Both the position numbers and the translations under genes were made by a program. From assembly GCA_024638915.1 (NCBI GenBank), contig JAHEJJ010000001.1, positions 248,001-312,000 on the forward strand: a stretch of DNA of 64,000 nucleotides, given 5' to 3'. Shown in pieces: positions 1-64,000 of this stretch (the stretch's first letter is position 1; the number at the start of each line of letters is the position of its first letter). This DNA is from Robiginitalea sp. GTDB lineage: Bacteria; Bacteroidota; Bacteroidia; Flavobacteriales; Flavobacteriaceae. The notes below the pieces were generated by a model, which was given only the letters and a program-made list of their open reading frames with translations, was not told where the DNA came from and ran no database searches.

Positions 1-276
1 TACCCGCAGCATCTCCTTGTAGAATTTGTGCAAGACAAAACAGATCTTTTGCAAAATTTTAGTGTCGGACAAAAAGTAAAGGTAAGTATCAATCTCAGGG
101 GCCGTGAATGGAATAGCCCGCAGGGAGAAACCAAATATTTCAATTCTATCCAGGGATGGCGGATTGAGGCGCTTGAACAGACGGAAGGTTCCGAAGCACC
201 ACCTACTCCTCCAATGGAGGCATTTGAACCTGCCGAGGAGCTCAAGGAAGAGGACTATGACGACCTTCCTTTTTGA
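1..276 (+). CDS. DUF3127 domain protein, 5' end cut by window edge
   Basis: The reading frame is open from the first base and ends at a TGA at 276. The only start codon in frame is a GTG at 28, but the residues before it (YPQHLLVEF) fit the family, so the true start lies outside the window. The core RGREWNSPQGETKYFN is typical of DUF3127, a small Bacteroidota family with an OB-fold-like appearance. The C-terminal tail is rich in Glu, Asp and Pro, as in single-stranded-DNA-binding-like proteins. A nucleic-acid role is only an inference. The family call is fairly firm; the function is unknown. Confidence 0.75.
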   Translation, partial: YPQHLLVEFVQDKTDLLQNFSVGQKVKVSINLRGREWNSPQGETKYFNSIQGWRIEALEQTEGSEAPPTPPMEAFEPAEELKEEDYDDLPF

Positions 277-359
277 TTAAGAATCGAGAAATTTGGGCTG
301 TACCAAACCCTGTTTACCACTATTTTAAGTAAACAGCGTAAGAATCAAACGATGAGGTT

Positions 360-1736
360 GTGAGGCTAACAAGATTCATAGAAACCCTTTTTAGGAGGTA
401 CCTGCCCTCACCCTTCACCATTGCCATTTTACTCACCGTTTTAACGGTCCTCCTGGCATTGGCATTTGCTGACCTTCCGGAGGATGAAAATCGCTTTGTA
501 ACCATTATTGGTTTTTGGGAAGAAGGTATATGGAATACCGGCCTTTTGGTATTTGCCTACCAGATGATGCTTATTCTGGTACTTGGACATGTGCTGGTGT
601 TGAGCAAACCGATGGAAAAACTCATCCACCGGCTTAGTCACTTTGTAAAAGGCACCGCTGATGCTGCTGTAATCGTAGCCTCCACAACGATGATCGTCTC
701 ATTTTTTAACTGGGGATTGGGACTTATTTTTGGGGCTTTACTGGCCAGAAAGGTTGCCGAATATGCCCAGGCACGAGATATACCTTTGAATTATCCTTTG
801 ATAGGGGCTGCTGGTTACACCGGACTTATGGTCTGGCATGGCGGTATCAGTGGTTCTGCACCTATCAAAGTATCGGAGCAGGGACATCTTAAGGAGCTTA
901 TGGCAGCCTTTGGAAGCCCTGAGTTAATTTCCAGACTACCGGAATACATCCCTTCTTCTGAAACTGTTTTTAGCAGTTGGAACCTTCTCATATTTGTGAT
1001 TGTTGTGCTCCTGGTATCGCTTTTGGCCCATCGCCTTGGTAAGATCGTCCAACCTACAAAACTCGAACTCACAACTTTCAAATTCAAAGATCACCAGGAT
1101 GAGGTTCCCAGCGGAGCGGAAAAATTAGATCGCTCAATGCTTTTATCCACGTCGGTTGGGATACTCATTCTATTGGTTTTCGGTCTGCGCTATTCCGCAA
1201 TGATCATCAGCCTGAATATCACCCCCAATATGTTAAATCTTTTTATGTTGGGACTGGCCCTTATCCTTCACGGAAATTTTAGAAATTTTTTGCTGGCCAT
1301 CGAAGAAGCGATAGGGGATACTTCAGGTATTCTCATTCAGTTTCCATTATATTTCGGTATTATGGGGATTATGGGAAACAGTGGTATGATCAGTGGGATA
1401 TCAGATTTTTTTATTTCCATTTCCAACGAGACCACAATGCCCATATTTACTTTCCTGAGTGGTGGGCTGGTCAATATCTTTGTCCCCAGCGGAGGGGGTC
1501 AATGGGCCGTGCAGGGCCCACTTGTTTTAGAATCGGCGCTCCGGTTAAATGTTCCGCTGTCTAAAGCTGTGATGGCTCTAGCCTACGGTGATCAGATTAC
1601 TAATATGCTACAGCCGTTTTGGGCATTGCCACTTCTGGGGATTACCAAATTGAAAGCCAAGGAAATTCTGCCCTATACACTAATGTTTATGTTTGTAGGT
1701 ACCCTGGTGTATATCACGGGTTTACTGCTGGTATAA
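360..1736 (+). CDS. AtoE/TIGR00366-type short-chain fatty acid transporter
   Basis: This 458-residue protein has about ten hydrophobic segments and resembles the AtoE short-chain fatty acid transporter family throughout. It would sit in the inner membrane and import acetoacetate, butyrate or similar acids. Family-like sequence includes the N-terminal RRYLPSPFTIAILLT and the glycine-rich VPSGGGQWAVQGP near residue 380. The start is a GTG at 360, because the frame closes upstream at a TAA at 339 and no ATG is available. It appears to be monocistronic, and aat follows. The family is confident; the substrate is inferred from the family name only. Confidence 0.8.
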   Translation: MRLTRFIETLFRRYLPSPFTIAILLTVLTVLLALAFADLPEDENRFVTIIGFWEEGIWNTGLLVFAYQMMLILVLGHVLVLSKPMEKLIHRLSHFVKGTADAAVIVASTTMIVSFFNWGLGLIFGALLARKVAEYAQARDIPLNYPLIGAAGYTGLMVWHGGISGSAPIKVSEQGHLKELMAAFGSPELISRLPEYIPSSETVFSSWNLLIFVIVVLLVSLLAHRLGKIVQPTKLELTTFKFKDHQDEVPSGAEKLDRSMLLSTSVGILILLVFGLRYSAMIISLNITPNMLNLFMLGLALILHGNFRNFLLAIEEAIGDTSGILIQFPLYFGIMGIMGNSGMISGISDFFISISNETTMPIFTFLSGGLVNIFVPSGGGQWAVQGPLVLESALRLNVPLSKAVMALAYGDQITNMLQPFWALPLLGITKLKAKEILPYTLMFMFVGTLVYITGLLLV

Positions 1737-1746
1737 GCAGGTTTTG

Positions 1747-1754
1747 TATTTTTG
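1747..1754 (+). promoter_or_regulatory. candidate Bacteroidota -7 promoter element for aat
   Basis: TATTTTTG matches the TAnnTTTG consensus of the Bacteroidota primary sigma factor. It lies 17 bases before the preferred TTG start of aat. I see no good -33 TTG at the usual distance, so the call is tentative. Confidence 0.4.
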
Positions 1755-1770
1755 TTGTAAAATAAGACAC

Positions 1771-2433
1771 TTGGAAAAGCAGAAAAATACGATCACTTTC
1801 CTAACTGAAAAGTTAGAATTTCCACCTATACATCAGGCCAGTGCAGAGGGTCTGTTGGCCGTCGGGGGTGACCTGTCGCCAGATCGACTACTTCTTGCAT
1901 ATTCAAGTGGTATTTTTCCATGGTTCAATGAAGACTCCCTGATCCTATGGTGGTCTCCAGATCCGAGGATGGTCCTTTTTCCCAAAAAGATAAAAGTATC
2001 AAGGAGTATGCGTAAAGTGATGCAGAAAGGTCATTTTAGCCTTACCAAAAACCGTTGTTTTGAACGGGTAATTGAGGAATGTGCAAAGGTCCGCAGGAAG
2101 GACCAGGAAGGTACCTGGATTACAGAGGCGATGAAAAAAGCCTATACAGAACTCCATGACATGGGATATGCGATTTCTTATGAAGTATGGCAGGAGGAGG
2201 AGTTTGTCGGGGGCCTTTATGGAGTAGATCTTGGTCATGTCTTTTGCGGCGAAAGCATGTTCAGCCTAGTGGACAATGCTTCCAAATTTGCGCTTATTGA
2301 GATAGCCAGAGAATTGGAAGAAAAAGGCTACAAGCTTATCGATTGCCAGCTACATACCAAACACCTTGAGAGCCTTGGAGCGGAGGAGATTACCCGGGAA
2401 TGCTATTTGGAAATCCTACAAGCTAAAATTTAG
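1771..2433 (+). CDS. aat: Leucyl/phenylalanyl-tRNA--protein transferase
   Basis: Aat transfers Leu or Phe from charged tRNA onto proteins with N-terminal Lys or Arg, marking them for the ClpAP/ClpS N-end rule pathway in the cytoplasm. The family core is present: EGLLAVGGDLS, SGIFPWFNED, WWSPDPRMVL, and the C-terminal ELEEKGYKLIDCQLHTKHLESLGA. The conserved part begins at FLTEKLEFPP, yet there is no ATG in frame before it. The candidates are TTG at 1744 and TTG at 1771. I prefer 1771, because 1744 overlaps a promoter-like box and the extra residues (YFCCKIRH) look unlike the family. Identity is firm; the start is not. Confidence 0.88.
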   Translation: MEKQKNTITFLTEKLEFPPIHQASAEGLLAVGGDLSPDRLLLAYSSGIFPWFNEDSLILWWSPDPRMVLFPKKIKVSRSMRKVMQKGHFSLTKNRCFERVIEECAKVRRKDQEGTWITEAMKKAYTELHDMGYAISYEVWQEEEFVGGLYGVDLGHVFCGESMFSLVDNASKFALIEIARELEEKGYKLIDCQLHTKHLESLGAEEITRECYLEILQAKI

Positions 2434-2486
2434 GGCAGTTTCGAACAGGAATATGTTCTGTTTATCCTTGTGTAATCTGCCCTAAA
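2429..2486. other. inverted repeat with nested hairpin at the aat stop codon
   Basis: TTTAGGGCAG at 2429-2438 is exactly reverse-complementary to CTGCCCTAAA at 2477-2486. The 38 bases between them hold a smaller hairpin (GAACA/TGTTC). The outer arm includes the aat TAG stop. No run of T follows, so this is not a standard intrinsic terminator. It may stabilise the 3' end of the mRNA. Confidence 0.45.
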
Positions 2487-2843
2487 CCGATGACCGAATC
2501 TTACGTTTCGTGGTATGCTCGAAATATTATACTGTTCTGTAAGTCGAAATTCATTGAGTTGGTCATTTTCAAAAACACTAGAATTGCGCCACATCAAACC
2601 AAAGAAATACTTTGGTTGTCTTTGATCTTCAATTTTGAAAAGTGCACCAGATCGAGCTGACGTCTGGAGAAGTCTATATCTTCATTTTACAGTAAAAAAA
2701 TCCGATTTACAATGGTAGAATTATGGCAATAGTCCATGTATACATCGTAAATTATCGTTTACAGTGGCTGCCAGAAAACGATCGCGTCTTCCTGAGCCAA
2801 AATGTATAGAAAGGGAAAAAGCAGCAGACTACACAGCGATATT
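2434..2843. other. 410-bp intergenic region without a gene
   Basis: No open frame of useful length is present on either strand between aat and the secreted protein gene. Apart from the aat-proximal inverted repeat, it contains one clear hairpin with 8-bp arms, AACCAAAG at 2597-2604 and CTTTGGTT at 2610-2617. A minus-strand frame is open for stretches of a few tens of codons between stops, which chance can explain. I see no RNA gene. Confidence 0.5.
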
Positions 2844-3431
2844 CTAATAGAGGATATGATCATAATTGGCCGGCAGTGATTTTCTCATGGTAATAAAATT
2901 GCCATCAGCATCAAAAAGGACTTTGAAATCCTCGAAACCATTCTCTTTCCTGCCCGATACCATAATCTCGTAGCGTATGGTGGGCAACAAAAGATTCTGA
3001 AAGGCATTTTTTAGGGTTTTCTCTACAGATTCACCCTCTTTCACCCGGTACTGTTGTTGTATTCTTCTAAGGCGGTATTTGCTAAAAGTAGAATCCATGA
3101 ACTTTGTAATTAGAGCCATACTTTCATTAGGGATATCCACCTCTTTTATCAGTATCTCAATGTCCTCCAAATCGCCGCTTTGATTGAACTCCACACTGTA
3201 ATGTAATCGGTCTACCTTGAATTTAGCCTCATAACTGGTGCGAGTACTGTCGGTTTCACGATAATAACGGATCTTTCGTGCATTTTTTAAATAATCTGCA
3301 ATAAAGCTTTTTGATCGCTCCGGAAACTGACTCTTTTTGATCCGATGCTCCCTTTCATATTTGTACTGGCCTTGTAAGGTCATCGCCGCCAGAAGAAAAA
3401 ACAGTATGCTAATTTGACTAAATCTGATCAT
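2844..3431 (-). CDS. secreted protein of unknown function
   Basis: This is a 195-residue protein with a clear N-terminal signal peptide (hydrophobic ISILFFLLAAMTL, then QGQ). The mature part is rich in charged residues and beta-strand-like stretches, and shows a loose likeness to PepSY/BLIP-type periplasmic folds. I could not place it in a named family. Its start overlaps the end of tag by 14 bases, so the two are probably co-transcribed. A periplasmic or surface location is likely; no function is assigned. Confidence 0.7.
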   Translation of the reverse strand: MIRFSQISILFFLLAAMTLQGQYKYEREHRIKKSQFPERSKSFIADYLKNARKIRYYRETDSTRTSYEAKFKVDRLHYSVEFNQSGDLEDIEILIKEVDIPNESMALITKFMDSTFSKYRLRRIQQQYRVKEGESVEKTLKNAFQNLLLPTIRYEIMVSGRKENGFEDFKVLFDADGNFITMRKSLPANYDHILY

Positions 3432-3981
3432 ATCTAAAACAACTTATTTCGTGATCATTTACCATGCCGGTGGCCTGCATATGAGCGTAGACGACTGTGC
3501 TGCCCACAAATTTGAAACCTCGTTTTTTTAAATCTTTACTTATGATATCGGAGAGTTCGGTTTTAGAGGGTCCTTGCCGATAATTCTCAATCGAATTTTT
3601 GATGGGTTTACCATCTACAAATGCCCAAATATAATCGCCGAAACTACTGTGGTCCTCCTGAATTTTAATAAAGGCCCTGGCATTGCTTATAGTTGCCAGT
3701 ATTTTTAGCCGATTCCTTATAATGCCGGCGTCTTGCAGGAGTTCATCAATTTTTGGCTGCTGGTAAGCAGCGATCTTATGGTAATCAAAATTGTCGAAGG
3801 CTTTTCTGAAATTCTCACGTTTTCTCAAAATGGTGATCCAGCTCAAACCCGCCTGAAAAGTTTCTAAAATCAGGAATTCAAACAGCGTATCATCGTCTCT
3901 TACAGGCACACCCCATTCGTTATCGTGGTAGGCTTCATACAATGGATCGCCTAAACACCAACCGCATTTTTGCATTGCCAT
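3418..3981 (-). CDS. tag: DNA-3-methyladenine glycosylase I
   Basis: Tag removes 3-methyladenine from alkylated DNA as the first step of base excision repair. The 187-residue length is normal. The zinc-binding residues known from E. coli Tag are visible: Cys6 in KCGWC, His19 in YHDNEWG, and His177 and Cys181 near the C-terminus (HEISC). The helix with FQAGLSWITIL, which lines the base pocket in the family, is intact. The gene reads into the secreted protein gene with a 14-base overlap. Identification is firm. Confidence 0.93.
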   Translation of the reverse strand: MAMQKCGWCLGDPLYEAYHDNEWGVPVRDDDTLFEFLILETFQAGLSWITILRKRENFRKAFDNFDYHKIAAYQQPKIDELLQDAGIIRNRLKILATISNARAFIKIQEDHSSFGDYIWAFVDGKPIKNSIENYRQGPSKTELSDIISKDLKKRGFKFVGSTVVYAHMQATGMVNDHEISCFRYDQI

Positions 3982-4060
3982 AGCGCATAAATTTGATCTC
4001 TATAAAGATATGTAAGTTTTTAACAACCCTTCAGACCAAGGAGGGTATTGATAATGCTTT

Positions 4061-4693
4061 ATGAATTCGACTAATATCAGCAATAGCCCCGATATCGGAC
4101 CCCTTATAGATGAAAAAATACGCCAGGCGATGTCCTATCAGGCGTTCAGAAAACTGACCGATCATATGGCCCAAGAAGGGAGAACTACGGGCCATCAGCA
4201 GACAGAATCTCTGATTCAATATACGGTACTAAACAGCCGGAGGATGAAGCGTTGGGACAAGACCTTTGGTCTTTCTGAGGCTTCAATCGGTTCGATAAAG
4301 TCTATCGACCTTAAAATAAACTGGTTGGTGCTCACAGAAAGCTGGTGTGGTGACGCAGCTCCGACCCTTCCTGTAATGAACAAGATCGCAGAATTGAATC
4401 CCAATATTCAATTGGGGATATTACTTCGCGATGAACACCTCGATTTGATGGAGCGATTTCGAACAGAAGGCGCCTTATCAATCCCTAAACTCATCAGCAT
4501 AGATCGTGAATCGGGTATCCTCCTGGGAGCATGGGGTCCCAGGCCTGGCAAAGCTGCACAACTGGTCAGGGAATATAAAAAAGAGCATGGAGCACTCACG
4601 CCTGAATTCAGAGAGGAACTTCAACGTTGGTATAATACCGACAAAGGTATCAGTACACTGCAGGAACTATTAGAGTTACTTCCCCTGGAATAA
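4061..4693 (+). CDS. thioredoxin-fold protein with a single active-site cysteine
   Basis: This 210-residue cytoplasmic protein matches a Bacteroidota thioredoxin-like family (Thioredoxin_9 type). The fold region begins near residue 85 with NWLVLTESWCGDAAPTLPVM, and a cis-proline region follows in LSIPKLISID. The active site reads C-G-D-A, so the resolving cysteine of a CxxC pair is missing. A classical dithiol reductase role is therefore unlikely; a monothiol or bacillithiol/glutathione-linked role is possible. Its 3' end overlaps the convergent TonB-like gene by 18 bases. The ATG at 4061 is used because the ATG at 4054 runs into a stop after six codons. Confidence 0.72.
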   Translation: MNSTNISNSPDIGPLIDEKIRQAMSYQAFRKLTDHMAQEGRTTGHQQTESLIQYTVLNSRRMKRWDKTFGLSEASIGSIKSIDLKINWLVLTESWCGDAAPTLPVMNKIAELNPNIQLGILLRDEHLDLMERFRTEGALSIPKLISIDRESGILLGAWGPRPGKAAQLVREYKKEHGALTPEFREELQRWYNTDKGISTLQELLELLPLE

Positions 4694-5386
4694 ATAGGTG
4701 ATCGTCCCGATCTGGGAGCTTTTATCCGAGCTGTCGAACTGAGCCCTTTGGGCATATTCAATCGCATTATTCACCAAACACCAGTCGTCGGTACTGGAGC
4801 TATTGCGATTATACTCTGCCTCGACCACGTTTCCTAAGGCATCTACCGTAATATTGATCACCACCTTTCCTCCGTTGATGCATGTATATATAGGTGGAGG
4901 GAGCTCATAATTGTTCCGATCTACAAGCGAATAGGACACAGAAGTTCGTTTCTCAGCCAGGGCGGTGGTATATTCCTTTTTCTTGGCATCCTTTTCGCCT
5001 AGTTGTTGCTTCCTTTCTTCTCTGAGTTTGGCGAGTTCTTTCAGGTTGGCTTCATAACCCGATTCATCGCTGAGGAAATCTTTGTCTGACTCCTGTTCCG
5101 CCAAAAGTTCTTCCAGGGATTTTAAAGGTTCTGGGTTGCCGATACTCGGTTTAGCTGTTTCGTTACTGGCCATGTGGCTTTTAACAGGATCTGCCTCTGC
5201 CATGTCCTGAAGCCTTTGTTCTTCCTGCTCCAGCAATTCGAGTATATCTTCGTCAGCCAAACTCATCTCTATGATGTATTCTTCCTTGATCTCCGAACCC
5301 AGATGAATATTATACATGAGTAATATCATGATGGAAAGGGAGAAAAAGGTAATGATGGCCGAGAGCTGATTCCTATTTAAATCCAT
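4676..5386 (-). CDS. membrane-anchored protein with TonB-like C-terminal domain
   Basis: The 236-residue protein has one N-terminal transmembrane segment (residues about 8-27), then a long Glu/Lys/Gln-rich and probably coiled-coil middle (about 35-150). The C-terminal part (GGKVVINITVDALGNVVEA) resembles TonB C-terminal domains. The TonB/energy-transducer fold is inferred from this motif. A typical TonB has a Pro-rich spacer, whereas this one is acidic and helical. It lies 73 bases downstream of truB on the same strand and may be part of that operon. Its 3' end overlaps the thioredoxin-fold gene. Confidence 0.65.
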   Translation of the reverse strand: MDLNRNQLSAIITFFSLSIMILLMYNIHLGSEIKEEYIIEMSLADEDILELLEQEEQRLQDMAEADPVKSHMASNETAKPSIGNPEPLKSLEELLAEQESDKDFLSDESGYEANLKELAKLREERKQQLGEKDAKKKEYTTALAEKRTSVSYSLVDRNNYELPPPIYTCINGGKVVINITVDALGNVVEAEYNRNSSSTDDWCLVNNAIEYAQRAQFDSSDKSSQIGTITYLFQGK

Positions 5387-5459
5387 ACTTAATAAACCAC
5401 TTTTACATCCAAATATTATACTAAGCTACTGAATCTTAAGGAAATGAAAATTGCTGTCT

Positions 5460-6173
5460 TCATTCTCCTTCTGATTTGAGCATTTCACCGAATTCCTTAG
5501 GATGTAGTGCCTTATTTACGTTAAAATCCCCTATTCTGGTTCTTCTAAGCGAGGACAGGTAAGCACCGCAGCCCAATTTCTGACCAAAATCGTGCGCCAG
5601 TGATCTAATATAGGTTCCTTTGCTACAACGGACTCTGAAACCTACCTCGGGCATTTGCACCGATAGGATATCGAACTGCATTATTTCGACTTCACGGCTT
5701 TTAATTTCGACATATTCGCCCGAACGGGCATATTCATAGAGCCGCTTTCCATCTTTTCTAATGGCAGAATACACAGGCGGTACCTGTTTAATCTTACCGG
5801 TGAACTCCTTTGTCATTGCCCTGATCATGGCTTCCTGGATCCCATCGGTTTCGAAACGCTGATCGACCTGAGTTTCCATATCGTAAGAGGGAGTTGTAGC
5901 CCCAAGAGTTATGATCCCTTCATATTCTTTAGGGGCCGACTGTATTTCGGAAATTTTTTTAGTGGCCTTCCCGGTACAAATAATCAGAAGACCGCTGGCC
6001 AGTGGGTCGAGGGTTCCGGCATGACCCACTTTGATCTTACGAAGACCAAAGCGCCTTTTAATCGCCCATTTGATAGAATTGACCGCATCGAACGACGTCC
6101 ATTCCAGTGGTTTGTCGATCAGTAATACCTGGCCTTCCAAAAAATCATCCCTGCTTTTTAACCCGATATCCAT
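5460..6173 (-). CDS. truB: tRNA pseudouridine-55 synthase
   Basis: TruB isomerises U55 in the T-loop of almost all tRNAs to pseudouridine. The motif HAGTLDPLASG is present and its catalytic aspartate is Asp56. The family segments KPLEWTSFDAVN, QVPPVYSAIRKDGKRLYEYAR and RCSKGTYIRSLAHDFG are all intact. The length of 237 residues is normal for Bacteroidota, which lack the longer C-terminal PUA tail of E. coli TruB. It is the last clear member of the ftsX-DUF3098-uppP-truB operon, 8 bases after uppP. Confidence 0.95.
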   Translation of the reverse strand: MDIGLKSRDDFLEGQVLLIDKPLEWTSFDAVNSIKWAIKRRFGLRKIKVGHAGTLDPLASGLLIICTGKATKKISEIQSAPKEYEGIITLGATTPSYDMETQVDQRFETDGIQEAMIRAMTKEFTGKIKQVPPVYSAIRKDGKRLYEYARSGEYVEIKSREVEIMQFDILSVQMPEVGFRVRCSKGTYIRSLAHDFGQKLGCGAYLSSLRRTRIGDFNVNKALHPKEFGEMLKSEGE

Positions 6174-6181
6174 AATAAAAT

Positions 6182-6976
6182 TCAGCTCCAGTATGCGTAG
6201 CCAATGGCCAGTAGTCCTATTAACAGGCAGTAAATAGCAAAATAAGTAAGCTTGCTTTGTCTCACCAACCTGATCATCCAGGTACAGGCGGCCAAGCCGG
6301 CAATAAACGCAGCGATAAATCCAGCAGACATGGATATAAAGGCATCCGATTGGAAATTAATTTCACCCCCTAAAAAATCCTTCACGATCTTTCCGATGAT
6401 TAAAGGCACAACCATTAAGAATGAAAAACGGGCTGCCTTATTCTTATCAACCCCCAGCAATACAGATGTTGAGATCGTCGCCCCGCTCCTTGAAATACCG
6501 GGAAGTATAGCAATAGCCTGCGAAATTCCAATGATAAAAGCATTCTTATAAGAAACGGGTTTCTCAGTATCTTTCGCCCTGTCGGCAAAATAGAGAAGCA
6601 GGGCGGTAACGATCAGCATGAATCCCACCAATTGGATCCTGCCTCCAAAAAGCAGTTCAAGTGAGTCTTCAAAAAACAGTCCTACCATAGCGGCAGGGAT
6701 CATTGATATAAGGATTTTTAGTGAAAAACGGGTCTCTTCGTTCCACTTGAACTGGAACAAACCTCTGATGATCTCCCAAACATCTTTGCGGAACACCACA
6801 ATGGTGCTCAGGGCAGTAGCAAAATGAAGGACTACCGTAAACAGGAGGCTTTCTTCTGGAATAGACTGGTCGCCTAAGATCGCTTTGCCCAGTTCCAGAT
6901 GACCACTTGAGGAAACCGGTAGAAATTCCGTCAGACCCTGGATGATGCCCAGGATAATAGCATCTAAGACTTCCAA
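6182..6976 (-). CDS. uppP: undecaprenyl-diphosphate phosphatase
   Basis: UppP (BacA) dephosphorylates undecaprenyl diphosphate, regenerating the lipid carrier for peptidoglycan and surface polysaccharide synthesis; it also gives bacitracin resistance. This 264-residue integral membrane protein carries both family motifs: EFLPVSSSGH at residues 17-26 and LPGISRSGATIS near residue 158. Its ATG directly abuts the stop of the DUF3098 gene, and truB follows 8 bases later, so translation is probably coupled along the operon. Confidence 0.95.
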   Translation of the reverse strand: MEVLDAIILGIIQGLTEFLPVSSSGHLELGKAILGDQSIPEESLLFTVVLHFATALSTIVVFRKDVWEIIRGLFQFKWNEETRFSLKILISMIPAAMVGLFFEDSLELLFGGRIQLVGFMLIVTALLLYFADRAKDTEKPVSYKNAFIIGISQAIAILPGISRSGATISTSVLLGVDKNKAARFSFLMVVPLIIGKIVKDFLGGEINFQSDAFISMSAGFIAAFIAGLAACTWMIRLVRQSKLTYFAIYCLLIGLLAIGYAYWS

Positions 6977-7243
6977 TTAGCTTTTTTTCTTCTTATGAGG
7001 ATTAAGCAAAATGGCATAAACTTCAATGCCAAGCCCCATGAGCACCAGGGTAGGTGCCAGTCGTATCCTTCTAAAATTATATATATCAGGATTAAAAACG
7101 TTGGGGTCATCGCTTCCGCCACCGCTCATCAATATGAATCCCAGGGCAATACAAATGAGCCCTATGAACATAAATATATAATTCCGTCTTTGAAATATGA
7201 ATTCTGAGTGTGGCTTCTTTCCCGCTTGCTGTTTCTTACCCAT
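6977..7243 (-). CDS. DUF3098 small membrane protein
   Basis: This 88-residue protein has two transmembrane segments (IFMFIGLICIALGFILMSGG and LAPTLVLMGLGIEVYAILL) around a short loop, and a Lys-rich C-terminus. It matches DUF3098, a family found between ftsX and uppP in Flavobacteriia. The gap to ftsX is 9 bases and there is none to uppP. A role in division or envelope synthesis is suggested only by this position. Confidence 0.82.
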   Translation of the reverse strand: MGKKQQAGKKPHSEFIFQRRNYIFMFIGLICIALGFILMSGGGSDDPNVFNPDIYNFRRIRLAPTLVLMGLGIEVYAILLNPHKKKKS

Positions 7244-7252
7244 GTGGCAAAT

Positions 7253-8131
7253 TTAGTAATATAAATCGTCTGTCCTAAGGTTGAGAAAACGCTGTGTTGC
7301 AAAATATGTGCTGATAAGTGAGATCATGACACCGAGCAGCAATACGCTTAAAAACAGGAAAGCCAGGGAAACAGGGTCCTGTAGAAGGTTCAGTTCGGGA
7401 AAATTCAGATTGAGATAGTATAATACGCCGCCAAGGGTAATAAGGGCTAGAAATGCTCCTAACATTCCTAGTTTAATATTGGTCCAAATAAACGGCCTGC
7501 GGATGAACTTTTTGGTAGCCCCCACCATTTGCATGGTTTTGATGATAAACCGCTTTGAATAAATAGACAATCGTATGGAGCTGTTGATCAACAATACAGC
7601 AATAAAGGTGAAAATACCGCTGGCGATCAGAATCCAAAAGCTGATATTCTTGACATTTTCGGTAAGAAGTGCGATCAGCGGTCGGTCGTAACTTACTTCC
7701 TCCACGTAGGTTTTAGCACTGATTTCAGAGGCGATCTCCTCAATCTGATCGCTTGTGACAAAGTCAGCTTTAAGCTGAACATCTATAGAATTCTTCAGAG
7801 GGTTGTAGCCCAGGAATTCGATAAAATTTTCACCGATCTGCTCGCTGTGCTGTTCCGCGGCGTCTTCTTTTGAGACATAAATAGCAGACTTGGTATATTC
7901 GGCCATTACAAGGCTCTTCTGTAACTGTTCTACTTCCACCTGTTTAGCGCTGTCCTTTAAAAAAACCGATATGGTGATCTGTTCTTTGAAGTGGTCGGCT
8001 AGTTTTTTGGTATTCATCACAAGAAGGCCGAGGATGCCAAGTAAAAATAACACCAGGCCAATGCTAAGCACCACCGAAAAATAGGAAGATATTAGTTTCC
8101 GCTTTTGATAGCGTTCAAAAGACTTGCTCAT
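7253..8131 (-). CDS. ftsX: cell division protein FtsX
   Basis: FtsX is the membrane subunit of the FtsEX ABC-type complex, which controls peptidoglycan hydrolases at the division site. The 292-residue protein has an N-terminal transmembrane helix (about 20-42), an extracytoplasmic domain, and three C-terminal helices. The family signature MQMVGATKKFIRRPF lies between them. FtsE is not in the window. The gene starts 80 bases from the divergent leuS start and leads the ftsX-DUF3098-uppP-truB operon. Confidence 0.9.
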   Translation of the reverse strand: MSKSFERYQKRKLISSYFSVVLSIGLVLFLLGILGLLVMNTKKLADHFKEQITISVFLKDSAKQVEVEQLQKSLVMAEYTKSAIYVSKEDAAEQHSEQIGENFIEFLGYNPLKNSIDVQLKADFVTSDQIEEIASEISAKTYVEEVSYDRPLIALLTENVKNISFWILIASGIFTFIAVLLINSSIRLSIYSKRFIIKTMQMVGATKKFIRRPFIWTNIKLGMLGAFLALITLGGVLYYLNLNFPELNLLQDPVSLAFLFLSVLLLGVMISLISTYFATQRFLNLRTDDLYY

Positions 8132-8177
8132 TAGGGCTATTGAATGTGTAAAAATAGGAAAGTAAATCGAATAAACT

Positions 8178-8185
8178 TATTTTTG
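8178..8185 (+). promoter_or_regulatory. candidate -7 promoter element for leuS
   Basis: TATTTTTG matches the TAnnTTTG consensus and ends 26 bases before the leuS ATG, giving a short leader. No convincing -33 element is visible. Confidence 0.5.
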
Positions 8186-8211
8186 TCCTTTACCGAGATC
8201 AATCAGCGTCT

Positions 8212-11046
8212 ATGAGCTATAAATTCAGGGAAATCGAAGCCAAATGGCAGCATTATTGGGCAGAAAACCAGACATTCAAAGCAGCCAATGTAGCGGACAA
8301 AAAAAAATATTATGTCCTGGACATGTTTCCCTACCCTTCGGGTGCGGGTCTGCATGTGGGGCATCCTCTCGGTTATATCGCGAGCGATATATATGCCCGT
8401 TATAAACGGCATAAGGGCTTTAATGTTTTGCACCCGATGGGCTATGATTCCTTTGGCTTACCAGCAGAGCAATATGCCATCCAAACCGGTCAACACCCTT
8501 CCATCACCACCGAGGCCAATATAAATCGATATAGAGAGCAATTAGACAAACTCGGCTTCTCATATGATTGGAGCAGGGAAGTGCGTACCTCCGACCCGGG
8601 ATATTATAAGTGGACGCAGTGGGTGTTCATTCAGTTGTTCAATTCCTGGTATAACAACAATGCGAATAAAGCGGAACCTATAGAAACCCTGATCTCCCTA
8701 TTTGAAGCAGAAGGTAATGTCAAGATCAAGGCCGCATGCGATGAGGATACACCGCTGTTTTCAGCTGAGGAGTGGGATAGGTATAACAAAAGGCAACGGC
8801 AGGAAGTTCTCCTTAAATACAGGCTTACCTACCTGGCTGATACCGAGGTGAATTGGTGCCCTGCCTTGGGAACTGTACTTGCCAATGATGAGATTGTAAA
8901 CGGTGTCTCCGAAAGAGGAGGCCATCCTGTTGTGCGCAAGAAAATGACCCAATGGAGCATGCGCATCACTGCCTATGCGCAACGGCTGTTGGAAGGTTTA
9001 CATCGGATAGACTGGCCCCAGCCTCTAAAAGATGCGCAAACCAACTGGATCGGCAGATCTGAAGGAGCCTCCCTGGTATTCTTCACCAAAACCGACGAGC
9101 AAAATAAAAGTCAACATTCCATTGAGGTATTTACAACAAGGCCGGATACCATTTTCGGGGTGAGTTTTATGACTCTGGCACCAGAGCATGAGCTGGTATC
9201 CAAAATAACGTCTCCTGAACAGCGAAAAGAGGTAGAGACTTATGTGGAATACACGTCCAAACGTTCGGAACGCGACCGTCTTTCGGATGTAAAGACCATT
9301 ACTGGTGCTTTTACTGGCGCATATGCTATTCATCCTTTTACCGGAGAAGATATTCCTATCTGGATTGGAGATTACGTATTGGCTGGATACGGAACTGGGG
9401 CCGTGATGTCGGTGCCATGTGGTGACCAGCGCGATTATGATTTCGCCAGGAATTTTGGGATTCCCATTCCCAATATTTTTAAGGACGTAGATATTTCGGA
9501 AGAGGCCTTTGCAGATAAGGCCAATACTATTATAGCCAACTCTGATTTCATCAGTGGTATGAAATACGATGAGGCCTGCCGGGCTATAATCGATGCCCTG
9601 GAGTCAAAAGGGCAGGGCCGAGGCAAGATCAATTACAGGCTGAGGGATGCCGTTTTTAGCAGACAGCGATACTGGGGAGAACCATTTCCGGTCTTTTATG
9701 TGGATGGGATGCCTCAGATGATCGCAGAGGAGTATCTTCCGCTTCACCTGCCAGAGGTTGAAAAATACCTCCCAACGGAGACCGGCGATCCTCCTCTGGG
9801 AAATGCCACCGTATGGGCCTGGTGTACCAACACCAATAGTGTTGTTGACAACAGCAAGATCGATAACAAAACCGTATTCCCGCTCGAACTGAATACGATG
9901 CCGGGATGGGCCGGGAGCTCGCAATACTTCAATCGCTATATGGATCCTCGTAACGATCAGGAGATTTTTTCAAAAGAATCCATGGAGTACTGGCAGGATG
10001 TAGATCTCTACATCGGAGGTATGGAGCATGCCACGGGCCATTTGCTTTATTCCCGTTTCTGGCAAAAGTTTATGTACGACCGTGGCTGGGCGCTTAAAGA
10101 TGAGTATGCCAAAAAACTGATCAATCAGGGAATGATCCTGGGCACCAGCGCATTTGTATACCGTGAAGAAGATTCGGGAGTTATAATTTCAAAAGGACTT
10201 ATCGGTGATAAAAAGGTGAGCCCGATACATGTCGATGTGTCTCTGGTCAACGCCTCCGATGAGCTCGATATCAAAGCATTTAAGGCCTCAAGACCCGAAT
10301 TTTCTACAGCTGAATTTTTTCTCGAAGAAGGAAAATATTTTGTTGGGCGCGAGGTGGAAAAAATGTCGAAATCCAAGTTTAATGTGGTCAATCCCGATGC
10401 TATATGTGAGGAATACGGGGCCGATTCACTCAGACTTTATGAGATGTTCCTCGGACCGTTGGAGCAGGCTAAACCATGGAATACGGCTGGGATTAGTGGA
10501 GTATATGGCTTTTTAAAGAAGCTATGGAAACTCTATCACGGAGGTAAGGAAGGGACCTTTCTGATCGGTGATGAACCCGCATCCTCTGAGTCGCTCAAAA
10601 CACTGCACAAGACCATAAAAAAAGCTGAAGAAGATATCGATCAATTTTCATTCAACACCAGTGTTTCCACTTTTATGATTTGTGTAAATGAGCTTTCTGC
10701 ACAGAAATGCAATCAAAGGGCAGTATTGGAACCACTGGCCATCCTGATCAGTCCTTATGCCCCTCATATTGCAGAAGAACTATGGCAGCTCCTTGGTCAT
10801 ACATCTTCTGTAGCCACTGCACCTTTCCCTGAATTTAAAGAAGAATTCCTGGTTGAACAGAGCAAAGCCTATCCTATTTCCTTTAATGGTAAAATGCGAT
10901 TTACGCTCGAACTGCCACTGGATATGGGTAAAGATGAGATTGAGAAAACGGTTATGGAACATGAAAGAACCCAGAAACAACTTCAGGGAAGGACGCCTAA
11001 AAAGGTAATCGTTGTACCTGGCAAGATTGTCAATATCGTGGGGTGA
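8212..11046 (+). CDS. leuS: leucine--tRNA ligase
   Basis: LeuRS charges tRNA-Leu with leucine. The 944-residue protein is a class I synthetase with the HIGH-type motif HVGH at residues 48-51 (within PYPSGAGLHVGHPLGY) and the KMSKS motif near residue 717. The editing (CP1) domain lies between them and includes TTRPDTIFGVSF. It is longer than the E. coli enzyme because of insertions near residues 155-190 and 640-700, as is usual in Bacteroidota. The C-terminal anticodon-binding and tail domains are present. It is divergent from ftsX and apparently monocistronic. Confidence 0.97.
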   Translation: MSYKFREIEAKWQHYWAENQTFKAANVADKKKYYVLDMFPYPSGAGLHVGHPLGYIASDIYARYKRHKGFNVLHPMGYDSFGLPAEQYAIQTGQHPSITTEANINRYREQLDKLGFSYDWSREVRTSDPGYYKWTQWVFIQLFNSWYNNNANKAEPIETLISLFEAEGNVKIKAACDEDTPLFSAEEWDRYNKRQRQEVLLKYRLTYLADTEVNWCPALGTVLANDEIVNGVSERGGHPVVRKKMTQWSMRITAYAQRLLEGLHRIDWPQPLKDAQTNWIGRSEGASLVFFTKTDEQNKSQHSIEVFTTRPDTIFGVSFMTLAPEHELVSKITSPEQRKEVETYVEYTSKRSERDRLSDVKTITGAFTGAYAIHPFTGEDIPIWIGDYVLAGYGTGAVMSVPCGDQRDYDFARNFGIPIPNIFKDVDISEEAFADKANTIIANSDFISGMKYDEACRAIIDALESKGQGRGKINYRLRDAVFSRQRYWGEPFPVFYVDGMPQMIAEEYLPLHLPEVEKYLPTETGDPPLGNATVWAWCTNTNSVVDNSKIDNKTVFPLELNTMPGWAGSSQYFNRYMDPRNDQEIFSKESMEYWQDVDLYIGGMEHATGHLLYSRFWQKFMYDRGWALKDEYAKKLINQGMILGTSAFVYREEDSGVIISKGLIGDKKVSPIHVDVSLVNASDELDIKAFKASRPEFSTAEFFLEEGKYFVGREVEKMSKSKFNVVNPDAICEEYGADSLRLYEMFLGPLEQAKPWNTAGISGVYGFLKKLWKLYHGGKEGTFLIGDEPASSESLKTLHKTIKKAEEDIDQFSFNTSVSTFMICVNELSAQKCNQRAVLEPLAILISPYAPHIAEELWQLLGHTSSVATAPFPEFKEEFLVEQSKAYPISFNGKMRFTLELPLDMGKDEIEKTVMEHERTQKQLQGRTPKKVIVVPGKIVNIVG

Positions 11047-11324
11047 TAATCTATTGAGCTTTTAACTTGTCGGTAATGTTATATCAATTTCCTATATCAG
11101 TACTATACTATCACTTTCTTTTGCCTCAACTTCTGATTAGCCCGAAATTTTTTTCAGAGTTATCAAAAAACATAATATTTTATATCACCACCCCCTTTTT
11201 TTTATGGGTCTAATATCAATAAAACATTATTTTCATAGACAAAGCCCTGTTTTTAATCGAGTATATTATTAAAAAAGTTATATTTATCACAATTTTACTA
11301 ATCAATTGATAAAATAATAACAAG

Positions 11325-12425
11325 ATGATTATTGGGGTTCCAAAAGAAATCAAAAACAACGAAAGCAGGGTTGGGATGACACCAGCCGGGGTCAATGAAT
11401 TGATAAAGCACGGGCATCAGGTTTACGTGCAATCGGAGGCCGGCCTCAGCAGCGGATTTTCAGATGAAAATTACCGCATGGTTGGAGCTAACATGGTTGA
11501 CACCATAGAGGAGGTGTACCGTCTGGGCGAACTTATTGTTAAGGTAAAGGAGCCTGTTGAGGCAGAATACCCTCTGATCCGCCAGGGTCAGATCGTATTC
11601 ACCTACTTCCACTTTGCTTCAAGCTGGAAGCTTACCAGTGCCATGATAGAACGCAAAGGGATATGTATTGCCTATGAGACCGTTGAAGACGAAGATGGCA
11701 GCCTGCCATTGCTTACCCCAATGTCTGAAGTGGCTGGCCGTATGGCGATCCAGCAGGGAGCTAAGTATCTGGAAAAACCTGTTAAAGGCCGTGGGGTACT
11801 CCTGGGAGGTGTACCTGGTGTGCCTCCAGGAAAAGTATTGGTGCTAGGGGCGGGAATAGTAGGCACCCAGGCTGCAAAAATGGCAGCAGGCCTTGGGGCA
11901 CATGTCACCATACTCGATATCGACATGAAAAGACTGAGGTATATCAACGATGTCATGCCCAATCATGTGATTACGGAATATTCCAATGAGTACAATATCA
12001 GAAAACATGTCCGAACCCACGATCTGATAGTTGGGGGAGTACTTCTCAAGGGTTCGAAAGCACCTAAGCTGATCACAAAAGACATGCTCAAGGAAATGAA
12101 GCCTGGTACGGTTATAGTCGATGTGGCGGTAGATCAGGGGGGTTGCGTGGAGACCAGTTATCCCACCACTCATGAAGACCCCATTTATATTATAGACGAT
12201 GTGGTTCATTATTCGGTGGCCAATATGCCAGGAGCCGTGCCTTATACATCGACCGTTGCCCTTACCAATGTTACGCTGCCTTATGTGATTCGATTGGCGA
12301 ATTACGGTTGGTGGGAGGCTACCCAGAAAGACCCCGGATTGAATAAAGGACTCAATATAGTAGAGGGTGAGGTAGTCTATAAAGAGATAGAAAGCGTATT
12401 TGAACGCGAGGAAGTACTGTTATAA
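11325..12425 (+). CDS. ald: alanine dehydrogenase
   Basis: Ald interconverts L-alanine and pyruvate with NAD and ammonia. The 366-residue length and sequence match the classical family: the N-terminal MIIGVPKEIKNNESRVGMTP with substrate-binding Arg and Lys, FTYFHFA around residue 92, the Rossmann motif VLGAGIVGTQAAKMAAGLG near residue 172, and the catalytic-region DVAVDQGGCVETS with the active-site Asp. A 278-base AT-rich leader region precedes it and a strong terminator follows, so it is probably a single-gene unit. An Lrp-type regulator is encoded nearby, as is common for amino-acid catabolic genes. Confidence 0.95.
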   Translation: MIIGVPKEIKNNESRVGMTPAGVNELIKHGHQVYVQSEAGLSSGFSDENYRMVGANMVDTIEEVYRLGELIVKVKEPVEAEYPLIRQGQIVFTYFHFASSWKLTSAMIERKGICIAYETVEDEDGSLPLLTPMSEVAGRMAIQQGAKYLEKPVKGRGVLLGGVPGVPPGKVLVLGAGIVGTQAAKMAAGLGAHVTILDIDMKRLRYINDVMPNHVITEYSNEYNIRKHVRTHDLIVGGVLLKGSKAPKLITKDMLKEMKPGTVIVDVAVDQGGCVETSYPTTHEDPIYIIDDVVHYSVANMPGAVPYTSTVALTNVTLPYVIRLANYGWWEATQKDPGLNKGLNIVEGEVVYKEIESVFEREEVLL

Positions 12426-12451
12426 TGGCATGCCCAGGCATTGAAATTATC

Positions 12452-12477
12452 CCCCGCCTTAAATTGGCGGGGTTTTT
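12452..12477 (+). terminator. intrinsic terminator after ald
   Basis: CCCCGCC at 12452-12458 pairs with GGCGGGG at 12466-12472 around a 7-base loop, followed directly by TTTTT and more T-rich sequence. This is a classic rho-independent terminator 27 bases after the ald stop. Confidence 0.88.
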
Positions 12478-12527
12478 GCTTTTGTAGACGAAGAAAAGTA
12501 GTTTTACAATTATAAAATATAAGGATT

Positions 12528-13223
12528 ATGATGACCTATTATATATTGATTGGCGCGATTGCATTGGTGAGCTGGATTGTAAGTAGCAGACTCAAGAGCA
12601 AGTTCAATCATTATTCGAAAGTACATCTTCGAAATGGTATGAGCGGAGCAGAGATCGCTGAAAAAATGCTCTCAGACCATGGTATTCGCGATGTAAAGGT
12701 AGTATCTACGGCCGGAATGCTTACAGACCATTACAACCCTAAGAATAAGACTGTAAATCTGAGTGAAGGGGTCTATCACCAGAGAAATGCAGCCGCGGCG
12801 GCTGTCGCAGCTCATGAATGCGGCCATGCCGTACAACATGCCCAGGCCTATGAATGGTTAACGATGCGCTCGAAACTTGTACCCGTGGTCAGTGTTACCT
12901 CAGGGATGTCTATGTGGGTGGTATTTGGAGGATTACTCCTTGGCGCAGCCGCAGGAGTAGGGTTCGGTTTCTACATAGCGGTTGCCGGACTGATCATGAT
13001 GGGTTTGGCAACATTGTTCAGCTTTATCACACTGCCTGTAGAGTACGATGCCAGTAACAGGGCATTGGCCTGGTTGAAGAATAAAAATATAGTAAGCCAG
13101 GAAGAATATAAAGGCTCACAGGATGCCTTGAAATGGGCTGCAAGAACCTATTTGGTGGCGGCCATTGGTGCACTGGCTACCTTGGTTTATTGGGGTTTAC
13201 AGGTTTTTGGCGGACGCGACTAA
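12528..13223 (+). CDS. YugP-type membrane zinc metallopeptidase
   Basis: The 231-residue protein belongs to the Zn_peptidase_2/YugP family of integral membrane metalloproteases. The HExxH zinc site is at residues 96-100 (HECGH) in AAHECGHAVQHA, and a downstream LPVEYDASNRALAWL supplies the further conserved acidic ligand region. There is an N-terminal helix and two or three hydrophobic segments in the middle. The physiological substrate is unknown. It follows the ald terminator, so it should have its own promoter. Confidence 0.87.
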   Translation: MMTYYILIGAIALVSWIVSSRLKSKFNHYSKVHLRNGMSGAEIAEKMLSDHGIRDVKVVSTAGMLTDHYNPKNKTVNLSEGVYHQRNAAAAAVAAHECGHAVQHAQAYEWLTMRSKLVPVVSVTSGMSMWVVFGGLLLGAAAGVGFGFYIAVAGLIMMGLATLFSFITLPVEYDASNRALAWLKNKNIVSQEEYKGSQDALKWAARTYLVAAIGALATLVYWGLQVFGGRD

Positions 13224-13252
13224 AACCTTTTTGATAAGGGCACTAAAACGAA

Positions 13253-13723
13253 TTATATGGAGATCTGCCGATCGATCTGCTGATTGAGCGATATAAAGGT
13301 CTCGGTTCTTGAAACCCCTTCAATTTGTTGGATATGTTTGTTGAGTACATTCATCAGGTGTTCATTATCCCTGCACAACACTTTGATCAGAATAGACCAG
13401 TTTCCGGTAGTATAATGGCATTCAAGCACTTCCGGAATGCGCTCAAGTTCTTTAACTGCCCTTGGATTACTCATCGCCTTGTCGAGGAAGATCCCGATAT
13501 AGGCAAGGGTACGATATCCCAATGCCTTAGGATTGATGGTAAATTTTGAACCTGAGATCAGGCCCGAGCGTTCAAGTTTTCTCAACCGCTGATGTACCGC
13601 GGCACCAGAAATTCCAATACTTCGGGCGATTTCCAGGATAGGGCGACGGGCATCGGCCATTAGAGACCTTAGTATTTTTTTGTCTATCCCGTCGATTTTG
13701 ACAATGCTGTTATCAGATTTCAT
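13253..13723 (-). CDS. Lrp/AsnC family transcriptional regulator
   Basis: This 156-residue DNA-binding protein has the N-terminal winged helix-turn-helix of the Lrp/AsnC family (DKKILRSLMADARRPILEIA, then the recognition helix SGAAVHQRLRKLERSGLI) and a C-terminal RAM/AsnC ligand-binding domain with CHYTTGNWSILIKVLC. Such proteins sense amino acids and often regulate their own gene. It sits upstream of, and convergent with, the metallopeptidase; the saccharopine dehydrogenase-like gene lies 47 bases upstream on the same strand. A palindrome right at its start codon fits autoregulation. Confidence 0.92.
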   Translation of the reverse strand: MKSDNSIVKIDGIDKKILRSLMADARRPILEIARSIGISGAAVHQRLRKLERSGLISGSKFTINPKALGYRTLAYIGIFLDKAMSNPRAVKELERIPEVLECHYTTGNWSILIKVLCRDNEHLMNVLNKHIQQIEGVSRTETFISLNQQIDRQISI

Positions 13724-13737
13724 ATTGTAAAAACAAT
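13724..13737. promoter_or_regulatory. palindrome abutting the lrp start codon
   Basis: ATTGT-AAAA-ACAAT is a perfect inverted repeat with 5-base arms, placed immediately upstream of the Lrp-family ATG. Lrp/AsnC proteins are known to bind AT-rich palindromes and to regulate themselves. The operator role is an inference. Confidence 0.35.
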
Positions 13738-13770
13738 TTGGAGTAAAAATACCAATTTTGCTTACAACTG

Positions 13771-15144
13771 TTAACTTGCAACGGAATCCGGATTATATCC
13801 CAGATAAGGGACTCTGTATTCATGGAAGATTATTCCGTAATCGATGAGATGTTTTAAGATAGGCGTATAGACTTCCTCTTCTATCGGCAACTGTACCCCT
13901 GGTGTTGTGATTTTCTTATTGAGGATCTGTAGTGCAGCAATGGCTACCGGCAACCCTACCGTTTTAGACATTGCGGTATGTGTTCTGTTCTCGCCGATTA
14001 CCACCATATTTGAATCGAGCTGATATTTCTTGCCCTTTAATTCATAGCCAAATTTGTGGTACATAACGATCATATCCTTGTCGTCCGTGGCCATGGTCCA
14101 GCTGTCCTCAAGAATGCGCTGCAGCATCTGTGCCGGGGTGGCATTTTTTATCAGGATTGTCTTGTTTGGATTGAACAGATCGAGCTCCATGAGCTTTAGC
14201 CACATGATATCGTCCTGGTCTATTTTAAGATAATGACGCAGTTTTAATTCGACAGAATCGGTTGGGGAATAAGGCAAAAAAAGATTTGTATAATCGCGAT
14301 ATGACATCCCGTAGGAATTCTCAATCGCATATGAATCATCGGTCATACCCAGCTGTACAAACATATTCCAGGCTTTGGAAAAGCCCACTCTGCGCATAGT
14401 TCCCCGGTAGAGTGTAAGTACATCGTCCAAGCCATAGGCCTGCCGGTAATTCAAAGAGTCCCGGTTGGCATAGGCTTCAAATGTCCCATATCCTTCTATC
14501 TCCATAAACTCGGTACGGCGAAAAAGCTTGTGGTAAGGGATGTATTTGTAAGTGCCTTCCTGTATAAATTTGGCCGCTCCTCCCTGGCCGGCCAGAACCA
14601 CATTTCTTGGATTCCATGTAAATTTGTAGTTCCAGAGATTGTCGTCGCTTTCAGGGGCTACCAGGCCGCCTGTAAACGATTCGAAGAGCAACATTTTGCC
14701 TCCTTTGGCCCGTATACGATTGATGACCTGCATGGCGCTCATATGATCAATCCCGGGATCCAGCCCAATTTCATTCATAAATACAAGTCCTGCTGCCCTG
14801 GCACTTTTATCGAGTGCCTGTATCTCATCGCTGATGTAAGAGGCGGTCACCAGGTGTTTCTTAAAGGAGATGCAGTCTTCGGCTACTTTGATATGAAACC
14901 TGGCCGGTAACATGGATACGACAATATCGGCTTTTTTTATGGCTGCTCTCCTTTCTTTATCCGACAATACATCGAGTACTATGACATTGCATGAAGCGTG
15001 AGATCGAATCCGGTGAGGCACCAGATCCATATTGAGATCGGCAACGGTGAGATGCAATTTCTGATCGACTGCATGCTGAAGAAAATAGTCGAGTAAATAG
15101 GCGGTCGATTTACCCGCCCCTACGATAAGCACATTCCGACCCAT
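13771..15144 (-). CDS. saccharopine dehydrogenase family protein
   Basis: The 457-residue protein begins with a Rossmann NAD(P)-binding motif (VLIVGAGKSTAYLLDYF). It continues with the family segments FMNEIGLDPGIDHMSAM and FTGGLVAPESDDNLWNYKFTWNPRNVVL, typical of saccharopine dehydrogenase-like reductases. In lysine degradation the enzyme splits saccharopine to glutamate and 2-aminoadipate semialdehyde. No lysine-ketoglutarate reductase domain is fused to it. The neighbouring Lrp-type gene suggests amino-acid control. The family is confident; the exact substrate is inferred. Confidence 0.85.
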   Translation of the reverse strand: MGRNVLIVGAGKSTAYLLDYFLQHAVDQKLHLTVADLNMDLVPHRIRSHASCNVIVLDVLSDKERRAAIKKADIVVSMLPARFHIKVAEDCISFKKHLVTASYISDEIQALDKSARAAGLVFMNEIGLDPGIDHMSAMQVINRIRAKGGKMLLFESFTGGLVAPESDDNLWNYKFTWNPRNVVLAGQGGAAKFIQEGTYKYIPYHKLFRRTEFMEIEGYGTFEAYANRDSLNYRQAYGLDDVLTLYRGTMRRVGFSKAWNMFVQLGMTDDSYAIENSYGMSYRDYTNLFLPYSPTDSVELKLRHYLKIDQDDIMWLKLMELDLFNPNKTILIKNATPAQMLQRILEDSWTMATDDKDMIVMYHKFGYELKGKKYQLDSNMVVIGENRTHTAMSKTVGLPVAIAALQILNKKITTPGVQLPIEEEVYTPILKHLIDYGIIFHEYRVPYLGYNPDSVAS

Positions 15145-15225
15145 GGGTTTTTACTAATTTTACTTAAATAACGGGGCCTAAGGTATCAAATTGTTATATT
15201 TCTAAAAATTGAAGGTTAATAAGTT

Positions 15226-15612
15226 ATGAACAAAACAATTTTTCTAACAGGAATTGCATTCGGAACACTGGCCATAATACTCGGAGCCTTTGGAGCTCAT
15301 GGTCTGGAACAAAAACTGAGCATTGCTTCTCAAAATAGTTACGAAACAGCGGTCAAGTATCAAATGTATCATGCATTGTTTTTATTGGTCCTCGCGCATA
15401 TCGATGCGATGCCTGGGATGTCGGTAAAGCCAGTATTCTACCTTATCGTATCAGGAATCATTGCTTTTTCATTTTCCATTTATTTATTGTCCACCAGTGA
15501 ACTCACCGGACTGAAAATAAGCTATTTAGGATTAATGACGCCTTTTGGCGGTATATTGCTGATTTCGGGCTGGATACTATTAGGATATCGTGTTTATAAG
15601 TATTTGGACTAA
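15226..15612 (+). CDS. DUF423 membrane protein
   Basis: This 128-residue integral membrane protein has four transmembrane helices. The N-terminal IAFGTLAIILGAFGAHGLE and YQMYHALFLLVLAHI are typical of DUF423 (YgdD-like) proteins. The function is unknown in the family. It lies between the saccharopine dehydrogenase-like gene (divergent) and pckA (downstream, 70 bases). Confidence 0.88.
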   Translation: MNKTIFLTGIAFGTLAIILGAFGAHGLEQKLSIASQNSYETAVKYQMYHALFLLVLAHIDAMPGMSVKPVFYLIVSGIIAFSFSIYLLSTSELTGLKISYLGLMTPFGGILLISGWILLGYRVYKYLD

Positions 15613-15650
15613 TCCACCTGGATTTTATGGGGTATACTTTTACTTTTTCC

Positions 15651-15658
15651 TAGCTTTG
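15651..15658 (+). promoter_or_regulatory. candidate -7 promoter element for pckA
   Basis: TAGCTTTG matches TAnnTTTG and ends 24 bases before the pckA ATG. The -33 box is not clear. Confidence 0.5.
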
Positions 15659-15682
15659 TAGTCATCAAAAAAATCCCTTTTT

Positions 15683-17299
15683 ATGGCGTCATACAACCTG
15701 ATTACGAAAACGATTTCGTTAATCGATTACGGAATCACCCACAATCGTATTCATTATCAACTTTCACCCGAAGAATTACATCAGATCACCCTTGAAAAAG
15801 GCCTTGGAAAAGAGGCAATTTCCGGGGCCCTTGCTGTAAATACCGGGGAGTTTACCGGCAGATCACCTCAGGATCGATTTATCGTTAAAGATGATATTAC
15901 TTCGAACAAAATATGGTGGGGTGAAATCAATAAACCATTTGAACCGGCAAAATTCGATGCGCTACAGCAGAAAATGATCACCTACCTCAATGAAAAGGAG
16001 CTTTTTGTGAGAGACTGTTATGCGTGTGCAGACCCCGATTATCGAATGAATATAAGGGTGATCAATGAATATCCCTGGTCTAATTTATTTGTCAACAATA
16101 TGTTTCTCAGGCCGCGAGAAGAGGATTTGATGGATTTTGAACCCGAGTGGACCGTAATCAACGCACCTGGTTTTCATGCCGATGCCGACATAGATGGAAC
16201 CCGTCAGCATAATTTTGCGATCCTCAATTTTACCAAACGGATCGCTCTGGTAGGTGGTACAGGGTATACTGGAGAAATTAAAAAAGGGATTTTCTCAGCC
16301 CTGAATTTCATATTACCCGTCTATAAGGATGTCTTTCCCATGCATTGTTCTGCCAATGTTGGAGAAGAAGATGATACGGCCATATTTTTCGGACTCTCCG
16401 GGACCGGAAAAACCACGCTTTCGACAGATCCTTCACGCAAGCTAATCGGCGATGATGAGCATGGATGGACCAGTAGAAATACGGTATTTAATTTTGAAGG
16501 TGGATGCTATGCCAAGGTGATCAATCTTTCCCGGGAAAGCGAACCGGATATCTTTAAGGCGATCAAAAAAGGAGCAATTCTGGAGAATGTTATAATGGAT
16601 GATAACGGGGAGGTTGACTTTTTAGATAGTTCTATAACGCAAAATACAAGAGTGAGTTACCCCATTAGTCATATAGAAAATATTCACGAACCGGCTATGG
16701 CCAGAAGTCCAAAGAATATTTTCTTTCTTACTGCCGATGCTTTTGGTGTACTTCCGCCCATCTCAAAGCTTACTCCCAGTCAGGCCGCATATCATTTTAT
16801 ATCGGGCTATACGGCCAAGGTTGCAGGGACAGAAGAAGGTGTTGTTGAACCTATTTCTTCATTTTCAGCATGTTTTGGAGCACCATTTATGCCTTTGCAC
16901 CCTACTAAATACGCCGAGATGCTCAGTAAAAAAATGATCAGATCAGGAGCAAATGTATGGTTGATCAATACCGGCTGGACCGGGGGACCCTATGGTGTGG
17001 GCAAAAGGATGCCACTAAAATATACCCGTGCTATGATCCATGCAGCGCTGAGCGGAGTGCTCGGTCTATATAGTTATGATACCTATCATATTCATTCTGT
17101 ATTTGGTGTCGCACAACCACGGGAATGTCCTGGTGTACCAACCAGCATCTTAAGTCCAAGAGCGACCTGGAACGACGATGAGGCCTATTATACAACGGCC
17201 TTTAAACTGACCAATGCGTTTCGCAAGAATTTTAAGAAGTATGAGGCCTTTGCCAATGAAGAAATAAGGAGAGGCGGCCCTCAGCGCTATGCATTCTAA
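15683..17299 (+). CDS. pckA: phosphoenolpyruvate carboxykinase (ATP)
   Basis: PckA converts oxaloacetate and ATP to phosphoenolpyruvate and CO2, the entry step of gluconeogenesis. The 538-residue length is normal for the ATP-dependent class. The P-loop GLSGTGKTTLS lies near residue 236 and the metal-binding LIGDDEHGW near residue 254. The substrate-binding GRSPQDRFIV is near residue 55. A strong symmetric terminator follows the stop, so this is a single-gene unit. Alanine dehydrogenase and the ferredoxin oxidoreductases elsewhere in the window supply or consume the same C3/C4 pool. Confidence 0.97.
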   Translation: MASYNLITKTISLIDYGITHNRIHYQLSPEELHQITLEKGLGKEAISGALAVNTGEFTGRSPQDRFIVKDDITSNKIWWGEINKPFEPAKFDALQQKMITYLNEKELFVRDCYACADPDYRMNIRVINEYPWSNLFVNNMFLRPREEDLMDFEPEWTVINAPGFHADADIDGTRQHNFAILNFTKRIALVGGTGYTGEIKKGIFSALNFILPVYKDVFPMHCSANVGEEDDTAIFFGLSGTGKTTLSTDPSRKLIGDDEHGWTSRNTVFNFEGGCYAKVINLSRESEPDIFKAIKKGAILENVIMDDNGEVDFLDSSITQNTRVSYPISHIENIHEPAMARSPKNIFFLTADAFGVLPPISKLTPSQAAYHFISGYTAKVAGTEEGVVEPISSFSACFGAPFMPLHPTKYAEMLSKKMIRSGANVWLINTGWTGGPYGVGKRMPLKYTRAMIHAALSGVLGLYSYDTYHIHSVFGVAQPRECPGVPTSILSPRATWNDDEAYYTTAFKLTNAFRKNFKKYEAFANEEIRRGGPQRYAF

Positions 17300-17300
17300 T

Positions 17301-17330
17301 AAAAAAAGCCTCTGATCAGAGGCTTTTTTT
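17301..17330. terminator. bidirectional terminator between pckA and hemD
   Basis: The 30 bases form a perfect palindrome: a run of seven A, GCCTCTGA, TCAGAGGC, then seven T. It can terminate pckA on the plus strand and hemD on the minus strand, giving a GC-rich stem followed by a U-tract in either direction. Confidence 0.9.
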
Positions 17331-17344
17331 ATTATATGGATTTA

Positions 17345-18091
17345 TTATTTCTTGTTTACGCTGGTGATATATTTCTGGAGCGCCATCGTCATGGAAGGGG
17401 TTTCGGGTGTTGGCGCCTGAATATCGATACGCAGGCCTGCGTCTGTAGCGGCTTTAACGGTCGAATTGCCGAATACGGCAATACGTGTATTATTTTGTTC
17501 AAAATCCGGAAAATTCTTTAATAGCGATTCAATACCTGAGGGACTGAAAAATACCAATACATCGTAATAAACATCGCGTAAATCCGAAAGATCACTTATA
17601 ACAGTCTTGTAGAAAATACCTCTGGTCCATTCTACAGAAAGACCATTGAGAGTATCAGGAACAGATGTTTTGAGCGTATCGGAAGAAGGAAGAAGAAACT
17701 TTTCATCTTTATACTTCTTAAAAAGATGGATCAGGTCCGAAAAATTTCTCTTGCCCACATAAATCTTACGCTTTCTGTATATCACATATTTTTGGAGATA
17801 GTAAGCCACAGCCTCGCTCTGGCAAAAATATTTCATGGTATCAGGGACTTTAAATCTCATTTCTTCCGCAATCCGGAAAAAGTGGTCCACAGAATTCCTG
17901 CTGGTTAGTATGATAGCAGAATAGTCGTTCAGATCTATCTTTTGCTGCCTGACGCTTTTGGCATCTACACCCTCAACATGAATGAAAGGTCTGAAATCGA
18001 CCTTGACCTTTTCTTTTTCAATCAGTCTTAAGTACGGAGAGTTTTCCATTTTCGGTTCTGGTTGCGATACCAAAATCGTCTTTACTTTCAT
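17345..18091 (-). CDS. hemD: uroporphyrinogen-III synthase
   Basis: HemD closes and inverts ring D of hydroxymethylbilane to form uroporphyrinogen III in haem synthesis. The protein is divergent, as the family usually is, but shows SAIILTSRNSVDHFF near residue 60 and YDVLVFFSPSGIESLLKNF near residue 180, the usual conserved spots. I start it at the ATG at 18091 (MKVKTILVSQPEP). A longer frame from 18151 would overlap the upstream gene and adds residues foreign to the family. DUF4271 lies 5 bases upstream, an arrangement common in Flavobacteriia. Confidence 0.85.
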   Translation of the reverse strand: MKVKTILVSQPEPKMENSPYLRLIEKEKVKVDFRPFIHVEGVDAKSVRQQKIDLNDYSAIILTSRNSVDHFFRIAEEMRFKVPDTMKYFCQSEAVAYYLQKYVIYRKRKIYVGKRNFSDLIHLFKKYKDEKFLLPSSDTLKTSVPDTLNGLSVEWTRGIFYKTVISDLSDLRDVYYDVLVFFSPSGIESLLKNFPDFEQNNTRIAVFGNSTVKAATDAGLRIDIQAPTPETPSMTMALQKYITSVNKK

Positions 18092-18096
18092 ATACT

Positions 18097-18753
18097 TCAG
18101 AATTTTAGATATTTTGCTATGAAAATTAAGGGTGCAATTTCGAGAGCGCAAAGGTACAAAATAAAATAGAAAAAGTAGCTAGAGATCAACTTTTGATGAT
18201 ATTTCAAAGTAGTAATAAAACCGAGAGTATTAATCAGCAGTATCAGGAAAAGACTTAAGTAAACTAATGCTTCAGAGCCCCTGAAAATGTAGGTGAGTGA
18301 AATGTTCGATAATAGCATTATCATACCACTGTAGTTCAGGTAAGTATGCTTTTTATAAATGAAATCAGCAATGGTCTTTATATTGTTAAAGACAAACCCA
18401 TTGGCAAGCTGTAAAAGTACCTTGAAGAGAATAAAGAGAATGAGGATGCCTAGGATAAGCCCATATCCCAATAATCCGGATGTTGATTGCTGGCCCAGTA
18501 ATACATTATAAACGAGGTATATATACAGGGCGGTATTCAGCAGTTGAAATCCTGTGAACATGATATGAAATCCGTGAAGCATTTTGTCTTTCTTGCTGTA
18601 CAGGGCGATATATTTATTGTTAAAGGGCAGAATGATAAAGTTGAAGAATCTGCTTTGGAATAGTTGTTTAGCGATCACCATCATAAGAATACTCAAAAGG
18701 ATGACGATGGTAATCCAGTCCGATTCTTGTATGATTCTCAATTCTGCTTCCAT
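18097..18753 (-). CDS. DUF4271 membrane protein
   Basis: This is a polytopic membrane protein of about 218 residues with six or seven hydrophobic segments. It starts with EAELRIIQESDWITIVILL, typical of DUF4271, which in Flavobacteriia sits beside hemD. The ATG at 18753 shares one base with the stop of the upstream glycosyltransferase gene; a TTG at 18756 is the alternative. The function is unknown. Confidence 0.8.
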   Translation of the reverse strand: MEAELRIIQESDWITIVILLSILMMVIAKQLFQSRFFNFIILPFNNKYIALYSKKDKMLHGFHIMFTGFQLLNTALYIYLVYNVLLGQQSTSGLLGYGLILGILILFILFKVLLQLANGFVFNNIKTIADFIYKKHTYLNYSGMIMLLSNISLTYIFRGSEALVYLSLFLILLINTLGFITTLKYHQKLISSYFFYFILYLCALEIAPLIFIAKYLKF

Positions 18754-20420
18754 CAATTCTGAATCTTTACATTATAGCTATTAAGCCCAAAGGGTAGCCT
18801 CTTTGAAGAAACTGCCAGCTTGTAATAAGTAGGCACCAGGCTATCGGTATGAGGCAGTTCAAAGCTCATGGGCAGAGAATCCCCTGACTTCAGAATATTT
18901 GAACCATCTCTGTCGGCTCTGACTTTTAAAAGGATCGTATCCTTTACCTCCTGGTATTTATTAAGATACGCCAGACCAAATTTTAGCTTTGATAATTCGA
19001 CGTCCGAAGGATATGGATTATACAAATAAAAACTTCGTTCCAAAGACCTACTATTTACCTGCTGATCATTGTTCAGACAGCGAAGCTTTCTAAAAGATTG
19101 AAAATCCGACATATAAACGACATGCATATAAAACCCCGGAGAAGTCTCCACGTTTATAGCGCTTTTATCGAAGTATTTGGAAACATATAAAACATCCTTG
19201 TTCTGGATCTTGGCCTCAGAATTGTCAATACTAAACTGATTGTGTCTGTATGTGACCTCGTTCAGTGAGTAAGAGAGGCCTCCGGAATAGAATTGATACA
19301 TAGAGGCCAATCTATAGGAATTTTCGAATACCACCGGTTTATCTCCGGCCAGCTCTGCCAGTTTGTGTATCCATATTCTGTTTCCATGACTTTCATAATG
19401 GACCGGAAAAACAGGCGCATAGGCCAGTCCAATACGAAGATATAGCAGAATTGCGCAGTTCGCAATGCCCATGCGTAATAGCCATCGTCTTGTATTTTCT
19501 TCATTTAACATGGATCGATAGGTAATGATCAGCATCGGGATACATATGGCGATGAGCCACTGTGTTTGAACGCGTCGGTTAAAGCTGGAAATAAAGAAAA
19601 ATAGTATAAAGCCATAGGTCAGAAAAAGCAAAGCTCTTGTAAACAAGTCCGTCGATCGGGTTTTAATGAGTGAACGATAAAACCAGGGAAATGTAAGGCC
19701 GAAAAGAATGATCAGGTTGATGAAAAACCCAAGGGTAAAATCACCGAATTCATAAGCCCGGTTAGGCCGCTCATACAAATGATACCTGATCGAGACAAAA
19801 TCGTTTTCAAAGAGCCATAAAAGATGTGGACTGTAAAAAACCAGAGAAGCCACCACGGCTATCCATGCATACTTGTTGAACACCAATTTTAGATTCGAAA
19901 GGATAACAAACACGATGATCAGCAAAGCGTGATATTTACTATACATCAGCAAGGCCATGATCAGTCCCAGCAAAACCGCCAGTACAACCCCGGGGCGTGC
20001 AATAAATTTTTTGTACAACCAGAGGAATAGTGTTAAAAAGAAAAGCAGGGGTGTATCGGGAAGCGTGAAAAAGCCATAGGCATTAAGCAAGGTCACCGAG
20101 AAAAACAATATAAAAAACTCAGGGATGTACTCCTTCTTTCTAGGATGTTCCACCATATCCCATAGCAGTAAAAAACTGCCTACCGACATAAAACAGCTTA
20201 TCAGTCGAACGCCGAGTTCATTATCAGAAAAAATACTGCCGAGTTTTATGAGAAAAGCCACCATCGGCGGATGATCAAAATATCCCCAGGCCAGTTCTTT
20301 GGAATAATACCAGTAGTAGGCCTCGTCGAATATGAGGTCTGTAAAATATGCCTGAACAAGATTGAGGAGAAGCAGAAGGCCTGCAAGTAAAAAGATAATT
20401 CTTGGTTGTTTGAATATCAT
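18753..20420 (-). CDS. GT39/GT83-like membrane glycosyltransferase (ArnT/PMT superfamily)
   Basis: This 555-residue integral membrane protein has about ten transmembrane helices and a soluble C-terminal third. The first periplasmic loop contains DLIFDEAYYWYYSKELAWGYFDHPPM. The acidic Asp-Glu and the DHPP motif are hallmarks of the dolichyl/undecaprenyl-phosphate-sugar transferases (PMT_2, ArnT). It would move a sugar from a polyprenyl phosphate to lipid or protein outside the cytoplasmic membrane. The ATG at 20420 is preferred over the TTG at 20438. A polyprenol-phosphate mannose synthase-like gene is divergent from it and could make its donor. Confidence 0.82.
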   Translation of the reverse strand: MIFKQPRIIFLLAGLLLLLNLVQAYFTDLIFDEAYYWYYSKELAWGYFDHPPMVAFLIKLGSIFSDNELGVRLISCFMSVGSFLLLWDMVEHPRKKEYIPEFFILFFSVTLLNAYGFFTLPDTPLLFFLTLFLWLYKKFIARPGVVLAVLLGLIMALLMYSKYHALLIIVFVILSNLKLVFNKYAWIAVVASLVFYSPHLLWLFENDFVSIRYHLYERPNRAYEFGDFTLGFFINLIILFGLTFPWFYRSLIKTRSTDLFTRALLFLTYGFILFFFISSFNRRVQTQWLIAICIPMLIITYRSMLNEENTRRWLLRMGIANCAILLYLRIGLAYAPVFPVHYESHGNRIWIHKLAELAGDKPVVFENSYRLASMYQFYSGGLSYSLNEVTYRHNQFSIDNSEAKIQNKDVLYVSKYFDKSAINVETSPGFYMHVVYMSDFQSFRKLRCLNNDQQVNSRSLERSFYLYNPYPSDVELSKLKFGLAYLNKYQEVKDTILLKVRADRDGSNILKSGDSLPMSFELPHTDSLVPTYYKLAVSSKRLPFGLNSYNVKIQN

Positions 20421-20525
20421 TCCGGATGATAAATACAAATCAAAATTACAAATATTACCAATTAACGGTTGTTCTAAGGATCTTATAAATTCATTTTATG
20501 GTACAGACGGGTCCTGTTAAAGTCG

Positions 20526-20533
20526 TATTTTTG
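20526..20533 (+). promoter_or_regulatory. candidate -7 promoter element for the GT2 gene
   Basis: TATTTTTG matches TAnnTTTG and ends 14 bases before the start codon of the polyprenol-phosphate glycosyltransferase gene, which implies a very short leader. Confidence 0.5.
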
Positions 20534-20547
20534 CCTAAAATTTTTAT

Positions 20548-21276
20548 ATGTCAGATAGCCTGGTCATCATTCCCACTTATAATGAGCTGGAGAATATTGA
20601 AGCTATTATCACGGCTGTCATGGAGCTTAAAAAGCAATTTGACATATTGGTTGTCGATGATAATTCGCCCGATGGCACTCATCAGGCCGTGAGGTCTATG
20701 ATGAATCGTTACGATGGCAGACTTTTTCTGGAAGTCAGGAAAGACAAGGCAGGCCTGGGCACAGCCTATATACACGGCTTTAAATGGGCCTTGGAGCGCG
20801 ACTACGAATATATTTTTGAAATGGATGCCGATTTCTCCCACAAACCAGCAGATTTGTTGAGGTTGCATCGTGCCTGCCTAAATGGAGCAGATGTGGCTAT
20901 AGGATCGCGTTACAAACGCGGGGTTAATGTGGTGAACTGGCCCCTATATCGTGTGCTTTTATCGTACGGGGCTTCGTTCTATGTGAAGTTGATTACCGGT
21001 ATGAGGATCCACGATCCTACTGCGGGCTTTGTTTGCTATCGTCGTAAGGTTTTGGAGGCGATCGACCTTGAGGCCGTAAAATTTATCGGATACGCATTTC
21101 AGATTGAAATGAAATTCAGGGCCTACCTTAAGAAATTTAAAGTAGAAGAGATCTCGATCATATTTGTAGATCGCGAGAAAGGAAAGTCTAAAATGAATAC
21201 ATCGATCGTGCAGGAGGCAATTTTTGGCGTTATCAGTCTGAAGTTCAGAAGTATTTTTAAAAAGGGAGATTTCTAG
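20548..21276 (+). CDS. polyprenol monophosphomannose synthase (GT2 family)
   Basis: This 242-residue GT-A glycosyltransferase resembles DPM1-type enzymes, which transfer mannose (or another hexose) from a nucleotide sugar to polyprenyl phosphate at the inner membrane face. Visible motifs are IPTYNELENIEAII, VVDDNSPDGTHQAV, and the metal-binding FEMDADFSHKP near residue 93. The C-terminal VDREKGKSKMN is also typical. It lacks C-terminal membrane helices. It is followed with almost no gap by pyrC, and it is divergent from the GT39/83-like transferase. Confidence 0.87.
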   Translation: MSDSLVIIPTYNELENIEAIITAVMELKKQFDILVVDDNSPDGTHQAVRSMMNRYDGRLFLEVRKDKAGLGTAYIHGFKWALERDYEYIFEMDADFSHKPADLLRLHRACLNGADVAIGSRYKRGVNVVNWPLYRVLLSYGASFYVKLITGMRIHDPTAGFVCYRRKVLEAIDLEAVKFIGYAFQIEMKFRAYLKKFKVEEISIIFVDREKGKSKMNTSIVQEAIFGVISLKFRSIFKKGDF

Positions 21277-21278
21277 TG

Positions 21279-22613
21279 ATGGGAACAAGGTTGATAAAAA
21301 ATGCAAAACTCGTAAACGAAGATCAGGTCATCGATACCGATATCCTGATCGAGGGAGAAAGGATTGCTAAGATAGACAGCGATATCAGCTCGGACAAGGC
21401 CGAGGTTTACGATGCGAAAGGTTCTTTTGTCATTCCGGGTATTATTGACGACCAGGTCCATTTTCGAGAACCCGGTCTTACCCATAAGGCAGATCTGGCC
21501 TCCGAGAGCCGGGCTGCACTCGCCGGAGGGATTACCTCTTTTATGGAACAACCTAATACCGTACCACAGACGACGACCATCGAACGGCTCGAGGAGAAAT
21601 TTACAGTGGCAAAAAGAGCTTCCTATGCGAACTACTCATTCCTCTTGGGCGGTACTAACGACAACTTGGAGGAAATCAAGCGACTCGATAAAAAGGCGTG
21701 TTCCGGAATCAAATTATTCCTGGGTTCTTCGACTGGAAATATGTTGGTCGATGATGAAGAGGTGATTGAACGTATTTTCCGAAATACCGAAATGGTAATT
21801 TCGGCCCATTGTGAAGACGAAACGACCATTCGAAACAATTTGGCGTCTTATAAAGAAAAATATGGCGATGATATTCCTGTACAATATCATCCTTTGATCC
21901 GCAGTGCTGATGCTTGCTATATTTCTTCTTCCAGGGCGATTCAGTTGGCGAAAAAAACAGGAGCAAGGCTTCACGTATTCCACCTCTCAACTGAAAAGGA
22001 AACTCATTTATTTACAAATGAAATACCTCTGGAGCAGAAAAAAATCACCGCCGAAGTATGTTTGCATCATCTCTGGTTTACAGACTTCGACTACGCCGAA
22101 AAAGGAACCTTAATAAAATGGAATCCGGCAGTAAAAACAAATCATGACCGTGAAGGCCTTTGGAAAGCGCTCCTAGATGATCGAATCGATGTTGTGGCTA
22201 CTGATCATGCTCCCCATACCCTCAAAGAAAAAATGCAACCCTATACAGCTGCACCTTCCGGTGGACCACTGGTGCAACATGCTTTGCCAGCCATGCTCGA
22301 GAAGTATCTGGATGGAGTGATCAGCATAGAGAAGATCGTTCGTAAAATGTGTCATAATCCTGCCATATTATTCGATGTAGAAGGAAGAGGATTTGTCCGT
22401 GAAGGCTATTATGCAGACCTGGTAGTATTGAATACTTCAAAGCCCTGGCGTGTAGACCGAAATAATGTCTTATACAAATGTGGCTGGTCGCCTTTCGAGG
22501 GCAATGATTTCAGATCCACAGTCACGCAGACATTTATCAACGGACATCTTGCCTATAATCAGGGAAAACTTTCAAATAGGAAAAATTCTATGCGTTTGAC
22601 ATTTAACCGATGA
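21279..22613 (+). CDS. pyrC: dihydroorotase
   Basis: Dihydroorotase cyclises carbamoyl-aspartate to dihydroorotate, the third step of pyrimidine synthesis. The amidohydrolase metal site is recognised in DDQVHFREPGLTHK near residue 58. The SGIKLFLGSS segment carries the lysine that is carbamylated in many family members, and TDHAPHT near residue 307 supplies the catalytic Asp. The length of about 444 residues is normal. The ATG at 21279 lies 2 bases after the preceding stop; a GTG at 21276 is less likely. The stop overlaps the next start (ATGA). Confidence 0.92.
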   Translation: MGTRLIKNAKLVNEDQVIDTDILIEGERIAKIDSDISSDKAEVYDAKGSFVIPGIIDDQVHFREPGLTHKADLASESRAALAGGITSFMEQPNTVPQTTTIERLEEKFTVAKRASYANYSFLLGGTNDNLEEIKRLDKKACSGIKLFLGSSTGNMLVDDEEVIERIFRNTEMVISAHCEDETTIRNNLASYKEKYGDDIPVQYHPLIRSADACYISSSRAIQLAKKTGARLHVFHLSTEKETHLFTNEIPLEQKKITAEVCLHHLWFTDFDYAEKGTLIKWNPAVKTNHDREGLWKALLDDRIDVVATDHAPHTLKEKMQPYTAAPSGGPLVQHALPAMLEKYLDGVISIEKIVRKMCHNPAILFDVEGRGFVREGYYADLVVLNTSKPWRVDRNNVLYKCGWSPFEGNDFRSTVTQTFINGHLAYNQGKLSNRKNSMRLTFNR

Positions 22614-23050
22614 AGAAAAAGAATGTTTTTATAGTGGTTTTGGCTACAACTTTACTTGCCTGTAGCGAAAAGGTGATCGAAAAACCTGAGAATTTAATTC
22701 CTAAGGATCAGATGACCGAAATCTATTACGATCTGGCAATCATCAATGCAGCCAAGAAAACCAACCCTAATCGTCTGAAGAATTACGAGTTTGAAACCAT
22801 GTCGTTTATATATAAAAAACATGGGATCGACAGTATACAATTCGTCAAAAGCGACATCTATTATGCGTCGATTCCGACGGATTATGAAGGGATGTATGAA
22901 ATGATCGAAGCACGGCTTGAAGAGGAAAAAAGCGTTTTTGACTCCGTGAAGAAGAAAAAGAGCGATAGTCTTCGAAAGGTGGCCAATGAGCAACGGGAGA
23001 ACCTTTTAAAACTAAGTAAACAGACTAAAGAGAAGGATTCGATTCCCTGA
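22610..23050 (+). CDS. DUF4296 lipoprotein
   Basis: The 146-residue protein has a lipoprotein signal with the lipobox LLAC at residues 15-18. The mature part matches DUF4296: LIPKDQMTEIYYDLAIINAA and FIYKKHGIDSIQFVKS. The C-terminal third is a charged, probably coiled-coil helix. It starts within the pyrC stop (ATGA), so it is translationally coupled. The function is unknown. Its 3' end overlaps the convergent epimerase gene by 26 bases. Confidence 0.82.
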   Translation: MKKKNVFIVVLATTLLACSEKVIEKPENLIPKDQMTEIYYDLAIINAAKKTNPNRLKNYEFETMSFIYKKHGIDSIQFVKSDIYYASIPTDYEGMYEMIEARLEEEKSVFDSVKKKKSDSLRKVANEQRENLLKLSKQTKEKDSIP

Positions 23051-24038
23051 ATTTTTCCGCTGAAAACGCTATGCTTTCAAGTAAAGGAGTGAATTCGAAT
23101 CCCAGTTGATGGCGTGCCTTGTCGTTTTTATAATAGCTTCTCTTTGTCAATGATGTCACCTGGGCTTTGGTAAGTCTCCTGTTTCGACCTCCAAAAATAC
23201 TGCTCAACCAATCCAGGCGCCATAATAGCTTTAGCGACCAAACCGGGATTTTCTTCCTGGGTACTTTCCGGCCTAAAGCCAGAGCGATATCTGATAGTAC
23301 TTGATGGTAACTGAGATTGCTTTCTACCGCAATGAATTGTTCATTTTCAATTTCTGATTCCATAAGCTGGACCATCATTTGAATCACATCTCTAACTGAG
23401 ACAAAACCACTACCTCCGGGCGGATAGAACCGGGATCCCTTATCAGCGATCCTGAACAATCTTCCACTCCCACTTTCCCAATAGCCCGGACCTATAATCA
23501 CTCCTGGGTTTATGATAACTGCCGGCACACCTTCCTGTGTGCCTCGCCATACCTCCATTTCTGCAAGGTGTTTGGTTAGGGCATAAGGATTGGTATTCCC
23601 GACTTGCCATTCTGTATCCTCATCGATTTGGGTGGCAATTGGAGATTTGCCAAAGGTAGCTATAGAACTTACATAACACAGTTTACGCACTTTATGGCTC
23701 ACACATAGATTCACCACATTTGCAGTACCGATTTCATTGGTACGAACAAGGGCCTTAAAATCACCGGGATCGAATGAAATAAGTGCTGCGCAATGGTAGA
23801 CATGGGTAACACGGGCAAAGGCTTTTTCCAGGGCAGGTATGTCATTAAGAGATGCTTCAGACCAAACGATTTGCCCGAATATGGCATCCGCTTCTTCGGT
23901 ATAAAATGCAAATAGCTTGCGTACGGTCTCCAGTTTGGCAGCATCGCGATAGACAGCCCTTACCGGCATACCCTTTGATGCCAACTGGAAGAGAAGATGG
24001 GAACCCACCAGTCCTGTTCCTCCGGTAACTAAGATCAT
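23025..24038 (-). CDS. NAD-dependent epimerase/dehydratase family protein
   Basis: This 337-residue extended short-chain dehydrogenase has the Rossmann motif VTGGTGLVGSHLLFQLA at the N-terminus, the conserved VYHCAALISFDPG, and the catalytic YxxxK in NPYALTKHLAEMEVW. It most resembles dihydroflavonol-reductase-like SDRs of Bacteroidota. The substrate cannot be read from the sequence. Its end overlaps the DUF4296 gene tail to tail; it is divergent from tyrS. Confidence 0.85.
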   Translation of the reverse strand: MILVTGGTGLVGSHLLFQLASKGMPVRAVYRDAAKLETVRKLFAFYTEEADAIFGQIVWSEASLNDIPALEKAFARVTHVYHCAALISFDPGDFKALVRTNEIGTANVVNLCVSHKVRKLCYVSSIATFGKSPIATQIDEDTEWQVGNTNPYALTKHLAEMEVWRGTQEGVPAVIINPGVIIGPGYWESGSGRLFRIADKGSRFYPPGGSGFVSVRDVIQMMVQLMESEIENEQFIAVESNLSYHQVLSDIALALGRKVPRKKIPVWSLKLLWRLDWLSSIFGGRNRRLTKAQVTSLTKRSYYKNDKARHQLGFEFTPLLESIAFSAEKFRESNPSL

Positions 24039-24103
24039 ATACCAAAAGTACTCATTTAGGTGGGATAAACGATTCCTGGCGATCGTGCTTCAATCCTTTA
24101 TTT

Positions 24104-24111
24104 TATATTTG
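24104..24111 (+). promoter_or_regulatory. candidate -7 promoter element for tyrS
   Basis: TATATTTG matches TAnnTTTG and ends 26 bases before the tyrS ATG. The -33 region lacks a clear TTG. Confidence 0.5.
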
Positions 24112-24137
24112 CAGGAATTAAAGTAAAGCTAGAGATC

Positions 24138-25439
24138 ATGACCTCAAATTTTGTTGAAGAACTGAAGTGGCGCGGCATGTTGCACGATATAATGCCGGGG
24201 GTTGAGGAGCATTTGTCAGGGAACATGCAATCGGCCTATGTAGGGATCGACCCCACGGCCGATTCACTGCATATAGGTCATTTGGTGGGGGTTATGATGT
24301 TACGGCATTTTCAGTTGGCAGGGCATCGACCAATCGCTTTGATCGGTGGCGCTACGGGCATGATTGGAGATCCTTCCGGAAGATCAGCGGAACGCAACCT
24401 ACTCGATGAAACCACGCTTCGGCTAAATCAGGCCGCCATCAAGGAACAGCTTTCGCGATTTTTGGATTTTGACAGCGATGCAGATAATGCGGCTCTTCTG
24501 GTTAATAATTACGACTGGATGAAAAACTATTCTTTTCTCGATTTCATCCGGGATGTCGGCAAACACATCACAGTTAATTATATGATAGCCAAGGATTCAG
24601 TAAAAAAAAGGGTTTCCTCGGATTCCAGCGAAGGTATGTCTTTTACCGAATTTACCTATCAACTGGTACAAGGCTATGATTTTCTTCATTTATTCAGACA
24701 TTATCAATGTAGTTTACAGATGGGCGGAAGCGACCAATGGGGAAACATAACTACAGGAACTGAACTCATACGGCGAATAGACGGGGGTAAAGGATTTGCC
24801 CTTACCTGCCCCCTCATCACCAAAGCCGATGGATCGAAATTCGGGAAGACATCCGAAGGAAATATTTGGCTCGATCCTCACCGGACCACTCCATATAAAT
24901 TCTATCAGTACTGGCTGAACACCTCTGACGAGGATGCTGAAAAATATATAAAGATATTTACTTTTCTCTCCCGTGAGGAAATCGATTCACTGGTAACAAA
25001 TCACGGCAACGCGCCCCACCTGAGGACGCTTCAGAAGGAATTGGCGAAGGAGCTTACCACCATGGTACACTCAGAAGAAGATTATCTACGGGTCCTAAAG
25101 GCCAGTGACATACTCTTTGGCAAATCGACTTCAGAAGCGATTAAAAGCCTTGACTCCGATACCTTTTTTGAGGTTTTTGTTGGGGTACCGCAAGCTCAGA
25201 TCAGCAGGAATGAGCTAACAGGTGGAATGGATATGATAGCCGCCCTGGCTGCTCGGACAGGATTTCTGAACTCCAATGGGGAGGCCAGGAGGGAGCTTAA
25301 ACAGCATTCTATCTCCGTAAATAAGGAAAAAGTTAGCGAAGATCATCGCATTACCGAGGAAGACCTGATCAATGACCAGTACATACTCTTGCAAAGAGGC
25401 AAAAAGAATTATTATATACTGATTGTGGAGGATAGATAG
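24138..25439 (+). CDS. tyrS: tyrosine--tRNA ligase
   Basis: TyrRS charges tRNA-Tyr. The 433-residue protein is a class Ic synthetase with the HIGH motif in [14 protein letters not shown] (residues about 37-50), the tyrosine-binding region [26 protein letters not shown], and the KMSKS-type loop KFGKTSEGN near residue 233. An S4-like RNA-binding domain forms the last 70 residues. The gene is single and has its own promoter-like box. Confidence 0.97.
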
Positions 25440-25509
25440 TTTTTGAACGAGTTGTTTTGATACGCTCCATGTTTACCCGGCCGATAACTTCGGTTTGAAA
25501 AAATTCGAA

Positions 25510-26283
25510 ATGCAGGAATTAAACTTCAATATTACTACCACCATAGTTATGGTTTCGGTACTTTTTCTGATCATCGTAATTCGGTATTTCGTTTTTTCCG
25601 GAGCCTATTATTACACCACCTTTGTGCTTTTTAGAAAGCGATTGCTATCGCGCATTCTCGATACAAACCCCATCAGCCCGGGACAGATCCGTTCCGAAGT
25701 CTCATATTCCATCCTGAGCGCCGTCATCTTTGCAATTTTTGGTATTGGCACCTACTGGTTATGGTATAAGGGCTTTACGGCGATTTATCAGGATCTTGGT
25801 CTATATCCTCTATGGTATATACCGCTTAGTGTTTTTATCGTGCTATTTATTCAGGATACATATTACTATTGGGTCCACCGCTGGATGCACATCCCTAAGG
25901 TCTACCGTTATTTTCACAAAGTCCATCATAACAGTGTGCAAACCTCGGTCTGGACTTCTTTCTCTTTCCATCCCCTGGAGACTCTTTTGCAGGCCATTAT
26001 CATCCCCCTGATCATTTTGTGGGTGCCATTGCATACCTACGCCTTGCTTGCCATACTGATCATCATGACGATTTCAGCTACGATTAACCATGCCGGAGTA
26101 GAAATATATCCAAAAGGCAAATATGGAAGCTGGGTGGGTAAACTGATTATCGGAGCAACTCATCACGACGTTCATCATCGGAAATTTCTATGTAATTACG
26201 GCTTGTATTTTACTTTTTGGGATCGCCTGATGGGAACCGAACGTGAACTTTCCTCCAAAGGAAAAAAGTTCCTGAAACGCTGA
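25510..26283 (+). CDS. sterol desaturase / fatty acid hydroxylase family protein
   Basis: The 257-residue membrane protein carries the histidine clusters of the di-iron fatty acid hydroxylase superfamily: HRWMH, FHKVHHNS, NHAG and HHDVHHR. Four or so transmembrane helices flank them. Such enzymes hydroxylate or desaturate lipids or carotenoids; the substrate is not evident here. I use the ATG at 25510 rather than the TTG at 25495, because the preceding residues (MKKFE) add nothing to the family match. It lies 70 bases after tyrS. Confidence 0.85.
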   Translation: MQELNFNITTTIVMVSVLFLIIVIRYFVFSGAYYYTTFVLFRKRLLSRILDTNPISPGQIRSEVSYSILSAVIFAIFGIGTYWLWYKGFTAIYQDLGLYPLWYIPLSVFIVLFIQDTYYYWVHRWMHIPKVYRYFHKVHHNSVQTSVWTSFSFHPLETLLQAIIIPLIILWVPLHTYALLAILIIMTISATINHAGVEIYPKGKYGSWVGKLIIGATHHDVHHRKFLCNYGLYFTFWDRLMGTERELSSKGKKFLKR

Positions 26284-26336
26284 GATAAATCGCGGAAAAT
26301 CTAAAACATTATCCGTACTTAGGTCATGCAAATATT

Positions 26337-27314
26337 TTATATCAGCATAAGATTACAACCTCGTATATCCGAATGATCGAATCTACCCAGTACTTCAAAA
26401 CCCCCATCCGGATGTAATTTACCCAGATCCTGAGTTGCGATAAAGGAACAGGAATACAAATTGGCAAGATCAATGACGTTAATGCCGCCTGTAGCTCCCT
26501 TAGCGAGGAATCGAAACGGATCTTCGGTGTCTCTGATCAATATCTTCATCCAATTGGGAGTGTAAAAAATTCCTGATTTCCGGGCATACGCCTGAGATAG
26601 AAGTTCCGTCATACCATATTCGGAATGAACATGGCTCAACCCCCAACTTTTTTTAATTTGTTCATGTAGCTCGGTCCGAATCATCTCCTTACGTCGGCCC
26701 TTCATCCCGCCCGTTTCCATTACAATGGTGTTGGTCAGGGACATCGGATAACGATTTGCCATATCGAAGAGGGCAAATGAAACCCCGATAAGAAGTACAG
26801 CCGTGCCCCTATCATTGAGTTCCCGAAGCGTACGGGCAAGAATATCATAATCATCGAGATAAAACCCACTTTGAGGATGGCCGCTTCGTTCAATTAGCTC
26901 CTGAACCATATAGACCAGAGAAGAGTCCTCGCGCTCCAGATACGAGGGGAGAAGGGCCAACAGACAGTAATCGCTTATGGGTCCGTAGAACTGCTGGAAG
27001 CCCCGAACAAAACTTTCTTTATAGACCTTTGGATCGGCAACATAGTGCGAACTCACCTGGCTTCCGGTGGTTCCACTGCTCTTAAAGCAAACCTCCCCGG
27101 CGCTGGTCTGTGTTTTTATCACTTTAAGCTTGAACAATTCAATGGGTAGAAATGGAATATCTTCCAATTGACCTACCGAGGCTGGATCTTTGCCAAGATA
27201 TTCGCAAAATTCCCTGTAAACAGGAGACCTTTTGAATTGATAGGCAAATACTTCTAGACATAGGGATTGGAATTCCTCCTCCGTACTGATCTCGAATATC
27301 CGATTGACCTTCAT
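26337..27314 (-). CDS. LuxE/PaaK-like acyl-protein synthetase family protein
   Basis: The 325-residue protein resembles the LuxE-type branch of the adenylate-forming superfamily. The phosphate-binding Ser/Thr/Gly loop CFKSSGTTGSQVSSHYV is near residue 75, HVHSEYGMTELLSQAY near residue 225, and the C-terminal motif LGRFDHSDIRGC closes it. These features fit ATP-dependent activation of an acyl group. No luciferase or reductase genes are near, so bioluminescence is not implied. Flavobacteriia often carry this gene near cell-surface lipid or polysaccharide genes. The substrate is unknown. Confidence 0.75.
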   Translation of the reverse strand: MKVNRIFEISTEEEFQSLCLEVFAYQFKRSPVYREFCEYLGKDPASVGQLEDIPFLPIELFKLKVIKTQTSAGEVCFKSSGTTGSQVSSHYVADPKVYKESFVRGFQQFYGPISDYCLLALLPSYLEREDSSLVYMVQELIERSGHPQSGFYLDDYDILARTLRELNDRGTAVLLIGVSFALFDMANRYPMSLTNTIVMETGGMKGRRKEMIRTELHEQIKKSWGLSHVHSEYGMTELLSQAYARKSGIFYTPNWMKILIRDTEDPFRFLAKGATGGINVIDLANLYSCSFIATQDLGKLHPDGGFEVLGRFDHSDIRGCNLMLI

Positions 27315-27321
27315 TTAAGAT

Positions 27322-27329
27322 CAAATTTA
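27322..27329 (-). promoter_or_regulatory. possible -7 promoter element for the LuxE-like gene
   Basis: On the minus strand the sequence is TAAATTTG, a match to TAnnTTTG, ending 7 bases before the ATG at 27314. If used, the mRNA would be nearly leaderless, so this is a weak call. Confidence 0.3.
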
Positions 27330-27382
27330 GGAAATAAAAAAAGCCCTAAATGGACTAAAGAAGTATAAACATGTAGAGAATA

Positions 27383-27709
27383 TTATTTCACAACCAGTTT
27401 GCGGGTCATCGATTTGTTGTTTTCATCAACCTGAAGAAAATATACCCCTGGTATAAGTCTGGAAATATTCAATTCATTAGCAGAGATTCTGTCGCGCAAT
27501 ACTACCTTTCCAAAAATATCATATACCGTGATGTCTTTGCCAGAGTTGTTTCTGGTAGTCACATAGACCACGTCCTGGAACGCTGGATTAGGATAGAGGT
27601 CAAACTCCATCGAATCCTTCGTTGTAACTGACTTGGGTTGGTTAGGTTTTTCCTGTCCACTTAGAACCAGGCAAAAGCCCAATAGTAGGATCAAGTAGAG
27701 GTATTTCAT
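27383..27709 (-). CDS. minimal T9SS type A sorting-domain protein
   Basis: The 108-residue protein consists of a signal peptide (residues 1-18), a linker of about 15 residues, and a C-terminal domain of the type IX secretion system. That domain is recognised by FDLYPNPAFQDVVYV, ITVYDIFGKVVL, GVYFLQV and the final RKLVVK. No other domain is present. By family knowledge it would be exported by Sec, then through the outer membrane by T9SS. A second copy-like gene lies 189 bases upstream. What such a bare sorting domain does is unknown. Confidence 0.85.
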   Translation of the reverse strand: MKYLYLILLLGFCLVLSGQEKPNQPKSVTTKDSMEFDLYPNPAFQDVVYVTTRNNSGKDITVYDIFGKVVLRDRISANELNISRLIPGVYFLQVDENNKSMTRKLVVK

Positions 27710-27898
27710 GGAAATTGATTTGGGATCAATGCCGTAAATATAGCCTCAAATCATAGTAAGACCTAAGAATTGTTGTCAATAGCAGAATTTTGTAGGTAAA
27801 ACAGCATTCCTTTTCGGTTGGTCGACGATTTTTGCATTTTATCGATAAGATAAAGGAGGAATTTATCGAATACAAAGGGTCCACCCTTGGGAACAATG

Positions 27899-28210
27899 CT
27901 ATTTAATGATCAGTTTACGAGTGGCCACTTTGTTGGTTTCGAAAACCCTAAGGACATAAACGCCGGCATCGAGCTCGGAAAGATTGAGTTCCTTTCCTAA
28001 TATGGTGGTTTCCATGATCGGACTTCCGAAAACATCGAAGATCATTATTTTTTTGGGCGCGTTGTGCTGTGTGGTAATGTATACCTTGCCCTGTGTAACA
28101 GGATTTGGATATAGTGAAAAACCCTCAATACCCCCGTCGGTAGTCGGCTTATTCTGACTATATCCTATGGCAATAATAAAAAAGAAGATGAAGGGGTAAA
28201 AGTGCTTCAT
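27899..28210 (-). CDS. minimal T9SS type A sorting-domain protein, second copy
   Basis: The 103-residue protein has the same layout as its neighbour: a signal peptide (1-18), a short linker, and a T9SS C-terminal domain with FSLYPNPVTQGKVYI, IMIFDVFGSPI, GVYVLRV and the final RKLIIK. The two proteins are clearly paralogous but diverged. A promoter-like box lies about 29 bases upstream of its ATG, with a palindrome behind it. Confidence 0.85.
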   Translation of the reverse strand: MKHFYPFIFFFIIAIGYSQNKPTTDGGIEGFSLYPNPVTQGKVYITTQHNAPKKIMIFDVFGSPIMETTILGKELNLSELDAGVYVLRVFETNKVATRKLIIK

Positions 28211-28238
28211 TCAAATATCTAACTAGATTAATTCTAAA

Positions 28239-28246
28239 CAAATATA
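28239..28246 (-). promoter_or_regulatory. candidate -7 promoter element for the T9SS mini-protein gene
   Basis: On the minus strand the sequence is TATATTTG, a match to TAnnTTTG, ending 28 bases before the ATG at 28210. Confidence 0.5.
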
Positions 28247-28257
28247 GAAATTTTAGG

Positions 28258-28276
28258 CTGTCCAATCAGTGGACAG
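28258..28276. promoter_or_regulatory. 7-bp inverted repeat upstream of the T9SS mini-protein promoter
   Basis: CTGTCCA at 28258-28264 and TGGACAG at 28270-28276 are perfect reverse complements around a 5-base spacer. The repeat lies 12-30 bases upstream of the -7 box, over the expected -33 region, as a repressor or activator site would. There is no T-tract on either side, so it is not an intrinsic terminator. Confidence 0.4.
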
Positions 28277-28650
28277 TTACGTTAAAATCCGCATTTTCGT
28301 TGAAATACAGATCTGCTTTAATGATTTAATAGGCCTGAATCAGATTTCTGTCTTATTATGCTGGCTTCATTGATTAATTATTTTTAAGGCCTTTCGCGGA
28401 CCGGGAGTAATTTGGACACCTTAGAAGATACCGGAAAAATGTTACTATATTGTTATGAAATCATTTTAGGCCTGACCTTTTCTTGCCAATAATATTATAT
28501 TTGTTTGTAGGTGTAGAGAGCAGAAGAAGCCTGAATTGCAGGTTTTTAACCCGGTTGGAATTACAGCTGATTTCCATGGTCAAAGCCAGGCAAAAAACTA
28601 TGCATGAGTAAAGATTTCAAGACCCTGATCTGTTGCACCAAATTTGCAAG
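28277..28650. other. intergenic region before the two-component system
   Basis: About 370 bases hold no supportable gene. The right-hand part carries the candidate promoter of the response regulator and an untranslated leader of about 140 bases. I see no RNA gene or long repeat here. Confidence 0.5.
28496..28503 (+). promoter_or_regulatory. candidate -7 promoter element for the two-component operon
   Basis: TATATTTG matches TAnnTTTG. It lies about 147 bases before the response regulator ATG, which implies a long leader. Confidence 0.4.
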
Positions 28651-29337
28651 ATGAAAAAGAACGAGATAAAAATCCTTTTGGTGGATGACGAACCAGATAT
28701 ACTGGAGATACTTAAATATAATTTATCGTCACAAGGTTACCAGATTTTCACTGCCAAAAATGGTTTGGAAGCTGTAGCGAAGGCCAAGAAGAAAAAACCG
28801 CATCTTATAATTCTCGATGTCATGATGCCTGAAATGGACGGTATGGAGGCCTGCGAGATTATTCGAAATACCAAGGGTTTGGAACATACCATAATAGCTT
28901 TTTTAACGGCTAGAGCAGAGGATTATTCTCAGGTTGCTGGATTCGATGCCGGAGCCGATGACTATATAACCAAGCCTATTAAGCCTAAAGTCCTGGTCAG
29001 CAAGATTAAAGCGCTACTCAGAAGACTGAAAGAAGATGCTGCTCAGGCGGACGAAGTGATGAAGGTGGGAAATATCATTATCAACCGTGAAGAATACAAA
29101 GTAATCAACAATGGCGATGAAATATTCCTTCCACGTAAGGAATTCGAATTACTGGCTTTGCTGGCTTCAAAGCCCGATAAAGTTTTTAAACGGGAGGTGA
29201 TTCTGGATAAAGTATGGGGCCAGGAAGTAGTGGTAGGCGGCCGAACGATTGATGTCCATATCAGAAAACTTCGCGAAAAGATCGGGGACGATCATTTTAA
29301 AACGGTCAAAGGCGTGGGGTATAAGTTCGTTCTGTAA
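28651..29337 (+). CDS. PhoB/OmpR-family response regulator
   Basis: The 228-residue protein has an N-terminal receiver domain with the phosphoacceptor Asp56 (LIILDVMMPEMDG), the acidic pair in VDDEPDIL and the conserved Lys in YITKPIKPK. A C-terminal OmpR/PhoB winged helix follows (FELLALLASKPDKVFKREVI, then GRTIDVHIRKLREKIG). I start at the ATG at 28651; the frame extends to a TTG at 28633 without family support. The stop overlaps the kinase ATG by one base (TAATG). It resembles PhoB, but the signal is not shown. Confidence 0.92.
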   Translation: MKKNEIKILLVDDEPDILEILKYNLSSQGYQIFTAKNGLEAVAKAKKKKPHLIILDVMMPEMDGMEACEIIRNTKGLEHTIIAFLTARAEDYSQVAGFDAGADDYITKPIKPKVLVSKIKALLRRLKEDAAQADEVMKVGNIIINREEYKVINNGDEIFLPRKEFELLALLASKPDKVFKREVILDKVWGQEVVVGGRTIDVHIRKLREKIGDDHFKTVKGVGYKFVL

Positions 29338-30404
29338 TGGCCACCAGGTTAAAAAAGTCCTACAAATTTGCATTGCGCGCCTCTTTATTGATCGCTGCGA
29401 TTCTATCGATATTTTTTGGAGGTATTTTGTGGTATAAAAAGCAAATGACCGAATACGGACCATGGCTGATTATTTTCATACTGCTGATTTTCGCCATCTC
29501 TTTTCTGGTGATTCAAATTCGGGTTGAAAAATATATCTACCGGCGTATGAAAAAGATCTACGACGATGTATCCTTGCTCGAATCAACTGATTTTCCATTG
29601 GGACCTGTTACTACAGATATGAAAACGCTTACCGAGGAGATCGAAAGATTTGCCAAGGACAAAAAGATCGAAATAGACACACTGAAAATTCGTGAAGCCT
29701 ATAGAAAGGATTTCTTAGGCAATGTGGCCCATGAACTAAAGACCCCCCTTTTTACGGTCCAGGGCTATATTCTAACCCTGCTGGATGGTGCTTTGGAAGA
29801 CAAAAACGTCAGACGAAAGTACCTTCAAAGAGCCCAAAAAGGGGTCGAGCGGCTGATCTATATTGTAAAAGATCTTGACCTTATCACGAAACTGGAAATC
29901 GGGGATCTCAATCTGGAGTACGGCAAATTTGATATTATTGAGCTTGTTCAGGCAGTCTTTGATCTGCTCGAGATAAAAGCCTCAAAAAAAGGCGTGAGCC
30001 TCACTTTTGATATGGCTTACGACTCGCCCATCATGGTTAATGCCGACAGAGAAAAGATTCAACAGGTAGTCTCGAATCTCGTTGTGAATTCCATAAAATA
30101 CGGCCATACGGATGGCACGACTGAGGTAAGCGTGGAAAACCTTATCGAGAATAGAGTGATCGTAAGGATCACAGACAACGGGGAAGGTATTCCAGAGGAA
30201 CATATTCCCAGAATTTTTGAACGCTTTTACCGCGTGGATAAAAGTGGTAGTCGAAAAGAAGGAGGTTCCGGACTGGGACTGTCTATCGTTAAACACATCA
30301 TCGAAGCTCATGGGGAAAAGATCTATGTAGAAAGCGTGCCCGGGGTTGGGTCTGAATTCTCTTTTACACTAGAAAAGGCCAGGGTTACAGGCAAGGGAGA
30401 ATAA
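29337..30404 (+). CDS. PhoR-like sensor histidine kinase
   Basis: This 355-residue inner-membrane kinase has two N-terminal transmembrane helices (about 13-31 and 41-61) with only a short loop between them, so little extracytoplasmic sensing domain exists. The phosphorylated His132 lies in NVAHELKTP. The ATP-binding domain shows VNSIKYG (N box), DNGEGIPEEH (G1), FERFYRVD (F box) and GGSGLGLSIVKHI (G2). It is translationally coupled to the response regulator. PhoR-like domain order suggests envelope or phosphate sensing, but this is inference. Confidence 0.92.
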   Translation: MATRLKKSYKFALRASLLIAAILSIFFGGILWYKKQMTEYGPWLIIFILLIFAISFLVIQIRVEKYIYRRMKKIYDDVSLLESTDFPLGPVTTDMKTLTEEIERFAKDKKIEIDTLKIREAYRKDFLGNVAHELKTPLFTVQGYILTLLDGALEDKNVRRKYLQRAQKGVERLIYIVKDLDLITKLEIGDLNLEYGKFDIIELVQAVFDLLEIKASKKGVSLTFDMAYDSPIMVNADREKIQQVVSNLVVNSIKYGHTDGTTEVSVENLIENRVIVRITDNGEGIPEEHIPRIFERFYRVDKSGSRKEGGSGLGLSIVKHIIEAHGEKIYVESVPGVGSEFSFTLEKARVTGKGE

Positions 30405-30447
30405 AAGATTTAATTAGTTTTACCAGAAGGAAGAAAAGATCAGCGTT

Positions 30448-31119
30448 GTGGGAAGCAAAAAAAAATTGCGGAGATTTCGTGAAAACCAAACCTTCGATAA
30501 TTTGATCCAACCCGACAGGGATCAGGTACTTAAAGGGCACAGCGATCTCAGCGGTAACTGGCAACAGCGATTTGGAAACAAAAATCCGATTGTTCTCGAA
30601 TTAGGTTGTGGAAAAGGTGAATACACTATTGGACTGGCTGCCCGAAACCCCGTTAAAAACTACATCGGAATCGATATCAAAGGCGCCCGGCTATGGAGGG
30701 GGGCCAAGACCGCTATTGAAAACCAAATGAAAAATGTATTATTCATGAGGACTCAAATTGAACTCCTCGACCGTCTTTTTGCAGAAAATGAAATCGCTGA
30801 AATTTGGATTACCTTCCCTGACCCGCAGATTAAATACAAAAGAACCAAACATAGAATGACCAACAGGCACTTTTTAAAAATGTACCACTATATTATGGCA
30901 GAGCAGGGGGAGGTACATCTTAAAACGGATAGTGAATTCCTTCATGGTTATACTATTGGTTTGCTTCAGGGACTGGGTCATGAAATCCTGTATGCCAATC
31001 ACGATGTTTACAGGAATGAAGGAAGCCCTGCTGAAGTACTGGAAATTCAGACTTTCTATGAAACCCGATATTTGGAATCCGGTAAGCCCATTACCTATAT
31101 AAGATTTAGGCTCAACTGA
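30448..31119 (+). CDS. trmB: tRNA (guanine-N7-)-methyltransferase
   Basis: TrmB methylates G46 of tRNA at N7, using S-adenosylmethionine. The 223-residue protein has the SAM-binding motif VLELGCGKGEYTIGLA near residue 50, IGIDIKGARLWRGA, and the catalytic-region ITFPDPQIKYKRTKHRM near residue 115. The start is a GTG at 30448; no suitable ATG exists nearby. The gene follows the kinase by 43 bases and precedes the LysE exporter by 3 bases. Confidence 0.93.
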   Translation: MGSKKKLRRFRENQTFDNLIQPDRDQVLKGHSDLSGNWQQRFGNKNPIVLELGCGKGEYTIGLAARNPVKNYIGIDIKGARLWRGAKTAIENQMKNVLFMRTQIELLDRLFAENEIAEIWITFPDPQIKYKRTKHRMTNRHFLKMYHYIMAEQGEVHLKTDSEFLHGYTIGLLQGLGHEILYANHDVYRNEGSPAEVLEIQTFYETRYLESGKPITYIRFRLN

Positions 31120-31122
31120 CCT

Positions 31123-31752
31123 ATGACACATTTGATAATTTTATTTTTTGCTACATATTCTGCCGCTTTTATGGCCACCGTACCGCCTGGGCTATTGAAT
31201 ATGAATGCCGCAAAAACCAGTGTGGATAAAGGAAAATTGAATGGGATCATATTCAGCCTGGGAGTGGCTGTGATTATCATGACTCAAGCCTATATCGCGG
31301 TGCTGATCTCAAAATTTCTTTATCGAAATCCTGAAGTTATCGACATTCTGCTCAAAATCGCTCTTTTGGTTTTCGCTTTCTTCGCTATTTATTTCTTTAT
31401 ATCTGCCAAGAAGAACAAGGTTAAAAATATTCGTATGGTGAAAGTGAGCAAGAAAAATAGTTTTTTCAAGGGAATGCTTTTGGCTTCACTCAACCTGCTC
31501 ACCATACCATACTATGCCGGCCTGAATGCCATGTGGAACGCAACTGGCTGGATCAAATTCGAGATATGGGATATATTGACCTTTGTTTTAGCCGCAGGCT
31601 GCGGTTCTTTTACCGTATTATATTTCTACACTATTTATTTCAATAAGCTCGAGGCCAGGACCGACCGGTTCTCTAAGAATTCGAACTATATATTAAGCCT
31701 TTTGATGCTCGTCCTTCTCACCATCACCATTATTCGTATCTTTTATAATTGA
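31123..31752 (+). CDS. LysE family translocator
   Basis: This 209-residue inner-membrane protein has six hydrophobic helices and the LysE/RhtB-family N-terminus (VPPGLLNMNAAKTSVDKG). The family exports amino acids or related metabolites; the substrate is not evident. It sits 3 bases after trmB, and its stop lies 5 bases before the preferred ATG of the alkyltransferase-like gene, so these three genes probably form one operon. Confidence 0.8.
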   Translation: MTHLIILFFATYSAAFMATVPPGLLNMNAAKTSVDKGKLNGIIFSLGVAVIIMTQAYIAVLISKFLYRNPEVIDILLKIALLVFAFFAIYFFISAKKNKVKNIRMVKVSKKNSFFKGMLLASLNLLTIPYYAGLNAMWNATGWIKFEIWDILTFVLAAGCGSFTVLYFYTIYFNKLEARTDRFSKNSNYILSLLMLVLLTITIIRIFYN

Positions 31753-31757
31753 ACAGG

Positions 31758-32096
31758 ATGAAGGATCAAAATTTTTTTCAGAAAGTGTACGAGGTGGCCC
31801 GGCAGATTCCCTATGGCAGGGTTACTTCCTATGGCGCGATTGCAAGGTATCTAGGAACCGCCCGAAGCGCAAGAATGGTAGGATGGGCCATGAATGGTTC
31901 GATTAAGAATGGGGATATCCCCGCTCACAGGGTGGTGAACCGCAATGGTCTGCTCAGCGGGAAGCACCATTTTGGCGGGACCCATCTTATGCAACAGCTC
32001 TTAGAGAACGAAGGTATTGAAGTAATAGACGACCAGGTGGTATATTTTCAAAAACACTTCTGGGATCCTTCAGTTGAACTGGACTACTATATCTGA
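31758..32096 (+). CDS. alkyltransferase-like (ATL) DNA repair protein
   Basis: The 112-residue protein has the helix-turn-helix and binding-channel fold of O6-alkylguanine-DNA alkyltransferase: IPYGRVTSYGAIARYLG, ARMVGWAMNGS, GLLSGKHHFGG. The reactive PCHRV motif reads IPAHRVV, so the alkyl-accepting Cys is an Ala. That is the mark of ATL proteins, which bind alkylated guanine and hand it to nucleotide excision repair rather than reversing it. I use the ATG at 31758; a TTG at 31749 overlaps the lysE stop. Confidence 0.88.
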   Translation: MKDQNFFQKVYEVARQIPYGRVTSYGAIARYLGTARSARMVGWAMNGSIKNGDIPAHRVVNRNGLLSGKHHFGGTHLMQQLLENEGIEVIDDQVVYFQKHFWDPSVELDYYI

Positions 32097-32194
32097 TCAA
32101 CTGCCTGGCAGACAGATTTTAATACTATTCGAAAGCATTATCTTTCCATAGTACATTTCAATTAGGCTATCAAGCTATTTCGGCTGTAAAACCC

Positions 32195-32202
32195 TATCTT
32201 TG
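32195..32202 (+). promoter_or_regulatory. candidate -7 promoter element for the mrp gene
   Basis: TATCTTTG matches TAnnTTTG and ends 29 bases before the mrp ATG. Confidence 0.5.
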
Positions 32203-32231
32203 AATGCTAATTCAATGAGTTATTTCCTGAT

Positions 32232-33368
32232 ATGAAACTGGCAAAGTCCGATATAATAAAAGCCCTGGAGACGATAACAGTACCCGGTGAAGGCCAAAAC
32301 ATGGTCGAAAGTGGGGCGGTGAAAAATATTCAGGTATTTGGGGATGAGGTCGTTATTGACATCACTATAAATAACCCTAGTCTTCAGGCACGGAAGAAGA
32401 CAGAAGTTGAGATCCTGAAAACGATCCACCAAAAGGTTTATGAGAAAGCTAAAATTACGATCAACGTAAAAGTAAACGCTTCTTCCAGACCCAAGGTCAA
32501 TGAGATTAAGGGAAAACCTATTCCAGGAATACAGAATATAATTGCCGTTGCCTCTGGCAAAGGCGGGGTTGGAAAATCTACTATCACAGCAAATCTGGCG
32601 GTGACTTTAGCCAAAATGGGTTTCAAAGTAGGTCTTCTCGATGCCGATATATATGGACCATCCATGCCATTGATGTTCGACATGACCCATGAAAAACCTC
32701 TTGCGACCAATGTCGATGGCAAGTCGAAGATGACACCTGTTGAAAACTACGGGGTAAAAGTATTATCCATAGGATTTTTCACAGAACCAAATCAGGCGGT
32801 TATCTGGAGAGGCCCTATGGCGGCCAAAGCCCTTAATCAGCTGATATTTGATGCTCACTGGGCAGACCTTGATTTTATGCTGGTCGACCTGCCACCTGGC
32901 ACTGGCGATATACATTTGAGTATTATGCAGGCCATGCCCGTTACCGGAGCAGTAGTGGTGAGTACTCCTCAAGAGGTGGCCCTTTCCGATGCCCGGAAAG
33001 GTGTTGCCATGTTTCAGCAGGAATCGATCAATGTACCCGTACTTGGGATCGTTGAAAACATGGCTTATTTCACACCTGATGAATTGCCGGATAAAAAATA
33101 CTATATATTTGGTAGGGAGGGAGCAAAAAACCTGGCCGAGGACCTCGATGTACCCTTTTTAGGGGAGATACCTTTGATACAAAGCATACGCGAAGCCGGC
33201 GACGTGGGAAGGCCTGCGGCTATGCAAACGGCAACAGTGGTCGAAGAGGCCTTTGATAGTCTCACTAAAAAAGTAGTGGAAGAGTTGGTGAGGCGCAATG
33301 ATAATTTACCGCCAACCGAGGCCATAAAGATTACAACTATGGCGGGTTGTGCTGCGGTAAAAAAATAA
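32232..33368 (+). CDS. apbC: Mrp/ApbC family iron-sulfur cluster carrier ATPase
   Basis: The 378-residue protein has an N-terminal DUF59/MIP18-type domain (residues 1-85) and a P-loop ATPase of the MinD/Mrp family. The deviant Walker A GKGGVGKST is near residue 110, LLDADIYGPSMP follows, and DLPPGTGDIHLS is near residue 222. Such proteins carry Fe-S clusters to target enzymes. The window encodes many Fe-S proteins (Nuo, ferredoxin, NifJ, KorB) that would need this service. Its stop overlaps the NifU-like ATG by one base. Confidence 0.93.
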   Translation: MKLAKSDIIKALETITVPGEGQNMVESGAVKNIQVFGDEVVIDITINNPSLQARKKTEVEILKTIHQKVYEKAKITINVKVNASSRPKVNEIKGKPIPGIQNIIAVASGKGGVGKSTITANLAVTLAKMGFKVGLLDADIYGPSMPLMFDMTHEKPLATNVDGKSKMTPVENYGVKVLSIGFFTEPNQAVIWRGPMAAKALNQLIFDAHWADLDFMLVDLPPGTGDIHLSIMQAMPVTGAVVVSTPQEVALSDARKGVAMFQQESINVPVLGIVENMAYFTPDELPDKKYYIFGREGAKNLAEDLDVPFLGEIPLIQSIREAGDVGRPAAMQTATVVEEAFDSLTKKVVEELVRRNDNLPPTEAIKITTMAGCAAVKK

Positions 33369-33610
33369 TGTATATGAATCCGGAGGAATTAAGAACGAAT
33401 GTTGAAAAAGCGCTCGATGAGATCCGCCCCTTCCTACAGAGCGATGGGGGAGATATCTCATTGATCTCCATCGATGATAAGAGCGTGAAAGTCCGGTTGG
33501 AAGGTAATTGTGTGGGTTGTTCGGTCAATCAGATGACCTTAAAGAGCGGTGTTGAGATGACCATTAAAAAGCATGCCCCTCAGATCGAAAAAGTCATCAA
33601 TATCGATTAG
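33368..33610 (+). CDS. NifU C-terminal-domain iron-sulfur scaffold protein
   Basis: This 80-residue protein is a stand-alone NifU C-terminal domain (NFU type). The cluster-binding CxxC is in EGNCVGCSVNQMTLKSGVE, and the N-terminal helix is RPFLQSDGGDISLISI. It binds and transfers a 4Fe-4S cluster. The ATG at 33368 overlaps the mrp stop, showing tight coupling of scaffold and carrier; a second ATG at 33374 is equally usable. Confidence 0.92.
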   Translation: MYMNPEELRTNVEKALDEIRPFLQSDGGDISLISIDDKSVKVRLEGNCVGCSVNQMTLKSGVEMTIKKHAPQIEKVINID

Positions 33611-33646
33611 CTCTGCAAACGCCCCCACAACTCTTACAAACTCCAG

Positions 33647-35383
33647 TTAAATCCTGGCCTGATAAGTAAACAGATGATAGTAGCGCCCCTGGGCATCGAT
33701 CAGTTCATCATGATTTCCCTGTTCCGCAATTTTGCCGTTTTCGATCACCAATATCTGATCGGCTTTCCTGATCGTACTCAGACGGTGGGCAATCACAAAA
33801 GTGGTTCGTCCCTTGGTCAGTTCAGCTAAACTTTTTTGAATAAGCGCCTCACTTTCCGTATCCAGGTTCGAAGTGGCCTCGTCCAGTATAAGGATTTTGG
33901 GATTGGCAAGGACGGCCCTTGCGATAGCGATCCGTTGGCGTTGACCACCTGATAATTTAATGCCCCGTTCGCCGATAAGCGTATCCAAACCGTCCTCAAA
34001 ACGATCTGTGAATTCATCAACATATGCCGTTTTCACAGCGCTCTTAAGTTCAGATTCCGAAGCGTCGGGCCTGGGGAATAAAATATTTTCTCGAATAGTT
34101 CCTTCAAATAGAAAATCGTCCTGCAATACAACACCAAGATGTCTTCTGAAACTGTTTAAATCTACCATAGACAGATCCTTGCCATCTATCTTTACCACCC
34201 CATTTTGCGGAGTAAGGAAGCTTGCCGCTAGTCCTGCTATAGTACTCTTTCCCGAACCTGAACTTCCAACAAGGGCCACAACGCTTCCCGCCGGAACATT
34301 AAAACTCACATTATGCAGAACCTCCTTGTCTTCTTCATAGGCGAAAGCGACGTCGATGAACTCCATATCCCCTCTAATGCTTTCCAGAACAATATTCCGG
34401 TATTCCTGATCTGCTTCAGGCACAAAATTCATCAGTTCCTCCGTACGGTCGAGCCCCGCAAGCGCTTCTGTGAGCTGACTGCCGATATTGCTCATTTGTA
34501 CGATGGGGGCTATCATCAATCCCAGCAGAAATGTAAAAGTCAGAAATTCACCCACACTAAGTTCGCCCATCATAATCTTATAGCCACCAATACCCATGAT
34601 ACCGGTTGTGGCGACGCCCAGCAGGAATGTGGATGAACTGGTCATAAAGGCCGTTGCGGTAAGGCTTCTCTTCACATTTTGATACAGCTTATAAACACCT
34701 TTTTCGAAGACACCATGTTCCTGTACTTCGGCGTTAAAACCTTTTATAACGCGGATTCCTCCTAAGGTTTCGGTTAATCTTCCGGTAACCTCTGCATTAA
34801 TTTTTCCCCGATTCCTAAAAATGGGACGTATGATCTTAAAGGCTTTTAAAGCGATAAAGGCAAAAATGGCCAGGGGTATGAGCACAAATAGTGTCATGCT
34901 CGGACTTATGTTGATCAGTAAAATCAATGAGACTACAGCGGTAATACTTCCACCCACCAGTTGGACCAGGCCTGTCCCTATTAAGTTCCGCACTCCTTCT
35001 ACGTCGGTCATAATGCGCGATACCAATTCACCCGACTTGGTATTGTCGAAAAAACGGATGGGCAGCGATAGCACTTGCTTCTGTACCTGGGCTCGTAATT
35101 CCGAGATCATGAACTGTGCCTGTACGCTGAGGATCCTGGTCAACAGGAATGAGGTCACAGCCTGGATCAGTACGGCAAGTATCACCAAAATGACCAGAAT
35201 TTTAAGAAATTCGATATCCTTATTGGGAATGATATCGTCCATCAGGTATTTTAGTGACAATGGGGCTACAAAACTCGCTGCTTTGCTGATAATAATGAGA
35301 ATCAAGCCAATAACAACCAGGTTTCTCCTTGGCCAGATAATGGTTTTGAAGGCTTTGTAAATACTTATTTTTCGATCTGACAT
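33647..35383 (-). CDS. ABC exporter, fused permease and ATPase
   Basis: The 578-residue half-transporter has six transmembrane helices in the first 310 residues and a nucleotide-binding domain after that. The domain shows Walker A GSSGSGKST (about 372-380), the signature LSGGQRQR, Walker B ILILDEATS and the H-loop AHRLST. It resembles MsbA/LmrA-type homodimeric exporters of lipids or drugs. The substrate is not evident. It is divergent from the acylase gene and convergent with the NifU-like gene. Confidence 0.9.
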   Translation of the reverse strand: MSDRKISIYKAFKTIIWPRRNLVVIGLILIIISKAASFVAPLSLKYLMDDIIPNKDIEFLKILVILVILAVLIQAVTSFLLTRILSVQAQFMISELRAQVQKQVLSLPIRFFDNTKSGELVSRIMTDVEGVRNLIGTGLVQLVGGSITAVVSLILLINISPSMTLFVLIPLAIFAFIALKAFKIIRPIFRNRGKINAEVTGRLTETLGGIRVIKGFNAEVQEHGVFEKGVYKLYQNVKRSLTATAFMTSSSTFLLGVATTGIMGIGGYKIMMGELSVGEFLTFTFLLGLMIAPIVQMSNIGSQLTEALAGLDRTEELMNFVPEADQEYRNIVLESIRGDMEFIDVAFAYEEDKEVLHNVSFNVPAGSVVALVGSSGSGKSTIAGLAASFLTPQNGVVKIDGKDLSMVDLNSFRRHLGVVLQDDFLFEGTIRENILFPRPDASESELKSAVKTAYVDEFTDRFEDGLDTLIGERGIKLSGGQRQRIAIARAVLANPKILILDEATSNLDTESEALIQKSLAELTKGRTTFVIAHRLSTIRKADQILVIENGKIAEQGNHDELIDAQGRYYHLFTYQARI

Positions 35384-35404
35384 GAAACAGGATATTCTAT
35401 AGGT

Positions 35405-35448
35405 AAGCGCTGCAATTTAAATTAAATATCCGGTGTGGGAAGCGCTGC
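35405..35448. repeat. 9-bp direct repeat in the ABC exporter/acylase intergenic region
   Basis: AAGCGCTGC occurs at 35405-35413 and again at 35440-35448, 35 bases apart start to start. It lies between divergent genes and could be a paired protein-binding site. A chance match cannot be excluded. Confidence 0.3.
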
Positions 35449-35469
35449 GGTTCGGCTGCGGACAATTTT

Positions 35470-35487
35470 TATGCTAAAATTAGCATA
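35470..35487. promoter_or_regulatory. operator-like palindrome upstream of the acylase
   Basis: TATGCTAA-AA-TTAGCATA is an inverted repeat with perfect 8-base arms and a 2-base centre. It lies 66 bases before the acylase ATG, between divergent genes. The symmetry is like that of a dimeric regulator site; no regulator is encoded beside it. Confidence 0.4.
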
Positions 35488-35552
35488 TGAGCCGTCTGAC
35501 ACTTAAATTAAGCCTGGTATTTGGACCAGACTCCTCTTAAATTTACCCAGCT

Positions 35553-37727
35553 ATGAAGAATTTTATTTTGATTTTCCTTTTGATCCTGATGGGTTGTAAA
35601 ACCGAGAGTTCCCGTTCGGAAATGAAACGTTGGGAACAGCATGCCGAGAATTCAACCATTATTAGAGATCATTATGGGGTACCACATATCTATGGTAAAA
35701 CCGATGCTGATGCCGTGTTTGGAATGCTATATGCCCAGTGTGAGGATGATTTTAACCGTGTGGAACGGAATTATATCTGGGCCATAGGCCGACTGGCGGA
35801 AGTGGAAGGCGAGACAGCTCTCTACAGCGACTTACGGGCGCAGCTCTTCATGACCAAAGAGGAGGCTATTGAGGAATATAAAAGGAGCCCCGAATGGCTT
35901 AAGAAACTATGCAGGGCTTTTGCCGATGGAATCAATTATTATCTTCATAAACACCCTGAAGTAAAGCCCCGATTGCTGACCAGATTTGAACCCTGGATGC
36001 CGATGTATTTCAGCGAAGGATCTATCGGGGGTGATATCGAAAGAGTAAGTACTGATAAAATCAGATCGCTATACCAGGAAGATATTCGATATGGCGTCCC
36101 GGCCCCTTCTGTTTCGTCTAAAACCGCTCCGGAACCGCAGGGATCGAACGGGATTGCCCTCTCCGGAAAGCTCACCGCTTCCGGGAACGCAATGTTATTG
36201 ATCAACCCACATACTTCTTTCTATTTCAGGGGAGAATTACATGTGGTGAGTGAAGAAGGGCTTAATGCCTATGGGGCCGTTACATGGGGCCAATTTTTTA
36301 TTTATCAGGGTTTTAATGAGAAAACAGGCTGGATGCATACTTCTACCTATACCGATGTTCTCGATGAATTTATAGAAACCACAGAAGAGAGAGATGAGAA
36401 CCTTTATTACCGGTATGGGGCAGAATGGAGGGAAGTCAAGACCGATAAGGTAGTTCTGGCCTATAAAGATGGCAATAGTATTAGGGAAAAGACTTTTCCT
36501 GTATTCCGCACACATCATGGGCCAATAACCCATAAAATAGGGGATAAGCTGGTGGCCACGGCGATGATGTGGGAGCCCTCAAAGGCTTTAAGCCAGTCGT
36601 ACCTACGGACAAAACAGATGGGCTACCAGGGTTTTAAGGAAATGATGGATATTAGGACAAACTCGTCTAATAATACCGTTTATGCCGATGCAGAGGGAAA
36701 TATCGCTTATTTTCACGGGAACTTCATTCCGGTACGCGATACGATTTATGATTTTACCAAGCCTGTGGACGGCCGCGATCCCAATACAGATTGGAAAGGG
36801 TTACACCGGGTCGATGAAAATATTCTTGTCCTCAATCCTCAGAATGGCTGGATACAAAACTGTAATTCAACCCCATTTACTGCAGCTGCGGAGTTCAGCC
36901 CCCAAAAAAAGGATTATCCCAGATATATGTCGAGGGATCAGGAAAATTTCAGGGGCGTTCACGCCATTGAATTGCTCGAAGATGTAGATGGATTTACATT
37001 GGATAGCCTTGTAAAACTTGCCTATGATCCCTATCTGCCGGCATTTAAAGCGCTGATCCCGGGACTTATAATCGCCTACGACCGTGACCCATCTGCTCCC
37101 AAGGAACTTCGAGAACCCATCGAGGTATTGCGCCAGTGGAACTACAGGACCTCTGCGGAATCTGTCGCCATGAGTATGGCGCATTATTACGGAACGCATT
37201 ACCTGAAAAAAGGATCACGTCCCAAAACTATGAGTCAGATGGAACTGTTGAGTTATTTCGGAAACGGATCTCCTGAGAAAGAAAAATTAGAAATTTTTAC
37301 GGATGCACTCTCCCAACTTCAGACCGACTTCGGCAGCTGGGATATTCCCTGGGGAGAGATCAATCGATATCAGAGGATCAATGGCGATATAATACAGGCC
37401 TTTAATGATGATTTGCCCAGTATTCCTATTGGCTTTGCATCCGGGCGTTGGGGGGCTCTTGCGGCCTACGGTGCGCGCTATCACAATAACACCAAAAAGA
37501 TCTATGGCACCCGGGGTAACAGTTTTGTGGCGGTGGTGGAGTTTGGTCCTAAATTGAATGCTTTGTCAATTTTGGCAGGTGGTCAAAGCGGAGATCCGGA
37601 ATCTTCTCACTTTGACGATCAGTCAGAATGGTACGCAAATGGAGAATTCAAAAAAGTGTTCTATTATAAAGAAGATGTTACGGAAAATGCAAAAAGCCGA
37701 TATCGGCCTGGTGAAGATACAGATTAG
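35553..37727 (+). CDS. penicillin acylase family (Ntn-hydrolase) lipoprotein
   Basis: The 724-residue protein has a lipoprotein signal (LLILMGC, lipid-bearing Cys at about residue 15) and the penicillin-acylase alpha-chain start TIIRDHYGVPHIYGKTDADAVFGMLYAQ. The self-cleavage site is PQGSNGIAL, where Ser198 would become the N-terminal nucleophile of the beta chain. HTSFYFRGELHVVSEEGLNAYGAVTWG follows as in the family. Members hydrolyse amide bonds of beta-lactams, acyl-homoserine lactones or peptides; which one is unknown. It would sit on the periplasmic side of a membrane. The stop is 7 bases from the next convergent stop. Confidence 0.87.
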   Translation: MKNFILIFLLILMGCKTESSRSEMKRWEQHAENSTIIRDHYGVPHIYGKTDADAVFGMLYAQCEDDFNRVERNYIWAIGRLAEVEGETALYSDLRAQLFMTKEEAIEEYKRSPEWLKKLCRAFADGINYYLHKHPEVKPRLLTRFEPWMPMYFSEGSIGGDIERVSTDKIRSLYQEDIRYGVPAPSVSSKTAPEPQGSNGIALSGKLTASGNAMLLINPHTSFYFRGELHVVSEEGLNAYGAVTWGQFFIYQGFNEKTGWMHTSTYTDVLDEFIETTEERDENLYYRYGAEWREVKTDKVVLAYKDGNSIREKTFPVFRTHHGPITHKIGDKLVATAMMWEPSKALSQSYLRTKQMGYQGFKEMMDIRTNSSNNTVYADAEGNIAYFHGNFIPVRDTIYDFTKPVDGRDPNTDWKGLHRVDENILVLNPQNGWIQNCNSTPFTAAAEFSPQKKDYPRYMSRDQENFRGVHAIELLEDVDGFTLDSLVKLAYDPYLPAFKALIPGLIIAYDRDPSAPKELREPIEVLRQWNYRTSAESVAMSMAHYYGTHYLKKGSRPKTMSQMELLSYFGNGSPEKEKLEIFTDALSQLQTDFGSWDIPWGEINRYQRINGDIIQAFNDDLPSIPIGFASGRWGALAAYGARYHNNTKKIYGTRGNSFVAVVEFGPKLNALSILAGGQSGDPESSHFDDQSEWYANGEFKKVFYYKEDVTENAKSRYRPGEDTD

Positions 37728-37734
37728 ATCAAAC

Positions 37735-38376
37735 TTATTCCTGGACTACTATCAATGAGGCCTTAGATCCTGTAGACAGCAGCCACTTGTTCGAATAGAT
37801 CAATTTCCCTTTGTCGTCGTATACATCTACCTGGGCTGTGTTGGGCCCAGACGATCCTTGATTCAGGGCTTCAAAATCGAGCCTGTTGAATCCCTTGTCG
37901 AGATTAATATTAATCCCTTTAAAGCTTGCGGTAAGAAGAATATTAGGATCTATTACAAAGCCATTAGCATATACTTTTACCCGGTCACCATCTACATATT
38001 CATGGTCTCTGCATACTACTCCCACAAACTTCGATTTGGTTTTTACGTCTCCCAAGTACATGTCTCCGAAGTGCTTGTTGGAATTCGCTTTGGAACGCTC
38101 ACCGACTTTGGTGTCTAATTTGAGGTCGTGACCGGCCTGTTTTAATTCCCCGTCGGGCAACATTTTAACCACCCGTTCGGTTTCCTTGAAATCGCTATTG
38201 AGTTCTTCTTTGTAAACCGATGGAATTTTCAAGCTTGTATTGCTTTCAGGATTACTCTTTATATCGAGCTTATTACTGACCTCTATATTGAGTTGTTGCG
38301 ATTGCGGCAGGTCTGTTTGAGCCAGAACCCCGACAGCAATAAAGGATACTAAACCGAGCAACACAATCCGTTTCAT
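37735..38376 (-). CDS. secreted protein of unknown function
   Basis: The protein has about 213 residues with a clear signal peptide (KRIVLLGLVSFIAVGVLAQ). The N-terminal half is low-complexity and Ser/Asn/Lys-rich; the C-terminal half (KFVGVVCRDHEYVDGDRVKVYANGFVI, then NGLDFEALNQGSSGPNTAQVDVYDDKGKLIY-like strands) looks like a beta-sandwich seen in Bacteroidota secreted proteins. I start at the ATG at 38376 because the frame upstream, to 38418, lacks a signal peptide. No function is assigned. Confidence 0.7.
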   Translation of the reverse strand: MKRIVLLGLVSFIAVGVLAQTDLPQSQQLNIEVSNKLDIKSNPESNTSLKIPSVYKEELNSDFKETERVVKMLPDGELKQAGHDLKLDTKVGERSKANSNKHFGDMYLGDVKTKSKFVGVVCRDHEYVDGDRVKVYANGFVIDPNILLTASFKGININLDKGFNRLDFEALNQGSSGPNTAQVDVYDDKGKLIYSNKWLLSTGSKASLIVVQE

Positions 38377-38503
38377 AGCGGTATTTATGGACCATAAAAG
38401 TAGCAAATACCTTGCCACAGCTATTTAAAATGCTGTTAAATTCGACGAAAGCATCGTTCAATTACGAATACTCCCTACCTGAAAAAGCTATAATATGCCC
38501 GAT

Positions 38504-38839
38504 TCACTCATTTTTGATCCGTGTCTTCCAATACTGAGGAGCGGTTTCATCTGAACGCTGGTGCCAGTAGTCCGGAGTTACTTTTCGCCCATCGAAAGTC
38601 TTTAATCGACGTTGATAGACCCATATGGTGGGATTGAAGACCATATCGGTTACCGCTACTGTATATAGCTGCGGATCTTCTTCCGAAGCTCTTTTATCTT
38701 CCTGCAGAAGCACTTCGAATCCGTTGTGTTCTAAAAGTCGTTGAAGGAATTCTGCTCGGTCTTCGCTGACTTGTTTTTCCACAAAAGTGACCCTCACATC
38801 GTCTAAGCTTCCAAAAAGATGTTTTCCTACTAATCCCAT
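38504..38839 (-). CDS. small protein of unknown function at the end of the nuo operon
   Basis: The 111-residue soluble protein starts 4 bases after the nuoN stop, so it is almost certainly part of the nuo transcript. It has no signal peptide, no membrane helix and no metal motif. The first half (HLFGSLDDVRVTFVEKQVSEDRAEFLQRLLEHNGFEVLLQED) looks like a small alpha/beta fold that resembles the N-terminus of some potassium-uptake or regulatory domains only weakly. I do not recognise it. An accessory or assembly role for Nuo is a possibility from position alone. Confidence 0.65.
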   Translation of the reverse strand: MGLVGKHLFGSLDDVRVTFVEKQVSEDRAEFLQRLLEHNGFEVLLQEDKRASEEDPQLYTVAVTDMVFNPTIWVYQRRLKTFDGRKVTPDYWHQRSDETAPQYWKTRIKNE

Positions 38840-38843
38840 TTTA

Positions 38844-40274
38844 TCAATTCATAAGATTCATACTCAGTTCATATATATAATCGAAAACCGGACTGTAGAT
38901 TCCAAGCACAGCGATGCCGGCAACTGTAATAACCAAACCCAGACGCATATAGAGTTTGCTCCGGAAAAAGGGGATTGGTGCATCGCTTTTCCTAAGGAAC
39001 ATGGCCCTGATCACCAGTAGATAATAGTAGAGGGAGATGGTAACATTTACGACGGCCAGGAAAACCAACCAGTAGAACCCCTTACTCGCTGCTGCGGTGA
39101 AGAGGAAGAACTTACCAAAAAAACCAGCCACAGGCGGAATCCCTGCCAGTGAAAACAAGGCCAGCATCATCACCAGGCTTAAATTGGGATTAGATCGGTA
39201 TAATCCTTCATAATCGGACATATTCTCTTTGCCGGTTTGGCCCGAGATGGCCTGGACAACCCCGAAGGCTGCCAAATTCGAGAATATATAGATAAGTATA
39301 AAATAGACCACTGTGGCCAAACCCATGCTGGTGCCGGAGATGATTCCCAGTAGAATAAACCCTGCTTGAGCAATGGAGGAAAAGGCGAGAAATCGTTTCA
39401 TATTTTGTTGGCGCAAGGCAAACAGGTTACCGATGAACATGGTGGCCACGGCTAATGCGTAGATCACATTCTCCCAGACATCGATAAGCGATTTTAAAAC
39501 GGTAAACAGCAAAATGGTAAGAATGAACACCGCTGAGCCCTTCGAAATAACGGAGAGATAGGAAGCGATACTGATTGGCGCTCCTTCGTAAACATCGGCC
39601 GTCCAGAAGTGAAAAGGCACCAGCGAAATCTTGAATGCAAGTCCGGAAAAGAAAAGTATAACACCCATCAACATTAGATGATTGCTGCTTATCAAATCGA
39701 CCAGTTCCGCGAAATAGATGGAACCTGAACTCGCATAGATCATAGAAATTCCAAAAAGTGAAATACCGGAAGCCAGTGCGGAGGAGAGGATGAGTTTTAT
39801 ACCCGCCTCGCTGGAAGCTCGTTTGGTGATTTCGTAGGATGCCAGGGCAGCAACAGGGAGAGTAGATAGTTCCAGGCCGAGATAGAACATGAGAAAATCC
39901 CCGGAGGAGATCATAAAATACATACCGATCAGGGAAGCGAAAAGGAGGATAAAAAATTCTGAAGCTTTATGTTCGGACGTTAACTTCGCCTGGATCCATT
40001 CGGCCGACTGCAAGAGTAGGATAAGCACGCCGATATTCAATATGTTTTTGACCAGATGGATGAGCCCATGGGTACGAAACATACCACCAAAAAGTTGGTT
40101 TTCTTCCATCGGCAAGAATCCAACAATAGTATGGATCCCAAAAAGGAATATCCCGAAATGGATAATGCTCCCTTTTTTCTTCGATGGAATTGCAATTTCC
40201 GCCACGAGGATTGCCAATATGATCAATAACAATACAACCTCATGTCTCAAGATCAAAAAGTTACTCCAGGTCAT
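38844..40274 (-). CDS. nuoN: NADH-quinone oxidoreductase-type subunit N
   Basis: NuoN is one of three antiporter-like proton-channel subunits of the complex I membrane arm. The 476-residue protein has about 14 transmembrane helices, the conserved Glu in FYLGLELSTLPVAAL (helix 5) and the central lysines in LAFKISLVPFHFWTADVYEGAP. The order L-M-N is standard. It follows nuoM by 22 bases. Together with NuoL and NuoM it makes the pump portion of the enzyme. Confidence 0.94.
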   Translation of the reverse strand: MTWSNFLILRHEVVLLLIILAILVAEIAIPSKKKGSIIHFGIFLFGIHTIVGFLPMEENQLFGGMFRTHGLIHLVKNILNIGVLILLLQSAEWIQAKLTSEHKASEFFILLFASLIGMYFMISSGDFLMFYLGLELSTLPVAALASYEITKRASSEAGIKLILSSALASGISLFGISMIYASSGSIYFAELVDLISSNHLMLMGVILFFSGLAFKISLVPFHFWTADVYEGAPISIASYLSVISKGSAVFILTILLFTVLKSLIDVWENVIYALAVATMFIGNLFALRQQNMKRFLAFSSIAQAGFILLGIISGTSMGLATVVYFILIYIFSNLAAFGVVQAISGQTGKENMSDYEGLYRSNPNLSLVMMLALFSLAGIPPVAGFFGKFFLFTAAASKGFYWLVFLAVVNVTISLYYYLLVIRAMFLRKSDAPIPFFRSKLYMRLGLVITVAGIAVLGIYSPVFDYIYELSMNLMN

Positions 40275-40296
40275 AGTTCATCAATTAGGTGTTATA

Positions 40297-41784
40297 TCAC
40301 AATACCCCCTGTATAAAGGGATGTAAGCTCTTGTAGATTAAATCGCTCAACCATAATGGGGCGACTCCTATCCCTATAATGGGTAATAATAATAGTAAAA
40401 TCCCAACCCGTTCATACCAGCTTACCCTGGGGAGTTGCAAATAAGCCTCCTCTTTCACCGGACCCATGAGCATAATACCCACAACCCGCAGTATATACAC
40501 CGCAGTTACCACGATGGCCGAAACCGAAACTACGGTGGCGATCCTGTAGTATATATTCTCGTGCTCAAAAGCTCCGACGAAGATATTCATCTCAGCTACG
40601 AATCCGCTAAATCCCGGTAGCCCCAAAGAAGCCAGACCTGCAACGACGTAGGTGGCGGAGATCATAGGAATTACTTTTAGCAAGCCGCCCATTTTTCGGA
40701 CATCTCGGGTATGCGTCCGTTCGTAAATCATCCCGATCAAGGCAAAAAATAGCGCGGTCATAAAACCATGCGAAAGCGATTGGATGATGGCACCGTTCCA
40801 GGCCGTTTTATTAAACATCAAGAGGGCGAATAAGACCAAACCCAAATGACTCACTGAAGAGTAGGCGTTGATGTACTTCAGATCGGTTTGCCTTACCGCC
40901 GCAAAAGCTCCATAAATCACCCCAAAAGCAGAGAGGATAATAAAGATCCAGGACCATTCAACGGCGCCCTCGGGCAGCACATAGAGCGCTACTCTGAATA
41001 CCCCATAGCCTCCTAGTTTCATCAATACACCGGCATGAAGCATCGAAACCGCTGTAGGAGCTGAAGCATGTCCGTCTGGTGACCAGGTATGGAAGGGAAA
41101 TAGGGCACCGATCACTGCAAAACCTATAAAGGTCAGTGGGAAGAATATTTTTTGTGCTTCCGCAGGGATATTTGCGGCGGCCAGCTCAAGTATATTGAAG
41201 GTGAACCCGTTTCCAGCCGTATCTGAATTAAAATAGATCCCAAGGATACCTACCAGAAGTACAGCCGAGGCTGCCATTAGCATCAAGGTGAGTTTCATGG
41301 CCGAAAATTCTCTCCTTCCCGATCCCCAAATACCGATGAGAAGGTACATGGGTATAACCGCGAGCTCGAAGAATACGAACATAGTAAATAGATCCAGACT
41401 GATAAAGAATCCATATACTCCGGTGGCGAGGATGATTAGTGCTATAAAGAACTCCTTAGGCAGTTCTCCGATCCTCCAGGAAATAAACACACCGGCCATG
41501 ACCACGATACTGGTCAATAAAACCATCGTCACCGAGATCCCATCTGCACCGATGCTGTAATGAATATTGAAGGGTTCAAACCAGATGAGGTCTTTGGTAA
41601 AGAGCATGATTGAATCGTCTATCGCCCTCTCTTTTATATAGGCAAAGACCAGATGTACACTCATGGCAAACTGTACGATACTACCCAATAGTGCAATGAG
41701 TCGGGCCTGGCCTAAATTCCGCGTGAAGACCAACAGCAGGATGGTAATGGCGGGAACGATCAAAAAAAGTGATAATATATCCAT
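40297..41784 (-). CDS. nuoM: NADH-quinone oxidoreductase-type subunit M
   Basis: The 495-residue antiporter-like subunit has about 14 transmembrane helices. The helix 5 glutamate is in FVFFELAVIPMYLLIGIWG, and the middle channel region reads ALFPFHTWSPDGHASAPTAVSMLHAGVLMKLGGYG, with the expected Lys. It is encoded 9 bases after nuoL. The length is normal. It is assigned to complex I rather than to an Mrp antiporter because the full nuoA-D and H-N set is present. Confidence 0.95.
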   Translation of the reverse strand: MDILSLFLIVPAITILLLVFTRNLGQARLIALLGSIVQFAMSVHLVFAYIKERAIDDSIMLFTKDLIWFEPFNIHYSIGADGISVTMVLLTSIVVMAGVFISWRIGELPKEFFIALIILATGVYGFFISLDLFTMFVFFELAVIPMYLLIGIWGSGRREFSAMKLTLMLMAASAVLLVGILGIYFNSDTAGNGFTFNILELAAANIPAEAQKIFFPLTFIGFAVIGALFPFHTWSPDGHASAPTAVSMLHAGVLMKLGGYGVFRVALYVLPEGAVEWSWIFIILSAFGVIYGAFAAVRQTDLKYINAYSSVSHLGLVLFALLMFNKTAWNGAIIQSLSHGFMTALFFALIGMIYERTHTRDVRKMGGLLKVIPMISATYVVAGLASLGLPGFSGFVAEMNIFVGAFEHENIYYRIATVVSVSAIVVTAVYILRVVGIMLMGPVKEEAYLQLPRVSWYERVGILLLLLPIIGIGVAPLWLSDLIYKSLHPFIQGVL

Positions 41785-41793
41785 AATGTTGGT

Positions 41794-43713
41794 TTATTCG
41801 GTCAGGTAATAGACAAAGAAGATGACGATTACCAATATGCCAGCCACAAAAGCCATGGCATAGTCTTGTACTTTGCCCGATTGCATTCCTTTTATTTTCT
41901 CAGATGTCCTTACCGTACTATTTCCAATTCCCACCATGGTTCCGTCTACCACCTGGCGATCGAACTTGGCTGCCGGTTCTGCAACTCTTTTAAAAAGGAT
42001 TTTTTTGGTAACAAAGAGGTAGACCTCATCGATATAGAATTTATGATAGGTCCAGGTATATAATTTGCCTAATGCATCGACCATTTTTTCCGGCAGACCT
42101 GTCTCTTTCCTGTAAAAAAGCCACGCCAGTCCTATTCCGGCCATTCCTGTGGCTACTGCAGCCAGGGCGAGCGGTAGATTTATATGGGCCTCGAGAACCA
42201 TACGATCTGCGCTGATGAATTCCCCAAAGGGCACAAAACCGGCCAGGGTACTGAAAGCAGCCAATATGATCAGAGGTATGGTCATCGTTGCAGGCGACTC
42301 ATGCGGTGTTGATGCATATTCAGGATCCCTTTTCCAAAAAATACCGAAGTAGATACGAAACATATAGAAAGCGGTTAACCCGGCGACGAGTAGCGCGACG
42401 ATATACAGCAACGTATTTTTTTCATATACGGCTACCAGAATTTCATCCTTGCTCCAGAAGCCGGCCAGGGGAGGGATTCCTGCAATGGCCAGAGCAGCTA
42501 TAAGAAATGTTATATGGGTGATGGGCATGTACTTTCGAAGTCCGCCCATATCTTTTAAGTAATTGCTGTGTACCGCGTGTATTACCGATCCGGCACAAAG
42601 GAATAACAGGGCTTTAAACATAGCATGAGTAAAGAGATGAAACATCGAGGCCATATACCCCAGTCCGGCTTCCCCTTCATACCCGGAAACACCAAGGGCT
42701 AACATCATATAGGCGAGTTGGGACATTGTTGAGTAGGCCAGAACACGTTTTATGTCGTTTTGCGTGATCGCAATTATGGCGGCGAACAGCGCTGAAAAAG
42801 CGCCTACAAAAGCTACCACCTGCAAAATGATCCCTTCTTCAACAAAATAATACATCGGGAATAGACGGGCCACAAGATAGACACCCGCCACTACCATAGT
42901 AGCCGCGTGGATCAATGCCGAGACTGGCGTAGGACCTTCCATGGCATCAGGCAGCCAGATATGCAGAGGAAACATGGCCGATTTCCCTGCACCGCCAATA
43001 AAAATTAGAAGGAGGCCCCAACTGAGAACAGACATACCGAAGAAGGAAGATGCTGCCCAGCTTAGTATAGGACTACCTTCCGGATTGTTCAAAAGTTCGA
43101 AGTCGTAAGTACCCGTATAAAAACCAACGATGAGAATACCGATCAGGAAACCCAGATCGGCAAAACGGGTAACGACAAATGCTTTTTTTGCCGCGGCAAC
43201 AGCCGTGGGTTTGGTATAATAAAACCCTATCAACAGGTAGGATGAGACCCCTACTAATTCCCAAAAGATATAGATCTGGAATAAATTTGTAGCCAGAACC
43301 AGACCATACATGGAAAAGGTAAATAACGACAGAAATGCAAAAAATTTGGTGTAACCCGGATCTCCTTTCATATACCCCCTGCTGTAGAGATGTACCATCA
43401 GGGAAACAATTGACACCACGAGCAACATCATGATGGAGATCGGATCGAGAAGCACTCCCATATCGATCCTGAGGGTTTCGGTGAAATTCATCCAGACGGT
43501 TTTATGGACTAAGGTTTGATAAGCCACCCCGTCATTACTGAAAACGAAGAAATACTGATAGGCAACTTTGATGGAGAGCAGTGTAGAGATCAAAAGCCCA
43601 AGAGCGCCAATAATTCCTGAAACGGCTGGTTTAATGCGGCTGTAAAAAATTCCCAGCACCAGGAAAACTGCCAGGGGAATGAGGGGAATAATGAGTATCT
43701 CGGTGTAATTCAT
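41794..43713 (-). CDS. nuoL: NADH-quinone oxidoreductase-type subunit L
   Basis: The 639-residue protein is the distal antiporter-like subunit. The conserved segments are YIFWELVGVSSYLLIGFYY (helix 5 Glu), GAGKSAMFPLHIWLPDAMEGPTPVSALIHAATMVVAGVYL, and a long C-terminal region with the lateral helix and a final transmembrane segment. The length is normal for NuoL. The gene lies 12 bases after nuoK. Confidence 0.95.
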   Translation of the reverse strand: MNYTEILIIPLIPLAVFLVLGIFYSRIKPAVSGIIGALGLLISTLLSIKVAYQYFFVFSNDGVAYQTLVHKTVWMNFTETLRIDMGVLLDPISIMMLLVVSIVSLMVHLYSRGYMKGDPGYTKFFAFLSLFTFSMYGLVLATNLFQIYIFWELVGVSSYLLIGFYYTKPTAVAAAKKAFVVTRFADLGFLIGILIVGFYTGTYDFELLNNPEGSPILSWAASSFFGMSVLSWGLLLIFIGGAGKSAMFPLHIWLPDAMEGPTPVSALIHAATMVVAGVYLVARLFPMYYFVEEGIILQVVAFVGAFSALFAAIIAITQNDIKRVLAYSTMSQLAYMMLALGVSGYEGEAGLGYMASMFHLFTHAMFKALLFLCAGSVIHAVHSNYLKDMGGLRKYMPITHITFLIAALAIAGIPPLAGFWSKDEILVAVYEKNTLLYIVALLVAGLTAFYMFRIYFGIFWKRDPEYASTPHESPATMTIPLIILAAFSTLAGFVPFGEFISADRMVLEAHINLPLALAAVATGMAGIGLAWLFYRKETGLPEKMVDALGKLYTWTYHKFYIDEVYLFVTKKILFKRVAEPAAKFDRQVVDGTMVGIGNSTVRTSEKIKGMQSGKVQDYAMAFVAGILVIVIFFVYYLTE

Positions 43714-43725
43714 AGGTCTTTACAT

Positions 43726-44043
43726 TCAGTATTTCATGGTTTCCACATCTTTTACTTCCACTGAACTTATCTGTCGGTATAGATTGATGATGATCCCCAC
43801 CGCCAAAGCGGTTTCTGCAGCAGCCACTGCGATGATAAAAATGGAGAATACCACTCCCTGCAGCACATCGGGATATAGATATTTATTGATCACCACGAAA
43901 TTTACCACCGAAGCGTTCAATAGCAACTCGATCGAAATCAATATGGAAATCAGGTTTTTTCTTGTAATAAATCCATAGATACCGATAAAAAATAAGATGG
44001 ATGTAACGGTCAATATTTCATAAAGGCTTACATCGTGTATCAT
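43726..44043 (-). CDS. nuoK: NADH-quinone oxidoreductase-type subunit K
   Basis: The 105-residue MrpC-like subunit has three transmembrane helices. The two membrane glutamates needed for proton transfer are visible in ISIELLLNASVVNFV (helix 2) and in VAAAETALAVGI (helix 3). It overlaps nuoJ by 4 bases. Confidence 0.94.
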   Translation of the reverse strand: MIHDVSLYEILTVTSILFFIGIYGFITRKNLISILISIELLLNASVVNFVVINKYLYPDVLQGVVFSIFIIAVAAAETALAVGIIINLYRQISSVEVKDVETMKY

Positions 44044-44564
44044 GTTGGTTTATTGTTTTTAACCATAAGCTTGGTACCCTTGGCGATAACGATCGCTCCT
44101 ATCATGGCGGCCAGGAGTAGGATACTGATCACCTCAAAAGGCAGAATAAATCCACCTTCGCCATAACTTAGCAGGCGTTCACCAATAGCCTCAGTGGTGG
44201 TGGTTTGCTTATTATCGACCATTTTGAATTCGAAACTGAAGATGGTGTAGATAAATACACCCATTCCGACAATGCATAGCACCGCAGTGGTGATTCGTTT
44301 CGCTATAGAGGCCATTTCCAATCTCATTTCAATATGATGAACGAGCAAAACTGAAAAAATGATCAGCACGATGATACCACCAGCATAGACAGTCAACTGA
44401 ATCGCGGCAAGCAGATTGTAATCGATGAGAAAAAAAATACCAGCAATACTGATCAATACAAAGGCTAAATAAATTACCGAGCGCAGCATTTTTCGACTGT
44501 TTACCGAGGCTATGGCAAATGCGATGATTACGAATGCTAAAATGTAGAAGATAATTCTTTCCAT
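44040..44564 (-). CDS. nuoJ: NADH-quinone oxidoreductase-type subunit J
   Basis: The 174-residue protein has five transmembrane helices. The family segment AIQLTVYAGGIIVLIIFSVLLVH includes the pi-bulge helix 3 near the quinone entrance. The C-terminal helix is followed by a short Lys-rich tail. It lies 3 bases after nuoI and overlaps nuoK by 4. Confidence 0.92.
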   Translation of the reverse strand: MERIIFYILAFVIIAFAIASVNSRKMLRSVIYLAFVLISIAGIFFLIDYNLLAAIQLTVYAGGIIVLIIFSVLLVHHIEMRLEMASIAKRITTAVLCIVGMGVFIYTIFSFEFKMVDNKQTTTTEAIGERLLSYGEGGFILPFEVISILLLAAMIGAIVIAKGTKLMVKNNKPT

Positions 44565-44567
44565 AGC

Positions 44568-45044
44568 CTAGTCTTCAACCCCGGCCCTTAGTTTAGACCC
44601 CGGTCTGTTCAGGACACGGGTCAGCTGAGTTCTGTCGTATACCGAGTTTTCAAAGTTCTGCCCCCACTTGATCGCATCGGTGGGGCAAACATCTATACAT
44701 AAGCCACACATAGTACAAAGGCTTAAATGATATACGAACTTGTCTATTTTCTTTTTTTTCTTCCCGCTGTATTCGTCTATTCCCCTATCCCAAACGATCT
44801 CGATCGATCCATTGGGGCAGGCTATTTCACACTTCTGGCAACCGGTACAGGTATGCTCATTCTTCTCGTCGTGCGGCATGATTACTTCACCCCGGAAACG
44901 CTCGAACATTTTTAAGGTATCCCGGTTGTCAGGATATTGTTGGGTAATGGCTCCCTTACGGGAATTCAAAAAGTATTTACCCGTTACGCTCATCCCCTTC
45001 AAAAGGGTTATAACACCATTGTATATTTCAGAGAAATAACTCAT
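44568..45044 (-). CDS. nuoI: NADH-quinone oxidoreductase-type subunit I (2x[4Fe-4S])
   Basis: NuoI holds clusters N6a and N6b and passes electrons towards NuoB. The 158-residue protein has the two ferredoxin motifs CTGCQKCEIACPNG and CTMCGLCIDVCPTD, and an amphipathic N-terminal helix. Since NuoEFG are missing from this operon, NuoI and the NuoB-C-D edge would be the natural docking place for an external donor such as ferredoxin; this is an inference. It lies 4 bases after nuoH. Confidence 0.95.
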   Translation of the reverse strand: MSYFSEIYNGVITLLKGMSVTGKYFLNSRKGAITQQYPDNRDTLKMFERFRGEVIMPHDEKNEHTCTGCQKCEIACPNGSIEIVWDRGIDEYSGKKKKKIDKFVYHLSLCTMCGLCIDVCPTDAIKWGQNFENSVYDRTQLTRVLNRPGSKLRAGVED

Positions 45045-45048
45045 CGGC

Positions 45049-46113
45049 CTAGAATTTTATAGTTAAGTTTAGCCATACCATCACCGCCATAATCACAATA
45101 TTCACAAGGTTCATCGGCAAGAGGTATTTCCACTCAAGCGTCAGGAGCTGATCGATACGCAAGCGTGGGAAGGTCCACCTGAACCACATCATCAGGAACA
45201 CTAGCATCAGGGTTTTAAGCAAAAACCAGAATACCCCCAGCAACGGGATACTTTCAGTAATCCCAAAGGGGGAAAGCCAGGCGCCGAAGAAAACAGTGGT
45301 GGCAATAGCACATATAATGAACATATTGATGAATTCAGCCAGGAAGAAATACGCGAATTTCATTCCTGAATACTCGGTATGGAAACCTGCCCCCAACTCC
45401 GATTCAGCTTCCACCATGTCGAAGGGAGCCCGGTTAGTCTCTGCGGTACCAGAGATCATAAAAATCATAAAAGCTACAATTGCGGGAATATGCCCCTGAA
45501 CGATAAGCCAACCGCTTTTCTGTACTTCTACAATCTGTGATAACTGCAAAGTCCCGGTCAGAAGCACCATGGTAAGTAACGAAAGACCAACGGAAAGCTC
45601 ATAGCTGATGGTTTGTACGCCACTTCGCATCGCCCCGATAAGCGCATATTTATTGTTGCTGCCCCATCCTCCAAGTAGAATGCCTATCACTCCGATCGAC
45701 GATACGGCGATCAGAAAAAACAGACCGATGTTGATATCGAAGGCTTGAAATTCCCGGGTAAACGGAAATACACTGAGGGCCATCAGCGAGGATATAATCA
45801 CAAAATACGGAGCCAGGTTATATAGAAATGTATCGGCCTTAGTGGTTCCTGTAAGTTCCTTGGAAAGGAGTTTCAGGGCATCGGCCATGGTTTGAAGCAA
45901 TCCCTGAAAACCGACCCTATTGGGCCCCAAACGCTGTTGAAACCAGGCGGCTATTCTTCTTTCAAGAAGTACGAGAAAGAGACCTGCCACGGCAAATATA
46001 CCGAGGTAAACCAATGCGATCAGGACCATTTCCGTAAGGGATGCGGCCCATTCCGGCATCGCACCGTATAACCAGTCGTGAATATCCCTGGTAATGCTCA
46101 AACCAATTATCAT
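45049..46113 (-). CDS. nuoH: NADH-quinone oxidoreductase-type subunit H
   Basis: NuoH forms most of the quinone chamber and links the Q site to the proton pumps. The 354-residue protein has eight transmembrane helices and the signature ERRIAAWFQQRLGPNRVGFQGLLQ near residue 50. The loop PFDMVEAESELGAGFHTEYSG, with its clustered glutamates, is intact. The upstream neighbour is nuoD, not nuoG, with a 119-base gap between them. Confidence 0.96.
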   Translation of the reverse strand: MIIGLSITRDIHDWLYGAMPEWAASLTEMVLIALVYLGIFAVAGLFLVLLERRIAAWFQQRLGPNRVGFQGLLQTMADALKLLSKELTGTTKADTFLYNLAPYFVIISSLMALSVFPFTREFQAFDINIGLFFLIAVSSIGVIGILLGGWGSNNKYALIGAMRSGVQTISYELSVGLSLLTMVLLTGTLQLSQIVEVQKSGWLIVQGHIPAIVAFMIFMISGTAETNRAPFDMVEAESELGAGFHTEYSGMKFAYFFLAEFINMFIICAIATTVFFGAWLSPFGITESIPLLGVFWFLLKTLMLVFLMMWFRWTFPRLRIDQLLTLEWKYLLPMNLVNIVIMAVMVWLNLTIKF

Positions 46114-46232
46114 TCGGTGTTTAATTAATTATTGATATTTTTCAAATTTCCCTGACGTGTCGCTGTGCTCAGGTCAGTATCTCCGTTTCAATCCAACACT
46201 TTTCCACTTTCAATTTTCAACTTTTATCCTGA
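46114..46232. other. 119-bp gap between nuoD and nuoH where nuoEFG would normally lie
   Basis: All other neighbouring nuo genes in this operon are spaced by 22 bases or fewer, or overlap. This gap is the only sizeable one. It contains no open frame and includes a low-complexity tract of TTTCAA/TTCAAC-like repeats at about 46188-46222. It carries no trace of nuoE, nuoF or nuoG that I can recognise. Confidence 0.7.
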
Positions 46233-47354
46233 TCACCTATCAATATCCGGTATCACTAAATCGAGTGTCGCCATTGTGGCGACCAGGTCACCAATTTTTC
46301 CACCAACTGCAATATGATTGAGCAGGGAAAGGTTAGAGAAACCCGGTGATCTGAATTTAAGCCGGTAAGGACTCTTTGTTCCTGTACTGATAATGTAGAC
46401 CCCCAGCTCACCCCTTGCGGTCTCAACTTTCTGGTAATATTCTCCTTTTGGAAGCTTTATCACAGCTTTTGTAGGGACCCTGTATTCACCTTCCGGAATG
46501 TTGTCGATCAGTTGTTCGACGATCGATAAAGACTCCCACATCTCCTCAATACGCACCGAATATCTGGCGAATGTGTCGCCTTCTGTTCGTAGTGGTTCGT
46601 TAAAATCAACCTGGTCCAATGCACTATAAGGATGGTATTTCCTCACATCGCAGGAATAACCTGAACCCCTGGCTACCGGTCCGGAAGCCCCAAAAGAAAT
46701 AGCATCTTCCCTGCTTAATATACCTACGCCTTTGGTGCGCTTCTGGAATATCACATTCTCGGTAAGCAAGCGGTCGTATTCGGGAATTTTTGTTTTAAAA
46801 TGGGCGATAAACTCCTTTACCCTCGAAACAAAATTGGGGTGTATATCGAACATCAACCCACCAGGAACGTTGTAGTTCATGGTTAACCTGGCACCACAGG
46901 TCTCTTCGAAAATATCATTGAGCATTTCCCTGTCCCTAAAGCCATAGAAAAATGTAGTAAGCGCTCCTACATCCATCCCCATAACCCCCCACCAGAGGCA
47001 GTGAGATGAGATTCGGGTGAGTTCTCCGATGATGGTGCGTATCACCCTGACACGTTCCGGCACTTCCAATTCGAGCGCTTTCTCAACGCACAGACAAACG
47101 GCTTCGTTATTGATGTTGGCCGACAGGTAGTCCATTCGGTCGGTAAGATGAACAATTTGCTGGTAGCTATCCCTTTCACACATCTTTTCGATCGACCTGT
47201 GGATATACCCCAGATCTGGTTCTACCTTTTTAATGATCTCCCCATCGATTGTCAGCAACAGCCGAAGTACCCCATGGGTCGCCGGATGCTGGGGCCCCAT
47301 ATTGATAAAATATTCCTCTGACTTAAAATTGCTTTTGATGGTCGTGCTTTCCAT
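46233..47354 (-). CDS. nuoD: NADH-quinone oxidoreductase-type subunit D
   Basis: NuoD (49-kDa subunit) forms the quinone-binding site with NuoB. The 373-residue protein shows NMGPQHPATHGVLRLLLTIDGE (the His of the quinone site), EKMCERDSYQQIVHLTDRMDYLS (the Tyr and Asp region), and the C-terminal LATLDLVIPDIDR. It has no hydrogenase-type CxxC pairs, so it is a complex I subunit and not a [NiFe] hydrogenase. NuoC and NuoD are separate genes 5 bases apart. Confidence 0.96.
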   Translation of the reverse strand: MESTTIKSNFKSEEYFINMGPQHPATHGVLRLLLTIDGEIIKKVEPDLGYIHRSIEKMCERDSYQQIVHLTDRMDYLSANINNEAVCLCVEKALELEVPERVRVIRTIIGELTRISSHCLWWGVMGMDVGALTTFFYGFRDREMLNDIFEETCGARLTMNYNVPGGLMFDIHPNFVSRVKEFIAHFKTKIPEYDRLLTENVIFQKRTKGVGILSREDAISFGASGPVARGSGYSCDVRKYHPYSALDQVDFNEPLRTEGDTFARYSVRIEEMWESLSIVEQLIDNIPEGEYRVPTKAVIKLPKGEYYQKVETARGELGVYIISTGTKSPYRLKFRSPGFSNLSLLNHIAVGGKIGDLVATMATLDLVIPDIDR

Positions 47355-47359
47355 ATATT

Positions 47360-47824
47360 CTATTTGATGATCATATTGATTTCATCCACATAATCCTTTC
47401 TCAGCGGAAATCCCTCCCACTCCTCGGTGAGGAATAACCGTTTTAAATTTGGATGGTTGTTGAAGATGATCCCAAAAAAGTCGAAGGCCTCCCTTTCGTG
47501 AAATTCAGCGGTGTACCAAATGGAACTTACAGAATCCAAGCTGGGATGATCTCTGTTTTCGGTCTGAACCCTTACCACGATATTATGGCGATGTTTTGTG
47601 GACTCAAGGTGATAAATCACCCCCAGAGCCTCACCCCAGTCTACCCCTGTCAGGCAATAGAGATAGTCGAACTGGCAAGCATCATCCTCTTTCAGGCGGC
47701 TCATCAATCCGAATAATTGATCGGGGGGAGTTTCGATATTTAAAAATTCGGAACCTTCTTCCCAAAACTCAAGTCCTGGAAGCCAGCTGGAAATCAATTC
47801 CTGTAATGCTTCGTTGTTCATCAT
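47360..47824 (-). CDS. nuoC: NADH-quinone oxidoreductase-type subunit C
   Basis: The 154-residue soluble subunit (30-kDa family) has the conserved [17 protein letters not shown] and [30 protein letters not shown], followed by GFPLRKDYV. It helps bind NuoB, NuoD and NuoI in the connecting arm. It overlaps nuoB by 4 bases. Confidence 0.95.
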
Positions 47825-48411
47825 TTTTCGTAAATGCCCTTGTCGAATCCTTCGATGGGGTTTTTCTTATTTTTCCTGTTTTCAAGACGTATTTTATCCT
47901 GAAGCATCAGCATTCCTTCAAGCAATGCTTCAGGTCTCGGGGGACATCCGGGAACATATACATCCACAGGAATTACGTGATCTGCACCCTTTACCACCGA
48001 ATAAGTATTATAGAAAAAAGGCCCTCCTGAAATTGCACAGGCACCCATGGCGATCACATAGCGGGGTTCTGCCATCTGATCGTAAAGCCTTCTTAGAACT
48101 GGGGCCATCTTATTAACGATGGTTCCAGCAATTATAATCAGGTCTGCCTGTCGCGGTGAAGGTCTGGCCACTTCAAAACCGAAGCGCGAATAATCGTGCC
48201 TGGAGGCGCCTGTCTGCATCATCTCTATGGCACAACAACTGGTACCGAAATAAAGCGACCAAAGCGAATTTGCCCTGCCCCAGTTGATAATTTTATCCAG
48301 ATTGGTTACCACAATATTGGCACCGTTACCCGCCGGGATGACCTTTCCGGGGAAATCCTCTGGTATTTTGTTCTGATCCTCTATTCCCATTGCAATGCTC
48401 CTTTTTTCCAT
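47821..48411 (-). CDS. nuoB: NADH-quinone oxidoreductase-type subunit B
   Basis: NuoB carries the terminal cluster N2, which reduces quinone. The cluster ligands are seen in [11 protein letters not shown] (tandem Cys), in [12 protein letters not shown], and in [13 protein letters not shown]. The C-terminal 25 residues ([18 protein letters not shown]) are a charged extension. The start may be the ATG at 48411, overlapping nuoA by 31 bases, or the internal ATG at 48390 (GIEDQN). Confidence 0.95.
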
Positions 48412-48731
48412 GCATATAATAAACCCAGTCCCAGAATTACGAGAAATATCAATACCTCTATAAAAGCGACAAACCCTATACCCTCATATACCACCGCCCA
48501 GGGTACCAGAAATGCGACTTCAACGTCGAAAATCAAAAAAAGGATGGCAAAGAGATAATAGCCCACCTTAAACTGGACCCAGGTAGGGCCGATGGTCGTC
48601 ATCCCACTTTCGTAGGGTTCTCTTTTTTGTGGGTTATCTGATTTATGGGAAACCAGGTTCGACAAAAAATTTGCTCCGGCGACAAGTACAATGCCCGAAA
48701 CTAAAAATACGATTATGGCTTCTGATCCCAT
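48381..48731 (-). CDS. nuoA: NADH-quinone oxidoreductase-type subunit A
   Basis: The 116-residue protein has three transmembrane helices and the conserved [40 protein letters not shown], including the Cys/Gly-Pro loop region near the quinone site and the Asp-Glu pair in the second helix. It starts 16 bases after the korB stop, so the oxidoreductase and Nuo genes are co-transcribed. Confidence 0.95.
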
Positions 48732-48747
48732 TTGTGATTCACTTAGT

Positions 48748-49758
48748 TTAGTTTACGTCATAAGTCTCACCAGAAAAGAACAAGTCGTCTGCTTTGGCAA
48801 AACTGGAATCGGCTTTAACCTGTTTGGTAACCTCCCGCACTCTCTCTTCTAATGTTATATCGGTAAAACTCCGAATAATACCAGTTACAAGAGGGTATTC
48901 CGATCTAACGAGCATTTGATGAAGTGTGGGATCTTTGTTCTCTGCATCATGAACGAGCAAATCATCTTCCGTTATACCATTCTCGCCAATGGTTACAACC
49001 TCTAGTTTTAATCCATTTAAAACAAGGCCTTTATCCCGTTCTTTACCAAAGATCATGGGCTTGCCATGTTCTACGAAAAGCTGCTTATCTTCCCTTACAT
49101 TTTTATCGGTGTATTCTGCAAAAGCACCATCGTTGAATATAGGGCAGTTCTGCAGGACCTCTATCAGTGAGGTGCCTTTGAATTTTGCAGCATCCACAAA
49201 GACCTGTGTCATCTCTTTGGGTGTATTTCCGCCTACTCTGGCAAAAAACCTTGCCTGGGCCCCTATGGCGAGTTCTCCGGGTTGAAACGGAGGCTGTGTG
49301 TTGCCATAGGGCGAAGATTTGGTGCGTTGCCCTACGGTGGATGTCGGTGAAAACTGTCCTTTAGTAAGCCCGTAGATCTCATTATTGAAGAGTACGATAT
49401 TGAGGTCCAGATTTCTCCTAAGAACATGGATAAAATGATTTCCTCCAATGGCCATGGCGTCACCGTCTCCGGTGATAATCCAAACCTGCAAATCGGGGTT
49501 GGCCAGTTTAACACCCGATGCTATGGCAGGAGCTCGCCCGTGGATGCTGTGCATCCCATAGGTATCCATATAATAGGGGAACCTGGAAGAACAGCCGATG
49601 CCTGAAATAAAAACCACATCCTCCTTTTTTACACCCATTTCCGGAAGAGCTTTTTGCATGGCCCTGAGGATCACGTAGTCATCACAACCAGGGCACCAAC
49701 GAACTTCCTGATCGCTTGCAAAATCTTTGAATGTATATTTTTTAACTGTAGTTTCCAT
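48748..49758 (-). CDS. korB: 2-oxoacid:ferredoxin oxidoreductase, beta subunit
   Basis: This 336-residue subunit binds thiamine diphosphate and one 4Fe-4S cluster. Cluster ligands are visible in VRWCPGCDDYVIL, SGIGCSSRFPYY and EVLQNCPIFND. The TPP motif is TGDGDAMAIGGNHFIHVLRR, with LFNNEIYGLTKGQFSPTS after it. The enzyme oxidises 2-oxoglutarate (or other 2-oxoacids) with CoA and passes electrons to ferredoxin. It lies 3 bases after korA and 16 before nuoA. The substrate preference cannot be fixed by eye; 2-oxoglutarate is the usual annotation for this two-subunit type. Confidence 0.88.
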   Translation of the reverse strand: METTVKKYTFKDFASDQEVRWCPGCDDYVILRAMQKALPEMGVKKEDVVFISGIGCSSRFPYYMDTYGMHSIHGRAPAIASGVKLANPDLQVWIITGDGDAMAIGGNHFIHVLRRNLDLNIVLFNNEIYGLTKGQFSPTSTVGQRTKSSPYGNTQPPFQPGELAIGAQARFFARVGGNTPKEMTQVFVDAAKFKGTSLIEVLQNCPIFNDGAFAEYTDKNVREDKQLFVEHGKPMIFGKERDKGLVLNGLKLEVVTIGENGITEDDLLVHDAENKDPTLHQMLVRSEYPLVTGIIRSFTDITLEERVREVTKQVKADSSFAKADDLFFSGETYDVN

Positions 49759-49761
49759 GCT

Positions 49762-51615
49762 CTAGAGAAATTGTTTGAATTTTTCAATTAATTCGGTATT
49801 TCCAAAAGGTAAACCCTGTACCTTGTTGAACTGTGCATATCGATGTCCTTCCAGTCTTGATTTCAGAACAGTGACGAATTGCCCCGAATTCAGTTCACAA
49901 ACCAGAATATGTTCAAATTTGTTAAAGACCTCATCAGTATTTGACGGAAGAGGATTGATATAGTTAAAATGGGCCAGGCCGACATCTTTACAACCTTCCT
50001 GAACCATTTGCTTGACTGCCGAGTAGAGAGAACCATAAGTTCCACCCCATCCTACCACCAGAAGTTTGCCTTCTGAACAGAATTCTGCTTTGATATGAGG
50101 TATATACTTCTGTACCCGCTGCACTTTTTCGGCTCTTAAATCTGTCATATGTTGATGGTTCTCTGGCACATAAGATACATTACCACTTATCTTATCTTTT
50201 TCCAAACCGCCCACCCTGTGCTCCAGACCGGCAGTTCCAGGCACCGCCCAGTCCCTTGCCAGTGTCTCTTCATCCCGGTCGTAAGGGTGCCAGCTGTCAG
50301 GAGCACTCTTCAGCTTGCGCGGTACGATGTCGGGCATTTCTGAGGTAGATTGTATTTTCCAGGGTGCAGAACCATTGGCGATATATCCGTCGGATAACAA
50401 TAATACCGGCGTCATATGTTCCAATGCCAGTTTGGAGGCTTCATAAGCAAAATTGAAGCAATTGGAAGGAGTACTGGCTGCGATCACAATGATTGGGCTT
50501 TCGCCATTGCGCCCATAGAGTGCTTGTAAAAGATCGGATTGCTCTGTTTTGGTGGGCAGGCCAGTGGAAGGTCCTCCTCTTTGGACATTGACCACCACCA
50601 GAGGGAGTTCGAGCATCATCGCCAGTCCCAGAGCCTCACCTTTAAGTGCCAGCCCAGGCCCTGAAGTAGTGGTTATGGCCAGATCGCCTGCAAAGGCAGC
50701 TCCTATCGCAGAACTTATTCCCGCAATTTCATCTTCAGCCTGTAATGCTTTAACACCAAAGTGTTTGTGCTTCGCCAGTTCGTGGAGGATGTCGGAGGCG
50801 GGGGTGATTGGATAGGAACCCAAAAACAATTCCAAGCCGGATTTTTCCGCAGCCGCCAGGAATCCCCAGGCAATGGCTGTATTACCCATAATAATACGAT
50901 AGGTGCCCGTAGCCATTTTGGCAGGAGCAACCGTATAGGAATTTGGGATCAATTCCAATGTTTCAGCAAAGTAAAATCCGGCGTTCAACACCTTGGTATT
51001 TGCCTCGATTATCGCCGGTTTTAATTTGAATTTTTTATTGAAGAACTCAATAGTATGTTCTGTGGATCGATTGTACATCCAATAAACCATGCCTAATGCG
51101 AACATATTTTTGCTACGAACGATACTTTTATTGTCCAAACCCTCAACATTTTTAAGGGCCTCTTTGGTTAGCGAGGTCATTTTAACCTCGATCACCTGAA
51201 AGTTTTCCAAACTACCGTCTTCTAGAGGATTGGATTCATACTGAGCCTTTTCCAAATTTTTCCGGCTGAAGGCATCAATGTCTACTATTATAGTGTGACC
51301 TGGTTTTACCGCATGCAGATTGGTTTTGAGGCCCGCTGGATTCATAGCAACGAGCAGATCCACATTATCGCCGGGAGTGCTGATCTCCACACTGCCTATG
51401 TGTACCTGAAATCCGGAAACACCATATAGACTACCCTGAGGGGCTCTGATCTCGGCAGGATAATTTGGGAAGGTCGCCACGTCATTACCAAACATGGCTG
51501 AAGTATCTGAGAACTGTGTACCCGTAAGTTGCATACCGTCTCCGGAATCACCGACAAATCGTACAACTACTGCCTCCAATACTTCCTGTTGAGGGCTTTT
51601 TTTAGCTGTAATCAT
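49762..51615 (-). CDS. korA: 2-oxoacid:ferredoxin oxidoreductase, fused gamma-alpha subunit
   Basis: The 617-residue protein joins an N-terminal gamma domain (VVVRFVGDSGDGMQLTGTQF, residues about 15-190) to an alpha domain with the pyrimidine-binding fold (FLGSYPITPASDILHELAKH near residue 262; TTTSGPGLALKGEALGLAM near residue 315). With korB it forms a two-subunit enzyme without a ferredoxin-like delta subunit, a type known from aerobes such as Halobacterium and mycobacteria. It is the first gene of the nuo operon. Its start lies 163 bases from the divergent ferredoxin gene. Confidence 0.9.
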   Translation of the reverse strand: MITAKKSPQQEVLEAVVVRFVGDSGDGMQLTGTQFSDTSAMFGNDVATFPNYPAEIRAPQGSLYGVSGFQVHIGSVEISTPGDNVDLLVAMNPAGLKTNLHAVKPGHTIIVDIDAFSRKNLEKAQYESNPLEDGSLENFQVIEVKMTSLTKEALKNVEGLDNKSIVRSKNMFALGMVYWMYNRSTEHTIEFFNKKFKLKPAIIEANTKVLNAGFYFAETLELIPNSYTVAPAKMATGTYRIIMGNTAIAWGFLAAAEKSGLELFLGSYPITPASDILHELAKHKHFGVKALQAEDEIAGISSAIGAAFAGDLAITTTSGPGLALKGEALGLAMMLELPLVVVNVQRGGPSTGLPTKTEQSDLLQALYGRNGESPIIVIAASTPSNCFNFAYEASKLALEHMTPVLLLSDGYIANGSAPWKIQSTSEMPDIVPRKLKSAPDSWHPYDRDEETLARDWAVPGTAGLEHRVGGLEKDKISGNVSYVPENHQHMTDLRAEKVQRVQKYIPHIKAEFCSEGKLLVVGWGGTYGSLYSAVKQMVQEGCKDVGLAHFNYINPLPSNTDEVFNKFEHILVCELNSGQFVTVLKSRLEGHRYAQFNKVQGLPFGNTELIEKFKQFL

Positions 51616-51651
51616 AGACTATGGGGTTTAATGATTTTTATTTAAATTTAT

Positions 51652-51685
51652 CAAAAATAAAGCAGACCCGATTAAAGGACTCAAA
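51652..51685 (-). promoter_or_regulatory. candidate promoter of the korAB-nuo operon
   Basis: On the minus strand, TTTG at 51685-51682 and TATTTTTG at 51659-51652 give a -33/-7 pair spaced by 22 bases. The -7 box ends 36 bases before the korA ATG. A second TAnnTTTG (TATATTTG, 51689-51682) overlaps the -33 box. This is the best-formed promoter I see for a long operon. Confidence 0.55.
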
Positions 51686-51778
51686 TATAATTGTGCCTTT
51701 GTCACCGATTTATGACTTTTATCATTGATCGGCGGAAAATAGAATTATAATTTCACCTTCTATTATTAATATATCAAT

Positions 51779-52129
51779 ATGGCTATTATCATTACAGACG
51801 AATGTATCAATTGTGACGCATGTATTTCAGAATGCCCTAACAATGCGATCTACGAACCTGATCAGGAATGGTCGTATTCCGATGAGACGGCTCTAAGCGG
51901 CACAACAACTACTCCTGATGGCCGGGATGTGGACGCTGATGTGGAAAATGACCCTATTTCTGATGAATTTTATTATATAGTACCCGATAAGTGTACCGAA
52001 TGCAAAGGTTTTCATGAAGAACCTCAATGCGCTTCCGTGTGCCCGGTGGATTGCTGCGTCCCCGATGACGATCATGTGGAAACAGAAGAGGAACTCCTGG
52101 CTAAAAAGTCATGGATGCACGACGAATAA
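51779..52129 (+). CDS. dicluster 2[4Fe-4S] ferredoxin
   Basis: The 116-residue ferredoxin has the first motif CINCDACISECPNNA near residue 10, an insertion of about 45 acidic residues, then CTECKG...CASVCPVDCC for the second cluster. The insertion and C-terminal helix match the Alvin/YfhL-like long ferredoxins, which have low potentials. It is divergent from korA and upstream of nifJ, so it is the obvious electron carrier between the oxidoreductases and Nuo. A strong hairpin terminator follows its stop, so it is made separately from nifJ. Confidence 0.93.
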   Translation: MAIIITDECINCDACISECPNNAIYEPDQEWSYSDETALSGTTTTPDGRDVDADVENDPISDEFYYIVPDKCTECKGFHEEPQCASVCPVDCCVPDDDHVETEEELLAKKSWMHDE

Positions 52130-52193
52130 GGCTGCTGCACCTGGTATTAACAAAGAAGAAGTAAACCTGCCGGATACAGGATTTTATCCCACT

Positions 52194-52230
52194 GAGTCGC
52201 CATGTACACAAGTACATGGCGATTCTTTTT
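52194..52230 (+). terminator. intrinsic terminator after the ferredoxin gene
   Basis: TCGCCATGTAC at 52197-52207 and GTACATGGCGA at 52212-52222 form a perfect 11-bp stem with the 4-base loop ACAA. It extends three more pairs (one G-U) and is followed by TTCTTTTT. It separates the ferredoxin and nifJ transcripts. Confidence 0.92.
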
Positions 52231-52347
52231 ACCGATGATTTTTGCCGGCTTCCTCGGCGGAACCATCATCCCGTAGACGATCAACCGCTTACAACTGACA
52301 AATATCATGTTCTGAGCGACCCTATCCCATTATTTTTATGCTCGTTC

Positions 52348-52368
52348 TAAGGTATGTTTATACCATAA
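52348..52368. promoter_or_regulatory. imperfect palindrome upstream of nifJ
   Basis: The stretch TAAGGTAT-GTTT-ATACCATAA has 5-base perfect arms (GGTAT/ATACC) extended imperfectly on both sides. It lies about 55 bases before the nifJ ATG, where an operator could sit. No TAnnTTTG box is evident in this leader. Confidence 0.3.
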
Positions 52369-52423
52369 GCTTACAACAGTGATCACCATTATATTCAAGA
52401 ATTCCTACCGAAATTAAAGAATC

Positions 52424-55400
52424 ATGAAAAGGGACTTTCCAAAACTCATCTGCGATGCGAATGAAGCCGTTGCGCGTATCGCCCATAAGACTAATGAAGT
52501 ATGTGCTATTTATCCAATTACCCCAGCTTCACCGATGGGGGAACATGTGGATGTATTCAGCTCCCGGGGCGAAAAGAACATCTGGGGCAACGTGCCACGA
52601 ATCGTCGAAATGCAAAGTGAGGGTGGTGCTTCAGGTGCTGTTCATGGTTCCCTCCAGGCAGGGGCACTAACCACTACGTTTACAGCCTCACAGGGATTAT
52701 TATTGATGATGCCCAATATGTATAAGATGGCTGGCGAATTACTGCCGGGAGTGATTCATGTTGCAGCCAGAACAGTTGCTACCCATGCCCTCTCAATTTT
52801 CGGAGACCATTCGGATGTTATGGCGACAAGGCAAACAGGTTTTTCAATGCTTTTCGGGGGTTCGGTACAGGAGGCGATGGATTTTGCTTTGATCTCCCAG
52901 GTGGCCGCTCTGAAATCAAGAGTTCCTTTTCTCAATGTGTTCGATGGTTTTAGAACCTCACACGAGATATCCAAAATCGATGCCATTCCAGACGAAGTGA
53001 TCAAAGCCATGATGCCGGAAAATGAGATCATGGGGCATAAGAATCGCTCACTCGATCCGGATCACCCCGTGGTCAGGGGTACATCACAAAACCCTGACGT
53101 TTTCTTCCAGGCCAGGGAGGCGGCCAATACCTATTATGACGAGGTGCCGCAGATCGTGGAAGATGTTATGGATGATTTATATAAGCATACGGGACGGCGA
53201 TATAGCATTTTTTACTATTTGGGCCATCCTGAGGCAGAAAGAGTAATTGTCATTATGGGTTCCGGTCAGGGTGCTGTTCGGGAGGCTGTTGAAGCCATGA
53301 TCGATCAGGACGAGAAGGTCGGGGTGCTGTTCGTAAGACTTTATCGTCCATTTTCAGTAAAACGTTTTCTAGATAATCTTCCCAAAACCGTAAAGAAAAT
53401 AGCAGTTCTTGACCGTACCAAAGAACCGGGCAGTACCGGTGAACCGCTCTACCTTGATGTGGTGGCGGCACTTGCAGAAAGTAAACGCTCCATCCCGGTA
53501 GTTGGAGGTCGCTACGGACTTTCATCAAAGGAATTTACCCCGCAAATGGTAAAAGGAGTCTTCGACGAGTTGAACAAAACTGAACCCAAAAACCACTTCA
53601 CCGTGGGTATAAACGACGACGTTACCCACACCAGCCTATCGCTGGATCCCGATTTCAAAGTGAAGACACATACGATTAACTGTATGTTCTATGGACTGGG
53701 ATCAGATGGTACTGTTGGGGCGAATAAGAACTCGATCAAAATTATAGGCGAGACCACAGATAACTACGTCCAGGGATATTTCGTTTACGATTCTAAAAAA
53801 GCCGGCGCACAAACTGTATCACACCTGCGGTTCGGCCCCGATCCGATCTATTCGTCATACCTGATTGACAGCGCCGATTTTATCGCCTGTCATCAGTTTA
53901 ATTTTATAGAGAAATACGATGTGATCGGCAAGTTAAAATCCGGAGGTACGTTTCTATTAAATGCACCGTATAACAAGGACGAGGTTTGGAATAAAATACC
54001 ACGAAAACTTCAGGAAGGTATCATCGAAAAAGAAGCTAAGTTTTATGTGGTCGACGCCACCAAAGTAGCCCAGGAAGCCAAGCTTGGAAAGCGCACCAAT
54101 ACGGTACTTCAAACCTGTTTCTTTGCTATATCCGGAGTCTTGCCAAGAGAGGAAGCTATTCAAAAGATTAAAGATGCGATTGTTAAGTCGTATTCTCACA
54201 AAGGCGATAAGATCGTCCAGATGAACTTCAATGCGGTAGATAAGGCCCTGGAGAATTTGTACGAGGTGGTTTATCCGAAATCAGTAACAAGTAATATCCC
54301 ATTGCAGCCCGTAATGACCCACGCCCGAGAAGGATTTGTCAGCGAGGTACTTCAAAAGATACTGGGCGGATTGGGTGATGAATTGCCCGTTAGTGCCTTC
54401 CCGGTTGATGGTACCTTCCCTATGGGTACTACCCAGTACGAAAAGAGGGGAATTGCCAATTTTATTCCGGTCTGGGACGATGAAGTATTATGTACACAGT
54501 GCAATAAATGTGTCGCTATTTGTCCCCATGCTGCGATTCGGGCTAAAGTAATACCCAACAACTTGCTTTCCGAAGCTCCCGATTCACTAAAAGCGGTTGC
54601 TGCAAAAGGAAGGCCTTTTAACAAAGAAGAAGAGTCGTATATTCTCCAGGTTTCACCTGAGGATTGTACCGGATGTGATCTCTGCGTTGCGGTATGTCCT
54701 GCTGAGAGCAAGGAGATAGAAGATTTTAAGGCCATCAATATGCGTCGCAAAATGGATGTTGATGCCGATGAAAATGTCAACTGGGATTACTTTATACAAC
54801 TCCCCGATTACGACAGGACGGCGCTGCAGATTACCAATCTGAAAGGTTCTCAGTTTCTCGAGCCGTTGTTCGAATTCTCAGGCGCCTGTTCCGGTTGTGG
54901 AGAGACGCCTTATATAAAAATGCTGACGCAACTTTATGGCGACAGTATAATGATCGCGAATGCTACGGGATGTTCTTCCATCTATGGGGGTAACCTTCCT
55001 ACTACTCCTTATAAAACAAATAAGGAGGGCAGGGGTCCTGCCTGGGCCAATTCCCTTTTCGAGGACAATGCGGAATTCGGATATGGAATGAAACTCGCGT
55101 TGAGCAAGAAGCAAGAGATTGCGGTAAGTCTGCTAAGATCTCTGCAATCTCTGGTGGGCTCTGAACTTGTGGAAGCCATTCTCGAGAATTCGGAAACCAC
55201 AGAAGCTGAACGAAGTGAGAAATTCGCTCAGATCGAAGAGGTCAAAACTATATTAGCCAAATACAAAGACAATGCCGACGCCGCTAAACTTATCCAACTG
55301 GCTGATTACCTGAGAAGGAAGTCGGTTTGGATCTTAGGCGGAGATGGTTGGGCATACGACATAGGTTATGGTGGCCTCGACCACGTTATGGCTTCGGGTG

Positions 55401-55954
55401 AGGACATCAATATTATGGTACTCGATACCGAGGTGTATTCCAACACTGGCGGGCAGACTTCTAAAGCGACTCCTCTTGGTGCGAGTGCTAAATTTTCCGT
55501 ATCGGGCAAAAGAACAGGGAAGAAAAACCTTGCTCTTCAGGCTATTTCCTACGGGAACGTGTATGTAGCTCAAGTGGCCATGGGTGCCAAAGATATGCAG
55601 ACACTCAGGGCTATTGAGGAAGCGGAAGCCTATCCGGGTCCTTCGTTGATTGTGGCCTACTCCCATTGTGGCGAACACGGTTATGACCTTAAAGAAGGTG
55701 CAGATCACCAAGCCCGCGCCGTTGAAACCGGTTATTGGCCATTATTCAGATATGATCCTTCGAAACCTAAAGGGAAGAAATTCAAGCTGGATTCCAAGCA
55801 GCCCACCAGACCTCTAAGCGATTTTATGTATAAGGAAACACGCTTTACCAGGGTGGTTAAAGACAACAAAGCTCTTGGAGCAGAATTGTTGAAACAGGCC
55901 CAGGAAGAAGTTGACACCAAATGGGAGCGATTGGAGCTCTTTAAAACGATGTGA
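52424..55954 (+). CDS. nifJ: pyruvate:ferredoxin (flavodoxin) oxidoreductase
   Basis: NifJ/PFOR oxidises pyruvate with CoA to acetyl-CoA and CO2 and reduces ferredoxin or flavodoxin. The 1176-residue single chain has the full domain order: YPITPASPMGEHVD near residue 28, the gamma domain around 415-630, two 4Fe-4S motifs (CTQCNKCVAICPH and CTGCDLCVAVCPAES) at about 690-770, and the TPP domain with CSGCGETPYIKML, NATGCSSIYGG and DTEVYSNTGGQTSKATPLG. The Desulfovibrio-type long C-terminal extension is short here. It lies downstream of the ferredoxin but behind a terminator. Confidence 0.96.
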   Translation: MKRDFPKLICDANEAVARIAHKTNEVCAIYPITPASPMGEHVDVFSSRGEKNIWGNVPRIVEMQSEGGASGAVHGSLQAGALTTTFTASQGLLLMMPNMYKMAGELLPGVIHVAARTVATHALSIFGDHSDVMATRQTGFSMLFGGSVQEAMDFALISQVAALKSRVPFLNVFDGFRTSHEISKIDAIPDEVIKAMMPENEIMGHKNRSLDPDHPVVRGTSQNPDVFFQAREAANTYYDEVPQIVEDVMDDLYKHTGRRYSIFYYLGHPEAERVIVIMGSGQGAVREAVEAMIDQDEKVGVLFVRLYRPFSVKRFLDNLPKTVKKIAVLDRTKEPGSTGEPLYLDVVAALAESKRSIPVVGGRYGLSSKEFTPQMVKGVFDELNKTEPKNHFTVGINDDVTHTSLSLDPDFKVKTHTINCMFYGLGSDGTVGANKNSIKIIGETTDNYVQGYFVYDSKKAGAQTVSHLRFGPDPIYSSYLIDSADFIACHQFNFIEKYDVIGKLKSGGTFLLNAPYNKDEVWNKIPRKLQEGIIEKEAKFYVVDATKVAQEAKLGKRTNTVLQTCFFAISGVLPREEAIQKIKDAIVKSYSHKGDKIVQMNFNAVDKALENLYEVVYPKSVTSNIPLQPVMTHAREGFVSEVLQKILGGLGDELPVSAFPVDGTFPMGTTQYEKRGIANFIPVWDDEVLCTQCNKCVAICPHAAIRAKVIPNNLLSEAPDSLKAVAAKGRPFNKEEESYILQVSPEDCTGCDLCVAVCPAESKEIEDFKAINMRRKMDVDADENVNWDYFIQLPDYDRTALQITNLKGSQFLEPLFEFSGACSGCGETPYIKMLTQLYGDSIMIANATGCSSIYGGNLPTTPYKTNKEGRGPAWANSLFEDNAEFGYGMKLALSKKQEIAVSLLRSLQSLVGSELVEAILENSETTEAERSEKFAQIEEVKTILAKYKDNADAAKLIQLADYLRRKSVWILGGDGWAYDIGYGGLDHVMASGEDINIMVLDTEVYSNTGGQTSKATPLGASAKFSVSGKRTGKKNLALQAISYGNVYVAQVAMGAKDMQTLRAIEEAEAYPGPSLIVAYSHCGEHGYDLKEGADHQARAVETGYWPLFRYDPSKPKGKKFKLDSKQPTRPLSDFMYKETRFTRVVKDNKALGAELLKQAQEEVDTKWERLELFKTM

Positions 55955-55980
55955 AGAAAATAGTAAGCTAATCTCAGATC

Positions 55981-56358
55981 ATGGAAAAGAATGCACATGA
56001 ATTATATCAGCAGGCGGTGCAAAAATTAAAAGAAGCCAACAAAGAGCTTTGCCGCCCGGAAGAAGATGTGGTGGCATACATGGTATGTAAAAATTCGCAG
56101 ATCGCTATCGATTCTTTTTTAAGAGGATATTTGCTGCAACAGGGAATCGAACCCTCAAAAGAGGCCACCATCGATGAGCTATATGGACATTGTAAAGGGG
56201 TTAATGAACATTTTGACAAAATTGACCTGGCCGGATTTGATTGCCAGGCCCATTCATTGGAGTCCCGTTATTGTAGTGGCACCGAGAAAGTTAGTCGTTG
56301 CTTCGACATCGCAGACAGTCTGGACAGCTTTCTTAGGGAGAAAAAGATCATCAGCTAG
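55981..56358 (+). CDS. HEPN-like small helical protein
   Basis: The 125-residue protein is predicted all-helical and starts 27 bases after nifJ, so it is probably co-transcribed. The pattern AIDSFLRGYLLQQGIEPS followed by ELYGHCKGVNEHF resembles HEPN-fold proteins (helical bundles that may bind nucleotides or act as RNases). The RxxxxH catalytic motif of HEPN RNases is not obvious. It contains five Cys (at about 24, 36, 72, 89, 98), which is high for this size. The fold is an inference; no function is assigned. Confidence 0.55.
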   Translation: MEKNAHELYQQAVQKLKEANKELCRPEEDVVAYMVCKNSQIAIDSFLRGYLLQQGIEPSKEATIDELYGHCKGVNEHFDKIDLAGFDCQAHSLESRYCSGTEKVSRCFDIADSLDSFLREKKIIS

Positions 56359-56394
56359 GAATTCCAGTTCAAAACCCCGATAATTAGATTTGTG

Positions 56395-56402
56395 GCTTCG
56401 GA
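56395..56402 (+). promoter_or_regulatory. candidate -7 promoter element for the secreted protein at 56488
   Basis: TAGATTTG matches TAnnTTTG. It lies about 86 bases before the ATG at 56488. Confidence 0.4.
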
Positions 56403-56487
56403 CAATCAAAAGCCATGTTCGTCCTTAACCAATAGTCTATTATTCAACTTAGTAGTAAATTTTTCATTCAACCAAAAATAAACAAAG

Positions 56488-57273
56488 ATGAAAAAATTAC
56501 TATTAATCATTGCCATCTTATGGATAGGCAACACAGCAATTGCTCAGGAAGCGGAAACGCTTTATTTGCTTTTCGAATTTATGCACGTGGATAACGAGCA
56601 GGAAACGGCTTATGCTGAAACCGAAGCGTTCTGGGAAAAGATCCATGAACAACGCGTTATGAATGGCGACGCACTTGGCTGGGACCTTTGGCGAATTCTG
56701 CCAGGTGGAGAAAACCAGGGGAGTCAATATTTTACAGTAAGCCTGTACAATGATCCGGTGAAAATGATGGAGGGTGGAGACTTTGACAAAGCCCTTTCCG
56801 GGGCCTACCCCGATATGTCCGATGCAGATCTCACAAAAAAAATGGAGGAAACCTCCAAGAGCAGGGACCTTACCCATCGGGTTTATCTTCAGCAGATCGC
56901 CACCACAACACCAGAGTATGAGATGCCTATTGGGATGATAGCCCGATTGAACTTCATGAAGGTAGCGTCTGGACAGTATGACGCTTATGAAAAGGCGGAA
57001 ATGGATGTTTTTCAACCTCTTCATCAGAAAGCGGTAACAGACGGAAGACTGGCAAGTTGGGGGCTAATGAGGAATATGCTTGGTTATGGCAGCGATTCGT
57101 ATGCCACCCATATGACCGTAGATATGTTTACGAGCTACGATCAGATGTTCAACTCAGGAGGCATGGTTGAAAATCCTACAGCGGCACAAGAAAAGGCTAT
57201 GAACGATGCGATGGCTACGAGAGACATGAAATCGGTTCGTATTATCCAGTTAATACGAAAAGTGAGACCCTGA
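56488..57273 (+). CDS. secreted protein with two dimeric-barrel-like repeats
   Basis: The 261-residue protein has a signal peptide (KKLLLIIAILWIGNTAIAQ). The mature protein shows two related halves: TLYLLFEFMHVDNEQETAYAETEAFWEKIHEQRVMNGDALGWDLWRI and GMIARLNFMKVASGQYDAYEKAEMDVFQPLHQKAVTDGRLASWGLMRN-type stretches. Each resembles an alpha/beta dimeric-barrel (ABM-like) unit, so it is likely a tandem duplication. The family is common but unnamed in Flavobacteriia. Export to the periplasm or surface is likely; function is unknown. Confidence 0.72.
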   Translation: MKKLLLIIAILWIGNTAIAQEAETLYLLFEFMHVDNEQETAYAETEAFWEKIHEQRVMNGDALGWDLWRILPGGENQGSQYFTVSLYNDPVKMMEGGDFDKALSGAYPDMSDADLTKKMEETSKSRDLTHRVYLQQIATTTPEYEMPIGMIARLNFMKVASGQYDAYEKAEMDVFQPLHQKAVTDGRLASWGLMRNMLGYGSDSYATHMTVDMFTSYDQMFNSGGMVENPTAAQEKAMNDAMATRDMKSVRIIQLIRKVRP

Positions 57274-57300
57274 TAAGATCGGTTAAAACTATAATGGTTA

Positions 57301-57327
57301 AAATCCTCCTGCATGGGAGGATTTTTT
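57301..57327. terminator. terminator between two convergent genes
   Basis: AAATCCTCC at 57301-57309 pairs with GGAGGATTT at 57316-57324 around a 6-base loop, followed by TTT on the plus strand. The minus strand has a shorter T-rich tail (TTTTAACC). The dipeptidase stop codon lies right at its edge, so it can serve both genes. Confidence 0.85.
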
Positions 57328-58393
57328 ATGCCCAGGTATTACCCAGGAAACGCAGGAAATTCTCAGATGAGATGTTTCGAATAGCTTCGTCAGAATACCC
57401 CTTACTAACCAATAATCCGTGAAGTCTTTGGAGATCGGCTATGGTATCGATATCATAAGGACTCTGTTCTTTTCCGAAACCACCATCCAGATCGGTTCCG
57501 ATCCCGGCGTGTAGACTGTTACCTGCTAGCTGGCAGATATGATCAATGTGGTTAACCATATGCTCCAGGGTAAGGCTCTCGCCCAGGGGAGTAGACTTTC
57601 CTTTGATCCAACCCGGGATCATCATCCATGCATCAAGTGCCACGCCTATGACTGCATCTCTTGTGAGAAGTTCCTTAAACTGTTCATCTGAGAATTGACG
57701 ATTATGGTTCACAATGCTGCGGCAATTACTATGACTGGCCCAGAGCGGACCGCGGTAATGGTCAAGGGTCTCCCAGAAACTATCATCACACAGATGGGTT
57801 ACATCGAGGATGATACCAAGGTTTTCAATTTCCTTGAGCAATTCCCTTCCTTTTTTACCAATTCCTCCGCTGGCATTTGTTCCCTGGGCATAGGTGCCCG
57901 GACCGTAATGAGCCGGGCCTATGGCACGCAAACCGTTTTCAAATGACCTTTCAAGCCAGGCCGGGGAGATTATCGAATCGGCGCCTTCAAGCGTAAGGAT
58001 ATAGCCGATAGGTTTAGCGGTTTCAGAATTGTTATGCCATAGCGCCAGATGTTTTTCAAGCCCTTCTTTGTCGCGAATTTGTACCATTTCACCCTCAGCC
58101 TCCATAGCCCTGTACCAGGCTAATTGCCCCTGGGTATGGGCCCAGGCCTGTTCGGGGGAATTCCAGCCCGGCAATGGATTTTCATCCTTAACATAGCGCG
58201 CGATCTGTGTGGCGGCACAAAGCCCTATATTGCCCTTTCGCATAGCATCCAAAGAGACGGTGTTAAGTCCGCGACCGGGTTTGTCTTTCAGGCCTTGCTC
58301 TTTTTTACGAATCACAGAAACAGGCAATCTGAGGTCTCTGTTCCATTCCAATGCATTCATGGCCAGATCGAGATGTGCGTCAAAAATAAACAT
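57326..58393 (-). CDS. membrane dipeptidase (peptidase family M19)
   Basis: This 355-residue zinc peptidase hydrolyses dipeptides, often with a C-terminal D-residue. The metal site is seen in FDAHLDLAMNA (His7 and Asp9), ILTLEGADSI, WASHSNCRSIVNHNRQ and the C-terminal IGTDLDGGFGKEQSPY. It has no signal peptide, so it is probably cytoplasmic. It is the last gene of the gntP-ridA-DSD-dipeptidase operon, 9 bases after the preceding gene, and could feed D-amino acids to that enzyme. Confidence 0.9.
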   Translation of the reverse strand: MFIFDAHLDLAMNALEWNRDLRLPVSVIRKKEQGLKDKPGRGLNTVSLDAMRKGNIGLCAATQIARYVKDENPLPGWNSPEQAWAHTQGQLAWYRAMEAEGEMVQIRDKEGLEKHLALWHNNSETAKPIGYILTLEGADSIISPAWLERSFENGLRAIGPAHYGPGTYAQGTNASGGIGKKGRELLKEIENLGIILDVTHLCDDSFWETLDHYRGPLWASHSNCRSIVNHNRQFSDEQFKELLTRDAVIGVALDAWMMIPGWIKGKSTPLGESLTLEHMVNHIDHICQLAGNSLHAGIGTDLDGGFGKEQSPYDIDTIADLQRLHGLLVSKGYSDEAIRNISSENFLRFLGNTWA

Positions 58394-58402
58394 GAGTTTT
58401 GG

Positions 58403-59521
58403 TCAAATGGTAATTTTATAATTTCTTGCTGCTACCTCCCATGTATCTGTAATCTCACCATTCTCTACCACTAAAAGTTTTGGATATTTGGCAACTGTTG
58501 GGCAGATATGCATCGGTATGCCATACAAGTGATCACCGATAGCATAATCCGAATTATCTGCGCACCGTAGCACAAGATGTTCTTCACTCTGACCTACCTG
58601 CTCGCAATTCTCCATCCCGAGCAATTTTACACGTGGAAAATCCATTTCAGGAGCAATCGCCTTATGGCCGAGGTCTAGACAAAAGAGTTCCTTATTGGGT
58701 TTGCTGATGACCCGACAAAATAGTATGGCGGCTTGCAGAAAATTTAGATCGTCGAACAAGCTATCGTAGCGCTCATCCCATAGCAGTGTTGTGCCGGGGC
58801 TTGCTTCTACACCTTTTCGTTTTGAGTGAAATGGAAAGGTAGGGGACCCGCCGGCTATCACCACGGGGACCGTCATCTGTTGTTTTTCAAGATCGTTTTT
58901 GAGTGCCAATACCGTGTCGAAGGACCTGTCACAGGCCTGTTTGCGTTTTTCCGGATCCGGATCGCGAATATGACCATCATAGCAATGCAAGCCTTTTGCT
59001 TCCAAACCGGGGGCTTCCCAAATGGCCCGATAGATCTGTATTGCTTTTTTTCCGGGTTCGATCCCGGTTCTGTCCATTCCTGTATTTAGGTCGAGAAAAA
59101 GAGGAATGACAAGATCTTTATTCCCGGCCATAGCGGAAAGCTCCTCTATTACCGCTTCACAATCTACCAGAGTAGAAAAACGGGTATAGGGGAAGGATCG
59201 GATCAGAGCTCCAAATCGCCCGATATTCGCGCCCACAGGTTGTATGGCGAGCAGTACGTCTCTCGCACCACACAAGGCCAATAATTCTGCTTCCGCAATG
59301 GTGGCACATTTAAATTTCTCGATGCCCATCTCGATTTGCATCTGAACAATCTCAGCCGTCTTATGGGTTTTGATATGTGGCCTTAACCGTTTAAGGTCTC
59401 CGGTCATTTCGATCATAAGCAGGATATTCTTTCTGATCCTGTCCGGATATACAAGAAGCGAGGGGCTTACTACATCAGTGGTGTCGTGAAGGGCATACCA
59501 ATTCTGCCTGTCATCTTTCAT
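58403..59521 (-). CDS. D-serine dehydratase/D-threonine aldolase family PLP enzyme
   Basis: The 372-residue protein has the alanine-racemase-like PLP barrel (LRPHIKTHKT with the PLP-binding lysine region, KFKCATIAEAELLALCGARDVLLA, FLDLNTGMDRTGIEPG) and a C-terminal metal-binding domain (DLGHKAIAPEMDFPRV). Near the end the pair is H338-I-C340. In the family, eukaryotic-type D-serine dehydratase uses His-x-Cys for Zn, whereas D-threonine aldolase uses His-x-Asp for Mn. This favours a dehydratase reaction. It overlaps ridA by 4 bases. Aldolase activity remains possible. Confidence 0.85.
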   Translation of the reverse strand: MKDDRQNWYALHDTTDVVSPSLLVYPDRIRKNILLMIEMTGDLKRLRPHIKTHKTAEIVQMQIEMGIEKFKCATIAEAELLALCGARDVLLAIQPVGANIGRFGALIRSFPYTRFSTLVDCEAVIEELSAMAGNKDLVIPLFLDLNTGMDRTGIEPGKKAIQIYRAIWEAPGLEAKGLHCYDGHIRDPDPEKRKQACDRSFDTVLALKNDLEKQQMTVPVVIAGGSPTFPFHSKRKGVEASPGTTLLWDERYDSLFDDLNFLQAAILFCRVISKPNKELFCLDLGHKAIAPEMDFPRVKLLGMENCEQVGQSEEHLVLRCADNSDYAIGDHLYGIPMHICPTVAKYPKLLVVENGEITDTWEVAARNYKITI

Positions 59522-59985
59522 TTTCGAAGTTTAAATATAGCTTCAATTTCCACGGCTACATGACCGGGCAGGATCATCCCCACCGCACTACGTGCGCCTA
59601 CTCCGCGATCCATCCCGAATACATCTGCCATGAGTTCACTAAAACCATTGATCACCAGAGGGTGCTGATCGAATTCAAGGGTCGAATTTACCATTCCCAG
59701 TGTTTTTACCAGCCGTTCTATACGGTCGATATCTCCAAAGTGCTCTTTTATGGTAGCCAACATCGTTAAACCTACCTGTTCTGCGGCCAGTTTGCCCTGG
59801 CTTAGATCCATATCGTCACCAACACGGCCTGTTATATAAGTTCCATCGTTTTTCATCGGCCCCTGTCCCGAAATATAGAGATACCCATCTACTTCCAAAA
59901 CTGGTTTATAGAGTCCGGCTGGTGGTGGTGCTGGCGGGAGTACAAGCCCAAGGGCTTTGATTCGCTCAGAAGTTAAATTGCTCAT
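59518..59985 (-). CDS. ridA: RidA family deaminase
   Basis: RidA proteins hydrolyse reactive enamines and imines such as 2-aminoacrylate, which PLP dehydratases release. The 155-residue length, with YLYISGQGPMKNDGTYITGRVG and the final segment GARSAVGMILPGHVAVEIEAIF (Arg that binds the substrate carboxylate), fits the longer RidA subfamily. It is coupled by a 4-base overlap to the D-serine dehydratase-type gene and follows the permease by 10 bases, which suits a detoxifying role for that enzyme's product. Confidence 0.9.
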   Translation of the reverse strand: MSNLTSERIKALGLVLPPAPPPAGLYKPVLEVDGYLYISGQGPMKNDGTYITGRVGDDMDLSQGKLAAEQVGLTMLATIKEHFGDIDRIERLVKTLGMVNSTLEFDQHPLVINGFSELMADVFGMDRGVGARSAVGMILPGHVAVEIEAIFKLRK

Positions 59986-59995
59986 ATTGGTAAAG

Positions 59996-61312
59996 TTAAA
60001 TGAAAAGACTTAATATCATCACCCCGACGAGTCCCATTATGCCTACCGTAGTTTCCATAACGGTCCATGTCCTGAGGGTGTCTCTTACCGAAAGATTGAA
60101 ATATTCTTTAAAGAGCCAAAACCCACTGTCGTTTACATGGGAAAGCATCAGACTACCAGATCCAATGGCAAGTACCATTAGTTCAGGACTCGCTCCGGTA
60201 TTTGCAATCAGGGGTAAAACAATTCCCGCTGCCGTCAGCCCGGCAACCGTAGCCGAACCCACACAAACCCTTATCACGGTTGCGATCAGCCAGGCGAGGA
60301 CCAATGGTGAGACCGAAGATCCCTGTAACATCTCGGCGATATAGTCGCTTACCCCACTGTCTACCAGAACTTGTTTTAACGCTCCCGCTCCTGCGATGAT
60401 CAGGAGGACCATTGTAATACCTTTGATGGATTCGGAAACGGTCTCCATTACCTCGGTCATTTTTCTTCCCCTTGCGAGCCCCAATGTATATATGGCGACC
60501 AATACCGATACGAGCATAGCGATCACCGGATTTCCTAGGAATAGTATGATATTTTTAAGCGGAAAAGGCCCCGGGAACATTAATTCTATCAAGGTGGCGA
60601 CTCCTATAAGAAGTATCGGCAAAAGGGCTGTGAAAATACTGTTCCCCATAGAGGGCATCTCATGATCTTCCAATACCCGGGGATTTACAAATTCTTTAAG
60701 AGGCGTTGCCTTAATATTTTTAAGGGTTCGGCCAAATAACGGGCCGCCGACAATAATGGCTGGTATCGCCACAATCAGTCCGTATACCAATGTTTTGCCC
60801 AGATCAGCTTCGAACATCACGGTAATGGCAGTAGGTGCCGGATGCGGTGGAAGGTAGCCATGAGTGACGGAAAGCGATGCCAGCATTGGGATACCAACAT
60901 AAAGCAAAGGGAGTTGTGTGGCGGCAGCTACTGTAAAGACTAAGGGTACTAAGATGACGAAGCCTACAGAATAAAACATCGGGATGCCCACTATAAATCC
61001 AGTGAGCACTACGGCCCATTGGATGTTTTTCCGTCCGAATTTTTCGACCAGCTTCGAGGTAATTCGTTGTGCAGCGCCACTGTCGGCCACAAGTTTTCCA
61101 AGCATGGCCCCCAATCCCAGGATCAGGATAAGAAAACCAAGCGTATTTCCAATACCGTTTTGGATAGAATTGACCACCTGTTCCAGATCCATCCCTTCCG
61201 CAATACCCACCAGCAAAGAGACAATAATGAAAGTGATAAAGGCATTGAGTTTAAATCTTACGATGAGAAGGAAAAGCAAAAGGATTCCGAGAATAACGAT
61301 CAGTAGTGGCAT
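59996..61312 (-). CDS. GntP-family H+ symporter
   Basis: This 438-residue integral membrane protein has about 12 transmembrane helices and the gluconate permease family pattern: LVADSGAAQRITSKLVEKFGRKNIQWAVVLTGFIVGIPMFYSVGFVIL, then HGYLPPHPAPTAITVMFEADLGKT. GntP relatives import gluconate, idonate or, in the DsdX branch, D-serine. The neighbours (D-serine dehydratase-type enzyme, RidA, dipeptidase) favour an amino-acid-like substrate as with DsdX. This is inference from context. It leads the operon. Confidence 0.88.
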   Translation of the reverse strand: MPLLIVILGILLLFLLIVRFKLNAFITFIIVSLLVGIAEGMDLEQVVNSIQNGIGNTLGFLILILGLGAMLGKLVADSGAAQRITSKLVEKFGRKNIQWAVVLTGFIVGIPMFYSVGFVILVPLVFTVAAATQLPLLYVGIPMLASLSVTHGYLPPHPAPTAITVMFEADLGKTLVYGLIVAIPAIIVGGPLFGRTLKNIKATPLKEFVNPRVLEDHEMPSMGNSIFTALLPILLIGVATLIELMFPGPFPLKNIILFLGNPVIAMLVSVLVAIYTLGLARGRKMTEVMETVSESIKGITMVLLIIAGAGALKQVLVDSGVSDYIAEMLQGSSVSPLVLAWLIATVIRVCVGSATVAGLTAAGIVLPLIANTGASPELMVLAIGSGSLMLSHVNDSGFWLFKEYFNLSVRDTLRTWTVMETTVGIMGLVGVMILSLFI

Positions 61313-61411
61313 CGGCTTTTGGTTCGCTTGGATTATTGAGCCTTAAATATAGCATTTTGACTATGAATTGAATCTATTGATTAATATCTTGTAGGGATAT
61401 CGGAATGCCTT

Positions 61412-62671
61412 ATGGATAAAAGAACCTTTTTAAAACAGTTGGGTAGCGCAGCCGTACTGACACCATTTCTCCCCTATGATTTAAGAGCGAACCCGGAAGA
61501 CAAGGAGGCCTATCCATTACCCGATACCGAGGATTTCTGGCTCCGTATCAGGCGCGACTATGACTTGAAATCAGATTATATCAACCTGGAGAATGGTTAT
61601 TACTGTATCACACCCAGACCAACACTCCAGAAATATTTTGAGCATATAGAAGAAATTAACCTGCAGGGATCATATTATATGAGAACGGTCCAGTGGGAGA
61701 ACAAGGAAAAGATAGCCCGAAGATTAGCCCAATGGCTGGGCTGTGGCAGCGATGAGCTGATCATTACCCGCAATACTACGGAATCACTTGATATGATCAT
61801 TTCCGGATTTCCCTGGAAAGCAGGAGATGAAGCGATTTATGCAAAACAGGATTACGGTTCCATGATCGATCAATTCGAAATGATCGGTCGTCGATATGGT
61901 GTGGTAAACAAAGTAATCTCAATACCGAATCACCCGGGCTCCGATGATGAAATCGTTGCGCTTTATGAGCAGGAAATCACAACCAACACCAGGTTGATCA
62001 TGCTTTGTCATATGATCAATATCACAGGTCAGATATTGCCGGTTAAAAAGATATGTGAAATGGCACATGGCTATGGGGTCGAAGTAATGGTCGACGGGGC
62101 ACATTGTATCGGCCATATCGGGGTGGATATCGGGGAACTTGGCTGTGATTATTATGCCTCGAGCTTACATAAATGGTTGAGCGTACCCTTAGGTGCCGGA
62201 ATTCTCTATGTGTCCAGGGAGAACATCCCGAAAATATGGCCTTTATTAGCCGAACATAAGAGGGACTGTCAGGATATCAGCAGGCTAAACCATACCGGAA
62301 CACATCCGGCACATACTGATCTGGCGATAGCCGATGCCCTCGATTACCTTGAGCGTATCGGAATGGAACGTAAGGAAGAGCGATTGCGGTTTTTACAGTG
62401 CTATTGGAGCGAACCCTTGAGGGAAGTTCCTGGATTGCTTCTCAATACCCCAAAAGAGGCCGGGCGAAGTTGCGGTATCGGCAATATAGGGGTAGAGGAC
62501 ATGGAGCCAGCAGCCTTGGCCAAGATCCTTTTGCAGGAACATAAGATCTTCACAGTAGCAATCGATCAGAATAATGTTCACGGTTGCAGGATTACCCCTA
62601 ATGTCTATACCACAACCGCCGAACTCGACCGATTTATCGAAGCGATGATATCCCTCTCATCACGGAAATAG
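61412..62671 (+). CDS. exported class-V aminotransferase-fold PLP enzyme
   Basis: The 419-residue protein has an N-terminal MDKRTFLKQLGSAAVLTPF, a Tat-like signal with KR in place of RR, then a PLP domain like that of isopenicillin N epimerase/cysteine desulfurase-fold proteins. The PLP lysine is K254 in SSLHKWLSVPLGAGILYV, preceded by VMVDGAHCIGHIGVDIG with the PLP Asp. It is divergent from the gntP operon and may act on the same D- or modified amino acids. The substrate is unknown. Confidence 0.83.
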   Translation: MDKRTFLKQLGSAAVLTPFLPYDLRANPEDKEAYPLPDTEDFWLRIRRDYDLKSDYINLENGYYCITPRPTLQKYFEHIEEINLQGSYYMRTVQWENKEKIARRLAQWLGCGSDELIITRNTTESLDMIISGFPWKAGDEAIYAKQDYGSMIDQFEMIGRRYGVVNKVISIPNHPGSDDEIVALYEQEITTNTRLIMLCHMINITGQILPVKKICEMAHGYGVEVMVDGAHCIGHIGVDIGELGCDYYASSLHKWLSVPLGAGILYVSRENIPKIWPLLAEHKRDCQDISRLNHTGTHPAHTDLAIADALDYLERIGMERKEERLRFLQCYWSEPLREVPGLLLNTPKEAGRSCGIGNIGVEDMEPAALAKILLQEHKIFTVAIDQNNVHGCRITPNVYTTTAELDRFIEAMISLSSRK

Positions 62672-62789
62672 TTGGGGTTAAACTTGCAAAATCAGTAGTT
62701 GGAGGGGATTAAAAATACTCGTACCTTTAACCTTACAGATGACTTCAAAAACACCAAATAACTGATTTTCAACTCTAAACTCAAACTAC

Positions 62790-63281
62790 ATGTCTGCATC
62801 TAATAGGAAATGGGAATTGAGGCACAGCGTGGCCTTATTGCGAGTATTTATCGGCTGGCATTTCCTTTATGAAGGGGTGATCAAGATTTATAATCCTGAT
62901 TGGACCTCTTTTGGCTATCTGGCTACAGCCCAGGGCCCGTTAAAACCTTTCTTTATCTGGATCAGTCAGGAGCCGTTGATCGATTGGGCAGACTCGCTCA
63001 ATTGGATGGCACTGATGTTCGTTGGGATTACACTCTTACTTGGAGTTTTTGAAAGAATGGGCGCCCTTGCTGGAGTACTGCTTCTGGCGCTTTATTATCT
63101 CGCACACCCCTCCTTTCCCTGGTTACCACAGGTAAATGTGGAAGGCAGCTATTGGTTTGTTAATAAGAATCTTATTGAATTGGCAGCCTGCCTGGTACTT
63201 TACAAATTACCTACCGGTGAAACTTTCGGGCTCGCGGCAGTTTTCAAAAAGCGAAAAGAAGCGCAAACCAAAACGCAATAG
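62790..63281 (+). CDS. DoxX family membrane protein
   Basis: The 163-residue integral membrane protein has four transmembrane helices and the DoxX/DoxD-like signature VALLRVFIGWHFLYEGVIKIYNPDWTSFGYL. The family includes quinone-linked oxidoreductase subunits and terminal oxidase partners, but most members are undefined. It precedes a Tat-exported Gfo/Idh/MocA oxidoreductase by 57 bases; the two may act together. Confidence 0.85.
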   Translation: MSASNRKWELRHSVALLRVFIGWHFLYEGVIKIYNPDWTSFGYLATAQGPLKPFFIWISQEPLIDWADSLNWMALMFVGITLLLGVFERMGALAGVLLLALYYLAHPSFPWLPQVNVEGSYWFVNKNLIELAACLVLYKLPTGETFGLAAVFKKRKEAQTKTQ

Positions 63282-63338
63282 TAATTTATTGCACACTAAA
63301 TTTTAAAAAAACTATAATCGTTATTAAATCCTGACAAT

Positions 63339-64000
63339 ATGAAATGGACTAGAAGAGACGTTCTCAAAGGCCTTGGAGGCATTCCAATACTCGGTGCAGT
63401 TTGGTGGGCCGGAGCGTCGAATGCCGTATCAAAAAGAAGAAAAAGATCTGAAATACTCGAGCGGTTAAATATTCAACCATCACTACCGCCTTCGGTACCC
63501 ACCATTGGTGGCGACCCGATTCGGGTTGGGATTATAGGATTTGGTATACGCGGCGAACAGCTATGCCGCTCACTTGGGTTCGCTACCAATGAGTGGAAAG
63601 AAGCGATGAAGCTTGCAGCTCAGGAAGATTCCAAGCACTCGGCACTCAAGGATTTCATGAATCAGGATAAACTCAATGTGAGGTTGGCGGGAGTATGCGA
63701 TATCTTCGATGTAAGAGCGGAAAAAGCCCTGGCCTCTTTCAATACCGACGATAATAAGATCAAGCGCTATAAGACTCATCAGGAAATGATACGCAGCGGC
63801 GAAATAGATGCCGTAGTGATCGCCACCCCTGATCATTGGCACGCACCCATGTCGATCGATGCACTGGAAAATGGGGTGAACGTATATGTGGAGAAACCTA
63901 TGACCCATACGGTGGAGGAAACCTATCGCCTCAAGAAAGCTGCACAGAAATCTAAAGCGGTATTTCAGGTAGGTCACCAACACAGGCAGACCATGAGTTT
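63339..64000 (+). CDS. Tat-exported Gfo/Idh/MocA family oxidoreductase, 3' end cut by window edge
   Basis: The frame opens at the ATG at 63339 and remains open to the last base, about 220 codons. It begins KWTRRDVLKGLGGIP, a twin-arginine signal with a hydrophobic stretch after it. The Rossmann motif VGIIGFGIRGEQL is near residue 66, followed by GVCDIFDVRAEKA, VVIATPDHWHAP and the family motif EKPMTHTVEE. Such enzymes oxidise or rearrange sugars in the periplasm using tightly bound NAD(P). The C-terminal domain lies outside the window. Confidence 0.88.
   Translation, partial: MKWTRRDVLKGLGGIPILGAVWWAGASNAVSKRRKRSEILERLNIQPSLPPSVPTIGGDPIRVGIIGFGIRGEQLCRSLGFATNEWKEAMKLAAQEDSKHSALKDFMNQDKLNVRLAGVCDIFDVRAEKALASFNTDDNKIKRYKTHQEMIRSGEIDAVVIATPDHWHAPMSIDALENGVNVYVEKPMTHTVEETYRLKKAAQKSKAVFQVGHQHRQTMS

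Follow-up and report, generated by a model that had tools for sequence, protein, structure and literature searches.

A Putative Ferredoxin-Fuelled Respiratory Module Joining 2-Oxoacid:Ferredoxin Oxidoreductases to an 11-Subunit Complex I in Robiginitalea

Introduction

Complex I can be built without the subunits NuoE, NuoF, and NuoG, as in cyanobacterial NDH-1, which is made up without them. NDH-1 accepts ferredoxin, and cyanobacterial pyruvate:ferredoxin oxidoreductase (PFOR) functions aerobically alongside pyruvate dehydrogenase (PDH), responding to highly reducing conditions (PMC8887894, in excerpt). In Campylobacter, electrons pass from Oor through FldA to a complex I without NADH subunits, and then to menaquinone and oxygen; in the microaerophilic C. 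jejuni, Por and Oor stand in for the dehydrogenase complexes and the carrier is a flavodoxin (PMC4257069, in excerpt), while complex I retains NuoG (PMC7002350, in excerpt). The NUO complexes of Bacteroides fragilis and Prevotella copri have 11 subunits and are without NuoEFG, and the excerpted source calls the electron donor of the Bacteroides complex unknown (PMC7002350). In B. fragilis, NuoC and NuoD are fused and kor1AB lies away from nuo, as judged by locus tag (PMC11304471). This article describes a locus of a marine, oxygen-respiring Robiginitalea sp. (Flavobacteriaceae) at which such a complex is encoded together with candidate electron donors.

Organization of the Locus

The window is a stretch of 64,000 nucleotides (assembly GCA_024638915.1, contig JAHEJJ010000001.1, positions 248,001 to 312,000). 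The original prediction placed a dicluster ferredoxin between a divergent korAB-nuo operon and a full-length nifJ, and with them a two-subunit and a single-chain 2-oxoacid oxidoreductase at one locus. The coordinates hold, the four reading frames are intact, and profile matches to KorA, KorB, and NifJ confirm both enzymes. The operon starts with korA-korB and continues on the same strand as nuoA-B-C-D-H-I-J-K-L-M-N, with the ferredoxin gene (fdx) and nifJ oriented divergently from it; spacing between nuo genes is -31 to +22 bp, except for 119 bp between D and H. A HEPN-domain gene 3' of nifJ and an orphan 111-aa gene 3' of nuoN both lie outside the earlier description. The features, in window coordinates, are as follows.

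38504..38839, minus: o111, orphan 111-aa protein, 4 bp after nuoN; candidate twelfth gene of the complex
38844..40274, minus: nuoN (TIGR01770, 373.6 bits, above cut-off)
40297..41784, minus: nuoM (TIGR01972, 427.3 bits, above cut-off)
41794..43713, minus: nuoL (NF005141, 632.6 bits, above cut-off)
43726..44043, minus: nuoK (NF004320, 87.6 bits, above cut-off)
44040..44564, minus: nuoJ (NuoJ models, below cut-off)
44568..45044, minus: nuoI, two [4Fe-4S] motifs (TIGR01971, 93.4 bits, below the cut-off of 113.05)
45049..46113, minus: nuoH (NF004741, 324.9 bits, above cut-off)
46233..47354, minus: nuoD, short form (NF004739, 437.2 bits, above cut-off)
47360..47824, minus: nuoC (TIGR01961, 127.0 bits, above cut-off)
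47821..48411, minus: nuoB (PF01058, 102.6 bits); Cys 59, 60, 125, 156
48381..48731, minus: nuoA (NCBIfam NuoA models, best 114.5 bits, below cut-off)
48748..49758, minus: korB, beta subunit with TPP domain and one [4Fe-4S] site; 336 aa
49762..51615, minus: korA, first operon gene, encoding the alpha subunit of a 2-oxoacid:ferredoxin oxidoreductase fused to a gamma domain; 617 aa
51682..51689, minus: TAnnTTTG box TATATTTG, which begins 74 bp ahead of the korA start; candidate operon promoter element
51779..52129, plus: fdx, Alvin/YfhL-type 2[4Fe-4S] ferredoxin; 116 aa
52424..55954, plus: nifJ, single-chain PFOR; 1176 aa
55981..56358, plus: HEPN-fold protein, five invariant Cys (PF05168, 29 bits, cut-off 22)

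A chance arrangement or assembly artefact is ruled out by the retention of this layout among 80 related loci and in a genus-mate genome (G001).

The Oxidoreductases and the Ferredoxin

KorA matches TIGR03710 with 632.7 bits (cut-off 482.75) and contains PF01855 and PF01558 domains, whereas KorB, at 244.7 bits, falls just below the TIGR02177 cut-off of 261.9 and matches PF02775. The pair has the make-up of a two-subunit 2-oxoacid:ferredoxin oxidoreductase, namely an alpha subunit with fused POR and POR_N domains and a beta subunit with TPP domain and 4Fe-4S ligands. All four KorB cysteines are conserved in 73/73 alignment rows, and sequence comparison gives the S. tokodaii OFOR, then 6n2n, as the closest solved structures. 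Models specific for 2-oxoglutarate enzymes (equivalogs) score below their cut-offs; the substrate is probably 2-oxoglutarate.

The ferredoxin scores 96.7 bits against a cut-off of 86 with NF033683 (YfhL family) and carries both motifs expected of Alvin/YfhL ferredoxins, CxxCxxCxxxCP and CxxCx8CxxxCP, with an extra insert of about 30 residues between them; its eight ligand cysteines are invariant in 64 alignment rows. Its closest solved structures are A. vinosum Fd, followed by Pseudomonas Fd, YfhL, and 1rgv, which we take to be the Thauera aromatica ferredoxin and which the sequence match places in the same class. The KorAB of T. aromatica pairs with an Alvin-type ferredoxin that drives benzoyl-CoA reductase, not complex I. 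A TAnnTTTG box, presumably the flavobacterial -7 element, faces korA in 52 of 60 fdx-korA intergenic regions, mostly starting 57-78 bp from korA; among 200 mononucleotide shuffles the mean was 9.3 and the maximum 17 of the 60 regions.

NifJ scores 1725.2 bits with TIGR02176 (cut-off 911.35), the model aligning over residues 9-1171, and has the full domain order of a single-chain PFOR, with two Fer4 motifs and the proximal cluster cysteines; its twelve cluster cysteines are conserved in all 40 alignment rows. The C-terminal extension that plays a protective role in the oxygen-stable D. africanus PFOR was not found in NifJ, the alignment stopping at 1163-1164 of 1231-1232 and the query ending at 1176. 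PFOR had been called unexpected in a likely aerobic flavobacterium; within the family (f1) it is no rarity, with nifJ-type genes in 8 of 25 genomes. Five of these eight, however, are without complex I and have a PFOR of another type (43-45% identical), with neither fdx nor a HEPN gene as its neighbor in the stretches fetched.

A Complex I without NADH Subunits

In the source operon, nuoE, nuoF, and nuoG are missing and D directly precedes H, a feature that the original prediction does not mention; likewise, E/F/G are absent between D and H in all 78 related loci tested, where the D-H gap has a median of 13 bp and a maximum of 469. PF01512 (NuoF/RnfC-type) was not matched anywhere in the source genome (98% complete), in its genus-mate, or in G008, while the same profile search gave a match in 9 of 14 control genomes. 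With nuoE/F/G absent from the operon and no relative of NuoF found in the genome, the complex has no recognizable NADH entrance. The canonical 14-subunit form is therefore not what is encoded, judging by the D/H junction for all three subunits and by a genome-wide search for NuoF; instead, the locus specifies an 11-subunit NuoABCDHIJKLMN core with the cluster ligands of NuoB (conserved in 75/75 rows) and the eight of NuoI (76/76). NuoD is a short form without PF00346 positions 170-196, and among solved chains its top match is the NdhH subunit from cyanobacterial NDH-1 (315.6 bits), followed by a mitochondrial-type 49-kDa subunit (313.1). Because this margin is only 2.5 bits, the NuoD sequence was dropped as proof of ferredoxin use.

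The complex might instead take its electrons from an input protein, NADH-binding or of another kind, whose gene lies elsewhere, with KorAB unrelated to the complex, as could be argued from the unnamed donor of the B. fragilis complex in the excerpted source (PMC7002350) and from an o111 protein without known function. This is very improbable given the lack of a PF01512 match in the genome, the conserved KorAB-nuo linkage (74/75 loci, see below), and NADH:quinone activity that is not significantly different in a B. fragilis nuo deletion (PMC7002350, in excerpt).

Conservation and Distribution

Of the 80 related loci, 75 could be tested for korB followed by nuoA and 74 of them have it; fdx and korA diverge in 63 of 63, while nifJ follows in 42 of 61 and is thus a looser member of the island than the KorAB-ferredoxin-nuo unit. 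KorA and NuoD co-occur in the identical 4 of 25 family genomes; a long-form NuoD occurs in two more, both without KorA. The linkage also recurs beyond the family: of the 25 other genomes of the class that have this type of complex, 8 (9 counting G082) have KorA close to nuo, and in 16 it was not seen there, several of these having short contigs. Linked loci occur in either orientation and are spread over several KorA clades, and the KorA tree requires five changes of the nuo-linked state. Linked and unlinked rows of the KorA trees were hand-picked; ten of the flavobacterial rows come from the window plus nine of the 80 loci. The second tree leaves out five rows, namely L023 (a repeat of a linked row, from G004), L060 (a near-identical second copy in G004), and the long branches L021, L029, and L058; including them gives six changes of linkage label. 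The korA of L155, cut by the end of its stretch, is in neither tree.

These patterns bear on the possibility that KorAB, NifJ, and the ferredoxin supply biosynthetic reductases, their proximity to nuo being functionally meaningless. Kor-type enzymes do occur in many Bacteroidia without a nearby complex I, where other sinks are needed, but the near-invariant korB-nuoA and fdx-korA arrangements (74/75 and 63/63), the shared occurrence of KorA and NuoD in the same 4/25 genomes, and linkage in both orientations and several clades make this highly unlikely. The separate location of kor1AB in B. fragilis counts against the ferredoxin-fuelled reading that we prefer, and so do the 16 class genomes in which KorA was not seen close to nuo. 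As for the fused NuoC/D of that species, nuoC and nuoD are separate genes here, and the three CD-fused loci in the sample (L174, L175, L180) have neither o111 nor korAB within their stretches (3/3).

Two Accessory Proteins

The protein o111 is found in 26 of 149 genomes of the class, exactly those with this type of NuoD, and so marks the EFG-less complex with this NuoD; from its position and occurrence it is a candidate twelfth protein of the complex. No solved relative was found by sequence (best E 1), and assignment to a known fold was rejected (Foldseek best E 0.27), as was a relationship to secretion-ring modules, the best VIA-align result (Z 5.9, rmsd 3.9, 62 aligned) lying in a range that the tool calls common. 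A single NCBIfam match to MazE (E 8e-4, 19.7 bits against a cut-off of 65) and weak Pfam matches of 4/47 members to two unrelated families were set aside.

The HEPN-fold protein is encoded beside nifJ or within nuo in relatives. Its five cysteines are invariant in the alignment of 32 members (A2), 22 of which match PF05168. The structure model has a mean pLDDT of 79.8 and its best Foldseek match is an archaeal HEPN (E 8e-3). HEPN RNase toxins have the catalytic motif Rx4-6H, which is not conserved here, no Arg or His occupying an invariant column across these 32 rows. Exceptions to the general pattern are a copy without three of the five cysteines (G165) and a copy around which the 10 kb retrieved hold no oxidoreductase gene (G134, C121); the copy in G166 lies close to a contig end. 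Ten further matches in the class, below 50 bits, were left uncounted.

Proposed Electron Route

PDH and 2-oxoglutarate dehydrogenase (OGDH), for which the original prediction proposed a search elsewhere in the genome, are both present, PDH E1-alpha/E2 and OGDH E1/E2 exceeding their cut-offs; replacement of PDH by PFOR is thereby ruled out. The genome also has NqrF/Nqr, and a single heme-copper oxidase was found, belonging to the aa3 type. Given PDH, OGDH, Nqr, and this oxidase, the island is an additional route in an aerobe and would form a second entry to the chain, one that on paper is dispensable.

The earlier proposal that 2-oxoacid oxidation is tied to quinone reduction through ferredoxin gains from the EFG-less operon, the absence of PF01512, and the tight KorAB-ferredoxin-nuo linkage; NifJ is the more loosely associated member (42/61). 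We assign a probability of roughly 75% to the island being a ferredoxin-fuelled respiratory module. KorAB (probably with 2-oxoglutarate) and NifJ (with pyruvate) would oxidize 2-oxoacids and deliver the electrons to the dicluster ferredoxin encoded alongside them, which would pass them on to NuoI/NuoB of the 11-subunit complex. The complex would in turn reduce menaquinone and pump ions, the electrons continuing to oxygen through the ordinary chain. Such a second entry would offer a higher driving force and would likely be used at high NADH/NAD+, low oxygen, or energy shortage.

The same parts could run in reverse, an ion gradient and quinol driving complex I backward to produce low-potential ferredoxin, with KorAB and NifJ acting as 2-oxoglutarate and pyruvate synthases in anaplerotic CO2 fixation. 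Oxidative PDH and OGDH are already there, so that the extra 2-oxoacid enzymes could be spared for reductive work, but the cell is a respirer whose sole heme-copper oxidase found is aa3 type, and pushing electrons uphill to the potential of ferredoxin is energetically expensive; we consider reverse use unlikely. A search for ATP-citrate lyase, as in an autotrophic reductive TCA cycle, gave no match in the genome, with all controls likewise silent.

Read as a ferredoxin-fuelled module, the island, here from genes alone, resembles the C. jejuni Oor/Por pathway in leading from a 2-oxoacid oxidoreductase through a small carrier to complex I, menaquinone, and oxygen (PMC4257069, in excerpt), and differs in that PDH and OGDH are retained, a 4Fe-4S ferredoxin would serve as carrier, and the nuo operon starts with korAB and does not include nuoG. 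As in cyanobacteria, PFOR stands beside PDH with an EFG-less complex I; in contrast, Robiginitalea has no photosystem involvement, its operon includes korAB, and the genes lie together. The subunit organization is the same as that of the B. fragilis and P. copri complexes, and the Bacteroides-type donor question is now directly testable, since candidate donors lie in or beside the operon in relatives of cultured aerobes. Among cultured relatives, Eudoraea adriatica (L070), Muriicola jejuensis (L080), and Salinimicrobium catena (L115) carry the island.

Implications

A paper on Lutibacter profundi describes an NADH complex I (PMC5219744); the Lutibacter loci in our sample, L. profundi not among them, carry the EFG-less nuo operon. 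This suggests that flavobacterial genomes annotated with an NADH complex I may instead have a ferredoxin-driven pump, which, if true, would alter energy-yield models. A broader and more tentative proposal, which we rate somewhat below even odds, is that Bacteroidia possess a distinct ferredoxin-respiring complex I with o111 as a dedicated twelfth protein, perhaps a ferredoxin-docking or assembly subunit replacing the NADH module, and with the cysteine-rich HEPN-fold protein guarding or maturing the clusters of PFOR and complex I in oxygen; KorAB would have been recruited on several occasions, and aerobes would thereby have gained a TCA branch linked to ferredoxin in addition to the one linked to NADH. 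Both o111 and the five-cysteine HEPN protein, uncharacterized and recurring with the island in many relatives, are concrete new targets.

Organization and Conservation of the korAB-nuo Island

The original prediction placed a ferredoxin between a divergent korAB-nuo operon and nifJ, and this layout is found in the window as follows:

49762-51615, minus strand: korA, leading the operon
48748-49758, minus strand: korB, between korA and nuoA, running directly into the nuo genes
down to 38844, minus strand: nuoA-B-C-D-H-I-J-K-L-M-N, on the same strand as korAB
38504-38839, minus strand: o111, a 111-aa ORF 4 bp beyond nuoN
51779-52129, plus strand: fdx (ferredoxin), divergent from korA
52424-55954, plus strand: nifJ, after fdx
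55981-56358, plus strand: HEPN-domain gene, after nifJ

Intergenic gaps within the operon range from -31 to +22 bp, the sole exception being a 119-bp gap separating nuoD from nuoH, the place at which a 14-gene operon would have the genes for the NADH-input subunits NuoE, NuoF, and NuoG. NuoD (46233-47354, minus strand) lacks about 25 residues of long-form NuoD (PF00346 positions 170-196), as do its relatives and some CD-fused forms. A gene for an Mrp/NUBPL-type iron-sulfur carrier ATPase (32232-33368, plus strand) lies roughly 5 kb past the nuo operon's end; in mitochondria, NUBPL serves in the assembly of complex I. Elsewhere in the window, 57326-61312 (minus strand) holds a cluster of an M19 dipeptidase-like protein, a hydroxyaspartate-aldolase-like enzyme (matching the BhcC model far under its cut-off), a RidA-like protein, and a GntP-type transporter.

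Conservation was assessed by scanning genome_contigs with four NuoD sequences, which returned at least 532 relatives; the best 80 loci were kept, all from close relatives, so that counts from them are not independent. Among the matches listed, the closest named relatives belong to Eudoraea, a genus of Flavobacteriaceae (91-93% identity). Of 75 testable loci, 74 have korB upstream of nuoA in the same orientation (the exception is L068; the gap reaches 3.1 kb in one locus, L132), fdx is divergent from korA in all 63 loci with room, and in none of 78 does the nuoD-nuoH gap exceed 469 bp. nifJ follows fdx in 42 of 61 loci, being absent there in many Lutibacter loci, and the HEPN gene lies within 400 bp behind nifJ in 30 of 37. 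A TAnnTTTG box directed toward korA, starting mostly 57-78 bp from the korA start, occurs in 52 of 60 fdx-korA intergenic regions, the window's included, versus a mean of 9.3 and a maximum of 17 in 200 mononucleotide shuffles; toward fdx, the box occurs in 17 of 60 regions (shuffles: mean 8.6, maximum 16).

Redox Proteins and Respiratory Gene Content

Cluster cysteines were compared in rows with coverage of 97% or more and identity of 55% or more, the window's row included. Those that we take, by motif, to be Fe-S ligands are kept throughout: four in KorB (73/73 rows) and NuoB (75/75), eight in NuoI (76/76) and the ferredoxin (64/64), and twelve in NifJ (40/40). The ferredoxin is strongly acidic (31 D+E versus 5 K+R) and carries an insert of about 30 residues common to the class relatives aligned; its nearest solved chain is A. 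vinosum ferredoxin, with YfhL and 1rgv lower. Among solved chains, NuoD scores highest against NdhH, from cyanobacterial NDH-1 (315.6 bits), with a mitochondrial-type subunit only 2.5 bits behind, and the match thus does not reveal the electron donor. In alignment with the D. africanus enzyme, NifJ lacks the C-terminal extension of that type, and oxygen stability through that device is therefore not expected.

The genome (3.04 Mb, 98.4% complete) gave no match to PF01512, which covers NuoF and RnfC-like proteins, nor did genus-mate G001 or G008, in a search that was positive in 9 of 14 control genomes. The pyruvate and 2-oxoglutarate dehydrogenase complexes, which had been proposed as a check, are both present in the genome, with PDH E1-alpha and E2 and OGDH E1 and E2 all above curated cut-offs. 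NqrF was also found (573.8 bits), and PF00115 identified one oxidase, which scores best against the CtaD/CoxA model (582.8 bits; cut-off 670.75) and has a 352-aa ORF just upstream. With these genes, the cell can respire oxygen and possesses both the usual NAD-linked dehydrogenases and an NADH:quinone pump apart from Nuo.

Distribution of the korAB-nuo Linkage

Within the Flavobacteriaceae sample (25 of the 40 related genomes), the KorA type was found in four genomes, G000 (the window's own), G001, G004, and G008, and NuoD in the same four; two of these belong to one genus, and G004 is 80% complete. Three further genomes of the family, from the class sample, comprise two with long-form NuoD and no KorA and one with neither. 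Eight of the 25 have nifJ-type genes; in the five of these that lack complex I, the gene is 43-45% identical to the window's nifJ, and the 15-18 kb fetched around it held neither fdx nor a HEPN gene. G004 has two nearly identical korA-fdx copies on two contigs (L059 and L060), one with nuo, which may reflect duplication or an assembly effect.

Of 149 class genomes, 101 have NuoD and 110 a KorA match. Thirty NuoD places were hand-picked for a short NuoD or one without PF00346 positions 170-196; 25 of them carry an unfused NuoD 59-78% identical to the window's and, together with G000, make up this complex type, the others being CD-fused (3) or hydrogenase-like or distant (2). A separate nuoC was seen in 21 of the 25; the remaining four, without nuoC in view, either are cut by contig ends or have nuoD away from the other nuo genes (G060, G140). 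Eight of the 25 have KorA close to nuo (G053, G057, G075, G102, G115, G138, G147, G181), and in G082 it lies about 6 kb past nuoN. The chance of nine linked places in 26, G000 included, is estimated at about 7e-13 (30-kb target, 3.5 Mb, kinship ignored). korAB points the same way as nuo in Flavobacteriaceae and in G053 and G147, and is divergent in families f36 and f52 and in G057. A KorA tree of 49 rows requires five changes of the nuo-linked label, each imposed by well-supported branches, and nuo-linked rows fall on either side of a 100/100 split. The tree is compatible both with repeated gain and with an old linkage repeatedly lost, and either one argues for function.

Proteins Associated With the Island

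In all 62 flavobacterial loci that extend far enough, o111 stands behind nuoN, as it does in 20 of the 24 class loci. By profile it was found in 26 of the 149 class genomes, the same 26 that have the short-form, unfused NuoD. Twenty of these supplied profile sequences and match by construction; the independent evidence is the match in the other six and the absence of profile matches from the other 123 genomes, which include the CD-fused (3), the hydrogenase-like or distant (2), and all remaining NuoD-bearing genomes among the 101. In five of those six (G060, G106, G140, G158, and G166), o111 is away from the observed nuoN, or nuoN is out of view. It was not found in stretches L056, L061, L063, and L144. 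No convincing Pfam or NCBIfam family and no relative among solved structures was found for o111, and its modest predicted model (pLDDT 79.4, pTM 0.69) gave no clear fold match.

The predicted model of the protein encoded at 55981-56358 is HEPN-like, and A19, E22, P26, E28, and five cysteines (36, 71, 88, 98, 107) are invariant in 32/32 aligned rows. Matches occur in 20 of the 149 class genomes; 15, in 14 genomes, reach at least 80 bits, of which 13 adjoin or share a cluster with nifJ/PFOR-like genes or lie within nuo (between nuoL and nuoM, or behind nuoL where the contig ends), and two do neither; the positions between nuoL and nuoM and beside PFOR-like genes are those taken in Bacteroidia families other than that of the window. 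One of the 13, in G165, lacks three of the five cysteines. A Bacteroidetes HEPN family fused to ferredoxin domains is among those listed in PMC3710099. In L229, a 1548-aa PFOR-like protein (2851-7494) is followed directly by a HEPN gene overlapping its end. PFOR-like fusion proteins are encoded beside an RnfC-like and an RnfD-like gene in L232 (about 7055-14700) and beside an RnfC-like gene in L233 (about 1-8200), each with a HEPN relative nearby; these two are putative further oxidoreductase-to-membrane-pump clusters.

Proposed Electron Route

It is predicted that 2-oxoacids would be oxidized by KorAB and NifJ, which would pass electrons to the ferredoxin and from there through Nuo to menaquinone and on to the oxidase. 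Such a pathway would work like the Oor-flavodoxin-complex I route of Campylobacter, as outlined in PMC4257069, and the cyanobacterial PFOR-ferredoxin-NDH-1 route, as outlined in PMC8887894, but the host of the island keeps PDH and OGDH, and korAB is built into the nuo operon. The titles and abstract openings searched, which cover few subscription papers, describe no korAB-nuo operon in flavobacteria. Both routes may be retained because the ferredoxin-linked one would yield more free energy per electron pair than NADH does, or because it would give relief at high NADH.
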